Shown in pieces: positions 1-64,000 of a stretch of DNA of 64,000 nucleotides. Below the pieces are notes generated by a model, which was not told the origin of the DNA, made no database searches, and saw only the letters and a program-made list of their open reading frames with translations. This DNA is from Arabidopsis thaliana (taxonomy: Eukaryota; Streptophyta; Magnoliopsida; Brassicales; Brassicaceae). Where the stretch lies: contig NC_003070.9 in NCBI RefSeq assembly GCF_000001735.4, forward strand, positions 20,073,971 through 20,137,970, in the 5' to 3' direction. The translations under genes and the position numbers were made by a program. Every line of letters starts with the position of its first letter. Positions within the stretch are counted from its first letter, which is position 1.

Positions 1-241
1 GATGATCATGTAATAGTGTTACATTATGCAACTCATCTTTTTATATCATTGTATTATGTTTAACAGTAACAATATGTTTCCCAAATACCTGTTTTATTGT
101 AATATGTTTCCAAAAAACAAAAAAAAAACTATACAAGTTCTGCAAAGAGATTGAAGGTAGAGAGAGACACAAAAGGTAAGAGTTGCTGAGTTTTGCATCA
201 GGAGCTTTGTGAAGAAAATAAAACGACTTCTCTCTACCTTT

Positions 242-3200
242 CTAAATGTAGTAGGCCATATACTTGGGTGTTGCACTGAACTTTTGATAACCTTTAACAA
301 CTTTGTTCACTGCGTCCAGAAAGTCCTTCTCAGTCACAGACTTTCTCCTAGCTCCGATTGCATACATTCCGGCTTCTATGCATACACTTCTGATATCAGC
401 TCCTGGAAAACAGATTAACAAAAACCCAAGTCAGAACAAATCTCATTGAGACACCCAAATAACAGCATGGGAGCTTTTTGATGGTTGGGATCATTACCGG
501 TTGAGTTTGGGCAGAGGCCAGCAAGGAGTTCAAACCGGATGTCTCTTTCACAACTCATTGTTCGTGTGTGAATCTTGAAGATCTGTGTTCTGCCCTCCAG
601 ATCAGGCAGACAAAACTCAACCTTGCGGTCAAGACGTCCAGGACGTAAAAGAGCTGGGTCTAGTATGTCAGGCCTGGAGTAAAGAGAGTGAAAAACAGAA
701 ACATTGAGTGCGTCAAGTCAAGCGCTTTAATGTGCTTTTGTGTAGTTTGCTTTACCCTGGTAACAGGATTGTGGACTAACCTGTTTGTTGCCATAAGAAC
801 CTTGATGTTACCACGTGCGTCAAACCCATCAAGCTGATACAAAATCTCAAGCATGGTACGTTGGACTTCATTATCACTGCCTACACCGTCATCAAATCTT
901 GCACCGCCAATGGCATCAATTTCGTCAAAGAACAAAATGCAAGCTTTCTTTGACCGTGCCATCTAGAAAGCGAGTATTATACAATTTCAATATTAGCTAA
1001 GAAAAAAACTGAGATGGCGAGAAGGAGCTTTTACCACTGGACTACCTGAAACAGTTCACGAACCATCCTAGCTCCTTCACCAATGTACTTCTGAACGAGC
1101 TCACTGCCAACAACCCTGATAAAGCAAGCACCAGTTCTATTCGCCACAGCTCTAGCGACAAGGGTTTTTCCGCTACCAGGAGGACCATAGCAAAGAACAC
1201 CCTTGGGAGGATCTATTCCAAGCCTCACAAATTTCTCTGGATGAAGCATTGGCAGTTCAACGACCTACAATCAACAAAGACAGACGACAAAACTTTTAAA
1301 AAACTTCTTCCTTGAAAACCTATACCACAACAATAAATTTACAACTCTAGGTGTTAAACAGAGAAGATCTGAACACGGGATAATAACTAAACTAAACATA
1401 TACCTCTCTAATCTTCTCAATCTGCTCCTTGCAGCCACCGATATCACTGTAAGTTGCATCAGGTTTCTCTTCAACCGTCATCATGGTCACACTAGGATCA
1501 ATCTTTGGAGGTAGAGGAATCTGTATCTGATATTTCTTCTGATCAACTCTGCAAGTACAGATCAGAGACATAACGTTCTCGTAAGTTTTCATTCATATGA
1601 GAAATGTACAGCCTCAAATAGGATTTGAACTGAAGAAATGTACATACCCCACACGCATTCCTGCTTCTATGTCAGTGGGAGAAGCTTTATCGCCAAGTCC
1701 AACAACATACTGCAGTTAAGAAGCAAAACTAATATCAGCAATAAACCGAACAACAAAAGGTTCTACAACACAGAACTGATCGTGTAGCAACCACAACGTA
1801 GGGATATTGTTTACCTTGCCTATCTTTTTGATATCAACGACATACTTTGCATCTTCAGTGTTTGGACTGATTATCTGTGTGCATGTCGCAACCTGGATAG
1901 GAAAACACATTTATTGTTGCCGTGAGAGAAGAAGCAAAATTCAGAGAACTAAAAGAATAAAAAGCCTACAAGCAGAGGTTGCTCCTCTTGCATCATTTGC
2001 TTATCAGATACAAGATCCCATTGATTGGGAGGAGCTAAACCAGTATCGGACTCCTTGATACCTGCAATGAAAGTGAAAGCTTCACTTTAGTCATGCCCTA
2101 AACAGAAGTCACTAACTCCAAGCAAGCCCAAAACTTCAGCAACAAGAGTGCGAACATACCAAGATTGCAGATCTTCTCGGCGAGCTCATTGATTTCTTTC
2201 TCTACTTTCTTTATGCGTGCAGAGTAAGGCTCCTGCTAAGGAATGAGGATTTTGAAGCTTTAGAAGTATGATTATGCCATTCTTCTTTCTGCCAGATATG
2301 TAAAGCACGTTCGAATACGCATTCCTCAATGTTCACCTCAAAATGTGCTTCACTTGCCTCCGTACTCCCAAACTCTGTAATGTCAGAAAGCGCTTCTTCA
2401 CTTGCCTCTGTACTATCAAACTCTATGATGTCACCTGTCTCGTAATCCCGGAGGCGGAGCACTCTACCACAACCATATGCCAAAAAACTGAGAACTGAGT
2501 TTCTCATACGGATAAGGAAGCAATGAAAATTATCACTTACGATAAGAGAGGTTCAAAGTCTGAACGCATATTGTGGGGGCCCTCATTCTCAGGATCCTCC
2601 ATAATATCTCTTATGATCATCTGCAACAGAAAGCATTAAACATGATTTGATTTATCATCAAAAGAGAGCAACTACATCGGTGATACTTACAGAATTAATT
2701 GCAACTTCAACAGGATTGGCAGCCATTTCGGCGAAGGCCTCGTTTAGTTCCAGAAAGTCAAATTCTGCATCCCTTATATCCCAATCCTCTCTGGGTTGCA
2801 TGTCATCTGTGACCTCGACCTTCGGTTTTCCCTTGGGGGAAGCGTCTGGTATCATCTTAGCCAGTTGTGGGGGATCATCAAATGGATCTGTAAGTATATA
2901 TGTGTGTCGTATCCTGATATCTTTATTTGGTCTGTTCTTCGCATCAACAGAAGCTTTGGCTATACAAGTCAAAGTTTCAAACCCGCTGGTAATCTTCCCA
3001 AACACCTGAAAAAGAGGCATATTATATACACATAAAAAAAAAGAATAGGCATATCATTAATAATTGGTGCTTACAGTGTATTTCCCATCAAGACAGTCTA
3101 GATCATCACAAAGTGTGATATAAAACTGAAAAGAAAACAGACAAATCAGATGAAGACATGCAATACCACAAAAGTTGATCCACGGACCCACAAAGAACTT

Positions 3201-3573
3201 GGTAATTCAAGCAAAACGTTTTGACTAACCTGGGAAGCATTGAGATTTTCTCCAAAACTAGCCATGGCAACGGTGCCAGTATTTGAATGTTTCAATTCGG
3301 CATGAATCTCATCGCTGAAAACCTAGCATTGTCATCTCCCAAAAGTCTGGAAATTCAACATAGGGAAATATAAAGCAGTAGCAGCACAACTAGGCAACAC
3401 AGAGTATAAAGAATGACCAAAATAGATAAGCAGTCTACATATCATCAGAAGGTAAGAAAACGTCATCTTACTAGTATATTGAGTCTCCACCCGTTCCTGT
3501 GCCTGTTGGATCACCCGTTTTTGCTATGAAATCCTTTACAGTGTGGATAAGGCACTGATGGTAGTACTTTATC
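242..3573 (-). CDS. RPT1B: Cyclophilin-RPT1 chimeric gene (26S proteasome ATPase RPT1b-like)
   Basis: Minus-strand exons that I could place (3' to 5'): 242-402, 498-673, 781-962, 1046-1264, 1404-1548, 1648-1709, 1815-1892, 1970-2061, 2160-2232, then 2541-2620, 2691-3005, 3075-3125, 3230-3314, 3472-3573. The 3' nine exons encode almost all of RPT1, a base ATPase of the 19S regulatory particle. Walker A GPPGSGKT lies in exon 1046-1264 and Walker B FFDEIDA in 781-962. The C-terminus is KYMAYYI instead of the usual RPT1 ending KYMVYN. Exons 2691-3573 encode a CYP59-like cyclophilin ([14 protein letters not shown], then a [12 protein letters not shown] tail), but about 12 residues of the fold are absent between SIY and DEIH. 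Exon 2541-2620 restarts with an RPT1-like [10 protein letters not shown]. Its phase does not fit exon 2160-2232, so another exon in 2233-2540 or a broken frame is needed. I recall this locus as At1g53780. ATPase identity is firm; a functional fused product is doubtful. Confidence 0.75.
2233..2540 (-). other. Unresolved segment between the cyclophilin and RPT1 exons
   Basis: In RPT1 a simple intron would sit here. The minus strand is instead open for about 85 codons, with a weak internal repeat ([11 protein letters not shown] and [11 protein letters not shown] about 15 residues apart) and no family I recognise. Its frame does not run in phase into the next RPT1 exon (2160-2232), so at least one splice inside it is needed to keep RPT1 readable. 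It could be a recruited exon or retained intron. Confidence 0.35.
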
Positions 3574-3645
3574 CTGACAAAACAAGTAAGTTAAAACCCT
3601 TAAAGATAGAGATGTTTCTTAGGTATAGGCAAAAGGAACACTTAC

Positions 3646-3743
3646 TTGCACAGCTTAAGAAAATTATAGCAGGTGCTAGGGCATTAATCCGTGTAGAGAT
3701 CAAGAAACACAATCCCTAAATCCGTGTCAATTAGAACTGACAT
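3646..3743 (-). pseudogene. Decayed first coding exon of the cyclophilin part
   Basis: Read on the minus strand from the ATG at 3743, this exon begins MSVLIDTDLGIVFLDLYTD and ends ...CYNFLKLCK at a GT donor, in phase with exon 3472-3573. It matches the CYP59 cyclophilin start (MSVLIVTSLGD...). Codon 20 is TAA (plus-strand 3684-3686), so the ancestral start gives only 19 residues. Any longer product must start downstream, for example at the Met of [11 protein letters not shown] in exon 3230-3314. This is the clearest sign that the cyclophilin half is not a working isomerase. Confidence 0.7.
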
Positions 3744-4032
3744 GTTTATTAATTTCTCGAACCTGAAACCAAAAACTGAACGGTGGAAGGCAATTGAAAA
3801 GTTAGACTACTGGATAAACTGATCTTTACAATCCAAATCGAATATCCAAACACAAGTGTATCTCCAACAATCAATTACTCAGTTTAATCCCTAAATTATC
3901 TCATTTCCACTGATTTCCTTTGGGAATTCTCCAGAAAAGCTATCAAATTTCTCATCTAAGCATCAAAGGAACGATATAGCCAACCCTTTGCAAAGTTGCG
4001 GTTACAAGAAACATCAACCTGACCAAGATTCG

Positions 4033-4349
4033 CGAGCAATGTCGTCTTACTATCGTAATTGAATCAGAGTAGGATAAGAAGAGATGATCAATGAGATATA
4101 GGAACTAACCTCAGAAACAGATAGCGAGAGAAGAAAGGTTCACGGCGGCGATCTTGGAGTAGTCGGACTCTGTTGCGACTGAGAGATTCTCGAGCAATGT
4201 CTTCGTACTATGGTAATTGGAACGAGTAGTAGAAGAAGTGATGGTCGATGAGATTTACGAGCTAACCTCAGAACCAGAGAGCGAGAGAAGAAAGGTGCAC
4301 GACGGCGATCTTGGAGTAACCGGAAACTGTTGCGACTGAGAGAGATTCT
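4033..4349 (-). repeat. Tandem duplication of the 5' leader exon and promoter
   Basis: Two direct copies, 4033-4190 and 4191-4349 (158 and 159 bp, moderately diverged), both start CGAGCAATGTC and end GAGATTCT. Read on the minus strand each holds a 5'UTR-like stretch (GCGACTGAGAG... then GATCGCCG...) and the same GT splice donor (CTGAG/GTTAG). The chimeric gene to the left therefore appears to have two alternative non-coding first exons. Confidence 0.75.
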
Positions 4350-4512
4350 TCTGTTACGCTTTTAGCTCTTCTTTACGCGCCTTAGGCCTCTAAATAATCC
4401 CTTATAAAAAATCATTCAAAATGCTATAACATGCGTGCTGTTTTCAGATAGAAGAGATAATAAAACTACGTGATGTTTTCAATTCATAAGTACAACCCGG
4501 TTTAGAGATGGT

Positions 4513-4950
4513 TTGTTGATGAGATTTAAACCGGAAATAAAACCGATATTCTCTCAACGAGGCTATCCCTTATTCGACGGTTGCGAGCACAGCCACCGCC
4601 AACAACCCGAGACCGGAGCCACCAATCCCGCAAGCCGGAGGAACCGTATCTTACCGCAGGACCTAACCCCATCACATGAACCGCCGTCGCTGAAACTCCC
4701 GAAAAGAGAAAGCGAGCACGAAATACCTCCGACGATAGCCGTCATCACCCCTCAGCTGCGGGATCCGCCGCTCGATTTCCGTCACAGGGATGATCGGAGC
4801 CGCAAACCCATACGCACGATTGACCTCGAGCCACCATCATCTATCAGCTCGGAATCAATAGAAGTGGCGACCGTGAGCCACCGTGAAACCCTAGCCAACT
4901 CCGCTTCGAGCCGGAGAAGAAACTCGGGGAGCTACGTCGATCTCCTCTAG
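4513..4950 (+). CDS. Hypothetical 145-residue reading frame
   Basis: This is an open frame of 145 codons, GC-richer than its surroundings and rich in Arg, Ser, Pro and Glu. It has no signal peptide, membrane span or family I recognise. Low-complexity basic frames of this kind also occur as dispersed gene-like repeats in this genome, so it may be repeat-derived. The complementary strand is also partly open, as expected from the base composition. I see no clear promoter or intron. Existence as a gene is uncertain. Confidence 0.22.
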   Translation: MLMRFKPEIKPIFSQRGYPLFDGCEHSHRQQPETGATNPASRRNRILPQDLTPSHEPPSLKLPKRESEHEIPPTIAVITPQLRDPPLDFRHRDDRSRKPIRTIDLEPPSSISSESIEVATVSHRETLANSASSRRRNSGSYVDLL

Positions 4951-5379
4951 TCATTTCTAAACTGCGATGAAGCAGGTGAGAGCCGCCGCCGCCACCTTCT
5001 ACATCCTCCGACGATCGGGGAGGTGAGGAAACAAAAATCAAACTGACTTACGAACCAATGTAAATGATTATTATTGGGCCTTTTTGGGCCCATATGTTTT
5101 GTCTTACATAAAGTATAAGGTTGTTTTTACATAAAGTAGCTTAATGACTGTTATTACATAAGATGTTTCTTGTTGGCGTGGCCAAAGTCGAAACGAAGAC
5201 AAGTATTCCTAAACAATTTAAAATACAAGAGAATTGAAAATGAAAAGCAGACTAGTATGACCAACAAAGGAATAAAATTATCCAATTAACCAAGTTAAAA
5301 TGATGAACAATTTCCAATTACAATCCTTGGATTTGCCTAGGAATATTTTCAGAGTGGAGACAAAGCCTATCGAAGATCT
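4951..5379. other. Intergenic, no gene seen
   Basis: The left end is CG-rich (GCCGCCGCCGCCACC near 4983) and continues the composition of the preceding frame. The rest is AT-rich with no open frame, RNA gene or terminal repeat that I can support. Confidence 0.5.
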
Positions 5380-5488
5380 TTAGCGTGGTGGAGGTAGAAC
5401 TGTTTGTTGTGGTCGCTTCTGTGAAAGGATAAAATCTGCCCATCTATTCAGTTGTGGAATTGTCTGTGAAACTGCTAGCCATGAAAAG
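5380..5488 (-). other. Possible terminal exon with intact acceptor
   Basis: On the minus strand a clean acceptor (TTTATGCAG at 5497-5489) opens a frame of about 36 codons ending QQTVLPPPR and a stop at 5380-5382. It follows the decayed proteasome exon 5561-5642, whose GT donor also survives. It may be a 3' exon of the F-box transcript to its right. I do not recognise the peptide. Confidence 0.3.
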
Positions 5489-5560
5489 CTGCATAAATAA
5501 TTTACAAGTCGTAAATGTTAAGTACTTAAGTTGATCCTTTGTAACTAATAAGAAAGTTAC

Positions 5561-5642
5561 CTTGCTAGCTTCAGTGGCAGACTCGACTTAAAATAGCCTC
5601 CCTTGAGGAGAAAATGTGTTGAATCCTCTGTCATAGTCAGTC
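5561..5642 (-). pseudogene. Stray exon of proteasome alpha5 (PAE)
   Basis: Minus-strand translation reads TDYDRGFNTFSPQGRLF, then a stop, then VESATEASK. PAE1 exon 2 in this window (31633-31714) encodes [27 protein letters not shown]. Both segments are exactly 82 nt and keep AG acceptor and GTAAC donor at the same places. The conserved Gln codon after RLF has become TAA. No other PAE exon is visible nearby, so this is a single-exon fragment of a 20S core gene sitting 3' of an F-box gene. Confidence 0.85.
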
Positions 5643-5723
5643 CTTGGAACAAAAGAATGTAAGATAGACACTTATCAACTGAAAGAATAAACTAGACCAA
5701 GTATTAAAACAATAGTTGAACAC

Positions 5724-7424
5724 TTACATAAGTTTAAAATTCTCAACATAGCCTAGAGAGGTGTAAACTCTCGTACGTTTGAACATTTCAACATCTTGTA
5801 TTTGAACTCTTGTGAGACTCTTGCTCTCAAGGTTGAAGTAATAAATGTAAAATGCGTATATTAGACAGTACTGTGACAACACAACTTCACCTCCATCAGT
5901 CATTCCAACAATGGCTAACTCCGTATGCTGAACTAAGTTGTTCCACAAAGGAGGCAATGCATAGATACATTTGGTCCATATATTTTTCTCAGCATTTACT
6001 AGAACCCAGAACCTAAGACGTTTTGGAGACAAACATGTAAACTGAAGTGCACCTAGTTTACCCTTGTAGTTGATTAGAGTACAAGAGTCATTCATCAACA
6101 TGAATACATGTATGTTGATAAAGCTAAACTTTTCAGACCTCACATCAAAGCACACTACCATAGAAACCCTTGCCCGCATATCGAACCCAGCTGTATAATA
6201 CAAAATACCATCTATGCATATTCCATCAGATTTAGGATAATGGGGTTTGCATTGGATTGTTCTCCATAAATGGTTTCCATTCTCCAATGTCAAAACTTGA
6301 TGCTCATCACACGTATTTGGGATATCATCAGACTTGATGCACAATACCTTTAGCTGTTTGCGGACCGGATCATATCCTAAATAAGGTCTTGTCTCAGTAT
6401 TAATACTCTTCAGTTCCACTTTGGGTAAGGATACGGACTCTCCCGTGACTGGGTTACAAATTACCATAGTATCTAGATTTCTCTTACCTCGGCGACAGAT
6501 GAATCCACAAAGAGGAGAACCAATTTCAGAAAAAGAATCTGTGGTATGTTGAACATGATAACGGGTGGGTACAAGAGACGTATTCTCGTTACATGGAATC
6601 TGAGGGTGAGGTGAAGAGAAGAAGAACAAATTGCCATCATCATCTTGGAAGGTGAAAAGAAGCAACGGTGGACGAATCGAAGACATAGTCATGAACAACT
6701 CCTTGAAATCAGGACGACAAAGTATGGATTCCCAGAGTTTGGATACGCAACGAAACCTAGCTATAGACTTTGCAGGAACTCTCGAAAAGATATCCATGAG
6801 GAGATCGATCGGGATATATCTAAAACAGGAAACATAACCCACCTGGAGAGGTTGCCCCTCTTGCATCATTTGCTTACTGAGAGGAGCTAAACCAGTATCA
6901 GACTCCTTGATACCTGCAAGTTACCCGTATATGCAATTTAATCATTCGGTAAATAGAAGTCACTAATGAAAGTAACACCACTATCTCAGTGTGCACAAAC
7001 CACATAGATCGTTGATCTTCTCGGTGAGTTCCTTAATTTCTTTCTCCACTTTCTTGATAGGTGCAGAGTAAGGCACTAACCCCTGCGAAGGATTGAGATT
7101 TTAACAAGGTCAGCAAAAAAACATATGGAGACGCAACATATCAAACCAAGTATAACTATGAACGTTTTTTTTTCACTTGGATGACTTATTCAAACAGTGA
7201 GGCAGAGTCACCCAAAGCTAGTTAGTCATATAAGCACAAAAATGATCTAAATAGGATCATAAAATAGCAATTAGCTCGAAATTACTCATGAGAAAACATC
7301 AAACTGGTTCGCAAAGAAACAAAATACAGCAAAATTTAGGGTTCTAAAAGGGTACACTTACATAAGTCTTGACGAGAGCGATATCATCTTCGTCAAGCGG
7401 ATCGTCTACAATATCTCTCACCAT
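5724..7424 (-). CDS. F-box protein with an RPT1-derived N-terminus
   Basis: Exons on the minus strand are 7362-7424, 7001-7082 and 5724-6913, giving 444 residues. Residues 1 to about 73 are the N-terminus of proteasome ATPase RPT1: [14 protein letters not shown], then [13 protein letters not shown], then [11 protein letters not shown] and QPLQV. Both RPT1 introns are at matching positions, and about eight residues (QWDLVSD region) are missing. The frame then enters an F-box ([17 protein letters not shown]...RCVSKLW, about 80-120) and an F-box-associated (FBA_3-type) domain to the C-terminus. F-box proteins are substrate receptors of SCF ubiquitin ligases. The junction lies at the old RPT1 exon 3 border, where the former GTGGGT donor is now read as codons. 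The terminal ATG TAA GTG is both stop and a good donor. I recall this as At1g53790. Confidence 0.85.
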
Positions 7425-7917
7425 TTTTTTTTTTTTTTTCGGATTTTGATCGGAGATTTGAGATGTGAGAAGAAGAAATCGAATTACACCAACAAGAGTA
7501 CCAACTTTGTCCGAGTTATTAAGGTCTAGTAAGTAAGGGCCACGTTAGGTGCCTTGTTGGAGAGGCCAGAGAAAATAATACCACGTGTGAATTGGGCTAT
7601 GAAACGCGGCCCATTAGCCCAATATGCAGTGATCCGGGTCGGGTCATTAGAGCGAGCCGGGTCTCGTTATCCATCGCCTCCCTGGTTGCTGCGTCAAAGC
7701 CAGACACAAGTATCTTCGTTGAAATTTGCTTTTTGTGTGGCTTATCCTTGTCTGTCAAATTCCTGCAAAAACTCTCGCCTCTCTCAGACAGTAAGAGGAA
7801 CATATTTCCTTAATGTATTGTTCCGTATAATCTTACAAGACATCCTGGTTGGTGTTGCAGAGAAGAGTGTTTCAAAGTTTCTTCCTTTTTCGTTTTCCTG
7901 GTCTGAATGAGCTCCCA
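7425..7917. promoter_or_regulatory. Divergent promoter between the F-box and NUMOD3-type genes
   Basis: About 490 bp separates the start codons of two divergently read genes. The left gene's leader keeps an RPT1-like context after a T tract next to its ATG (7425-7439). GCCCA elements (GGCCCATTAGCCCAAT, 7610-7625) resemble the site II motifs common in promoters of ribosomal and proteasomal plant genes. No clear TATA box is visible. An upstream short frame from 7554 is probably leader sequence. Confidence 0.4.
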
Positions 7918-10350
7918 ATGCCTTCTTTAGGTACCTTTTCTGGTAAAGTTTCCAGATATTTACCTCTTAATTTTCTGGGTTTGTGTTTGGTTACTGTTTA
8001 GAATTCTACTTCAGTATTGAGACTCTCTTTCTTCTCAATTTTGTTTCTTTTCTATTGGATTTCATCATTCTTGAGTATCAATTATTTGCATTTGCAATCT
8101 TGGTCTAAATGCGTATAAGAAAAGACTAGTGATTCGCACAGTATCTAGAGAATGTTTACTAGCTAATGGAGATGACTCTTTGGTTTAATCTTTGCAGATA
8201 TTGCTACTATCCAACCTTCATTTCAAGCTCATCTTGTTCCATTGGGGGCTCAGAGTATTATCCATGCTAAAAGTCTACCTAATCCATGGAGACAGTCTTG
8301 TTTCTCCAAGAATTTGAAATTTTACACGGGTCATAGTCATGTCCGAAGAGGAAAAGTTCTTATTACTGCAGTGGCCACTCTTGAAACCAAGTATCCGGCT
8401 CAAAAAGAAAACGAACGGAGCTCTTCTTTGTCTTCTGCTTCTTCGAAATCCTCAAATGGAAGTGCTGATGATGGCGAAGAACAAGTGGATGACAGAGAAA
8501 AGTTGAGAAGGATGAGGATTTCTAAGGCAAATAGAGGGAACACTCCTTGGAACAAAGGCAGGAAGCATAGTCCAGGTGAGTAGTTTTTGCTTATTCGTAT
8601 CTTCAGCAATCTATCTTCAGTTGCTTCTAATTGGAAACATTTCATAATCTTTTTTCTTTTGCGTTTATGCAGAGACCCTACAGAAGATTAGAGAAAGGAC
8701 AAAGATTGCAATGCAAGACCCAAAGGTGATGTCATGTAAGAATGGTTCTATATGTTTGCTCTATGCATCAGAATTTTCAACCCCTCATAGAACCTTTGTG
8801 TCTTTGTCCTTGTGCAGATCAAGATGAAATTAGCGAATCTTGGGCACGCACAAAAGTCAGTACCGGTTTTTCGTTTGCTTTTAAACCTGTTGGAGCTTTT
8901 GGTTTTTGTTATCATAATACTATCTTCCCAAATTTGCATGATTTTTACAGCAAGGAGACACGGATGAAGATTGGAGAGGGAGTGCGGATGCGATGGGCAA
9001 GGAGGAAGGAGAGGAGAAAAGTGCAGGAGACATGTCATTTCGAGTGGCAAAACTTGTTAGCGGAGGCTGCTAAACAAGGATATACAGACGAAGAAGAGCT
9101 TCAGTGGGATTCTTACAACATCTTGGATCAACAGAATCAACTGGAATGGCTGGAAAGTGTTGAGCAGAGGAAAGCCATTAAAGGAGCTAAAAGTAACAGA
9201 AGAGCGCCAAAATCTCCTGAACAAAGAAGGAGAATTGCAGAAGCAATAGCTGCTAAATGGGCTGATCCAGTAAGTTGTCTAGTCACTTGATCAAATCAAA
9301 CTTGTTTGATGTTTTGTTCTTGGTCATATTTAACTCAGTTTGCTTTCTCTTATCAGTCTTACCGTGAAAGAGTTTGCTCCGGCTTGGCAAAATATCACGG
9401 TATACCTGTTGGTGTCGAGAGGCGTCGTAGAAGACCAAGGAGCGATGCAGAACCTAGAAAGAAGACTCCTACAAAGAAAAGTACAAGGGATTCAGAGTTT
9501 GAACGTCAAAGCCAAGTTCAAGTGGTGAAAGTAAGGAAGCGCAAAACACCTGCGTATAAAGATCCTTTGGCAAGTTCAAAACTGGAAATGATCAAAAGCA
9601 TCAGAGCAAAACGAGTGGCGGAAGAATCAAAGAAGATGGATGCTGTGGAACGAGCAAGGTCAGTACACTTAAAACAGAATTGTTAATATTTCTCTGTTTG
9701 CAACTGTGAGCAGAAGTTAACAAGAATTAACCTTTTCTCGCCTCAGGCTTTTGATCTCGGAAGCTGAGAAAGCTGCGAAAGTCCTCGAGATTGCTGCTTT
9801 GAAAAGCCCGGTTGCTCAAGCATCGTTGTTAGAGAGTAAAAAGCTCATAGCAGAAGCAACACAACTGATTAAATCTTTAGAGATGAGGCAGATAGCTTCA
9901 GATGAAGATGGGACTTACCCATTTCTTCTTTCACCTCAGCCTAATGACAGTGAATCTGAAACCAAAGATACAAACGATCAAGAACGACCAGGAGAGATTA
10001 ATGGAACACACACATTGCAGATCAACGGAGAGAGTCTTCACATGAACATGAGATCTAACGATTTACCGACTTTCGTTATAGAAGGTACTACAAACCAGTT
10101 TGTTTCTGATATGGAATCCAACACATCCCAAGGAGGTAGAGAAGATATCAAACTCGGGATAGTTGGGCAACCAAACGGAACGAGAGTCCATCCACCAGCA
10201 GAGTCTAATGGAGCTATCAGTCTTGCTGAGAATCATCCTCTTCCAAATGGTTACCACGGGATTGACGAAAAGGCTGCATCTTTGGAATCAGGAAACGTAA
10301 CGAAGAAGTGGGTTCGTGGAAGGCTCGTCGAAGTCACAGAAGCAGCCTAA
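7918..10350 (+). CDS. NUMOD3-motif-like nuclear or plastid protein (At1g53800-type)
   Basis: Seven exons: 7918-7942, 8198-8575, 8673-8725, 8818-8855, 8951-9269, 9357-9658, 9747-10350, about 572 residues. I chose the ATG at 7918 because it splices in frame into exon 2; the nearby ATG at 7905 hits a stop. The N-terminus is Ser/Lys/Arg rich and acid-poor, like a transit peptide. Around residues 100-155, GNTPWNKGRKHSPETLQKIR and KIAMQDPKIKMKLANLGHA resemble NUMOD3 helix-turn-helix modules (GKxHSxET...KI), known from homing endonucleases and some plant proteins. A second related stretch (SPEQRRRIAEAIAAKW) follows near residue 250. The middle is very basic (RRRRRPRSDAEPRKK); the C-terminal third is acidic, Asn-rich and probably disordered. 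DNA binding is an inference; no catalytic motif is seen. Confidence 0.8.
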
Positions 10351-10672
10351 TGTCGTAGCAATTTAGCAGAGAAAAGTCATATTTTTCAATTAGTAATTCA
10401 AAATTTTGGCTTATATATTGGTCTTATCTCTTATGCTTGAGAGAAGCAGTTTCCAGTTTGTGATGTGCCAATTGTATCTATAACTCAATTGTATGTCAGA
10501 GTTTCAGCTTAGTAAACAATTCTTCATAGCTTTCCGATTATTAAAGAATTAACCAAAGAAATAAAGCAAAGAGAACTACCAATAAACCTCATCAAAAGAT
10601 ACCAGACCAAAAAAAAGAAGAAGACAAAGATCGACAAAGATCATGTGAGTTCTGTTTGGAAGAAGTAAACAC
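10351..10672. other. Intergenic between convergent genes
   Basis: AT-rich 3' flank. It holds the presumed polyadenylation region of the plus-strand NUMOD3-type gene and that of the minus-strand F-box fragment. No separate feature was found. Confidence 0.4.
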
Positions 10673-11190
10673 TTAGATAAGCTTCACATCCTCTACATAG
10701 TTTGTAAAAGCCTGAATCCTACACCCACGAAAATTTCTAAAAAGTTGATCTTCAAGTTTTACAATGGTGATGATTTTGCTCTCGAGATTGTAGTACAAAA
10801 TGAAGAAAGGATGACGACCTCCTATAAAGATTGGGTATAACACAAGTTCGCAACTACCAGTCATTCCGGCAGGACGTACATGACTGGGTTTCACGAGCCA
10901 CGGATAAGATATTGCGTAGATATACTTTGACCCCATTTATTTTTCTTGGCATCCTCCAAAACCCACAACTCCAAAAGATTAGTGTTAATATTAAAACTAC
11001 AAGCACCTAATTTACCCTTGTAGTCGATCAACGTTAAAGTGCAAGAATCTATCTTTACTGCTATGTCATCTTGATCAATGTTGGTAAAACTAAATTTCTC
11101 AGACCTAACATCAAAGCAAACGATGGTACCTTCCCCCTTATAGATCATTGCTGGATAATACAAAACACCATCGATGCATATCGCAGTATT
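10673..11190 (-). pseudogene. 3' half of an F-box gene split by a copia element
   Basis: Minus-strand frames read [43 protein letters not shown] and LWVLEDAKKNKWG, then, after a shift of frame near 10920-10930, YIYAISYPWLVKPS to YVEDVKLI and a stop at 10673. This is the C-terminal FBA_3-type domain. It parallels the intact F-box gene at 5724-6913 ([29 protein letters not shown]). The sequence stops at the 5' LTR at 11191 and resumes at 16282. Confidence 0.85.
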
Positions 11191-11584
11191 TATCAGCACT
11201 AACAACAGAAACGACATCACTTCTGGTTTTGGATCTCTGAAGAAACTGCCATTGGGCCGTGAGCCCACCAAGAAATCTCCTTTGGGCCACGAAATGTCAA
11301 AGCCGAAGCCCATGTCGCAGCAACGGTCTTCTTCTCCAAATACAGACAAAACCAGAGCTGGCACCATGACGTCTTCGAGCTGTACGAACTCTGCTTCTCC
11401 CATAAAACTCAGCAATCGATTCTCAGCCCTTGATTCAAGCTGATGTTCATCTATCCGTTCAATCTTAGGGTTTCTTTATGTTTGTCCCTTTGTATAAATA
11501 GTAAGCTTAAGCATTGTAAAACATTTAAGCCGTAATGCAAATCAAAGCTTCAACTTTCGTTTCTATGTTTTGATTTTGCCTTCA
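11191..11584 (+). repeat. 5' LTR of the copia element
   Basis: It starts TATCAGCACTAAC and ends GATTTTGCCTTCA. A TATA-like TATAAATAG at 11492-11500 probably marks the U3/R promoter. It is repeated at 15930-16281. It begins with TA rather than the usual TG, as placed by the flanking GTATT. Confidence 0.9.
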
Positions 11585-11598
11585 TGGTATCAGAGCTC

Positions 11599-14500
11599 AT
11601 GGAAATAAGATCCATGGCGCCGTATACTGTCCCACCTCTCAATATTTCCAACTGTGTCACAGTCACACTCAATCAACAGAACTACATCCTTTGGAAGAGT
11701 CAGTTTGAGAGTTTCCTGTCAGGACAAGGGTTGCTCGGGTTTGTTACCGGCTCGATCTCTGCTCCGGCGCAGACTCGTTCTGTCACACACAACAATGTCA
11801 CTTCTGAAGAGCCGAATCCGGAGTTCTATACTTGGCATCAAACGGATCAGGTTGTTAAATCTTGGCTCCTTGGTTCTTTTGCTGAAGACATTCTCAGTGT
11901 GGTGGTGAACTGCTTCACCTCTCATCAGGTATGGCTGACTCTTGCCAATCATTTTAACAGAGTCTCTTCATCTAGATTGTTTGAGCTGCAACGAAGATTA
12001 CAAACTCTAGAAAAGAAAGATAACACAATGGAAGTTTTTCTTAAAGATCTGAAACACATTTGTGATCAGTTAGCCTCTGTTGGTAGTCCTGTTCCAGAGA
12101 AAATGAAAATCTTTTCTGCTTTGAATGGTCTTGGAAGAGAGTATGAGCCGATTAAAACAACCATTGAAAACTCTGTTGACTCCAATCCAAGTCTGTCTCT
12201 TGATGAGGTTGCTTCTAAGCTCAGGGGCTATGACGACCGTCTTCAAAGTTATGTGACTGAGCCTACTATCTCTCCTCATGTGGCTTTCAATGTTACTCAC
12301 TCAGATTCTGGTTATTACCATAACAACAACAGAGGTAAAGGACGGTCAAACTCTGGGAGTGGCAAGAGTTCTTTCTCCACCAGAGGTCGTGGTTTTCATC
12401 AACAAATCTCCCCTACTTCTGGGTCTCAAGCTGGAAACTCAGGGTTAGTGTGTCAAATCTGTGGAAAAGCTGGTCACCATGCGTTGAAGTGTTGGCATAG
12501 GTTCGATAACAGCTATCAACATGAAGACTTACCTATGGCTCTTGCTACAATGCGCATCACGGATGTCACAGACCACCATGGACATGAATGGATTCCAGAC
12601 TCAGCTGCTTCTGCTCACGTTACCAACAACCGTCATGTCCTGCAACAGTCTCAGCCTTACCACGGTTCTGACTCTATCATGGTTGCAGATGGTAACTTCT
12701 TGCCCATTACTCACACTGGTTCAGGTAGTATTGCTTCTTCTTCAGGTAAGATTCCTTTAAAAGAAGTGCTTGTTTGCCCAGATATTGTTAAATCTTTGCT
12801 ATCTGTTTCTAAACTCACAAGTGACTACCCTTGCTCTGTTGAGTTTGATGCTGATAGTGTTCGTATAAATGATAAGGCAACCAAGAAGCTGCTGGTAATG
12901 GGAAGAAATCGTGATGGTCTCTACTCGTTGGAGGAACCTAAACTCCAAGTCCTCTACTCCACGCGTCAAAACTCTGCAAGTAGTGAAGTGTGGCATAGAC
13001 GCCTTGGCCATGCAAATGCTGAAGTACTCCATCAACTTGCTAGCTCAAAGTCCATCATCATCATTAATAAAGTTGTGAAGACTGTGTGTGAAGCCTGTCA
13101 TCTAGGCAAGAGCACTAGGCTTCCTTTTATGCTATCTACTTTTAATGCTTCTAGACCTCTTGAGAGGATCCATTGTGATTTGTGGGGTCCCTCTCCAACA
13201 AGTTCTGTTCAAGGATTCAGATACTATGTAGTGTTTATTGATCATTACTCTAGATTCACTTGGTTTTATCCCTTGAAATTAAAGTCTGACTTCTTCTCAA
13301 CATTTGTCATGTTCCAAAAGTTGGTCGAAAATCAATTGGGACACAAAATCAAGATCTTTCAGTGTGATGGTGGTGGTGAGTTTATAAGCTCTCAGTTTCT
13401 GAAGCATCTTCAAGATCATGGGATTCAACAAAACATGTCATGTCCCTACACTCCTCAACAAAATGGTATGGCTGAAAGAAAACACAGACACATTGTTGAA
13501 TTGGGTCTGTCAATGATTTTTCAAAGCAAACTGCCTCTGAAGTATTGGCTAGAGTCTTTCTTCACTGCAAACTTTGTGATAAACCTCTTGCCTACTTCAT
13601 CTCTTGACAACAATGAGTCTCCATATCAAAAGTTATATGGTAAAGCTCCTGAATATTCAGCTTTACGTGTCTTTGGGTGTGCCTGTTATCCAACTCTCAG
13701 AGATTATGCCTCTACTAAGTTTGATCCAAGATCTTTAAAGTGTGTTTTTCTTGGATACAATGAGAAGTACAAGGGCTATCGTTGCTTGTATCCTCCAACG
13801 GGTCGAATTTACATTAGCAGACATGTTGTCTTTGATGAGAATACTCACCCATTTGAGTCCATTTACAGCCATCTCCATCCTCAAGACAAAACTCCTCTTC
13901 TTGAAGCTTGGTTTAAAAGTTTTCATCATGTGACTCCAACTCAGCCTGATCAATCAAGGTACCCTGTCTCTTCTATTCCTCAGCCTGAAACTACAGACTT
14001 GAGTGCAGCTCCAGCAAGTGTTGCAGCAGAAACTGCAGGTCCTAATGCTTCCGATGATACTAGTCAAGATAATGAAACTATCTCAGTGGTGAGTGGCAGT
14101 CCTGAGCGTACGACAGGCTTAGATTCTGCTTCTATTGGCGACAGCTACCATTCACCAACTGCAGACAGTTCTCATCCTTCACCTGCGAGGTCTTCCCCAG
14201 CAAGTTCTCCTCAAGGCTCACCGATTCAAATGGCTCCTGCACAACAAGTCCAAGCTCCAGTTACAAATGAACATGCTATGGTTACAAGAGGCAAAGAAGG
14301 AATCTCTAAACCAAATAAGAGATATGTTTTGCTCACCCATAAAGTTTCAATTCCTGAGCCTAAGACAGTGACTGAAGCTCTAAAACATCCTGGTTGGAAC
14401 AATGCTATGCAAGAGGAAATGGGAAATTGCAAAGAGACTGAAACATGGACTCTTGTCCCATATTCACCAAACATGAATGTGCTTGGTAGTATGTGGGTTT

Positions 14501-16182
14501 TTCGAACCAAATTACATGCTGATGGTTCCTTGGACAAGTTAAAAGCTCGGCTTGTTGCTAAGGGATTTAAACAAGAAGAGGGAATTGATTACTTGGAGAC
14601 TTATAGTCCAGTAGTAAGAACACCAACAGTAAGACTTATACTCCATGTTGCTACAGTTTTAAAGTGGGAACTTAAGCAAATGGATGTTAAGAATGCTTTT
14701 CTCCATGGAGACCTCACTGAAACTGTGTACATGAGGCAACCAGCAGGTTTTGTTGATAAAAGTAAACCTGATCATGTGTGTCTTCTCCACAAATCCTTGT
14801 ATGGTCTGAAGCAGTCTCCTAGAGCTTGGTTTGATAGATTCAGCAATTTTCTCTTGGAGTTTGGATTCATCTGCAGCTTATTTGATCCTTCATTATTTGT
14901 TTACTCAAGCAACAATGATGTGATCTTACTGCTTCTTTATGTAGATGATATGGTCATCACAGGAAATAACTCTCAGTCCTTAACTCATCTCTTAGCTGCT
15001 CTAAACAAGGAGTTCCGCATGAAAGATATGGGACAAGTTCATTATTTCCTGGGAATTCAAATTCAGACTTATGATGGTGGCTTGTTTATGTCACAACAGA
15101 AGTATGCAGAGGATCTTCTCATCACTGCTTCAATGGCGAATTGTTCCCCTATGCCTACTCCCTTGCCACTGCAGCTTGATCGAGTTTCAAACCAAGATGA
15201 AGTCTTCTCTGATCCCACTTATTTTCGCAGCCTTGCAGGTAAACTTCAATATCTTACCTTAACAAGACCTGACATACAATTTGCTGTTAACTTTGTGTGT
15301 CAGAAAATGCATCAACCATCAGTGTCTGACTTCAATCTTCTCAAGAGAATCCTGAGATACATCAAAGGCACAGTCTCAATGGGAATTCAATACAACAGCA
15401 ATTCTTCTTCGGTTGTGAGTGCCTATGAAAGTGATTATGACTTGAGTGCCTACAGTGACAGTGATTATGCGAACTGTAAGGAAACTCGTCGTTCTGTGGG
15501 TGGATACTGCACGTTCATGGGACAAAACATTATTTCCTGGTCCTCGAAGAAACAGCCTACAGTGTCTCGCAGCTCCACTGAGGCAGAGTATCGATCGTTG
15601 TCTGAAACTGCCTCTGAAATCAAATGGATGAGCTCTATTCTGCGTGAAATCGGTGTCTCTCTGCCTGATACACCTGAGTTATTTTGTGACAACCTCTCTG
15701 CTGTGTACCTCACCGCAAATCCTGCTTTTCACGCTCGTACAAAGCACTTCGATGTTGATCATCATTACATCCGCGAACGTGTTGCCTTGAAGACGCTTGT
15801 GGTCAAACACATTCCAGGTCACCTCCAGTTGGCTGATATCTTCACGAAGTCGCTGCCCTTTGAAGCTTTTACTCGCTTAAGGTTCAAACTCGGTGTAGAC
15901 TTCCCTCCCACACCAAGTTTGCGGGGGTGTATCAGCACTAACAACAGAAACGACATCACTTCTGGTTTTGGATCTCTGAAGAAACTGCCATTGGGCCGTG
16001 AGCCCACCAAGAAATCTCCTTTGGGCCACGAAATGTCAAAGCCGAAGCCCATGTCGCAGCAACGGTCTTCTTCTCCAAATACAGACAAAACCAGAGCTGG
16101 CACCATGACGTCTTCGAGCTGTACGAACTCTGCTTCTCCCATAAAACTCAGCAATCGATTCTCAGCCCTTGATTCAAGCTGA
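11599..16182 (+). CDS. Copia gag-pol polyprotein
   Basis: A single open frame of about 1,530 codons. I take the ATG at 11599 as the likely start, since an in-frame ATG at 11584 overlaps the primer-binding site. In order it shows a UBN2-type gag, a CCHC knuckle (CQICGKAGHHALKC, about residue 290), protease with DSAASAHVT (about 335), a GAG-pre-integrase HRRLGH motif (about 470), an integrase core (about 520-680), RT with YVDDMVITG (about 1120), and RNase H near the end. The last 80 or so residues are read from the 3' LTR. It looks whole. Confidence 0.92.
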   Translation: MEIRSMAPYTVPPLNISNCVTVTLNQQNYILWKSQFESFLSGQGLLGFVTGSISAPAQTRSVTHNNVTSEEPNPEFYTWHQTDQVVKSWLLGSFAEDILSVVVNCFTSHQVWLTLANHFNRVSSSRLFELQRRLQTLEKKDNTMEVFLKDLKHICDQLASVGSPVPEKMKIFSALNGLGREYEPIKTTIENSVDSNPSLSLDEVASKLRGYDDRLQSYVTEPTISPHVAFNVTHSDSGYYHNNNRGKGRSNSGSGKSSFSTRGRGFHQQISPTSGSQAGNSGLVCQICGKAGHHALKCWHRFDNSYQHEDLPMALATMRITDVTDHHGHEWIPDSAASAHVTNNRHVLQQSQPYHGSDSIMVADGNFLPITHTGSGSIASSSGKIPLKEVLVCPDIVKSLLSVSKLTSDYPCSVEFDADSVRINDKATKKLLVMGRNRDGLYSLEEPKLQVLYSTRQNSASSEVWHRRLGHANAEVLHQLASSKSIIIINKVVKTVCEACHLGKSTRLPFMLSTFNASRPLERIHCDLWGPSPTSSVQGFRYYVVFIDHYSRFTWFYPLKLKSDFFSTFVMFQKLVENQLGHKIKIFQCDGGGEFISSQFLKHLQDHGIQQNMSCPYTPQQNGMAERKHRHIVELGLSMIFQSKLPLKYWLESFFTANFVINLLPTSSLDNNESPYQKLYGKAPEYSALRVFGCACYPTLRDYASTKFDPRSLKCVFLGYNEKYKGYRCLYPPTGRIYISRHVVFDENTHPFESIYSHLHPQDKTPLLEAWFKSFHHVTPTQPDQSRYPVSSIPQPETTDLSAAPASVAAETAGPNASDDTSQDNETISVVSGSPERTTGLDSASIGDSYHSPTADSSHPSPARSSPASSPQGSPIQMAPAQQVQAPVTNEHAMVTRGKEGISKPNKRYVLLTHKVSIPEPKTVTEALKHPGWNNAMQEEMGNCKETETWTLVPYSPNMNVLGSMWVFRTKLHADGSLDKLKARLVAKGFKQEEGIDYLETYSPVVRTPTVRLILHVATVLKWELKQMDVKNAFLHGDLTETVYMRQPAGFVDKSKPDHVCLLHKSLYGLKQSPRAWFDRFSNFLLEFGFICSLFDPSLFVYSSNNDVILLLLYVDDMVITGNNSQSLTHLLAALNKEFRMKDMGQVHYFLGIQIQTYDGGLFMSQQKYAEDLLITASMANCSPMPTPLPLQLDRVSNQDEVFSDPTYFRSLAGKLQYLTLTRPDIQFAVNFVCQKMHQPSVSDFNLLKRILRYIKGTVSMGIQYNSNSSSVVSAYESDYDLSAYSDSDYANCKETRRSVGGYCTFMGQNIISWSSKKQPTVSRSSTEAEYRSLSETASEIKWMSSILREIGVSLPDTPELFCDNLSAVYLTANPAFHARTKHFDVDHHYIRERVALKTLVVKHIPGHLQLADIFTKSLPFEAFTRLRFKLGVDFPPTPSLRGCISTNNRNDITSGFGSLKKLPLGREPTKKSPLGHEMSKPKPMSQQRSSSPNTDKTRAGTMTSSSCTNSASPIKLSNRFSALDSS

Positions 16183-16281
16183 TGTTCATCTATCCGTTCA
16201 ATCTTAGGGTTTCTTTATGTTTGTCCCTTTGTATAAATAGTAAGCTTCAACTTTCGTTTCTATGTTTTGATTTTGCCTTCA
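15930..16281 (+). repeat. 3' LTR of the copia element
   Basis: It starts TATCAGCACTAAC right after GGGGGTG and ends TTTTGCCTTCA, and pairs with 11191-11584. The polyprotein frame continues into it for about 250 bases. Confidence 0.9.
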
Positions 16282-16992
16282 GTATTGTCCCAAAAAAAAT
16301 GAATTGCACAACCTTGAATCTTTCTCCAAAAGAGTTTTTTTATTTTCAGTCCCTAATGTGAGAACTTGATACTCATTGGACAAGTGCTCTGAGCCAGTAC
16401 GCAACCAGGTGATACACAACACTTTGAGCTGTTTCTCGATTGGATCATACCCAAAAGAATATCTTGCTTTATCACATAACCACTCTGACTTATTAATCCC
16501 CTTTAAACTTAGTTTCGGCAAGTTTGAAGACTCTCCTGTGATGGGATTATAAATCACCCCAACTGAATTATACTGACGACACAGTACCCGTCCGCAGACA
16601 GGACCACATATCTCATAGAACTTGGTGTTACCAGTGTTCTGATGAAGGGTGGCTACAAGAGACGAGTTCTCATCCGGATTGTGAGGCTGAGGTGAAGAGT
16701 AAAAGAACAAGATTCCTGCATATTCGATGGTGAAAAGGATCCGCGGAGCTGGGGACTTGATCGGGAACAACTGGTTGTAATTTGGACGGCGAATTATGGA
16801 CGACCAGAGCTTCGATACGCAGCGACACTTAGCTTTAGACTTCAGCGGCAATCTCGATAAGATATTACTGATGAAGAGATCAACAGGGATCAGACCAAAG
16901 TATTCTATGTCTTTTCCAGGTGTTGAAGACGGTTTATTGGATCCACATACTGTTAAGTTTACGTCGGAGACGTACTGCTTCTGTTTTGTCAT
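16282..16992 (-). pseudogene. 5' half of the F-box gene split by the copia element
   Basis: From the ATG at 16992 the frame reads MTKQKQYVSDVNLTV and then an F-box (LIPVDLFISNILSRLPLKSK...CRCVSKLW, about residues 33-70). FBA_3 features follow: [38 protein letters not shown]. Near 16330 an A/T-run frame shift replaces the expected WRKIQG with ILEKDS-type residues, and the frame then meets the LTR. About 230 residues could still be made, containing the SKP1-binding F-box but not a full substrate domain. I recall this as At1g53815. Confidence 0.82.
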
Positions 16993-17520
16993 TGCGATGG
17001 ACGAATCCCTAATTGTGTGACCAAAGTACGCGACTCTATCAGTTAAATATGGCTTACCCTATATGCTTCAACCTTACCCCATAAGATAGACTTTTTTAAG
17101 GCCCAATACCTTGAGTTTTAAGGTTAGTAAACATTTTTTTATCAAAGCTGATTTTGACACTAATATGATTTGGAGAAATTGACTAAACCAAGTCAAAACC
17201 CCAAAAGCGTGTTCTACTAACTTGTGTCCCAACTTTTTAAAAAATCTTGAACCAGTCTTGCTTCTAATCGACATTGTGTCGTGTGCGAGTGACAAATTCT
17301 TCAAAACTAATGGACCTCCAATCAGAACTCAACATCAAAAACCTCTCTTTATCTCAACTCATTCCTTTAAATAAAGCATCGATTTTCCCGGTTTTGATCA
17401 GTTCTTCTACTCTTCACAATCTTTGTCTTGATGTGAGAATCTTTTTCGTTTTCCTTTCTTCCCACGCAAAAAGTCTTGATCCAAATTCATTAATTAGGGT
17501 TTTCACTATTTTTCAGCGAC
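16993..17520. promoter_or_regulatory. Divergent upstream region of the F-box half and the RING gene
   Basis: About 530 bp between divergent start codons. The right part (17300-17520) is TC-rich, like a plant 5' leader, and ends directly at the RING gene ATG. TTTAAATAAAG near 17367 is the only TATA-like candidate. Confidence 0.3.
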
Positions 17521-18453
17521 ATGGACGAAGAATCTGTTTCTAATGGTTCTCTTTTCAGCAAATTCGAAGGAGAAGAGACGATGGGAAAAGTTCTTCTATT
17601 CTCAATCGTATCGATTTTCACAGGGATTCTATTCCTCCTCTTGCTTCATCTCTACGCAAGACTCTTTTGGTGGCGTGTGGAACAACATTTCAACCTAAAC
17701 CTAATCCAATCCGACGATCCTGGCTCCACAGTCATCGGACGTAATCCTCGACGACGTCGTTTTGTCTTCGCTCAAAGTCAAGAAGATCCTCTTCACAACG
17801 CTGGACTTGATTCTAAAATTCTCCAATCTATCCATGTTGTTGTTTTCAAGTGTACGGACTTCAAAGACGGGTTAGAATGCGCCGTTTGTCTCTCTGATCT
17901 CGTTGATGGCGACAAAGCTAGGGTTTTGCCAAGGTGTAATCATGGGTTTCATGTGGATTGTATCGATATGTGGTTTCAGTCTCATTCCACTTGTCCTCTC
18001 TGTAGAAACACCGTTGGTTCCGTGGAAGATACGACACATGGAGGAAGTGAGGGTTTACCTCAAAATCAAAACTTTGAATCAGGGCACTCGACTAATCAGC
18101 ATAATCCATCTCAAGATCAGAGCTTTGTTCATGAGTTTTCGACAGAACCTCTGAGTTTTCCGACAAATGTACTGGTTTGGGGAGATCAGAATCAAGTTAG
18201 AAGTGCAGGCCTCGTTGTTACTGAAGAATCTCCTTCTGGAAATTTTGCAGCTTCGTATAACGATCATCAACAAGAATCTAGTAGTACCAGATCACAAGAA
18301 GTGACGGCGGTTGTGGTGGACATTCCGGATAATTCAAGTGAGAATTTATCCGAGAGAATCGACGAAGAAGAACCTAAGTCACCGATGTTCACAAGGTTAA
18401 GATTGCTTAAGAATGTTTTGAGTAGAGAGAAGACCAACAACAACAATGTTTGA
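17521..18453 (+). CDS. ATL60: RING-H2 E3 ubiquitin ligase, ATL family
   Basis: Single-exon gene of 310 residues, as usual for ATL proteins. One membrane span covers about residues 23-46 (LLFSIVSIFTGILFLLLL). A GLD-type motif (AGLDSKILQSI) lies near 94. The RING-H2 finger spans about 119-162 (ECAVCLSDLVDGDKARVLP, then CNHGFHVDCIDMW, CPLCR) with C-C-C-H-H-C-C-C spacing. The Ser/Gln-rich tail is probably disordered. ATL proteins are membrane-anchored E3 ligases transferring ubiquitin from E2 enzymes. The leader is pyrimidine-rich with no intron. The symbol is from memory (At1g53820); family is certain, the member number less so. Confidence 0.93.
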   Translation: MDEESVSNGSLFSKFEGEETMGKVLLFSIVSIFTGILFLLLLHLYARLFWWRVEQHFNLNLIQSDDPGSTVIGRNPRRRRFVFAQSQEDPLHNAGLDSKILQSIHVVVFKCTDFKDGLECAVCLSDLVDGDKARVLPRCNHGFHVDCIDMWFQSHSTCPLCRNTVGSVEDTTHGGSEGLPQNQNFESGHSTNQHNPSQDQSFVHEFSTEPLSFPTNVLVWGDQNQVRSAGLVVTEESPSGNFAASYNDHQQESSSTRSQEVTAVVVDIPDNSSENLSERIDEEEPKSPMFTRLRLLKNVLSREKTNNNNV

Positions 18454-18726
18454 ATAAATAGGTAATCTTGAACCCATTCAAGAATTATCTCGAGAAATTT
18501 TGAATTGGTTATATATCTTTGTATATGAGAAGTGTGACATAAACATCCCATGTATAGTTTGATTTGATTCAAATCTACATTAGTTGTTTTCTTATAAGAG
18601 AGATGATGATTACGATGGTTAATATAGTTTGAAATCCAATTCTTGCAATGGCAAATTAAATAACACTATATGTCTATATGAAAAGTAATGGTTTATTTTA
18701 AGGAACAGATCAAGCAAGTCTCGACT

Positions 18727-19010
18727 TTATGAAGTTCTAAGCATAGGTGTCACATTCTCTACATAATCTATAAAGACATGAACTACAGAATGCTGAGATG
18801 CTTCAAATCCTCGTATTTCAACTCTACGAATAGTGTTCCTCTCGGGATTATAATAGAAAACGTAAAAAGGGTTGAAAAGAAAGTTCGAGGACAATACGAT
18901 TTCACCTGTTCCATTAATCAGGCCAACAAAACGTAGATCAGGGTCATCAGGCTCCCATCACCCATTGGGGAATTTGTAAAAACGCTTCGACCATATATGT
19001 TAGTCTCTCT
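18727..19010 (-). pseudogene. F-box-associated domain relic
   Basis: Minus-strand translation reads WSKRFYKFPNG, a stop, WEPDDPDLRFVGLINGTGEIV, then FYVFYYNPERNTIRRVEIRGF and VHVFIDYVENVTPMLRTS with a stop at 18727. This matches the last ~85 residues of the FBA_3 domain in the two F-box loci to the left ([22 protein letters not shown]). No F-box is found upstream. It is the third member of a local F-box cluster, reduced to its 3' end. Confidence 0.72.
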
Positions 19011-19427
19011 TACCAAAATATTACATATATTGTATAGAAGTATGTATTCCGGTCCAAAGCACAAACAAACAAAAAAAACTTTGGATTCTAAAACTGATTT
19101 TAGAGGACTACATTAACAAAAAAATATTTAAGAAAAAGCACAATTTTGTTTCTCAGCATTGGACCGGCCCTGGTAAATACGTATATATATGGATTTAGTA
19201 TTTACATTAGCAGAAAAAATTCATATATCACGTGACCGTATCACATGAGCTCATTGCCCAAGAACGAATAATTGGCGACGAGAGAGTAGTCAAAAAGAAG
19301 AGCACATGATTTCACATAGACAATTCGTAAGATCATATAATAAAATATTAGTGAGTATGTAAAATGTATAAGCTCAAGAGCAAATTGTATACAATTACAA
19401 TAAAGTATTAAGTTAAGTATATGCTTG
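19011..19427. other. AT-rich upstream region of the small peptide gene
   Basis: It contains polyadenine stretches and CACGTG-like and CATGTG-like words near 19230 but no reading frame on the plus strand. It probably includes the promoter of the peptide gene at 19520. Confidence 0.35.
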
Positions 19428-19435
19428 TATAAATA
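19428..19435 (+). promoter_or_regulatory. TATA box of the small peptide gene
   Basis: TATAAATA lies 85 bp upstream of the ATG at 19520, the normal distance for a plant TATA box plus a short leader. No other gene is positioned to use it. Confidence 0.6.
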
Positions 19436-19519
19436 TCTCTTGAAATCGATACCATAATAAAACCCTAAAGACTTATCTTCACAACAACATCGAAACAAGC
19501 TAACTAGCTCAGAGCCGCC

Positions 19520-19729
19520 ATGAAAGAAGCTTTGAAACTTATCGCTATTGTGCTATTGACTCTTGTTATTTTAACTTTATCGGGTCGACCCGCTCCCGAA
19601 TCTGCGACACTAGTCGGGTCATCTTCTCGAGTATTTCGGAATCGCTCCAAAATGAATCCATTCGATCAAATAGACCCTAGTCTCCGGAAGATTCCACGTA
19701 GCGGCGCAAATCCTACTCAGAACAAGTAG
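19520..19729 (+). CDS. Small secreted peptide precursor, CLE/IDA-like
   Basis: A 69-residue, single-exon frame. Context GCCGCCATGA is good for plant initiation, with a TATA box 85 bp upstream. Residues 6-21 (KLIAIVLLTLVILTLS) form a signal-peptide hydrophobic core with likely cleavage soon after. A short basic variable region follows (SSSRVFRNRSK). The tail DPSLRKIPRSGANPTQNK resembles two peptide-hormone families. CLE peptides are RxxPxGxNPxxN, and here one extra residue sits between P and G. The IDA/IDL core is IPPSGPSPRHN, which aligns ungapped to IPRSGANPTQN. Both families are cleaved from C-termini and perceived by leucine-rich-repeat receptor kinases. That it is a secreted signal is an inference from this architecture; I do not know a named gene here. 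Confidence 0.68.
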   Translation: MKEALKLIAIVLLTLVILTLSGRPAPESATLVGSSSRVFRNRSKMNPFDQIDPSLRKIPRSGANPTQNK

Positions 19730-19863
19730 CAACTCGTTATAACAGGTTTTACATATTGTACAAGTTTGTCTACACTATACATATATGCTAGATAGATTTT
19801 TAGATGGAAGTAATCAAGAAGAGATTCAGAGATCTCTAAAAATCTTTAAGTTTTTTTTTTATG

Positions 19864-19865
<2 letters not shown>

Positions 19866-19911
<46 letters not shown>
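19866..19911. repeat. (TA)n microsatellite
   Basis: About 23 uninterrupted TA units downstream of the small peptide gene. Likely length-variable between accessions. Confidence 0.95.
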
Positions 19912-19913
<2 letters not shown>

Positions 19914-22653
19914 ATTCCCTCTTTAGTATTTGGCCTTTGTAATCTCTTTTTTTGTTCTTGATAAAACTCACCTTGTAATATTGTTATTGTAATTTTGAAT
20001 CGTGTTGACATTCAAGAGTAGAGGTGTTCTATATATCAAGTTTTTTTTATGAAGGAAATCTTTAAGTTCTATATTCTTTGGTTATCATCAAACTCAAAAC
20101 AAGTATCGCAAAGATGTACGTACGAATTCTAGAAAATTGAAATAAAGACGTGCTATACAAATAGCAGATGTTGTTGATCAGTGTTGACCTTTTTTTTTTT
20201 CCTTTACAAAATAAAAATATTATGATATCATTCCTGCTAAATCCTCGTGAGTCGACATAAAGAATTACAAACACAAGAAGCCTAGTTTTGAAAAGATACG
20301 GCCAGGTCCATTTGTAATAATAGTCTTTTTGTACCTATGTAATTAGTAACTTCGACATTAATCTTACGGTTTTTAATTTTTTTTTTTTTTTACGTTTTTT
20401 TAATCTTGGGCCGTATATTTGTAGGTAAAGGTTTACTTAGTTATTGTAAGTATACTGTACCATATTCTGTATATTATGGATTGTTATGGTTCGTCAGATT
20501 TTATAGTATACATTGATGCGAAAAAGGTTCCAAAACAACCAAAAAGAAATAGAAAAATAAAAACCATTTTTTGTCCAAAACAATCCAATTCTAAAAGTTG
20601 TTTTTAGATTTCCTTGTGCTGTATATGAAAATGCCCAAACAGAGAAATAACTAGCAGAACCGTCCCTTGAACCAAGTGGGTCAAGCCCATGCATGTGGCC
20701 AATTAAAAAATTTCAGATCAATGTTAAATTGTTGGAGGACATTCAAACATAATATGTTACTGTTTCTCCTTACCAAAACCACACTTAAAACATCCGAGTT
20801 TATACTTATGCATCGATTCTGGAGTTTTAAATTTACCGCGCGCAAACTATCACTAACCAGATGAAATGTTTCATTTTTCGATGACGTTTTTATTTATGTC
20901 TCTATCTTTCTGTTCTGTTTTTTTTTTCTCTATTCAGAATTTCTCTTTTTTAAAAATATTCTTCATAAACTTATCATTTTTTGGGAGTTTTAATAGTGTA
21001 TGAATTAAGGCCCCCTGACTAAATTTCGATATTCGACAATATTTATCAACGTAACGTCAATAACTTAACTAGCAAAACCTCCCTATAAAACTAGAATCTC
21101 TACCATATAGTATATAAAACGGAGTATATATATATTAAAAATAATTTCTAATAGTAAATGTGAACCAAACGTGCATGATAATTGATACATGTATCTGGAA
21201 TGGAGAGCCACCATATAATGCCAGCTTTGGGATCAATTGATTGCAATCATTCTCTCTCGGATATAATTGCGTGTATATGGCTCTTTCTAGATTTCATGGA
21301 AGTTTCGCTAAAAACAGCTTATATACTTTTTGTGACGCTTCTAAAAAAAGACTTTAATAACATGTTGAAAGTTTATGCTTCTTTTTAAACAATTTGGGCT
21401 TTCATTTTAGAAACACAGCATTGCAAATACATATAACATATAGTTATTTCTGATATATTCTTTAAAAAAAAATCCCAAAAAACTATTGTAGAGCTGCATA
21501 TTATTTTTTGTCTTTGAAAAGTGTTGCTTAAACTGATTGTTTTTATCATGTATATGATTTGGAAGTGATTAATTAAAATAAACAAAATTTTGATACTAAT
21601 TAAATTAATTGATTTGGAAGTGTTTTTTAACTTGGAAGTGAAGTGATTAATTGAATTAAATATTAATATAGTAATATTTTTCGTGAAAGTATAGAATTTT
21701 TTTTTTCGAGAAATTAATAACAGTTCATTTACCATACTGAGAATGAATATGGTAATATAAATTTTTCATTTCGAAAAATACGAAATATGTTTAAATCATT
21801 TCTTAGTATAATTTGGTATATTGTATTGAACTGTTAAAAAAATGAAGGATAGGATGAACATTTTTCTCAAAAAATCCTAGGTTTGAAATTGATTCCTTCA
21901 TTTTTGTTCTTAATTTAATAGAAAACTTGTTATAGTTTTTCCTGATTTTAAGGTTATAATTTTTAAAAATATCTATTCAACGAAATAATTCTTTTAATAT
22001 TTTATATTTTTAATTATAATTTCTTTTATTATTATTTTTAATACCAAGGTAGTAAAACATTAGTAAGTTACATAATAAGTTAATTTTGAATGAAAGTTAC
22101 ACCACTCATCCTGAAGAATTAGTCTGATGGTAAAACTGGATCATCTCTGATTATCAATATAATAAATAAAATTGTACAGTATGAAAGAGGAAGAGAAAGA
22201 TACTCATATTTATGTTTTAGGTAACATTGCATTAAATGAACAAAATTGTCTAGTAATTGAATTTTGCAAATAAACAAGGCGCGATCTACGGAGATATTTG
22301 CGATTATAAAATTCCACGTACATGTTTATAACAACAACAAAATGCAAAAATAATGGAGAAAATTTAATAATTTCATGATAATACGGAAATAATTACGACG
22401 ATGATTTGTCAATGCATTCAACCACCCATAATTTTTCGGCGAAATAATTGATTTTCTATCAATCCAACAGAATCACAACGTTTTAATTTTCTATAACTCT
22501 AAAATTAAGAATCAAAGAAGGAACCAAAAGGATGGTATTAAGTACAATGATGGTTCTATTGTATTTTGGCTTTAAATTATTTTTTGGTAGAATAAGTTAT
22601 TTTCTAAAATTGAAATATCTGAAGTCTGATCGATTTCGGACTTATAGCTAGTC

Positions 22654-22776
22654 CCAGAAACATTCAGTTTATATATATGGTCAGAAAAAGAAACTAGACT
22701 AAAACAGGAAAAAAAAAATGTCGTCGTCGTCGTCTCTAATAATTAAGTTGAATTTGGCTTAGCTGAATGTTTCTGG
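22654..22776. repeat. Inverted repeat, 14-bp arms
   Basis: CCAGAAACATTCAG (22654-22667) is exactly complementary to CTGAATGTTTCTGG (22763-22776), with a 95-base spacer. The arms do not extend, so a microRNA-type hairpin or MITE is not well supported. Confidence 0.5.
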
Positions 22777-23047
22777 CGTTGTCCAAATGTGGGTGCCCAA
22801 CAGGCAACGCTCACGTGGTTCTTTCTCAATACCCCAACATTTATATGTATAAGTTATCCTCTTCTTCTTAATATACTTATGCTTCTTAATACGCGTGGGT
22901 TAGTTTATTTGTGTCACCAAAATATTTTTGAAAACGAGACTAGCTAGGGATAAAACGTCTTTGTGGATGAATAATGAAGTTAACATATATAAGAAACCAT
23001 GGGATTTTAACAAAAAAAAAAAAAAAAAACATGGATCCCGTGACAGT

Positions 23048-23065
23048 CTGCGCGCGCGCGCGCAG
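23048..23065. repeat. CG-alternating palindrome
   Basis: CTGCGCGCGCGCGCGCAG, an 18-bp perfect palindrome of alternating pyrimidine-purine, about 20 bp after a 19-A tract in otherwise AT-rich DNA. It is a candidate Z-DNA-forming and CG-methylated site. Confidence 0.85.
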
Positions 23066-24591
23066 CATAGTAGAGGCCAAGAGCGAATGTTATTTGATTC
23101 ACTTTTGTTTGGTTCTTTTGTCAACATTCACTCTTTATTTCGATACTCTTGCTTCCGTATCATGGATTTTTTTATTACGTTGACAACTAGAATATATGTT
23201 TTATTTTTTTTGAAAAAGATACTATATGTTTTATCGTTCAAAAAAGATGAGTCAAGTACTACAATTTACCTATCATTTTTTTTTTTTGTTAAACCATAAC
23301 TTTCAAATTGATCCAATGTTTCAGGACACTTACTTTCAAAGTTTATCAACACCTATTGCATTTTATTTTCTTAAGATATTAAATTTTCTGTAATTGTTTA
23401 TCTAAAGCATGGTTAGTATTCTGATTTTTTGACAAAAGGAAAATAACGACAACATCACTAATATTTCAACGTTCCTTTTTTTTCCTCCACAAAATTCAAC
23501 GTTTCATTTTACGCGCACAGATTTTTATTTTTTCTATGTATATTTTGTAACGATTTTTTTAAAAAAATATTTGTAATAGTTATTAGTATATGCTAAATAT
23601 TGAATACAATTAATTTGCTAATTTCCTTTGTAGTTGGTCATGACATGATATCTATTGGTTTATGCTAGTTTTATTGTTATTCAATTTTAAACTCAAATAA
23701 TGCATATTATTGATGAAAAGATATACTACAATATTAAACAAAAGTTAACATAGTTACTGAGGAAAATGGAATACGGAGAAATTAAGAAATGATATATTAT
23801 GTGCTATATTATTATTAGTCGCAATGATATCTTTATAATAAAACACCTATTAAAGAATATTTGTCGTTTCCAGTTACATCTAAGATATATAATATATATT
23901 TTTTTCCTAGCATAAATTCCCGGAAACAGCATGTGATGAAGGAATATATCTTGAAGTTTATAGTTGTTGACCAAAAAAAACATTAATTCTATTATTTCTA
24001 TAGTTATAAATTTAGTTAGAGTATGAAAAACAACACCATCTTATTCATGATAAACACAAGACGTATAAACACGACAAAAATTCTTTAAGAAGAGTTTTAT
24101 TTCGATATGATTCAAAAAGTTTCAAAAGCTGTTATAGTTCGATTTCGGTGTGTTATCCATATAACTAAAAAGTTGGACAGCTTTCATTGAAATATACTAC
24201 TCAAAGAATAAGAAATTACTAGATTTATTATGTTGTCTCATCATGTTTATGACTTATATGAGTATCAACGTGGATGAAAGTGGTCGCTTCTTCCTCATCG
24301 GAAATCAAAATACCGCATGTTCATACAAATCAAGAAAATTATAATTTACAAATATTGTAAAGAGCTAATTATTTTATAAACATAGGATATCAAATGTGGA
24401 CCTAAAAAAGTTTGAAAATGCACCACTCAAATAATTAATGCATACAGCCAAGCAAGTAAAACATTAGAAAGACAAAAAATAAATACTTTTAAACAATTTA
24501 TATTATATAGTTTTTCATCTCAAAACTCAACAATATAAACCCTATTCCACCATCTTCTATTCCCTCACAAACAACAACATTGTTAAGAATA

Positions 24592-26775
24592 ATGGCACCA
24601 ATCAAAGAATTCATATCCAAATTCTCAGATTTCAAAAACAACAAGAAACTCATTCTCTCCTCCGCCGCAATAGCCTTGCTATTATTGGCCTCCATAGTCG
24701 GAATCGCCGCCACAACAACAAACCAAAACAAAAACCAAAAAATCACAACTCTATCTTCGACATCACACGCCATTCTAAAATCTGTTTGCAGCTCAACACT
24801 ATACCCGGAGCTCTGTTTTTCCGCCGTGGCAGCCACCGGAGGAAAAGAGCTGACGTCACAGAAAGAAGTCATCGAAGCGTCACTTAACCTAACTACCAAA
24901 GCCGTGAAACACAACTACTTCGCTGTCAAGAAGCTGATCGCGAAGAGAAAAGGTTTGACACCGCGTGAGGTCACGGCGCTTCACGACTGTTTGGAGACAA
25001 TCGACGAGACGTTAGATGAGCTCCACGTGGCGGTGGAGGATCTTCATCAGTATCCTAAGCAAAAATCTCTGAGGAAACATGCCGATGATCTCAAAACACT
25101 AATCAGCTCAGCCATTACTAATCAAGGGACTTGCCTTGACGGTTTCTCTTACGACGACGCCGATAGGAAAGTTCGTAAGGCGTTATTGAAGGGTCAGGTA
25201 CGTAAATAGTTTTACTCTTTTAAAAGTTTAGATTATAGTATTATCTTCGACATACGACTTACTCGGTAAAATAATGTAGTGATTATAGTTGGTCCATAAT
25301 TAGAGCACTTAACTCTTCAAATACGTACCCAAAACATTTGTTTTACTAGGAAATCTTTTAATATGTAACAGCTTTATAATATTGAACGGTATCAAAACAG
25401 GTACACGTGGAGCACATGTGTAGCAACGCATTAGCAATGATCAAGAACATGACAGAAACCGACATAGCCAACTTTGAGCTAAGAGATAAGTCTTCAACCT
25501 TCACCAACAACAACAACCGCAAGCTCAAGGAGGTTACCGGCGACTTAGACAGTGATGGATGGCCAAAGTGGTTATCCGTTGGAGACAGAAGGCTTCTTCA
25601 AGGGTCAACAATTAAAGCAGACGCTACGGTGGCGGATGACGGAAGCGGTGACTTTACAACGGTAGCCGCGGCTGTGGCTGCGGCGCCAGAGAAGAGTAAC
25701 AAGAGGTTTGTGATACATATAAAGGCAGGAGTTTATAGAGAGAATGTGGAAGTGACGAAGAAGAAGACGAATATAATGTTCTTGGGAGATGGCCGTGGCA
25801 AAACTATTATCACTGGAAGTAGAAATGTCGTCGATGGAAGCACCACTTTCCACTCCGCTACTGTTGGTAAATACTGTTCTTCTTTGATTTTATTTTTAAG
25901 GAATTAAGTAAACAGTAGTATCACGTAATAGCTAACAACACATACTGACATACACATTTGTTTGTATGTAAAAAGAATGTAATAATGACGCATGTGTAAC
26001 GTTTTGTTGGTAGATGATAACGTAGACACGATCGTAACTCATTTCCACGGTTAAATGATAGTACTGTTTTCTATTGACTGTAGCTGCCGTCGGCGAGAGG
26101 TTTCTAGCGCGTGACATCACATTCCAAAACACCGCCGGTCCGTCGAAGCATCAAGCGGTGGCTCTCCGAGTCGGATCAGATTTTTCCGCTTTTTACCAAT
26201 GCGACATGTTTGCTTATCAAGACACACTTTATGTCCACTCAAATCGTCAATTCTTTGTGAAATGTCACATAACCGGAACCGTCGATTTCATCTTCGGAAA
26301 CGCAGCCGCGGTTTTACAAGACTGCGATATAAATGCACGCAGACCAAATTCCGGTCAGAAAAACATGGTTACCGCCCAAGGACGGTCTGATCCGAATCAA
26401 AACACGGGGATTGTGATCCAGAATTGTCGTATTGGTGGCACGTCGGATCTTTTGGCCGTGAAAGGAACGTTCCCGACGTATCTTGGTCGTCCTTGGAAGG
26501 AATATTCACGGACGGTGATAATGCAATCGGATATATCCGACGTGATCCGACCCGAAGGATGGCATGAGTGGAGCGGGAGTTTTGCGTTGGACACTCTAAC
26601 TTATAGAGAGTATTTGAATAGAGGAGGAGGGGCAGGAACTGCAAATAGAGTGAAGTGGAAGGGCTATAAGGTAATTACAAGTGATACAGAAGCTCAGCCA
26701 TTTACGGCTGGTCAGTTTATTGGTGGTGGAGGCTGGTTAGCGTCGACCGGTTTTCCTTTCTCGTTAAGTCTTTGA
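24592..26775 (+). CDS. PME2: Pectin methylesterase 2 (type I, PMEI-PME)
   Basis: Exons 24592-25197, 25401-25866 and 26084-26775 give 587 residues, the length I know for PME2. The start is the ATG in AATAATGGCACC. Order: cytosolic start, membrane anchor/signal (about residues 23-42, ILSSAAIALLLLASIVGIAA), PMEI-type pro-domain (about 58-205, Cys-containing SVCSSTLYPELC), RRLL processing site (about 263-266), catalytic domain to the end. Active-site motifs are GVYRE, QAVAL, QDTLYVHS, DFIFGNAAAV and LGRPWKEYSRT, including the Gln, two Asp and Arg typical of the family. It removes methyl groups from homogalacturonan in the wall; the pro-domain restrains it until cleavage in the secretory pathway. 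Tandem paralogue PME1 follows. Confidence 0.97.
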
Positions 26776-27562
26776 AATTAAAAGATTGACTTATTATTTT
26801 AATAAACATTGTATTTCTCTATCTACATGTATCATTAAATCGATGTTCATATATGATTCTCAAGTTGAACCAAGTCAATGCATAACTCGGGCTGGTATAG
26901 TTTTAAGGCCTAAATAACCGGACTTTACGGGGTTTATTGGGTTGATTACTTGATTCTAATTCATAAATTAAGATAAACCGGGAATCAAACACAATGTTGG
27001 TGTTGTGTCACTTGTCGGCATTAAAGCCCTAAAGAGATAGAGATAGGGACGCCACATGTTAGAGACGCACATGGCCATTTTAATATTTGCTAAGATAATG
27101 TTCTTTGTTTTCTTTTAATTTGTAGACATTTTCATGTGTTTTTTTTTGGTTCTCTCCAATGTGTATGCTTGAAAAATATACCGAGGAACCCATAGAATTG
27201 TAAAGAATGTTCGCTTTCTATGGACCTACTACGGATGTAGACGACTTTGACATATACATAATACATAAAACCATTTTTTGTCTTTAAACCAAATTACAAT
27301 ATAATCAAGTTGATTAATCAAAATAATTACAACGTTATCATGAATCTTCACATGCAAGATCCTACACACACACTTAGACGACAAGAAGTCACCGTGGAAC
27401 AAGCGCGTCACGTTCATCATTCACATTTACTTAATCCCACTTAAAAAGGCAAACAACAACATGTCTTCTCTAACATAAACAACAGAACATAACAAAGCCC
27501 AAACAATCTTAGTAATAATCCCAAAAACCAGAAAAAAAGGAGCTTTGCTTTTGTAGGAATTA
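26776..27562. other. Intergenic between PME2 and PME1
   Basis: 3' flank of PME2 and promoter of PME1. AT-rich, no open frame or repeat of note. The A-rich leader before 27563 is typical. Confidence 0.5.
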
Positions 27563-29488
27563 ATGGATTCAGTGAACTCCTTCAAAGGATATGGAAAAGT
27601 AGACGAAGCTCAAGATTTAGCATTGAAGAAAAAGACAAGAAAACGTCTACTTCTACTATCCATCTCCGTCGTAGTTCTCATCGCCGTAATAATCGCCGCC
27701 GTAGTCGCCACCGTCGTTCACAAGAACAAAAACGAGTCAACACCGAGTCCACCTCCCGAGTTAACACCATCCACTTCACTCAAAGCCATTTGCAGTGTAA
27801 CTCGTTTCCCTGAATCTTGCATTTCAAGTATCTCAAAGCTTCCATCTTCCAACACAACAGATCCAGAGACTCTATTCAAGCTCTCATTGAAAGTAATCAT
27901 CGATGAGCTTGATTCGATTTCCGATTTACCGGAGAAGCTATCGAAAGAGACTGAAGACGAAAGAATCAAATCTGCGTTAAGGGTTTGTGGAGATCTGATC
28001 GAAGATGCTTTAGATCGACTCAACGACACTGTTTCCGCCATTGATGACGAAGAAAAGAAGAAAACTTTGTCATCTTCCAAAATCGAAGATCTCAAAACTT
28101 GGCTAAGCGCAACGGTAACAGATCACGAGACGTGTTTCGATTCGTTAGATGAGTTGAAACAGAACAAAACAGAGTATGCGAACTCGACGATTACTCAGAA
28201 TCTGAAATCGGCAATGAGTAGATCAACGGAGTTCACAAGTAACAGTCTTGCAATAGTATCGAAGATTCTTTCTGCGTTAAGCGATTTGGGGATTCCGATA
28301 CACAGGAGAAGAAGACTGATGAGTCATCATCATCAGCAAAGTGTGGATTTTGAGAAATGGGCACGACGGAGGTTGTTGCAAACGGCAGGTTTAAAGCCTG
28401 ATGTGACGGTGGCGGGTGATGGAACCGGTGATGTGTTGACTGTGAATGAAGCGGTGGCTAAGGTGCCGAAGAAGAGTTTGAAGATGTTTGTGATTTATGT
28501 GAAGAGTGGAACTTATGTTGAGAATGTTGTGATGGATAAGAGTAAATGGAACGTTATGATTTACGGTGACGGCAAAGGGAAGACCATTATTTCCGGCAGC
28601 AAGAACTTCGTCGACGGGACTCCTACTTACGAAACGGCGACGTTTGGTGAGTCCTCTTCTTCCCTTGTTCCTTATTATTATCTTTGATTAAGTTGTTAAG
28701 ATTAGTGAAGAGGTCAAATTTGATTTGGTTTAGGTAAGAACAAAAAAGACTTGACATTGTTACATAGTTTACCAATTTAGCTATGGTTGTTAAGTTTCTC
28801 TTTTGATGCAGCTATACAAGGCAAAGGATTTATAATGAAGGATATTGGAATCATAAACACCGCGGGAGCAGCAAAACACCAAGCTGTGGCATTCCGATCA
28901 GGCTCTGATTTCTCAGTCTATTACCAATGCTCATTCGATGGTTTTCAAGACACTCTTTACCCTCACTCCAACCGCCAATTCTACCGTGACTGCGACGTTA
29001 CTGGGACAATCGACTTCATTTTCGGAAGTGCTGCGGTCGTTTTCCAAGGCTGCAAAATCATGCCTCGCCAGCCTCTTTCTAACCAATTCAACACCATAAC
29101 CGCTCAGGGCAAAAAAGATCCGAACCAAAGCTCGGGGATGTCGATTCAACGATGCACTATCTCCGCAAACGGCAATGTGATTGCTCCCACGTATCTTGGC
29201 CGGCCGTGGAAGGAGTTTTCCACGACGGTTATTATGGAGACGGTGATTGGAGCAGTGGTTCGACCGTCCGGGTGGATGTCATGGGTTTCTGGAGTTGATC
29301 CACCAGCAAGTATTGTCTACGGAGAGTATAAGAATACGGGCCCGGGTTCAGATGTAACGCAGAGAGTTAAATGGGCTGGATATAAACCGGTTATGTCGGA
29401 CGCCGAGGCTGCGAAGTTTACAGTGGCTACGCTTTTACACGGAGCTGATTGGATACCGGCAACAGGAGTGATCAATCAGCTATCTTAA
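27563..29488 (+). CDS. PME1: Pectin methylesterase 1 (type I, PMEI-PME)
   Basis: Two exons, 27563-28646 and 28812-29488, give 586 residues. A membrane anchor lies at about residues 29-52 (LLLLSISVVVLIAVIIAAVV) and the PMEI pro-domain at about 72-225 (SLKAICSVTRFPESC). There are two basic processing candidates (RRRRLM about 247 and RRRLLQ about 267), then the catalytic domain with GTYVE, QAVAF, QDTLYPHS, DFIFGSAAVV and LGRPWKEFS. It lacks the intron that splits PME2 before its processing site but shares the intron inside the catalytic domain. Role as for PME2: demethylating wall pectin and so setting its calcium cross-linking and stiffness. Spacing and shared intron show origin by tandem duplication with PME2. 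Confidence 0.97.
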
Positions 29489-30160
29489 TATAGTGACAAT
29501 ACAATTGGATTCGTAGCTTGTTTTTGAAAACATCCGGTTGTGATCTACTTTATATTTGTTTGACACTTATGCATGATCTGTAATTTTTTCCAACATAGTT
29601 GTATTTTGTGTATCCCCTAATACGATATCTTCTTGATGTAGAACTATCAAAGCTACTCGCTTTTTGTAGCTCACACCTTGAACTCGAATTATAACACAAC
29701 GATGATACTGTTACTAACCATTACTCACCTTCATATCCTTGTCATCGGGACATTGTCGACGATGTTACTAACAAACGGGATGATCATAAATCCGATAAAA
29801 ATCTAATTATCTGATGGCGATTAATTAGGAGCCGGCTCCTAAACAAAAATCTAACTCAATACTAATCTATCCACACTAAACAAAACCAGAATAAACAAGA
29901 TTAACTTGTGGAGCAAGCCAGAATAAATCTATCCATATAGTCAGGACAAAGCCAAGTCGAAGAGCAAGTAACAAAACGTAAGTGGTAGGAAAGGAAATTT
30001 TATAAGTCACAAATCCGAAAGGTTATTGAATGACATGGGAGCCAAAAGATTCTCTTACACAACCGACTAAAATGTGACATGATCCTCAATCTAACAGACA
30101 AAAGTAACAAGTTTTGTGACACAAGCTGATAGGTAAATTACCCAAATTGAGTTTTTTCAA
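29489..30160. other. Intergenic between convergent PME1 and PAE1
   Basis: Holds the 3' regions of both genes. No reading frame, RNA gene or mobile element recognised. Confidence 0.5.
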
Positions 30161-31822
30161 TCAAAGACGAGCGATGACTGCTTCGACTTCTTGTGGAGTG
30201 TAGAGATGATAAGCTGGTGCTACCTTGGCAATATCCACGTTATTTGGAGTCACCTATCACCAACCAATACAATTAGATTGAGCAAGAACTTCTGTTTACA
30301 GTTTTGGATTGTAAAATTTGTACCTTTTCTTCCATAACTTGCTTTAGGATAGATACAGCGATAGTCTCAGCTTCTTGTAGAGACAAATCCTGCAACAAGT
30401 TAATGAAACTAAAGGTTTTAATGGCAAATAAAGTGATGTAATCAAATAATTTATTGAAAAACAATTGGGAAAAAGTTCAAGTTACTTTGTTGAATTGCTC
30501 TTGAAGAGAGCTATCAGCTCCTTCAGAACCTGAACCAATTGCCTTTGCATTGCACTGCCAGAATGTTCCTGAAGGATCAGTGTAGTACCTGTAACAAGAC
30601 AGAGTCATTTACAAGAAGATAAACTAACTTACACAAGTGAACCATTTCAGTAGAAGAAATCCAACTGAAGGAGAACTTACAAGCTTGGTCCATTTTCATC
30701 ATGGCCAGCAATGAGAAGAGATACTCCAAACGGCCGAGACTGTAGTCACATTAATGACAAAGAGAATCAGTACACACAATACAACGACTAAATATGGATA
30801 TCCAACTTATCAAGGTTTTGTTCTAATCAGTAATTCCAATTTTGATTATTACCATTGATTCTTCCTCTCCTTCACCAAACCGTAAAGCCAGATCACACAG
30901 TGCTTGTGTTGTGGACTCTACAGTCATCGGCTCACCATACGAGAATCTATGGTTCTGTACAAGAGCAAAAGAAGCCGTCAATAACACATAAAAGACCTGT
31001 TGAAGCTAAAAGAAAAGACCCTAGAGACAGAAACCTTACTTGAGTTTCAACTCTAGCATGCTCAACAAGTGTGCGCGCGTCAGCAATTAAACCGCTCATA
31101 GCACAACCAATATGGTCATCAATTTCCATAATCTTCTCCACACTGCTCGGTTCCTGGGGAAAAAGAAAAAGCATTTAACATATACTGAGAAAGCTAATAT
31201 CACCATAACTAACATAGAAAGCTTATATGCTTCTGCTTGATCATATCATCAGATTCAATTCAAATTGTTCCAAAATAGTGAATCACAAGAAAAATTCTGA
31301 AAAACATAGAATTCAAAGTTAGCAAGCAAACCAGCAATGGCGACGTGATACGCTTCTCGACAGCAAGCACAACTCCTTCTTTTGTCTTTACTCCAATTGC
31401 AGTAGAACCAAGCTGCAACAAAATTCAACACTCATCAGAGTCTCAACAAAATTCAACAATCCCTTTTACAAATTTGAAATGCAAACTACATCGATTAAAC
31501 AAGGAAATGTGAGCTAGAACTTGTGCAAATAAGCTAAAGCAATCAAAGAAAACCGTAAATCAACCATTACCCTTTCTTCAAAATTTCTCGATTTCCATAG
31601 GAAACTAACAAATTGAGGAATCGAAAAGTTACCTTGATAGCTTCAATGGCATATTCCACTTGAAATAGCCTTCCTTCTGGAGAAAAAGTGTTCACTCCTC
31701 TGTCATACTCAGTTCTTCGCACAACAAAATCAGAAACCACCATAAGCAAAACAAACGATTGAAGTAAAGGAAGAAAATTTCAATGAACCCAGAAGTAGAT
31801 AGAGATACCTAGTGAGAAACAT
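30161..31822 (-). CDS. PAE1: 20S proteasome subunit alpha5
   Basis: Nine minus-strand exons: 31809-31822, 31633-31714, 31332-31412, 31040-31153, 30853-30954, 30681-30739, 30486-30588, 30324-30389, 30161-30253. They sum to 714 nt, exactly 237 residues as known for PAE1. The start is a 14-nt micro-exon (MFLTR), joined to [22 protein letters not shown], the alpha-subunit signature. An unspliced alternative ATG at 31743 would give a longer N-terminus and is less likely. Alpha subunits are not catalytic. They form the outer rings of the 20S core and gate substrate entry, docking with the 19S base whose ATPase RPT1 is the relative of the chimeric gene at the left end. The C-terminus is EVEAVIARL. 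Its exon 2 is copied as a relic at 5561-5642. Confidence 0.96.
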
Positions 31823-32098
31823 CTTCTTCTTCTCTTCCGATTTCGATCTGCAAAACCTCTTAAAGTCCTTCGCACAACGGAATCAAAACCCTAGAAAAAC
31901 AACGGATCTGAGTTAATCCAGAGATTCAGAGAAAATAAAAATCATCACAATGAACTTGTTGAGAGTATAGAATCAAACCAGCTAATTGATCTGCGAATCG
32001 GAGAATAAACAGAAGCTTTTGCTCTCTTTTTAGCTTTCAAAGACGCACTTCTTCTTGAAGAACAAGTTAGATTGTTTCTAAACGCAGCGTTTTTTATA

Positions 32099-32150
32099 AT
32101 GGGCTTTCATGGGCCTAACTATATTAAGCCTGGGTCACCCAATTAGGCCT
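32099..32150 (-). promoter_or_regulatory. Site II-type elements upstream of PAE1
   Basis: ATGGGCTTTCATGGGCCTAAC (split: ATGGGCT and ATGGGCC) and CAATTAGGCC cluster 280-330 bp upstream of the PAE1 start. TGGGCC/TGGGCT words are TCP-factor sites typical of housekeeping plant promoters. Inference from motif only. Confidence 0.35.
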
Positions 32151-32785
32151 TTCTTTGTATTTTTGAAAAATTATGAGACAGCTATAGAACTGACTGGAAT
32201 TTGAACATGTTCCAATTTATCTCAATGTCAGAAGTTAAGTGTAACAATAAAAGAAAAAGACAAAAATTGGCAGTCCAGGTTATTATTTTTTTGCTGTACA
32301 CAAATAAATGTTTTTTTTAGAAATAATTAGTTTTAGTGAATAAAACCAAACAGAAAAGTACAAAATAATTGAAAGAGTGTTGTCTCGTAAAAGTATGGGA
32401 ACGATGAAAAGCTGTGACTTGTTGCGAGACTTCTTCTCCTTCCAGACGCAAAAGTTTGTCTTTGGTCAGTCTCTCTTATTTCTCTAAACACTTTTGCATG
32501 ATAACAACTATTCGAATTTCGTTACTAAAAGACAACAAGAACAAAACTCCTTATATATATTAATGGAAATAGTCTTCACTAGTGTTTGTGTTTTTTCCTA
32601 CCAATTTTAGAACTCCAAAAAAAAAAAAAAAACTTATATATTCTAGTGATTTGTTCTAGTACACTTATGTTTAGGTTTTGGTTTCGATCTCTTTCGATTT
32701 AGGCTTTAAAATTTCTGTTTTGTAATGTGTTCATGTTTCCCCTTTATAGGGTTTTAGACTCCAAAAAATTTACGTTTTCCTCCAG

Positions 32786-32855
32786 CTTTAGTTTTCAAGG
32801 ACTTTTCTCTCGTACGTCGACTTTAGTTTCCGATGACTTTTCTTTCGTCCATCGG
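32786..32855. repeat. 35-bp direct tandem repeat
   Basis: Two adjacent 35-bp units (32786-32820 and 32821-32855), both CTTTAGTTT...GACTTTTCT(C/T)TCGT..., with the start of a third (GCTTAGCTTCCC) behind. About 75 percent identical. Not in a coding region. Confidence 0.8.
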
Positions 32856-33194
32856 CTTAGCTTCCCTTGTTTGAAATTTGTATTTCACCATGGTTCCAAA
32901 ACAAGTTTCAGATGAAAGAAAAAAAAAGTTCTAGTACACTTATTTTATACCACTCAAGTTCAACGCACAAAATTACAATTCTATGTTCAACTTTTTTTCG
33001 TTTAATTCTGCAAATTAATTTACAGAAAAAAATCCGTTTTTTTGAAAAGAAGTTTTGCGATTCGTTATTCCATATCGGCTTTTTACTTTCTTGCATAAAC
33101 AATAAACGAACATACATGTTGATAATTGAAACACATAAACAGTAATTTCTTGTGTTTGTTTATGTGTATTTTACTCTCTTTTACTTTGACTGAG

Positions 33195-35488
33195 TTAATG
33201 ACAAGTATTATTGCAAGGTAGACAACCACATGAGCTACGGCCGGTAACCAAATAGCCTCGGCGGTTTGTCAATTTCCTCGCCGTCTCGGCCGCTTTCTGC
33301 ATCTGCTCAACATGTTGCTGCCTCGCCGTAGCTCTCCAATCTTCTGCTCTCCGGTGCACCATATCCATTCTCTTCATTAATTTCTCCTCTAAATTTGATC
33401 TCATCTTCTGTATTTTCACCTACAACAATAATTACCACCCCAAATATCACACATTAATTATTTAAAACTTCATCACTCAACTACATTTATGGACTATTAA
33501 TTATGATTATATAGCTAGATAATTATGATTAATAGTTAATAATTAAATTTTAGTCTCCAAATTCTCAAGAGAGGAAATTACTAATTTTTTCACATGGGAC
33601 TTGCACAAATTACAAGTACGACTATCATGTAGCTACTACATAACCACCAAAATCGCAGACATTAATTCTTGAAAATTAATCATTTCAATATAGCTACATT
33701 TATTTTTAAAGTTTAATCCAAATTATGTAGCTAGATGATAGATGATTGATAATTTAATCTAAGACTCCAATTTCCCAAGAGAGTAAATCAATCTTTTCAC
33801 ATGGGACTTGCACAAATTACAAGTACAGGCTACAAAGATGTCATCCCAATTTTAAAATTAGAAACTCAAAGACTTTTGCCTAATAAAGCAACAAAGACTA
33901 GTCAATGAAACTAAGTAAAGGACTCCGAACATTACTCTAATATTGGCGCGTGGCTCCACAATTCCGTTAGAACATAACAAAATCCGTATTTCTACACCGT
34001 ATATCTCAACAAAATATACGTATACACATACACATACCTCAAGCTTTCTAGATTGAGCTTCGGCTTTAGCGTTTTCAAGATTAACCCATGCTTGAATTTT
34101 GGCCTCTTCTCTTTGATACCTTCAAAAAAAATTCAACTTTTCAATTTTCATAATTTCATCAAGATTTTTTTTTTCACCATCGTCAAGATTTTAAGTTCAG
34201 ACCTTTGACAAAACTTGATCTTGTCGTCTTCATCATCCCATAAAGGAGCTTTAGATTCAGACACACTTCTCCTTAACTCACTCTCCATATCGAAATGTCT
34301 TAAACTCTTCGATATCTCTTCTTCTTCTTCTTCTCTCGAGTTCCAATGACTCGTCACCGAGTAACAATACTGACTCGTTGATGACCCACTGAGTCTAAGC
34401 TTGTCTTCGAACTCGGATATATCTATAACGTTTTTGGTTTCCGTTAACGGACCAGACAATTGAGAAGGCGTGTTGTGTCTCGCTGGAGAGGAACTTTTAA
34501 ACGGCGTGTGACATCTTGAAGTCGTTACACTTCCTATTGGTGTCATCTCTGTTCCCATGTCTCTGTGTTGAACTTGAGCTTCCTCGTACCGGAGAAACTT
34601 GTCGGAATCTTTGAATATAAACCCTTCCGTTGATGGAAGAATCTGAGGAACTTCGTTTGCTAACTTATCTAAAAGAACACAGAACTTTCAATTCATCAAA
34701 ATGATCAAAACTTTTCAAGATTCTATTAGAAAAGTTTCTTCTTTTTATATACCTTTAAGGATAAGATCTTGTGGAGATAATGAGACAGATCCATGGAAAC
34801 ATTCTTCTGTAACCCTAGATTTCTCTGAGTATACAACTTCCACCTACAAAAACACATTCTTGATTTCAATTTTACTGCTACATTCTCATTTAAAGATTCG
34901 AACTTTATAAGGGTTCTTGCAGAAGCAAACCTGGTGTTTAAACCCATCAAATTGGTTGTTTTTGAGAGAATGTGCTGGAGAGTCATGACCAGAGGAAGTG
35001 ACCCATTTCTCAGCATCAATCCATTTAGAAGGGAAGTTTCTTCTTCTACCAGAGACATTGCTACTGAAACTGAAGACTCCTCTACCTGGAGTACAAGGAG
35101 ACTCCATTAACATCAATCTTCTTTGTCCATTGCTTCTTCCTTCTCCAATGCTCTTTTGTGATGAGAAACTTGGTCTTCTCTCGTTTACCATCTCATTGCT
35201 GCTACTACTGCTTTGGTTTGATGAAATTGGAAGTGACTTGATGAAATCTGTAGTTTCCTTTAGATTGATTCTGCTTGTAAGTGAGTCTTCTGCAAATGGG
35301 TTGGCGCTAACATTTGAGTTTTTCTCCTGTAAACAAACAAACAAAGAGAGACTCAATTAGAACAATGAAAAGAAGATACTTTCTGAGTTATGTAATCAAA
35401 AGACATTGTGTTCTTTTACCATATTAGGGGGAAACAGAAGCTGAGTTTGGGGATGGAGCTTGGTGTTGCTGTTTCTTGTGAAGTCCAT
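33195..35488 (-). CDS. Remorin family protein
   Basis: Minus-strand exons 35420-35488, 34931-35326, 34753-34843, 34203-34668, 34038-34119, 33195-33419, giving 442 residues. The long N-terminal part is Ser-rich and probably disordered (SSNQSSSSS, SPARHNTPSQ), as in large remorins. The C-terminal remorin domain (about 330-430) is unmistakable: YQREEAKIQAWVNLENAKAE, QSRKLEVKIQKMRSNLEEKL, then a coiled coil through RARAEDWR-like RRAEDWRATARQQ. The tail CGCLPCNNTC is Cys-rich, fitting S-acylation and plasma-membrane anchoring of remorins. Remorins scaffold membrane nanodomains and affect virus and microbe interactions. I recall this as At1g53860. An intron between the last two exons carries a tandem duplication (33434-33826). 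Confidence 0.94.
33434..33826. repeat. Intronic tandem duplication in the remorin gene
   Basis: Copies 33434-33619 and 33643-33826 share ACCACC.AAAAT.. starts, TAGCTAGAT, TAATTTAATCT/AAATTTTAGTCT and end with an identical block (CACATGGGACTTGCACAAAT and following TACAAGTAC). They are otherwise diverged, so old. No effect on exons. Confidence 0.8.
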
Positions 35489-36195
35489 GGAGTTTTCTTT
35501 TGTTTTGTTTCTACCACTGTTGGATTATTTTGGTTTAGTTGTTGTCTGCATCTAATGTTGTTGTTATATTGGTTTTAGAAGAGTGATGAAAGAGAAGTTG
35601 TAGGAAAATGGCATTTGCTTTTTAGATGTCTATAGAAGGAAAAAGGCTTGACCAGTTTTTCAGAGTAGACCATTATAAAGGGTACTAGTTTTATGAAATA
35701 GCAGTACACATTTAGATTTTCATTATTCTTTATTTTTTTGTTCTATCATTTTCAACTTGTTGTTTTATACTACTCTTTAGATTCTGATATGCATCACTAT
35801 AAAATGACAAAATTGTGGATAATAAACAATGTTTAAAAAGAAGAAGATGGTAGAATGGCTAAACAAACAAACAAAAATAACAAATTCTAAAACAACATAA
35901 ATTTTTCTGATAGTTTACTTTAAACTTAAACACATGTTTGACTCTAAGAAAAATAAATGTATATTGTAATCACTTTAATCGTGTTCTCATTTCATATATA
36001 CAGAATTATGGACTTATATTGATAAATGATAATACTAGTAGCAATATAAGTCCTATTTTTTTTTATAAAAATAGATGTCGTGTTTTAAAAACAAGAACTT
36101 AAACTTGTTGAGTTAAACCATGGTTGGCTTAATAAATTGAAGGATATATATCAAACTGAACTAAATAGATTTGGATAGTAATTTAGTAAGCAGAA
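35489..36195. other. Remorin promoter and left flank of the segmental duplication
   Basis: TC-rich leader next to the remorin start, then AT-rich DNA. From about 36090 it is homologous to 39600 onward (older duplication). No gene seen. Confidence 0.5.
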
Positions 36196-37129
36196 AGAAT
36201 TGGAATAGGTAAGCCTTTTAACAAAAAAGAGAAGAAAGAATTGGAATAGGTGAAGAAGATAACAGTAGAGTAATTAGAGTAGTAGTATATAGAGTGGTCA
36301 TGGACGCTTCACTCTTGGGAGAAGTACGAATGCATCAAAAGATGTGGCCCCTGTCTCTATATTCGTAAAATGATTATCATCACAATATCATATAAAGGCC
36401 CATGGGTTAATAAAGACTATAAAGGGCCCGTAGAGTGATCTCAGAAACAGCTTTTCTTATTATTTGAGAAGTTTTTTTTTGTTGTCTGCTAAACTTGTAA
36501 ATAACATTGAAAATGAAGTGGAAGTATTACAAAAGCATTACTTAAACTAGAGTAACCTTGGCCAAAAAGAAAATAAAAAACAAGGTTACAATACTTAGAA
36601 TTGATGATAGAAATTTATCTGATCCAAAGTAACATTAGAGATCTCTAACGCTTCCGAAAGCGCCTTCCCGTAATGGTGTTGCGAATCTCGATCAATTATT
36701 TGAGAATATCCACACCAAAATCCATATATTTATTTCATAAATAAAAATGTAGATTGTTTTGGTATTCAAGACCAGATCTGATTTCTCCAAAAACTTTAAA
36801 ACTTCGGGTTCAACTGGTTGAGCTATTCCATCTCAGGTAACACCGTAAAAAAACAAGATATTTTTTTGCACATGTTTCAATCATATTAAAAAAAAATGCA
36901 AGATCTTTTTTAGTTAAAATTTTGTATGTGAACAAATGAATATTAATTGCTAAGTTTAGTTGACAAAAAAGCGTTGACGAAAGAAAAATGCTAAGTTTCT
37001 GTGAATGAAAATGAAAAAATAAAAATATCTAAATTTATTTGCAAAGATAGATTTTAGAGAGAAAAATCTACACCACAATTTTCAAAATATGATTAAACAA
37101 CAACTTATAACATCTAATATTATGAATTA

Positions 37130-37890
37130 TAACGTATGGACCTGATCCTGAAATGATATGGACGTAACTTGAATCTGTTTCTAGCTTTAGCTAGTTTGTC
37201 TGCTACTCGATTATTACACCCATCAAGTTTGACATATTTCTGTCTTTTCTTCAACATAAATCACAAGCTGTTGCTAGCCACCTTCAATGATGATCAAACG
37301 GATTCCCTGACATCAAAGACATTGGTAATGCGTGAAGGAAACTGAAATCTTTAGCTTCAATAGGATTTACGCTCTTTGATATGTCCAATAGATGAACTTC
37401 TTGCAAACATGAAGACATCTAAGTCGTCTCGAGCTATCCAACCCAAACCCATTGGAGCATTATTTGCTTCTTTAAAACTGCAATCGTGGTTGCATTTTCT
37501 CCATCCGTTAGATGGGTGGTGCCAAGTTCAAGTTGTATTTGCCTGATTCGTTGTAAGGGAATGTTATAGATCGTTTTGGTACTTATCTCCTGGGATATTC
37601 ACATTCGTCCACTCTTTTACACCGTCTCGTACCTTTCTCACATCCGCTAGGAGATTTTTATATATCCTGAAAAATTCAAGTAATTTTCTTAATTTCCAAA
37701 GTATCTCCAAATAGGCCAAAATGTGAAAGCAACGACTCAACATTGTCTTCTAGGTTGCAACAAGTATAGTTTAATTAATTGATGATATAGCGGGACGTTG
37801 GAAATCCTTCAAGCAGCCAAAATATGTGACCAATTGAAGAGGACGTGATGAATTGTCTCCCTAACTTGGCACCATCGTTAGCAACATGGG
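37130..37890 (-). mobile_element. LINE (non-LTR) relic, 3' part, copy A
   Basis: Broken minus-strand frames resemble the end of plant LINE-type reverse-transcriptase proteins: a zf-RVT-like stretch (CQVRETIHHVLFNWSHILAAW) and then an RNase H domain (CSFKEANNAPMGLGWIARDD). Several stops and frame changes interrupt it. It is a non-autonomous fossil with no visible target duplication. The matching part of the second older-duplication unit (39900-40560) lacks it, so it arrived after, or was lost from, that unit. Confidence 0.65.
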
Positions 37891-38258
37891 GTCAATGGTT
37901 ATTCCTATAGAACTTCTTTTTGTGCACTATCATATCAAGAAACTGTCAGCATTTACCAGCAACGAGAATGCAAATGCAATGAACCGAAATGGACGACCAT
38001 TTCTAAGCTTATCAACTAATAGTTCTATTACTATATACTATATTGTATGTGACGATGTGCACGATATATATTTTTCTAATACTCGAATCTCACACGTGAC
38101 AACGACCTTACGTGTATGTACGTGTTGAATAGAATTAAGATACGTTTTATAAACTTCTCTTATCTCACATATTCAACATGTGGATGAAGATCTTCGTATT
38201 TTTTATTTTAATTTTTATGATACACCCATAAACTGAATTATTACTAGCTAGTAGAGGC

Positions 38259-38266
38259 TATAAATA
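38259..38266 (+). promoter_or_regulatory. TATA box of LURP-related gene 1, copy A
   Basis: TATAAATA, 66 bp before the ATG at 38325. The paralogue has TATATAAAT at 40962, 65 bp before its ATG. Copy B equivalents lie at 50824 and 53527. Confidence 0.7.
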
Positions 38267-38324
38267 CGAAGAAGATATCTATATATATACTATCTATCAG
38301 TGCCAAAAAAAAGTTTTTCAATAT

Positions 38325-39087
38325 ATGCAAATATACAATCCTATTTCTCCGGTGAAAACCATGGTGAAGATTTATCCTCACCTGGCGTTTCCGGTGGATA
38401 TGGACGTCGTACAAGACAAGATTTTGCCCTACTTAACGACGGAGCAAGAGAGGTTCACGATTTGGATGAAATCTTTGGTGTTCAATAGCAAAGGCTGCAC
38501 AGTTTTTGATTCCAAAGGAAACTTAATCTATCGAGTGGATAATTATGATTCCAAGAGTTGGAGTAATGAAGTTTACTTTATGGATTTAAACGGCAAAATT
38601 TTGTTTACTTTACGTCAAAAGGTAATACTAAACATTTCATCAATGTTTTCTAAGAATTTATAAGTTCCTATAATTATTATTTTATTTTACCTTGCAAGTT
38701 CATTTTTGTTGTGTGCATGTATATATATAGAAACTGGGATTCTTCAAATCTTGGGAAGGATATAACTCAACCGGGACCAGATTTCGACTAAGAAAGATTT
38801 TCAAGATTTTGCCAAGAGAATCATCTTCGTCTTACAAAGTTGTAATGGGATCACGCATAGTTGATGGTGATCAACAATCTTGTTATAAGATTGTAAATCG
38901 TGGATCAGTTTTCGCAATCAAGGATGGATCGGGAAGATTAATGGCAGAAGTTAAAAACAAACTATCGGATATTAGTGGTTTGGATCTTGGAGATGATGTT
39001 TTGACAATGATGGTGGAGCCACAACTAGATCATTCTTTAATAATGGGTATTGTTATAGCTTATAAACTTACCAAATGTAAATTGTGA
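38325..39087 (+). CDS. LURP-one-related protein 1, copy A (DUF567)
   Basis: Exons 38325-38621 and 38731-39087, 217 residues, full length for the family. The LOR/tubby-like C-terminal fold is indicated by FTIWMKSLVFNSKGCTVFDS, GNLIYRVDNYDSKS, GKILFTLRQKKL, then SSSYKVVMGSRIVDGDQQSC and DVLTMMVEPQLDHSLIMGIV. LURP1 is known for late upregulation in response to the oomycete Hyaloperonospora, and relatives are assumed to be membrane-associated. A function here is not shown. TATA box 66 bp upstream. It is the older-duplication paralogue of the gene at 41027 (about 75 percent identical by eye). Confidence 0.93.
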
Positions 39088-39124
39088 TAATCAGGTGGTA
39101 ATCTTGAAGGTAAGCATGTTTTAA

Positions 39125-39512
39125 AGCTAATTAAACGTTGGCATAAACCCCAAATATCTGGCTTGAAATTGGATATTGAAAAGATTGCACCAGAATGCGG
39201 AGAAGCTCGGCATCGTTCATCCTCATAAAAGTCAAAACAACCAATCAGTTCTCTCTTTTTTTATATTTTGGTATGGAAACCTAATTCTCTTACTTAATAT
39301 TCAATCCATTCTTTTCCTCCAACTTCTTCGTAAATGGCGGATGAAACTATAACCCTGTTTCAGCTTATTGCCAAACCCGAACCGCGCACCATGGAATAGT
39401 ACTGATCCAACGAGTATGTTTGAACAAGCTCAAGCTGCCATTCAATCATCGCTATCATGACCGTGATTACTCGTTTTCCCGGTCGTGAGAAGACCCTTTA
39501 AGCGTGATTTTT
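39125..39512 (+). pseudogene. eIF2B-alpha first-exon relic, copy A
   Basis: Starts with the leader-like CATAAACCCCAAATATCTGG (compare 41937 onward) and an ATGGCGGATGAA at 39334. It continues as a decayed version of exon 1 of eIF2B-alpha (compare 42093-42260): QLIAKPEPRTME for AYYQTRAAHHGI, and CAAGCTCAAGCTGCC in common. Stops and frame changes interrupt it. The later exons are absent. Confidence 0.8.
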
Positions 39513-40961
39513 ATACGGATGTATGTTTTACTAATACTAGTACCAATTCCACAACATAAACCAAAAGTGTTTTGAAATTAGGGTCATGTTTCTGTTAACA
39601 ATATCTTTAACTAGCTGAGTTAACCATAATTGAATTACTAAAATATTTATCAAACTGAATTAAATAGATTTGGATGGTAATTTAGTCAGCAGAAAGAATT
39701 GGAATTGGTGAAGAAGATAATAGACTAATAGTAAAGGGGTCATGGAAGTTATACGAATGCATGAAAAGATAATAGAGATATCAATCATACGATTTTATTA
39801 AACTAAAGGACCATGTGATCAGATTGTAATTTGTAATAGCAGAATGAGCCATCTCATATTCCATACATGGTTTTAAATAGGCTTGTCCATTTCGGTACTG
39901 TTCATATACTGTATGTTCCAATTTTTATCCCATATTTGTGTGTTTAAAAAAAATAAAAATAGCTACTTGAAATTGTTTATAGAATGAGATATATATATGT
40001 ATTATTCGTTTGGTTATTCAGCTTTTATAAAATTAATGAAAATCATCTAAATATGTAAGTTTTTCAGAAATACCCGTATCGAAAGTGACCTTTAATTTAA
40101 CCGTCCCGACATCAAGCCTTACCCAAATTAGTAAGAATTTGAATAATAAATTTTGCTACTTAAATTTCTTGAACTCGTTCCGCGACCCAAAATTCTCGTC
40201 CCTATCTTATCGAAAATTGTCATGAATGTTTTTTGTTATGTGAATTACTTGCTCTCGATTTATGTGTTATTTTACTGTCCTGATATCAAGATGTACACGC
40301 CTAGTTTTAAGTGGCAACAACATATAATTTCTTACGCATGTTTCAATTTTCAAACACAAAAAAAACGTAACCTGTGACACTTTGACATTATTTTTTGGGT
40401 ATGCGAATGAATTGAAATTAATTTATAGTGTTCTAGAGAATAAAAGAAAGTGCCCTAAAAGAAATGATATCAAATTTATTTGCAAATACAAAGAAAAAAA
40501 AAAACACAATTTTTGCAAATATAAACAATAGCTTTTACAGTTAATCTTCCTGTCAAAACATTCTTTTGTGCAGTATCATTCCGATAAACTGTCAGCATTG
40601 GACAACGGATAGAACACAAATGGAATGGACCACAACTGAAGACCGATTCTAAGCCTAGCAACTAATAATTTGAAGTTATCTTATTATATTGTATGAACAG
40701 TTTTTTCAATATTTTTTGCTCTATTAATCGAATCTCACAATCACATTAGTCACGTTACAACGACCAGACATGTAGTAACAAACAAAAAGGACCATACATT
40801 TTTTTTTGTTTAACAAAAACGACCATACATGTTATCGCTACATGATTTTCTCTGTTATTTTTATTTTGTATCTCACATTGAACATGTGGACGAAGACCTT
40901 CGTATATATATATTTTCTAATGACACACCAAAAACTGAATTACTACTACTAGTAGAAAGTA

Positions 40962-40970
40962 TATATAAAT
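40962..40970 (+). promoter_or_regulatory. TATA box of LURP-related gene 2, copy A
   Basis: TATATAAAT, 65 bp upstream of the ATG at 41027, in the same position as in the paralogue upstream. Confidence 0.65.
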
Positions 40971-41026
40971 GCGAAGAAGACATATAACTATCATTCAGAG
41001 CCAAACATAAAAAAAAATCAATACAT

Positions 41027-41797
41027 ATGCAAATATATAGCAACAACCGAACGATGAGGACCAAATTTTCACTTAATCTGATTTCTCCGGCGAAGAACAT
41101 GGTGAAGATTCATCCTGACAAGGCGTTTCCTGTGGATTTTAGCGTGGGAGAAGGCAAGACTTCGCCGTACTTAACGACGGAGAAAGAGAGTTTCACGATT
41201 TGGATGAGATCTCTTGTGTTTCATAGTAAAGGCTGCACAGTTTTTGATTCCAAAGGAAACTTAATCTATCGAGTGGATAATTATAACTCCAAGAGTTGTA
41301 GTGAAGTTTACCTTATGGACTTATACGGCAAAATCTTGTTTACATTACGTCAAAAGGTAAACAATAAAACATATCATCTTATGTTCTTATAGTTTTCTTA
41401 AAAGTATTTTGTTCTAACTCTTTTATTTTCTTGGTTATAGAAATTGGGATTATTCAAATCTTGGAAAGGATATAACTCAACCGGGACAAGATTTCAACTA
41501 AGAAAAAACTTCAAGATATTGCCAAAGGGTTCATCTTCATCATACAAAGTTGTAATGGGATCGCGTATAGTTGATGGTGATCATCAATCTTGTTATAAGA
41601 TTGTAAAACGCAAATCGGTTTTCACAATCGAGGATGGATCAGGAAGATTATTGGCAGAAGTTAAAAAGAAACAATCAAATATCAAAAGTTTAGATCTTGG
41701 GAAAGATGTATTAACAATGATGGTGGAGCCACAAGTAGATCACTCTTTAATAATGGGTATTGTTATAGCATATAGTCTTCTCAAATGTAAATTGTGA
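41027..41797 (+). CDS. LURP-one-related protein 2, copy A (DUF567)
   Basis: Exons 41027-41356 and 41441-41797, 228 residues. Same fold and same intron position as the gene at 38325, with an 11-residue longer N-terminus (MQIYSNNRTMRTKFSLNL). Landmarks: FTIWMRSLVFHSKGCTVFDS, GNLIYRVDNYNSKS, SSSYKVVMGSRIVDGDHQSC, DVLTMMVEPQVDHSLIMGIV. An in-frame ATG (MRTKFSL) 27 nt downstream is an alternative start. Neighbour of the eIF2B-alpha gene, with which it was co-duplicated. Family is certain; biochemical function is unknown. Confidence 0.93.
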
Positions 41798-41990
41798 TAA
41801 TTAGTAGGGGTGAGATTGAACTATTGTGTAAACTTTAGGGTCGTAAATGTAAATATACAATTTTGGAGAGCCAAATGATAATATTATTGTTAATGAAGTT
41901 CTTAAAGCTAAATTAAATGTTATTACAGGCATGAGGCATAAACCCCAAAGTCTCTAGCTTGAAACTGAGATTTTCGAAGAATTCATCAAA

Positions 41991-44299
41991 ATGTGGAGAG
42001 AATCGGCTTCGTTTATCCTCGATAAGCATCAGAACAACAAACCCATTTCTCTAACTCATTCAATTGATTCTCCTCCACCACCATCTGCTTCAATGGCGGA
42101 TGAAAACCCTAACCCTAATCCTATTTCGGCTTATTACCAAACCAGAGCGGCGCATCATGGAATTGTGACTAGCGAGTGGTTGGAGCAGGCTCAAGCCGCG
42201 GTTCGACGTTACCCTGATCGTGATTCCTTAGTTTCGGGAAGACCCTTTAGCGTGATTGAGGACTTTAATAGTTGGAGACAGCAACCTGATTTGGCGGAGG
42301 CTGTTGCGGCGATTCGTGCTCTTGCGGCTGTTATTAGGGCTAGTGAAGCTACTACTATGATGGAACTTGAAATTGAACTCAAGAAAGCTTCTGATACTCT
42401 GAAAGTAAGAGACTTTCTTCTTTGTGTTGAAATTTGGGTTCTGAATTTTGGATGACTCTGTATTGTGATTCAATCTTTAACGAACTCTTAGCATTGAGTA
42501 TTTTGGTTCATGCCCTGACGATAACTTAGGATTAGCTTGCGGCGTAAATGGTAGATGTGATCATCATCGTGGCATTGCATTGACTTGTCGAGTTGTGAAT
42601 TTTGCTTGGCATTATATGTCCGAGTAATCTCTGCATTGTGGATTTTATTGATGGTGTTAAGAATCTCTGGTTGCTCTATTTGGAAAGATAGGTTGAAAGT
42701 TTAATCTTTTTGGATATCTTGATGCTGATGCTTCTGGTTTTACTTCACTTCTTCTGTGATGCTATACTTCTTTGAAATATTCTGTTTGTTTTGAAATGAG
42801 CAATTGGTTGTTTCCTTTGATTTGAGTGTCAGATTGTACATTTGAGTCCTGCTCAAATCGTAGCTTTCAGTTTTTAATGAACATGCTATTAGTTTGCAAC
42901 TTAGCATTGATTATTTTGACAAAAAATCAGGTTTAGTTTGTGTCAAAATGGTAGATGTGATTATGGCATTGCATTGACTTGTAGAGTTCTGAATTGTACT
43001 TGGCATTTCTGCGAGTTTCTTGATCGCTAAGACTCTCTGGTGGCTCTAAAGGGAAAGATAGGTTGAAAGTTTTATCTTTCCTGGATGATGTGTTTATGGT
43101 TTTAATTTACATCTTCTATGATGCTATACTTCTTTGAAATATTATGTCTCTATGGAAATTGGTAGCTGATGGATTTCGTTAGTCCTGAGTGTCAGATGGT
43201 ATTATTTGAGTAGCTTTCAGTGTTTTCGAGGTAGAACTCTAAAAATGTAAGATTGTCTTCATGTTTCAGTCATGGGACACAACGTCGATATCCTTAACAG
43301 CGGGATGTGATCTATTCATGCGCTATGTGACTCGAACATCTGCTTTAGAATTTGAGGACTTCAACTCTGCGAAATCCCGTGTGCTTGAACGTGCTGAGAA
43401 ATTTGGGGAAATATCTTGCAAGGTCAGTGTTCTCTTCGAACGGGAATTGTTTACATAAATAGTTAGTAGAAGAAGAGTTTGAACAGTAACTGGAAATTTT
43501 GCAGGCCCGAACGATAATTGCAATGCTTAGTCAAGATTTCATATTTGATGGGTGTACTATTCTGGTCCATGGTTTCTCCAGAGTTGTGTTTGAAATACTA
43601 AAGACATCAGCGCAAAACAAGAAACTCTTTCGAGTGTTGTGCACAGGTACTTTTCTTAAGACTTAGAGATCAATTGGATATGACATCTTCCAGTTATCTC
43701 ATTCTGATTTTCCTAACTGACAATCACATTTCCGTTGCATCCGTGGAAACAAAATACAGAGGGAAGGCCAGATAAAACAGGTGTACTGCTAGCTAACGAG
43801 CTTGCAAAACTTGATATTCCTGTGAAGCTTCTGATCGATTCAGCCGTGGCCTATAGCATGGATGAAGTAGACATGGTGTTTGTTGGAGCTGATGGAGTAG
43901 TTGAAAGTGGCGGGATAATTAACATGATGGGAACTTACCAAATCGCCCTAGTCGCACAGAGTATGAATAAACCAGTCTATGTAGCTGCAGAGAGTTACAA
44001 GGTAACCTCCCAAAACTTTAAAAGTTTTAAAAACTTGATTGCAAAAACATCAATGATCCATCATCTTCTTTCTTGTTTTCTTGCAAGCGAAGTTTGCACG
44101 GCTCTACCCGTTGGATCAAAAGGACTTAGAACCAGCCTTGCGACCTATTGATTTCAGTGTTCCTGTTCCTCCTAAGGTTGAGGTAGAAAGATCTGCAAGG
44201 GACTACACTCCTCCTCAGTACTTGACTCTACTCTTCACTGATCTTGGTGTTCTCACTCCATCTGTAGTAAGTGACGAGCTTATTCAGCTTTACTTGTAA
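41991..44299 (+). CDS. Translation initiation factor eIF2B subunit alpha, copy A
   Basis: Exons 41991-42404, 43270-43422, 43505-43646, 43760-44001, 44093-44299, 385 residues. eIF2B is the guanine-nucleotide exchange factor for eIF2; alpha is a regulatory subunit sensing eIF2 phosphorylation. Motifs: PISAYYQTRAAHHG, the helical AEAVAAIRALAAVIRAS, GCDLFMRYVTRT, TILVHGFSRVV, then the Rossmann-like end (EGRPDKTGVLLA, DMVFVGADGVVESGGIIN, GTYQIALVAQ, DLGVLTPSVVSDELIQLYL). A second ATG at 42093 (MADENPNPN) corresponds to the usual start; the extra 34 residues (MWRESASF...) are poorly conserved in kind and may not be made. Telomere-like AAACCCTAACCCTAA lies at 42106. Intron 1 carries a tandem duplication. 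Confidence 0.95.
42488..43230 (+). repeat. Intronic tandem duplication in eIF2B-alpha intron 1, copy A
   Basis: About 42488-42880 and 42900-43230 are diverged direct repeats. Shared words include AATGGTAGATGTGAT, GGCATTGCATTGACTTGT, GAAAGATAGGTTGAAAGTTT and GATGCTATACTTCTTTGAAA, in the same order. The intron is therefore roughly twice its ancestral size. Copy B: 55053-55795. Confidence 0.85.
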
Positions 44300-45827
44300 G
44301 TGAAGCTGTCTAATTCCTATAGCTGGTCTGAAATCTCTCATTTTTTGTATAAAAATAAAAACAAAAACACCATATTTTTGGCTATACACAGACATAGTTT
44401 GTCTCTGATTCTTACTGCTAATGCACATTTTTTTTGGTAGTAGCGAGATCTTTGTGACTTGTCATCTTTACTCAAAATTTATCACCCAAGTTTCAATATA
44501 TAGTTACTAGTATATATTATAGTATGATCATTTCTGGTTTTTGATTTCTTGATTAGAGATATGTATTGCTATATTGTTTTATTATTGTTAGAATCATTTG
44601 TGTTTTTTTGCAAAAGTATATATATCCTTTTAACACTTTAAAATGTTTGCACAAAAAAAAAAATGGTATGGTATGCGCTGGATATTGAAAAGTTGCAATT
44701 ATTGCAGTGTAGTGATAAATGACCTATAATGTAACATGGAATATCATATGATTTGATGTTTTGAAAATGAGAGCATGAGAAACGTGATAGAATTAAAGAT
44801 GGTAAATTCTTAGTATTATTTTAATGCTTGGTCTAAGTAACTACTCCCTCTGTTTCATAATATAAGTTGTTTTGGAACAATTTTTTTGTTTTACTATATA
44901 AGTTGTTTTCAAGTTTCTATACAAATTATATATTATTTTAATATTTTATGATTATTTATGTTATGTAGTCTCTTTTGTGATTAGTAGAATTTTTTAAAAG
45001 TAAATATTTTTAATTTGCGTGTTTTTATTTAAAACAATTTATATTGTAAAACAGATGGAATATTATTATAGGCTATAGGCCTATAGCTAATGTTTGGATC
45101 TAACTGCTAACGTTGTAAGATTCATAAAACACCGGCCACTTACAATCCCACGTTTTTTTTAAAAATATTACGTTCTTTCCTGGAATTACCCATATACACG
45201 TTTTTTTTGTTATCTTCGTGCTCAACTGTTTACAAAAGTATACTGTATTCGGGAAGGTGAAAAAAGATAAAATTATTTCGGAACATCTAATATACTAACA
45301 CAATAAATGAAATTAAAAATATATTTGTAAAGACATTAAAGATGGCAAATATATCTGTCCACACCACATTTTAATTCTTTTTTATATCATTAGTCTATAA
45401 CATTTGATTAAGTTTCACGTTTTAGAAAAGTGATTATGTATAAACTAAAAATATAAATAGATTACTTTACAACAAACTTTTTTTTAGCATTTTACATTTG
45501 TTCATTTAACAACAACTATAACATATTGAATTCGAGTTTTTTTTTCCTTTTCCCAATCATTCCATTGAATGTATGAGTTTAGGTCTTAGGGTTATTTTCT
45601 GATGAATAGCAAAAGTAGTAATTCCCGACAAGAAATTGGCCAATGTCGAAAAAGTCAAATTCCACATTTTAATTGAGACATAAAAGACACATCACTCAAT
45701 ACAGTAAAATATCTACTTTTATATATTCCCAAAAACCATTCGGCTTCTGCTTCCACTTCATCTCTCTCTCTCTCTCCCTTCTCACATTTCTCTCCACTCA
45801 GATTTCCAATTCCTAAAGATAGAGAGA
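44300..45827. other. Intergenic between eIF2B-alpha and the FLZ gene, copy A
   Basis: eIF2B-alpha 3' flank, a MITE-like element (44841-45066), AT-rich DNA, and a (TC)n pyrimidine leader (45759-45780) just before the FLZ start. Confidence 0.5.
44841..45066. mobile_element. Stowaway-like MITE, copy A
   Basis: The left end CTACTCCCTCTGTTTCATAA then TATAAGTTGTTTT matches the reverse complement of the right end (AAAACAATTTATATTGTAAA then ACAGATGGAATATTA) over about 33 bp with some mismatches. CTCCCTC(C/T)GTTTCA is the hallmark of Tc1/mariner-derived Stowaway MITEs in plants; TA flanks fit. About 225 bp, no coding capacity. Confidence 0.72.
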
Positions 45828-46307
45828 ATGACTAAAATCTCTGTTGGATTGCAACTTGTGACAAGAGATTCGAGGGAAAAACTAAACAATATAGTGATCA
45901 AATCTTCACTGAGACTAAACCGATCCAATCCAAACATCTCGGAGCTTTGTTTCCTTAAAACATGTCATCTCTGCAATAAACAACTCCATCAAGACAAAGA
46001 TGTTTACATGTACAGGTACGATATTTTTTTTTTTTTATTACTATATTATATACTCTTTGTAAACGAAAGATGTTCTGTTCTTGATTCTCAATTTTTTTTT
46101 TTTGTTGAAAACAGAGGAGATTTGGGATTTTGTAGTAGAGAGTGCAGAGAAAGTCAGATGTTGATTGATGATAGAAAAGAACTAGAGGCTTCGACGAAGA
46201 TGATGTTGGCTTCGTACAGACGATGTAATAACGGCGCCGGAAAAAGCGAGTCTCGGAATTTGTTTGATGATCTCCGGCGACGACGTCAATTATTTATAGT
46301 TCCTTGA
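45828..46307 (+). CDS. FCS-like zinc finger (FLZ, DUF581) protein, copy A
   Basis: Exons 45828-46015 and 46115-46307, 126 residues. The FLZ domain (about 45-88) has CFLKTCHLCNKQLHQDKDVYMY across the intron, then RGDLGFCSRECRESQM, i.e. the C-x2-C...FCSxEC pattern of the plant-specific family. FLZ proteins bind SnRK1 kinase subunits and act as adaptors in energy and stress signalling. The basic C-terminus (LRRRRQLFIV) may aid nuclear location. A (TC)n tract sits in the leader. I recall this locus as At1g53885. Confidence 0.94.
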   Translation: MTKISVGLQLVTRDSREKLNNIVIKSSLRLNRSNPNISELCFLKTCHLCNKQLHQDKDVYMYRYDIFFFLLLYYILFVNERCSVLDSQFFFFVENRGDLGFCSRECRESQMLIDDRKELEASTKMMLASYRRCNNGAGKSESRNLFDDLRRRRQLFIVP

Positions 46308-47509
46308 GGCTTCTTTAAGCAATATCTAATTATAGTTTTTTTGGTTACACATCTTATGAAAGTTATTAGTAAAAGAAAGAGAATTAAATTGTATCTCCGG
46401 TTGTCATTTTTCAAAATCTTAAATGTTAATTGGACAGTTTATGTGGTGATCTCATTCTCAGGTGGTTTAATTACTGATTTAGTAAAAATGCTCATTAATT
46501 AGTTAGGTTAATTGTAGCTGTTGACCAAAAATAAAGATTACTTGTAGTCACACGTTAATTAGTGAGATAATTAAATGATACAAAGTGTCATATGAGATAT
46601 GACTCATATTTCATAACTAAATCTGATTAATTCGAAGAACATTTTAATATTCAGATTGGATCGTGACATGATGGATATGAACTGGATAAAGAATTATTTT
46701 AAAGAAGAAAATCTCTCTGATAAATAAATTATTCGATTTGCTTCTTTTTTTTTTATGTATGGGAGATATTTTAAATGTATGTGACAGGGACATAGACACT
46801 CTTTGGTTGAGAAGATATGAACAACTCATTTAGTCACGTGTTGAATATGTACAGGCCAAAATACTGTATTTTAAACAATTGGAATTATTGTTTTACTTGT
46901 CAAGTGATCACTTTGTTCAACCCAATTCCCCAACTAATTTATTGTTTTATAGTGTCACACTGTCACGAGTAACTAAGCAGGTTCGTGGTCTCGGCCCAAT
47001 TAAAAGGCCAATCAATTAAACTAAATGCAAGTGCCTATAACTCGACCTATGAAGCCCACTATCTTAGCGATTCGGCCCAAAAAGACAACTTGCCTTGTGT
47101 AAAATGATTTCACTTTGTATCCATCCAATGATTCCAATTAATGAGAAGTTATGTTCAGATTTAAGAATTCCAGTTAGTGAACAAAAAATCAACTACTGGA
47201 ATTTGTTTTGCTTCTTATAAATTTGGTTAGAAAAACAAAACATAAGGTTTATATCTATAAACACAAAGAAATTGTACTAATGTACAGTTCCGAAACGAGT
47301 ATAGTCAATTATTAAAAGTTAAAATAGTGAAACAAATAATTGCTCCATGAATGACATATTGACATCATTATCTGTTTCTTTGAGATAAGCTAATTTAGGA
47401 ACTTGTCTCAATCCTGTAAAATGATTTGGACCCTACCTATTTTATTCATCTGTCTTTCTTTGCGTTCACAATTTGATCTTAATATATAAATATATAGTAC
47501 ATGATTGCA

Positions 47510-47552
<43 letters not shown>

Positions 47553-48706
47553 GTATAACTATACACGTATGAAGTTGAATTTTATAAAATAAAATTTTCT
47601 TTTAACTGAATTTCCAATAGTTGTTTATACATAATTTAGAAAGTTGCAACCATAAAATATATTTCACCATAAAACAACAAAATATGGTTTCCACGTACAC
47701 ATACACATAACACATACCTACTGAATATTCCGTAATTTACGATGCCTGATAATTTGGACCTAATAAAGTTAGTTAAGAGTAAACAGAATTACAAGGAAAT
47801 TTTAAATTGAGTTTAAGAAAACTAGTAATTGATTTGGAATGCTAGTTATCAAACAAAAGGACAAATATATTTTTCGGATTATTTTTAATAACTTTTTTGT
47901 TTGTCACGAAACGACAAAAGCTTTGTCATAAAAACCAAATCCTATCAACTTGCTCAAAAAGCTTCAATAATATCGTACGTGTCCTGCACACGCAGATTCA
48001 TAAATGTGTTTCTATGCTTTTACAATTTTAGCCTTATGCATAACAGCATAAGGTCTTAATGGTCCTCTCTCCTAATCAAAATTACATTCAAAAGTTGTTG
48101 TATAGTTTTTCATTATATTTTCAATAATTCATTTATTTTGTGCCTATGTTAAAACATTTTCATAATTCATTTATAATATTATTTAAATTTAAATGTTAAA
48201 TATCTGTTCTGCGTTGGCTACTCCTGAATGCAAACAACATTGCAAAAGTATTTAGTTGTGTTTTTAATGCCTAATCACATTAATAGATACTAGATCTAAG
48301 GGAAATAGACTTTATGAAAAAATCAATTGACGTTAGGTAAAAATTTGTTTAGACTATTTTTGTCTACCAGCAGACAACTCTGACTAAATTTTTAATCTTA
48401 TTTACTGCAACTAACTATTAATAAACTAATAAAATCCTAATTTACAATATAGATCTACAGTAAATGAATATAAAAGTCTGGTAGTACCGTAAATAGTACA
48501 TCAAGATAAGGGTATAATAGTAAACAACCATCGTACTCGCTTCATCTTTTATTTTACTCTAAAATCTCTTTCTGAAGAAAACAACAAAGCAAAGCGTTGA
48601 AGAGAGAAGAAGAAGCAAAGATATAACCCCCAAAAGTATCAATTAGTTTCCATTTTCGCCGCTAAGATTCTGTTTTCGAACATTTACACCCTCAAGAATC
48701 GCCGCC
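46308..48706. other. Intergenic region with the RAP2.12 promoter, copy A
   Basis: AT-rich 2.4 kb. GGCCCA words (46994, 47073), a (TA)n tract (47512-47544) and a purine-rich leader (48595-48620, AGAGAGAAGAAGAAG) before the RAP2.12 start. No other gene seen. Confidence 0.5.
47512..47544. repeat. (TA)n microsatellite, copy A
   Basis: About 16 TA units; the same tract stands at 60077-60109. Equal length in both copies as far as I can count, which supports a very young duplication. Confidence 0.9.
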
Positions 48707-48814
48707 ATGTGTGGAGGAGCTATAATATCCGATTTCATTCCACCGCCGAGGTCTCGCCGTAGAATTGGAATAGGTAAGCCTTTTAACAAAAAAGAGAAGA
48801 AAGAATTGGAATAG
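48707..48814 (+). CDS. Truncated RAP2.12 5' stub fused to duplication-junction sequence
   Basis: At the A/B junction the first 18 codons of RAP2.12 ([18 protein letters not shown]) run without a frame break into copy B intergenic DNA for 17 more codons (RIGIGKPFNKKEKKELE) and stop at 48812-48814. The stub has the complete upstream DNA of RAP2.12, including its leader, so it should be transcribed like RAP2.12. It keeps the Met-Cys N-degron but has no AP2 domain. A strong donor (ATAG/GTAAGCC, 48773) lies within the fused part, so splicing to a downstream exon is possible. Translation is an inference. It may equally be called a 5' pseudogene fragment. Confidence 0.75.
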   Translation: MCGGAIISDFIPPPRSRRRIGIGKPFNKKEKKELE

Positions 48815-50889
48815 GTGAAGAAGATAACAGTAGAGTAATTAGAGTAGTAGTATATAGAGTGGTCATGGACGCTTCACTCTTGGGAGAAGTACGAATGCAT
48901 CAAAAGATGTGGCCCCTGTCTCTATATTCGTAAAATGATTATCATCACAATATCATATAAAGGCCCATGGGTTAATAAAGACTATAAAGGGCCCGTAGAG
49001 TGATCTCAGAAACAGCTTTTCTTATTATTTGAGAAGTTTTTTTTTGTTGTCTGCTAAACTTGTAAATAACATTGAAAATGAAGTGGAAGTATTACAAAAG
49101 CATTACTTAAACTAGAGTAACCTTGGCCAAAAAGAAAATAAAAAACAAGGTTACAATACTTAGAATTGATGATAGAAATTTATCTGATCCAAAGTAACAT
49201 TAGAGATCTCTAACGCTTCCGAAAGCGCCTTCCCGTAATGGTGTTGCGAATCTCGATCAATTATTTGAGAATATCCACACCAAAATCCATATATTTATTT
49301 CATAAATAAAAATGTAGATTGTTTTGGTATTCAAGACCAGATCTGATTTCTCCAAAAACTTTAAAACTTCGGGTTCAACTGGTTGAGCTATTCCATCTCA
49401 GGTAACACCGTAAAAAAACAAGATATTTTTTTGCACATGTTTCAATCATATTAAAAAAAAATGCAAGATCTTTTTTAGTTAAAATTTTGTATGTGAACAA
49501 ATGAATATTAATTGCTAAGTTTAGTTGACAAAAAAGCGTTGACGAAAGAAAAATGCTAAGTTTCTGTGAATGAAAATGAAAAAATAAAAATATCTAAATT
49601 TATTTGCAAAGATAGATTTTAGAGAGAAAAATCTACACCACAATTTTCAAAATATGATTAAACAACAACTTATAACATCTAATATTATGAATTATAACGT
49701 ATGGACCTGATCCTGAAATGATATGGACGTAACTTGAATCTGTTTCTAGCTTTAGCTAGTTTGTCTGCTACTCGATTATTACACCCATCAAGTTTGACAT
49801 ATTTCTGTCTTTTCTTCAACATAAATCACAAGCTGTTGCTAGCCACCTTCAATGATGATCAAACGGATTCCCTGACATCAAAGACATTGGTAATGCGTGA
49901 AGGAAACTGAAATCTTTAGCTTCAATAGGATTTACGCTCTTTGATATGTCCAATAGATGAACTTCTTGCAAACATGAAGACATCTAAGTCGTCTCGAGCT
50001 ATCCAACCCAAACCCATTGGAGCATTATTTGCTTCTTTAAAACTGCAATCGTGGTTGCATTTTCTCCATCCGTTAGATGGGTGGTGCCAAGTTCAAGTTG
50101 TATTTGCCTGATTCGTTGTAAGGGAATGTTATAGATCGTTTTGGTACTTATCTCCTGGGATATTCACATTCGTCCACTCTTTTACACCGTCTCGTACCTT
50201 TCTCACATCCGCTAGGAGATTTTTATATATCCTGAAAAATTCAAGTAATTTTCTTAATTTCCAAAGTATCTCCAAATAGGCCAAAATGTGAAAGCAACGA
50301 CTCAACATTGTCTTCTAGGTTGCAACAAGTATAGTTTAATTAATTGATGATATAGCGGGACGTTGGAAATCCTTCAAGCAGCCAAAATATGTGACCAATT
50401 GAAGAGGACGTGATGAATTGTCTCCCTAACTTGGCACCATCGTTAGCAACATGGGGTCAATGGTTATTCCTATAGAACTTCTTTTTGTGCACTATCATAT
50501 CAAGAAACTGTCAGCATTTACCAGCAACGAGAATGCAAATGCAATGAACCGAAATGGACGACCATTTCTAAGCTTATCAACTAATAGTTCTATTACTATA
50601 TACTATATTGTATGTGACGATGTGCACGATATATATTTTTCTAATACTCGAATCTCACACGTGACAACGACCTTACGTGTATGTACGTGTTGAATAGAAT
50701 TAAGATACGTTTTATAAACTTCTCTTATCTCACATATTCAACATGTGGATGAAGATCTTCGTATTTTTTATTTTAATTTTTATGATACACCCATAAACTG
50801 AATTATTACTAGCTAGTAGAGGCTATAAATACGAAGAAGATATCTATATATATACTATCTATCAGTGCCAAAAAAAAGTTTTTCAATAT
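48815..50889. other. Intergenic, copy B, left of LURP-related gene 1
   Basis: Same content as 36250-38324: AT-rich DNA, LINE relic and LURP promoter. In this copy it lies downstream of a RAP2.12 promoter rather than next to the remorin gene. Confidence 0.6.
49695..50455 (-). mobile_element. LINE relic, copy B
   Basis: Same as 37130-37890 at +12,565: zf-RVT-like and RNase H-like remnants on the minus strand, many breaks, no difference seen from copy A. Confidence 0.65.
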
Positions 50890-51652
50890 ATGCAAATATA
50901 CAATCCTATTTCTCCGGTGAAAACCATGGTGAAGATTTATCCTCACCTGGCGTTTCCGGTGGATATGGACGTCGTACAAGACAAGATTTTGCCCTACTTA
51001 ACGACGGAGCAAGAGAGGTTCACGATTTGGATGAAATCTTTGGTGTTCAATAGCAAAGGCTGCACAGTTTTTGATTCCAAAGGAAACTTAATCTATCGAG
51101 TGGATAATTATGATTCCAAGAGTTGGAGTAATGAAGTTTACTTTATGGATTTAAACGGCAAAATTTTGTTTACTTTACGTCAAAAGGTAATACTAAACAT
51201 TTCATCAATGTTTTCTAAGAATTTATAAGTTCCTATAATTATTATTTTATTTTACCTTGCAAGTTCATTTTTGTTGTGTGCATGTATATATATAGAAACT
51301 GGGATTCTTCAAATCTTGGGAAGGATATAACTCAACCGGGACCAGATTTCGACTAAGAAAGATTTTCAAGATTTTGCCAAGAGAATCATCTTCGTCTTAC
51401 AAAGTTGTAATGGGATCACGCATAGTTGATGGTGATCAACAATCTTGTTATAAGATTGTAAATCGTGGATCAGTTTTCGCAATCAAGGATGGATCGGGAA
51501 GATTAATGGCAGAAGTTAAAAACAAACTATCGGATATTAGTGGTTTGGATCTTGGAGATGATGTTTTGACAATGATGGTGGAGCCACAACTAGATCATTC
51601 TTTAATAATGGGTATTGTTATAGCTTATAAACTTACCAAATGTAAATTGTGA
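50890..51652 (+). CDS. LURP-one-related protein 1, copy B
   Basis: Exons 50890-51186 and 51296-51652, 217 residues, translated sequence identical to the gene at 38325. TATA box at 50824. It differs from its twin only by neighbourhood: about 2.1 kb upstream stands the truncated RAP2.12 promoter, so it may be exposed to hypoxia-pathway gene read-through that copy A is not. I recall At1g53890 in this position. Confidence 0.93.
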
Positions 51653-51689
51653 TAATCAGGTGGTAATCTTGAAGGTAAGCATGTTTTAA

Positions 51690-52077
51690 AGCTAATTAAA
51701 CGTTGGCATAAACCCCAAATATCTGGCTTGAAATTGGATATTGAAAAGATTGCACCAGAATGCGGAGAAGCTCGGCATCGTTCATCCTCATAAAAGTCAA
51801 AACAACCAATCAGTTCTCTCTTTTTTTATATTTTGGTATGGAAACCTAATTCTCTTACTTAATATTCAATCCATTCTTTTCCTCCAACTTCTTCGTAAAT
51901 GGCGGATGAAACTATAACCCTGTTTCAGCTTATTGCCAAACCCGAACCGCGCACCATGGAATAGTACTGATCCAACGAGTATGTTTGAACAAGCTCAAGC
52001 TGCCATTCAATCATCGCTATCATGACCGTGATTACTCGTTTTCCCGGTCGTGAGAAGACCCTTTAAGCGTGATTTTT
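51690..52077 (+). pseudogene. eIF2B-alpha first-exon relic, copy B
   Basis: Same decayed segment as 39125-39512 at +12,565, with the ATGGCGGATGAA at 51899. It shares every interruption with the copy A relic by eye, which shows that the decay preceded the 12.6-kb duplication. Confidence 0.8.
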
Positions 52078-53591
52078 ATACGGATGTATGTTTTACTAAT
52101 ACTAGTACCAATTCCACAACATAAACCAAAAGTGTTTTGAAATTAGGGTCATGTTTCTGTTAACAATATCTTTAACTAGCTGAGTTAACCATAATTGAAT
52201 TACTAAAATATTTATCAAACTGAATTAAATAGATTTGGATGGTAATTTAGTCAGCAGAAAGAATTGGAATTGGTGAAGAAGATAATAGACTAATAGTAAA
52301 GGGGTCATGGAAGTTATACGAATGCATGAAAAGATAATAGAGATATCAATCATACGATTTTATTAAACTAAAGGACCATGTGATCAGATTGTAATTTGTA
52401 ATAGCAGAATGAGCCATCTCATATTCCATACATGGTTTTAAATAGGCTTGTCCATTTCGGTACTGTTCATATACTGTATGTTCCAATTTTTATCCCATAT
52501 TTGTGTGTTTAAAAAAAATAAAAATAGCTACTTGAAATTGTTTATAGAATGAGATATATATATGTATTATTCGTTTGGTTATTCAGCTTTTATAAAATTA
52601 ATGAAAATCATCTAAATATGTAAGTTTTTCAGAAATACCCGTATCGAAAGTGACCTTTAATTTAACCGTCCCGACATCAAGCCTTACCCAAATTAGTAAG
52701 AATTTGAATAATAAATTTTGCTACTTAAATTTCTTGAACTCGTTCCGCGACCCAAAATTCTCGTCCCTATCTTATCGAAAATTGTCATGAATGTTTTTTG
52801 TTATGTGAATTACTTGCTCTCGATTTATGTGTTATTTTACTGTCCTGATATCAAGATGTACACGCCTAGTTTTAAGTGGCAACAACATATAATTTCTTAC
52901 GCATGTTTCAATTTTCAAACACAAAAAAAACGTAACCTGTGACACTTTGACATTATTTTTTGGGTATGCGAATGAATTGAAATTAATTTATAGTGTTCTA
53001 GAGAATAAAAGAAAGTGCCCTAAAAGAAATGATATCAAATTTATTTGCAAATACAAAGAAAAAAAAAAACACAATTTTTGCAAATATAAACAATAGCTTT
53101 TACAGTTAATCTTCCTGTCAAAACATTCTTTTGTGCAGTATCATTCCGATAAACTGTCAGCATTGGACAACGGATAGAACACAAATGGAATGGACCACAA
53201 CTGAAGACCGATTCTAAGCCTAGCAACTAATAATTTGAAGTTATCTTATTATATTGTATGAACAGTTTTTTCAATATTTTTTGCTCTATTAATCGAATCT
53301 CACAATCACATTAGTCACGTTACAACGACCAGACATGTAGTAACAAACAAAAAGGACCATACATTTTTTTTTGTTTAACAAAAACGACCATACATGTTAT
53401 CGCTACATGATTTTCTCTGTTATTTTTATTTTGTATCTCACATTGAACATGTGGACGAAGACCTTCGTATATATATATTTTCTAATGACACACCAAAAAC
53501 TGAATTACTACTACTAGTAGAAAGTATATATAAATGCGAAGAAGACATATAACTATCATTCAGAGCCAAACATAAAAAAAAATCAATACAT

Positions 53592-54362
53592 ATGCAAATA
53601 TATAGCAACAACCGAACGATGAGGACCAAATTTTCACTTAATCTGATTTCTCCGGCGAAGAACATGGTGAAGATTCATCCTGACAAGGCGTTTCCTGTGG
53701 ATTTTAGCGTGGGAGAAGGCAAGACTTCGCCGTACTTAACGACGGAGAAAGAGAGTTTCACGATTTGGATGAGATCTCTTGTGTTTCATAGTAAAGGCTG
53801 CACAGTTTTTGATTCCAAAGGAAACTTAATCTATCGAGTGGATAATTATAACTCCAAGAGTTGTAGTGAAGTTTACCTTATGGACTTATACGGCAAAATC
53901 TTGTTTACATTACGTCAAAAGGTAAACAATAAAACATATCATCTTATGTTCTTATAGTTTTCTTAAAAGTATTTTGTTCTAACTCTTTTATTTTCTTGGT
54001 TATAGAAATTGGGATTATTCAAATCTTGGAAAGGATATAACTCAACCGGGACAAGATTTCAACTAAGAAAAAACTTCAAGATATTGCCAAAGGGTTCATC
54101 TTCATCATACAAAGTTGTAATGGGATCGCGTATAGTTGATGGTGATCATCAATCTTGTTATAAGATTGTAAAACGCAAATCGGTTTTCACAATCGAGGAT
54201 GGATCAGGAAGATTATTGGCAGAAGTTAAAAAGAAACAATCAAATATCAAAAGTTTAGATCTTGGGAAAGATGTATTAACAATGATGGTGGAGCCACAAG
54301 TAGATCACTCTTTAATAATGGGTATTGTTATAGCATATAGTCTTCTCAAATGTAAATTGTGA
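53592..54362 (+). CDS. LURP-one-related protein 2, copy B
   Basis: Exons 53592-53921 and 54006-54362, 228 residues, identical in translation to the gene at 41027. TATATAAAT at 53527. Full domain, no break. Family and uncertainty as for its twin. Confidence 0.93.
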
Positions 54363-54555
54363 TAATTAGTAGGGGTGAGATTGAACTATTGTGTAAACTT
54401 TAGGGTCGTAAATGTAAATATACAATTTTGGAGAGCCAAATGATAATATTATTGTTAATGAAGTTCTTAAAGCTAAATTAAATGTTATTACAGGCATGAG
54501 GCATAAACCCCAAAGTCTCTAGCTTGAAACTGAGATTTTCGAAGAATTCATCAAA

Positions 54556-56864
54556 ATGTGGAGAGAATCGGCTTCGTTTATCCTCGATAAGCATCAGAAC
54601 AACAAACCCATTTCTCTAACTCATTCAATTGATTCTCCTCCACCACCATCTGCTTCAATGGCGGATGAAAACCCTAACCCTAATCCTATTTCGGCTTATT
54701 ACCAAACCAGAGCGGCGCATCATGGAATTGTGACTAGCGAGTGGTTGGAGCAGGCTCAAGCCGCGGTTCGACGTTACCCTGATCGTGATTCCTTAGTTTC
54801 GGGAAGACCCTTTAGCGTGATTGAGGACTTTAATAGTTGGAGACAGCAACCTGATTTGGCGGAGGCTGTTGCGGCGATTCGTGCTCTTGCGGCTGTTATT
54901 AGGGCTAGTGAAGCTACTACTATGATGGAACTTGAAATTGAACTCAAGAAAGCTTCTGATACTCTGAAAGTAAGAGACTTTCTTCTTTGTGTTGAAATTT
55001 GGGTTCTGAATTTTGGATGACTCTGTATTGTGATTCAATCTTTAACGAACTCTTAGCATTGAGTATTTTGGTTCATGCCCTGACGATAACTTAGGATTAG
55101 CTTGCGGCGTAAATGGTAGATGTGATCATCATCGTGGCATTGCATTGACTTGTCGAGTTGTGAATTTTGCTTGGCATTATATGTCCGAGTAATCTCTGCA
55201 TTGTGGATTTTATTGATGGTGTTAAGAATCTCTGGTTGCTCTATTTGGAAAGATAGGTTGAAAGTTTAATCTTTTTGGATATCTTGATGCTGATGCTTCT
55301 GGTTTTACTTCACTTCTTCTGTGATGCTATACTTCTTTGAAATATTCTGTTTGTTTTGAAATGAGCAATTGGTTGTTTCCTTTGATTTGAGTGTCAGATT
55401 GTACATTTGAGTCCTGCTCAAATCGTAGCTTTCAGTTTTTAATGAACATGCTATTAGTTTGCAACTTAGCATTGATTATTTTGACAAAAAATCAGGTTTA
55501 GTTTGTGTCAAAATGGTAGATGTGATTATGGCATTGCATTGACTTGTAGAGTTCTGAATTGTACTTGGCATTTCTGCGAGTTTCTTGATCGCTAAGACTC
55601 TCTGGTGGCTCTAAAGGGAAAGATAGGTTGAAAGTTTTATCTTTCCTGGATGATGTGTTTATGGTTTTAATTTACATCTTCTATGATGCTATACTTCTTT
55701 GAAATATTATGTCTCTATGGAAATTGGTAGCTGATGGATTTCGTTAGTCCTGAGTGTCAGATGGTATTATTTGAGTAGCTTTCAGTGTTTTCGAGGTAGA
55801 ACTCTAAAAATGTAAGATTGTCTTCATGTTTCAGTCATGGGACACAACGTCGATATCCTTAACAGCGGGATGTGATCTATTCATGCGCTATGTGACTCGA
55901 ACATCTGCTTTAGAATTTGAGGACTTCAACTCTGCGAAATCCCGTGTGCTTGAACGTGCTGAGAAATTTGGGGAAATATCTTGCAAGGTCAGTGTTCTCT
56001 TCGAACGGGAATTGTTTACATAAATAGTTAGTAGAAGAAGAGTTTGAACAGTAACTGGAAATTTTGCAGGCCCGAACGATAATTGCAATGCTTAGTCAAG
56101 ATTTCATATTTGATGGGTGTACTATTCTGGTCCATGGTTTCTCCAGAGTTGTGTTTGAAATACTAAAGACATCAGCGCAAAACAAGAAACTCTTTCGAGT
56201 GTTGTGCACAGGTACTTTTCTTAAGACTTAGAGATCAATTGGATATGACATCTTCCAGTTATCTCATTCTGATTTTCCTAACTGACAATCACATTTCCGT
56301 TGCATCCGTGGAAACAAAATACAGAGGGAAGGCCAGATAAAACAGGTGTACTGCTAGCTAACGAGCTTGCAAAACTTGATATTCCTGTGAAGCTTCTGAT
56401 CGATTCAGCCGTGGCCTATAGCATGGATGAAGTAGACATGGTGTTTGTTGGAGCTGATGGAGTAGTTGAAAGTGGCGGGATAATTAACATGATGGGAACT
56501 TACCAAATCGCCCTAGTCGCACAGAGTATGAATAAACCAGTCTATGTAGCTGCAGAGAGTTACAAGGTAACCTCCCAAAACTTTAAAAGTTTTAAAAACT
56601 TGATTGCAAAAACATCAATGATCCATCATCTTCTTTCTTGTTTTCTTGCAAGCGAAGTTTGCACGGCTCTACCCGTTGGATCAAAAGGACTTAGAACCAG
56701 CCTTGCGACCTATTGATTTCAGTGTTCCTGTTCCTCCTAAGGTTGAGGTAGAAAGATCTGCAAGGGACTACACTCCTCCTCAGTACTTGACTCTACTCTT
56801 CACTGATCTTGGTGTTCTCACTCCATCTGTAGTAAGTGACGAGCTTATTCAGCTTTACTTGTAA
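54556..56864 (+). CDS. Translation initiation factor eIF2B subunit alpha, copy B
   Basis: Exons 54556-54969, 55835-55987, 56070-56211, 56325-56566, 56658-56864, 385 residues, identical in translation to copy A. Same internal ATG (MADENPNPN) as the probable conserved start, at 54658. Both copies seem intact, so the dose of this decamer subunit would be doubled relative to single-copy partners unless silenced. I recall At1g53900. Confidence 0.95.
55053..55795 (+). repeat. Intronic tandem duplication in eIF2B-alpha intron 1, copy B
   Basis: Counterpart of 42488-43230; the two diverged halves are the same as in copy A. Confidence 0.85.
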
Positions 56865-58392
56865 GTGAAGCTGTCTAATTCCTATAGCTGGTCTGAAATC
56901 TCTCATTTTTTGTATAAAAATAAAAACAAAAACACCATATTTTTGGCTATACACAGACATAGTTTGTCTCTGATTCTTACTGCTAATGCACATTTTTTTT
57001 GGTAGTAGCGAGATCTTTGTGACTTGTCATCTTTACTCAAAATTTATCACCCAAGTTTCAATATATAGTTACTAGTATATATTATAGTATGATCATTTCT
57101 GGTTTTTGATTTCTTGATTAGAGATATGTATTGCTATATTGTTTTATTATTGTTAGAATCATTTGTGTTTTTTTGCAAAAGTATATATATCCTTTTAACA
57201 CTTTAAAATGTTTGCACAAAAAAAAAAATGGTATGGTATGCGCTGGATATTGAAAAGTTGCAATTATTGCAGTGTAGTGATAAATGACCTATAATGTAAC
57301 ATGGAATATCATATGATTTGATGTTTTGAAAATGAGAGCATGAGAAACGTGATAGAATTAAAGATGGTAAATTCTTAGTATTATTTTAATGCTTGGTCTA
57401 AGTAACTACTCCCTCTGTTTCATAATATAAGTTGTTTTGGAACAATTTTTTTGTTTTACTATATAAGTTGTTTTCAAGTTTCTATACAAATTATATATTA
57501 TTTTAATATTTTATGATTATTTATGTTATGTAGTCTCTTTTGTGATTAGTAGAATTTTTTAAAAGTAAATATTTTTAATTTGCGTGTTTTTATTTAAAAC
57601 AATTTATATTGTAAAACAGATGGAATATTATTATAGGCTATAGGCCTATAGCTAATGTTTGGATCTAACTGCTAACGTTGTAAGATTCATAAAACACCGG
57701 CCACTTACAATCCCACGTTTTTTTTAAAAATATTACGTTCTTTCCTGGAATTACCCATATACACGTTTTTTTTGTTATCTTCGTGCTCAACTGTTTACAA
57801 AAGTATACTGTATTCGGGAAGGTGAAAAAAGATAAAATTATTTCGGAACATCTAATATACTAACACAATAAATGAAATTAAAAATATATTTGTAAAGACA
57901 TTAAAGATGGCAAATATATCTGTCCACACCACATTTTAATTCTTTTTTATATCATTAGTCTATAACATTTGATTAAGTTTCACGTTTTAGAAAAGTGATT
58001 ATGTATAAACTAAAAATATAAATAGATTACTTTACAACAAACTTTTTTTTAGCATTTTACATTTGTTCATTTAACAACAACTATAACATATTGAATTCGA
58101 GTTTTTTTTTCCTTTTCCCAATCATTCCATTGAATGTATGAGTTTAGGTCTTAGGGTTATTTTCTGATGAATAGCAAAAGTAGTAATTCCCGACAAGAAA
58201 TTGGCCAATGTCGAAAAAGTCAAATTCCACATTTTAATTGAGACATAAAAGACACATCACTCAATACAGTAAAATATCTACTTTTATATATTCCCAAAAA
58301 CCATTCGGCTTCTGCTTCCACTTCATCTCTCTCTCTCTCTCCCTTCTCACATTTCTCTCCACTCAGATTTCCAATTCCTAAAGATAGAGAGA
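56865..58392. other. Intergenic between eIF2B-alpha and the FLZ gene, copy B
   Basis: Counterpart of 44300-45827, with the MITE and the (TC)n leader tract (58324-58345). Confidence 0.5.
57406..57631. mobile_element. Stowaway-like MITE, copy B
   Basis: Same element as 44841-45066 carried along by the segmental duplication; not an independent insertion. Confidence 0.72.
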
Positions 58393-58872
58393 ATGACTAA
58401 AATCTCTGTTGGATTGCAACTTGTGACAAGAGATTCGAGGGAAAAACTAAACAATATAGTGATCAAATCTTCACTGAGACTAAACCGATCCAATCCAAAC
58501 ATCTCGGAGCTTTGTTTCCTTAAAACATGTCATCTCTGCAATAAACAACTCCATCAAGACAAAGATGTTTACATGTACAGGTACGATATTTTTTTTTTTT
58601 TATTACTATATTATATACTCTTTGTAAACGAAAGATGTTCTGTTCTTGATTCTCAATTTTTTTTTTTTGTTGAAAACAGAGGAGATTTGGGATTTTGTAG
58701 TAGAGAGTGCAGAGAAAGTCAGATGTTGATTGATGATAGAAAAGAACTAGAGGCTTCGACGAAGATGATGTTGGCTTCGTACAGACGATGTAATAACGGC
58801 GCCGGAAAAAGCGAGTCTCGGAATTTGTTTGATGATCTCCGGCGACGACGTCAATTATTTATAGTTCCTTGA
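58393..58872 (+). CDS. FCS-like zinc finger (FLZ, DUF581) protein, copy B
   Basis: Exons 58393-58580 and 58680-58872, 126 residues, translation identical to copy A. Its 3' neighbour here is the complete RAP2.12 gene, as in the ancestral order. I recall At1g53903. Confidence 0.94.
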   Translation: MTKISVGLQLVTRDSREKLNNIVIKSSLRLNRSNPNISELCFLKTCHLCNKQLHQDKDVYMYRYDIFFFLLLYYILFVNERCSVLDSQFFFFVENRGDLGFCSRECRESQMLIDDRKELEASTKMMLASYRRCNNGAGKSESRNLFDDLRRRRQLFIVP

Positions 58873-60074
58873 GGCTTCTTTAAGCAATATCTAATTATAG
58901 TTTTTTTGGTTACACATCTTATGAAAGTTATTAGTAAAAGAAAGAGAATTAAATTGTATCTCCGGTTGTCATTTTTCAAAATCTTAAATGTTAATTGGAC
59001 AGTTTATGTGGTGATCTCATTCTCAGGTGGTTTAATTACTGATTTAGTAAAAATGCTCATTAATTAGTTAGGTTAATTGTAGCTGTTGACCAAAAATAAA
59101 GATTACTTGTAGTCACACGTTAATTAGTGAGATAATTAAATGATACAAAGTGTCATATGAGATATGACTCATATTTCATAACTAAATCTGATTAATTCGA
59201 AGAACATTTTAATATTCAGATTGGATCGTGACATGATGGATATGAACTGGATAAAGAATTATTTTAAAGAAGAAAATCTCTCTGATAAATAAATTATTCG
59301 ATTTGCTTCTTTTTTTTTTATGTATGGGAGATATTTTAAATGTATGTGACAGGGACATAGACACTCTTTGGTTGAGAAGATATGAACAACTCATTTAGTC
59401 ACGTGTTGAATATGTACAGGCCAAAATACTGTATTTTAAACAATTGGAATTATTGTTTTACTTGTCAAGTGATCACTTTGTTCAACCCAATTCCCCAACT
59501 AATTTATTGTTTTATAGTGTCACACTGTCACGAGTAACTAAGCAGGTTCGTGGTCTCGGCCCAATTAAAAGGCCAATCAATTAAACTAAATGCAAGTGCC
59601 TATAACTCGACCTATGAAGCCCACTATCTTAGCGATTCGGCCCAAAAAGACAACTTGCCTTGTGTAAAATGATTTCACTTTGTATCCATCCAATGATTCC
59701 AATTAATGAGAAGTTATGTTCAGATTTAAGAATTCCAGTTAGTGAACAAAAAATCAACTACTGGAATTTGTTTTGCTTCTTATAAATTTGGTTAGAAAAA
59801 CAAAACATAAGGTTTATATCTATAAACACAAAGAAATTGTACTAATGTACAGTTCCGAAACGAGTATAGTCAATTATTAAAAGTTAAAATAGTGAAACAA
59901 ATAATTGCTCCATGAATGACATATTGACATCATTATCTGTTTCTTTGAGATAAGCTAATTTAGGAACTTGTCTCAATCCTGTAAAATGATTTGGACCCTA
60001 CCTATTTTATTCATCTGTCTTTCTTTGCGTTCACAATTTGATCTTAATATATAAATATATAGTACATGATTGCA

Positions 60075-60117
<43 letters not shown>

Positions 60118-61271
60118 GTATAACTATACACGTATGAAGTTGAATTTTATAAAATAAAATTTTCTTTTAACTGAATTTCCAATAGTTGTTTATACATAAT
60201 TTAGAAAGTTGCAACCATAAAATATATTTCACCATAAAACAACAAAATATGGTTTCCACGTACACATACACATAACACATACCTACTGAATATTCCGTAA
60301 TTTACGATGCCTGATAATTTGGACCTAATAAAGTTAGTTAAGAGTAAACAGAATTACAAGGAAATTTTAAATTGAGTTTAAGAAAACTAGTAATTGATTT
60401 GGAATGCTAGTTATCAAACAAAAGGACAAATATATTTTTCGGATTATTTTTAATAACTTTTTTGTTTGTCACGAAACGACAAAAGCTTTGTCATAAAAAC
60501 CAAATCCTATCAACTTGCTCAAAAAGCTTCAATAATATCGTACGTGTCCTGCACACGCAGATTCATAAATGTGTTTCTATGCTTTTACAATTTTAGCCTT
60601 ATGCATAACAGCATAAGGTCTTAATGGTCCTCTCTCCTAATCAAAATTACATTCAAAAGTTGTTGTATAGTTTTTCATTATATTTTCAATAATTCATTTA
60701 TTTTGTGCCTATGTTAAAACATTTTCATAATTCATTTATAATATTATTTAAATTTAAATGTTAAATATCTGTTCTGCGTTGGCTACTCCTGAATGCAAAC
60801 AACATTGCAAAAGTATTTAGTTGTGTTTTTAATGCCTAATCACATTAATAGATACTAGATCTAAGGGAAATAGACTTTATGAAAAAATCAATTGACGTTA
60901 GGTAAAAATTTGTTTAGACTATTTTTGTCTACCAGCAGACAACTCTGACTAAATTTTTAATCTTATTTACTGCAACTAACTATTAATAAACTAATAAAAT
61001 CCTAATTTACAATATAGATCTACAGTAAATGAATATAAAAGTCTGGTAGTACCGTAAATAGTACATCAAGATAAGGGTATAATAGTAAACAACCATCGTA
61101 CTCGCTTCATCTTTTATTTTACTCTAAAATCTCTTTCTGAAGAAAACAACAAAGCAAAGCGTTGAAGAGAGAAGAAGAAGCAAAGATATAACCCCCAAAA
61201 GTATCAATTAGTTTCCATTTTCGCCGCTAAGATTCTGTTTTCGAACATTTACACCCTCAAGAATCGCCGCC
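58873..61271. promoter_or_regulatory. Upstream region of the intact RAP2.12, copy B
   Basis: Same as 46308-48706, including the (TA)n tract at 60077-60109 and the GAAGAAG-rich leader. The core promoter is within the last few hundred bases. I see no obvious TATA box. Confidence 0.45.
60077..60109. repeat. (TA)n microsatellite, copy B
   Basis: Partner of 47512-47544. Confidence 0.9.
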
Positions 61272-62611
61272 ATGTGTGGAGGAGCTATAATATCCGATTT
61301 CATTCCACCGCCGAGGTCTCGCCGTGTTACTAGCGAGTTTATTTGGCCGGATCTGAAGAAGAATTTGAAAGGATCGAAGAAAAGCTCGAAGAATCGTTCG
61401 AATTTCTTCGATTTTGACGCTGAGTTCGAAGCTGATTTCCAAGGTTTCAAAGATGATTCGTCTATCGATTGCGATGATGATTTCGACGTCGGTGATGTTT
61501 TCGCCGATGTGAAACCATTCGTTTTCACTTCGACTCCAAAACCCGCCGTCTCCGCCGCTGCGGAAGGTAAATATTTAGGGATTGACTTTAGTTTGAGCGA
61601 TTGAATTGGTTAGAAATTAAGTTTCGATTCTATTTAGCTCTGTTCATAGATACCTTTATCTGCTTACGATTTTGATTGTTGTATAAAGCATGAGGTTTGA
61701 TTTGTGTGATATTTATATGCATATGAGGTTGAGTGATGAGACTTGATTTGTGTGATGAGATTTGATTAGAGATTGTTGATGAGTTATTTATAGAAGAACT
61801 CTTTTGTTTTGTTGTTGTTTCACTACTAGGTTCAGTTTTTGGTAAGAAAGTTACTGGCTTGGATGGGGACGCTGAGAAATCTGCAAATAGGAAGAGGAAG
61901 AATCAGTACCGAGGGATTAGGCAACGTCCTTGGGGAAAATGGGCTGCTGAGATACGTGATCCAAGGGAAGGTGCTAGAATCTGGCTTGGAACGTTCAAGA
62001 CAGCTGAGGAAGCTGCTAGAGCTTACGATGCTGCAGCGCGGAGAATCCGTGGATCTAAAGCTAAGGTGAATTTCCCTGAAGAAAACATGAAGGCTAATTC
62101 TCAGAAACGCTCTGTGAAGGCTAATCTTCAGAAACCAGTGGCTAAACCTAACCCTAACCCAAGTCCAGCTTTGGTTCAGAACTCGAACATCTCCTTTGAA
62201 AATATGTGTTTCATGGAGGAGAAACACCAAGTGAGCAACAACAACAACAACCAGTTTGGGATGACAAACTCCGTTGATGCTGGATGTAATGGGTATCAGT
62301 ATTTCAGCTCTGACCAGGGTAGTAATTCTTTCGATTGTTCGGAGTTTGGTTGGAGCGATCAAGCTCCGATAACTCCCGACATCTCTTCTGCGGTTATCAA
62401 CAACAACAACTCAGCTCTGTTCTTTGAGGAAGCCAATCCAGCTAAGAAGCTCAAGTCTATGGATTTCGAGACACCTTACAACAACACTGAATGGGACGCT
62501 TCACTGGATTTCCTCAACGAAGATGCTGTAACGACTCAGGACAATGGTGCAAACCCTATGGACCTATGGAGTATTGATGAAATTCATTCCATGATTGGAG
62601 GAGTCTTCTGA
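61272..62611 (+). CDS. RAP2.12: Group VII ERF transcription factor RAP2.12
   Basis: Exons 61272-61566 and 61830-62611, 358 residues, the known length. The N-terminus [16 protein letters not shown] is the group VII N-degron. Cys2 is oxidised by plant cysteine oxidases in air, leading to arginylation and proteasomal decay; in hypoxia the factor is stable and activates fermentation genes. Known work places it at the plasma membrane with acyl-CoA-binding proteins until released. The AP2/ERF DNA-binding domain lies at about 123-180 ([20 protein letters not shown]...[20 protein letters not shown]). The Asn-rich middle and acidic C-terminus ([16 protein letters not shown]) fit an activation domain. 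The right breakpoint of the 12.6-kb duplication is at codon 18, so this is the only complete copy in the window. Confidence 0.98.
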
Positions 62612-63772
62612 AGAGATCCAGTTTCATGTAAATAAGGCTGCATGTTTGTGAGTTTCCCGCATCGTTCGTTTATCAACCTCCAAAACTTTCTAATGTCTGT
62701 TACTTGCATCTTCTTCTGCTGTCTCTGTCTGTCTCTCTCAGGAGTTCCTGTTTGCATTGCGAGAAGCCATGAGCCTCTATCTTGAGGGTAGTTGTGATGA
62801 AGTTAAGTAGAGGCTTATTTTTAGGGGTTGTGGTAGTTTTTGTTTTAGTGAATCTTTTGAATTCGTTTGTGTTTTGTTTTTGTTACTTTATGCCCCAAAA
62901 CTCCTTTAACATTTGTCATAATGTGTTTGAACCTCTCATCTGTTTAATCAAATAAATCTTCTTTGTATGCTACTAAGAGTATGTGAGAACTGTTGAACAT
63001 AACAAAGAAGTCACAAGCTAAGTTTGAACCAAACCGGTTCTCGTAAATTTGTGATCAGAAAAAAAGCGGTGATCAACTGATCATCAAAGTGATTGCCTAG
63101 AGAAGTGCGCCACTTTTGTTATTTTGTGGTACAATGAATCTAGAGGGAACAAACGTTGAAACGACGACGTTAAACGACAGAAGAATCTCTAAAGGTTGAA
63201 CTCTCTTTTTGCAAGTGGTAACTGGTGAGTTTGTGTCTTTCTCGTGACCGTTTCCTTATGATAACAGAAAATAAAAGAGAGTAAATTAACTCTTCTGGAC
63301 AGTTCTGCTTCTTTAGGTCATTTTCACTCTGTATAAATATCTAAGCATTAGCACACATTCTTTATTTTTTACTGAAACATATTTATATGTATTTGGTAAT
63401 TTAATCTACTGATTTTTCATATAAATTGTTGTTAGTTACCGTATTACTGTCAAAATGTAGCCCAAAATGTAAGTGTCAAGGTGCTTTGAGTTGTGTGATG
63501 ACAAGTTTGACATAACATTTGGTTTCTCCTATTATTGTGAAGAAATGAAATTATCTTATGGTGATACTTGCATTAATATTACTAATCAAACCATTTGACT
63601 TCTTTTCAAAAGTCTTTGTATATAAGTGTGGACACACATTTTATATCATAAATAAATACATAGTCTTGTCGACATGTCTATAAGTTAGATTTAAAAAGCA
63701 AATGATTTGGTCTATATAACACACACATCACGAGTCTTTAGAATTTTGTGGTGAATGAGAGAGTCAACTTTA
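62612..63772. other. Intergenic between RAP2.12 and the GDSL lipase
   Basis: RAP2.12 3' untranslated region (to about 62960) followed by AT-rich promoter DNA of the lipase gene. TATATAAGTG at 63618 and TATATAAC at 63713 are TATA-like; the second is 60 bp before the lipase ATG. No gene seen. Confidence 0.5.
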
Positions 63773-64000
63773 ATGGAGAAAGTCACAAGGAGAACTATCT
63801 CCTCCTTCATCTTCTTTATCGTCTCTTCTACCATTCTTTTTCTCGCCGGAAAATCCTCGGCCAAAATTTCTCATAACGGTGACAATAATGTGACGGCCTT
63901 GTTCCTCTTTGGAGACTCTTTCTTGGATGCAGGAAACAATAATTACATTAACACCACTACACTTGACCAAGCCAATTTTCCACCTTATGGTCAAACATTC
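63773..64000 (+). CDS. GLIP5: GDSL-type esterase/lipase, 5' part (GLIP5-like)
   Basis: Starts at the ATG in TTTAATGGAGAAAG and runs off the window end, so only 76 codons are visible. A signal peptide covers about residues 1-28 (TISSFIFFIVSSTILFLAG). Block I of GDSL hydrolases follows: LFLFGDSFLDAGNNNYI, with the catalytic Ser in GDS, then NFPPYGQTF. Secreted GDSL lipases hydrolyse ester bonds of lipids; GLIP members act in defence. The symbol rests on remembered gene order (At1g53920); the family is certain. Confidence 0.9.
   Translation, partial: MEKVTRRTISSFIFFIVSSTILFLAGKSSAKISHNGDNNVTALFLFGDSFLDAGNNNYINTTTLDQANFPPYGQTF

Follow-up and report, generated by a model that had tools for sequence, protein, structure and literature searches.

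A truncated 5′ RAP2.12 fragment at the junction of a 12,565-bp tandem duplication in Arabidopsis thaliana

In the Arabidopsis thaliana reference genome, the upstream region and leader of RAP2.12 occur twice, together with the initial 54 bases of its coding sequence, in two positions 12,565 bp apart. The additional copy is best understood as a truncated 5′ RAP2.12 fragment, i.e. a partial-duplicate pseudogene, that arose in a blunt, non-homologous tandem duplication and is incidental and neutral, a reading to which we assign a probability of roughly 0.8. All coordinates below refer to the window, the whole stretch of 64,000 nucleotides that was analysed, which is located at C1:20073971-20137970.

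When the window is set against itself with a shift of 12,565 bases, positions 36196-48760 match positions 48761-61325 base for base, giving a block of 12,565 bp with 0 mismatches. The two units (unit 1, 36196..48760; unit 2, 48761..61325; both on the plus strand) follow each other head to tail, point in the same direction and meet at one new junction, 48760/48761, which identifies them as a tandem duplication with a junction fragment; unit 2 continues into the intact RAP2.12, and the duplication thus leaves this gene unbroken. The original prediction had placed a tandem-duplication junction at this position, preceded by a second RAP2.12 promoter and leader; the identical blocks bear out the former, and the latter is right as sequence, with 12,511 bp identical 5′ of the ATG.

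The junction (48760..48761) is blunt by comparison of the three flanks: the two parent edges have 0 bases in common, and 0 filler bases lie between them, which fits a blunt non-homologous event. Microhomology was rejected as the cause of the breakpoint on the same grounds, a hairpin was rejected with a DNA fold z-score of 0.26 around the junction, and a dispersed repeat was rejected with the nearest repeat-like stretch ~275 bases away. The exact junction 28-mer has 0 matches in bacterial/archaeal and viral contigs, which for a plant is uninformative. The probable course of events is that a blunt non-homologous event duplicated 12,565 bp in head-to-tail order, that the right edge of the copied block fell between RAP2.12 codons 18 and 19, and that the intact RAP2.12 was retained at the end of unit 2.

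Two units without any difference over 12.5 kb, and a junction that is known here from one assembly, could also indicate an assembly artefact in the reference instead of a real duplication, but this is quite unlikely. Both units presumably lie inside one BAC, T18A20, in which case clone overlap would not explain the duplication. A clone-end artefact at EcoRI, HindIII or BamHI sites was rejected, since none of these occurs within 60 bases of the junction. Furthermore, the errors in the Col-0 reference that are described in PMC6529160 are collapsed copies (SEC10, At4g22214 and mitochondrial DNA on Chr2), and hence go in the opposite direction.

At a mutation rate of 7e-9 per site per generation, 0 mismatches in 12,565 bp correspond to an upper 95% age bound of ~17,000 generations, barring gene conversion, and the duplication is therefore too young for selection to show. 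At the gene level it is already known, from the same reference, since the FLZ pair AT1G53885/AT1G53903 has been published as a tandem pair with 'exactly same gene sequence' (PMC4047054). In Arabidopsis, about 350 euchromatic regions are marked by tandem duplications specific to particular accessions (PMC7033125). For the RAP2.12 fragment itself, no description was found in the accessible parts of the open-access literature.

Each unit comprises two LOR-domain genes, an eIF2B-domain frame and an FLZ zinc-finger gene, followed by 2.4 kb up to the RAP2.12 ATG. Pfam was run on the open frames of unit 1, where it identifies LOR (two frames), IF-2B and zf-FLZ, and the content of unit 2 was carried over by sequence identity; unit 1 ends with the region upstream of RAP2.12 and the initial 54 bases of its coding sequence. 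The intact RAP2.12 coding region (61272..62611, plus strand) probably consists of two coding exons, judging from the open frames 61272-61604 and 61859-62611, and among the 8 frames scanned with Pfam the AP2 domain was found in the second RAP2.12 frame only. Within unit 1, the LOR frames at 38325-39087 and 41027-41797 (copies at 50890 and 53592) are 86% identical over the compared stretches of 300 and 228 bases; this older tandem pair inside each unit implies at least two rounds of duplication at the locus. A LOR gene lies immediately 5′ of the eIF2B-domain frame (41027-44151 and 53592-56716). As annotated, AT1G53880/AT1G53900 are reported to contain LOR and eIF2B domains together (PMC8624885), and in view of the adjacency this fusion may be a gene-model artefact.

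Two repeat features of the window deserve mention in their own right. Unit bases 275-504 (36470-36699 and 49035-49264) have diverged counterparts at 12 or more further genomic sites, with 72-86% identity, and are possibly an old dispersed repeat. Outside the units, positions 11191-16247 harbour a Copia-type LTR retrotransposon in which two identical 318-bp blocks, 4,739 bp apart, flank an unbroken frame of 1,532 residues with copia-type gag, integrase and reverse-transcriptase domains. The identical repeats suggest a recent insertion of this element; inspection of its flanks by eye gave no clear target-site duplication.

The fragment starts with an ATG at 48707, the counterpart of the true RAP2.12 start codon at 61272, and the identity between the two stops 54 coding bases further on, exactly after codon 18. 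From here the frame runs on into formerly intergenic DNA from the left edge of the unit, so that 48707-48814 (plus strand) encodes 35 residues in total: the first 18 RAP2.12 codons with the Met-Cys N-degron (48707..48760; translation, unit identity, motif search and alignment) and 17 junction-specific codons, RIGIGKPFNKKEKKELE, followed by a TAG stop (48761..48814; translation and unit identity). This is the composite frame that had been predicted, and translation reproduces it in both coordinates and phase. The predicted integrity of the Met-Cys N-degron and absence of a DNA-binding domain hold up as well: translation and motif alignment place the group VII ERF N-terminal motif MCGGA(I/V)ISD at the start of the fragment, and the AP2/ERF DNA-binding domain is missing from it, with 0 Pfam families (E <= 0.01) in the 35-residue frame.

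The sequence in front of the fragment is complete. All 12,511 bp between its ATG and the left edge of the unit equal the sequence 5′ of the real RAP2.12 ATG, and the second RAP2.12 upstream region proper, measured from the stop of the FLZ open frame to the ATG (46308..48706, plus strand), shows 100% identity with its counterpart in front of the real ATG. The last 500 bases before the fragment ATG (scan of 48207-48706) contain one TATA-like box, at 48469. The single upstream ATG, at 48464, is located just 5′ of this box and hence probably outside the leader. An AATAAA, a consensus match only, follows at 48974, 160 bases 3′ of the fragment stop. Rfam reports 0 families at gathering score in 46000-51000. 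Because the upstream region is complete, a short transcript ending in formerly intergenic DNA is plausible, and as a counterpoint to a wholly inert fragment it should be said that the upstream region, TATA-like box, start context and AATAAA would be compatible with a real small transcript. Any 35-residue product would probably be minor, short-lived and without effect on oxygen sensing.

Does the open frame across the junction carry meaning? In the window region 35600-38299, 31.7% of 2,700 start points are followed by at least 17 codons before a stop, and when the first exon of RAP2.12 was joined at random to the same region 20,000 times, the frame remained open for at least 17 codons in 31.0% of cases. 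With about one in three comparable joins open equally long, a meaningful in-frame tail was rejected; the open frame is the outcome expected from an arbitrary join. The duplication and the degron coding start, on the other hand, exceed chance. The ERF-VII start pattern Met-Cys-Gly-Gly-Ala-Ile/Val-Ile-Ser-Asp, formulated as degenerate DNA with some codons looser, has 6 matches in the whole genome (119.66 Mb, 7 contigs), and the reversed pattern has 0. Two of the six are RAP2.12 and the fragment; the other four, on C1, C2 and C3 (two), align over the motif and are, judged by position and sequence, presumably HRE1, HRE2, RAP2.2 and RAP2.3. A protein search of the genome recovered five of these six places and missed the one on C2. 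Since the ERF-VIIs of Arabidopsis are five in number (RAP2.12, RAP2.2, RAP2.3, HRE1 and HRE2; PMC5376641), the fragment is the sole extra ERF-VII-type start found.

An intact degron raises the question of whether a peptide from the fragment could enter the N-degron pathway. In vitro, PCO1 and PCO4 modify the 10-residue peptide RAP2(2-11), RAP2(2-13) 12-mers have been used with ATE1 in a coupled oxidation-arginylation assay (both PMC5376641), and the 14-mer RAP2(2-15) is fully converted by all five PCOs (PMC6066304). The start of the fragment has the Met-Cys substrate sequence and is identical to these published PCO/ATE1 substrate peptides; by analogy, a fragment peptide that is released and Met-trimmed could, and probably would, enter the pathway. 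In eukaryotes, Met is usually excised once the nascent chain has reached 45-82 residues, and NAC-positioned MetAP1 acts at ~50 (reviewed in PMC11773813). The fragment chain ends at 35 residues, short of this range, which by the general rule makes Met removal doubtful and leaves only processing after release. The original prediction that the peptide is an N-degron substrate can thus be upheld in principle for the PCO/ATE1 step, for which 10-14 residues are enough in vitro, but not with any assurance for the removal of Met.

The same prediction went further and proposed that such a peptide possibly competes with genuine ERF-VIIs. In its full form, this reading holds that the fragment gives rise to an oxygen-labile peptide and that this peptide, by competing with the ERF-VIIs for PCO, ATE1 or PRT6, tunes hypoxia signalling. 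The intact Met-Cys degron, the complete upstream region, the acceptance of 10-14 residues in the PCO and ATE1 assays and the lysines of the new tail, which could accept ubiquitin, all speak for it, but the points against it weigh more, and we regard it as highly improbable. PCO Km values for the 14-mer range from 88 to 690 uM (PMC6066304), and in a simple competitive model, in which concentrations of 1 and 10 uM were assumed, the fragment would slow the PCOs by 0.14-1.12% at 1 uM and by 1.4-10.2% at 10 uM. Peptidomimetics that resemble RAP2.12(2-15) and were intended as inhibitors instead stimulated AtPCO4 2.51- to 5.96-fold, although these mimics carry Cys analogues and so differ from a Cys peptide, and anaerobic preincubation of AtPCO4 with the substrate itself produced a similar response (PMC12630348); even the sign of any fragment effect is therefore uncertain. 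Moreover, at 35 residues the nascent chain does not reach the 45-82 at which Met is usually excised, and a peptide that is degraded in air should not accumulate in air. Competition at the PCO step is very unlikely and would be negligible at plausible peptide levels. Overall, the original observation is confirmed to the base, whereas the decoy mechanism proposed with it is weak.

The duplicated promoter could instead act as DNA, either by starting a chimeric transcript that reads through or is spliced into unit 2, or by altering the expression of the LOR copy 2.1 kb downstream, whose frame begins on the same strand at 50890. A 5′ splice-site-like sequence, AATAG/GTAAGCC, whose GT lies at 48774, offers a possible intron start (48774..48781, plus strand) 13 bases 3′ of the junction. 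If used, it would remove most of the 17-codon tail and alter the tail of the peptide; joined to the 7 candidate acceptors that pass a pyrimidine filter, it yields hypothetical spliced frames of 28-75 residues, two of which start with the degron and extend to 73-75 residues. These splice sites are consensus matches only, and six AATAAA/ATTAAA-type signals, that at 48974 included, lie between the junction and the LOR gene. An RNA-seq study of cold priming lists At1g53870 as up and At1g53890 as down in primed plants (PMC7301481), which could speak for such an effect, but with units of identical sequence these opposite changes may be an artefact of read assignment. Taken together, a role for the duplicated promoter as DNA is unlikely. 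A further notion combines it with oxygen sensing: the fragment would be a sixth ERF-VII-type Met-Cys start, transcribed from the full RAP2.12 promoter, and its oxygen-labile product, spliced at 48774 or in the form of the 35-residue peptide, would change how ERF-VIIs are turned over, either because it occupies PRT6 or because it activates PCO4, and would do so only where a line has the duplication. We consider this a long shot.

The fragment is most likely an incidental by-product of duplication, and it matters chiefly for technical reasons. Where short reads, probes, PCR primers or ribosome footprints fall wholly in the duplicated 5′ part, they permit no single-copy assignment. An editing guide directed at the RAP2.12 N-terminus would find two targets and might remove the entire 12.6-kb unit, and claims about use of the RAP2.12 start site or editing of its N-degron in this accession should allow for the second copy. 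As biology, the locus provides a clean case of a duplication that places a ready-made degron and promoter before arbitrary sequence.

The fragment is akin to several known systems and differs from each. Like other breakpoint fragments of Arabidopsis tandem duplications, it results from a forward duplication with one edge in a gene, lies at the junction and leaves an intact gene surviving; unlike them, the truncated gene here happens to carry its N-terminal degron in full and to retain all of its upstream region. With RAP2.12 (AT1G53910) it shares an identical upstream region, start context and first 18 codons, but it lacks AP2 and the remaining protein and amounts to 35 residues. Its start also recurs in the synthetic RAP2.12/RAP2.2 N-degron peptides, RAP2(2-11) and RAP2(2-15) as PCO substrates and RAP2(2-13) with ATE1 (PMC5376641, PMC6066304); these peptides, however, are supplied without Met, whereas the natural fragment needs transcription, translation and Met trimming first.
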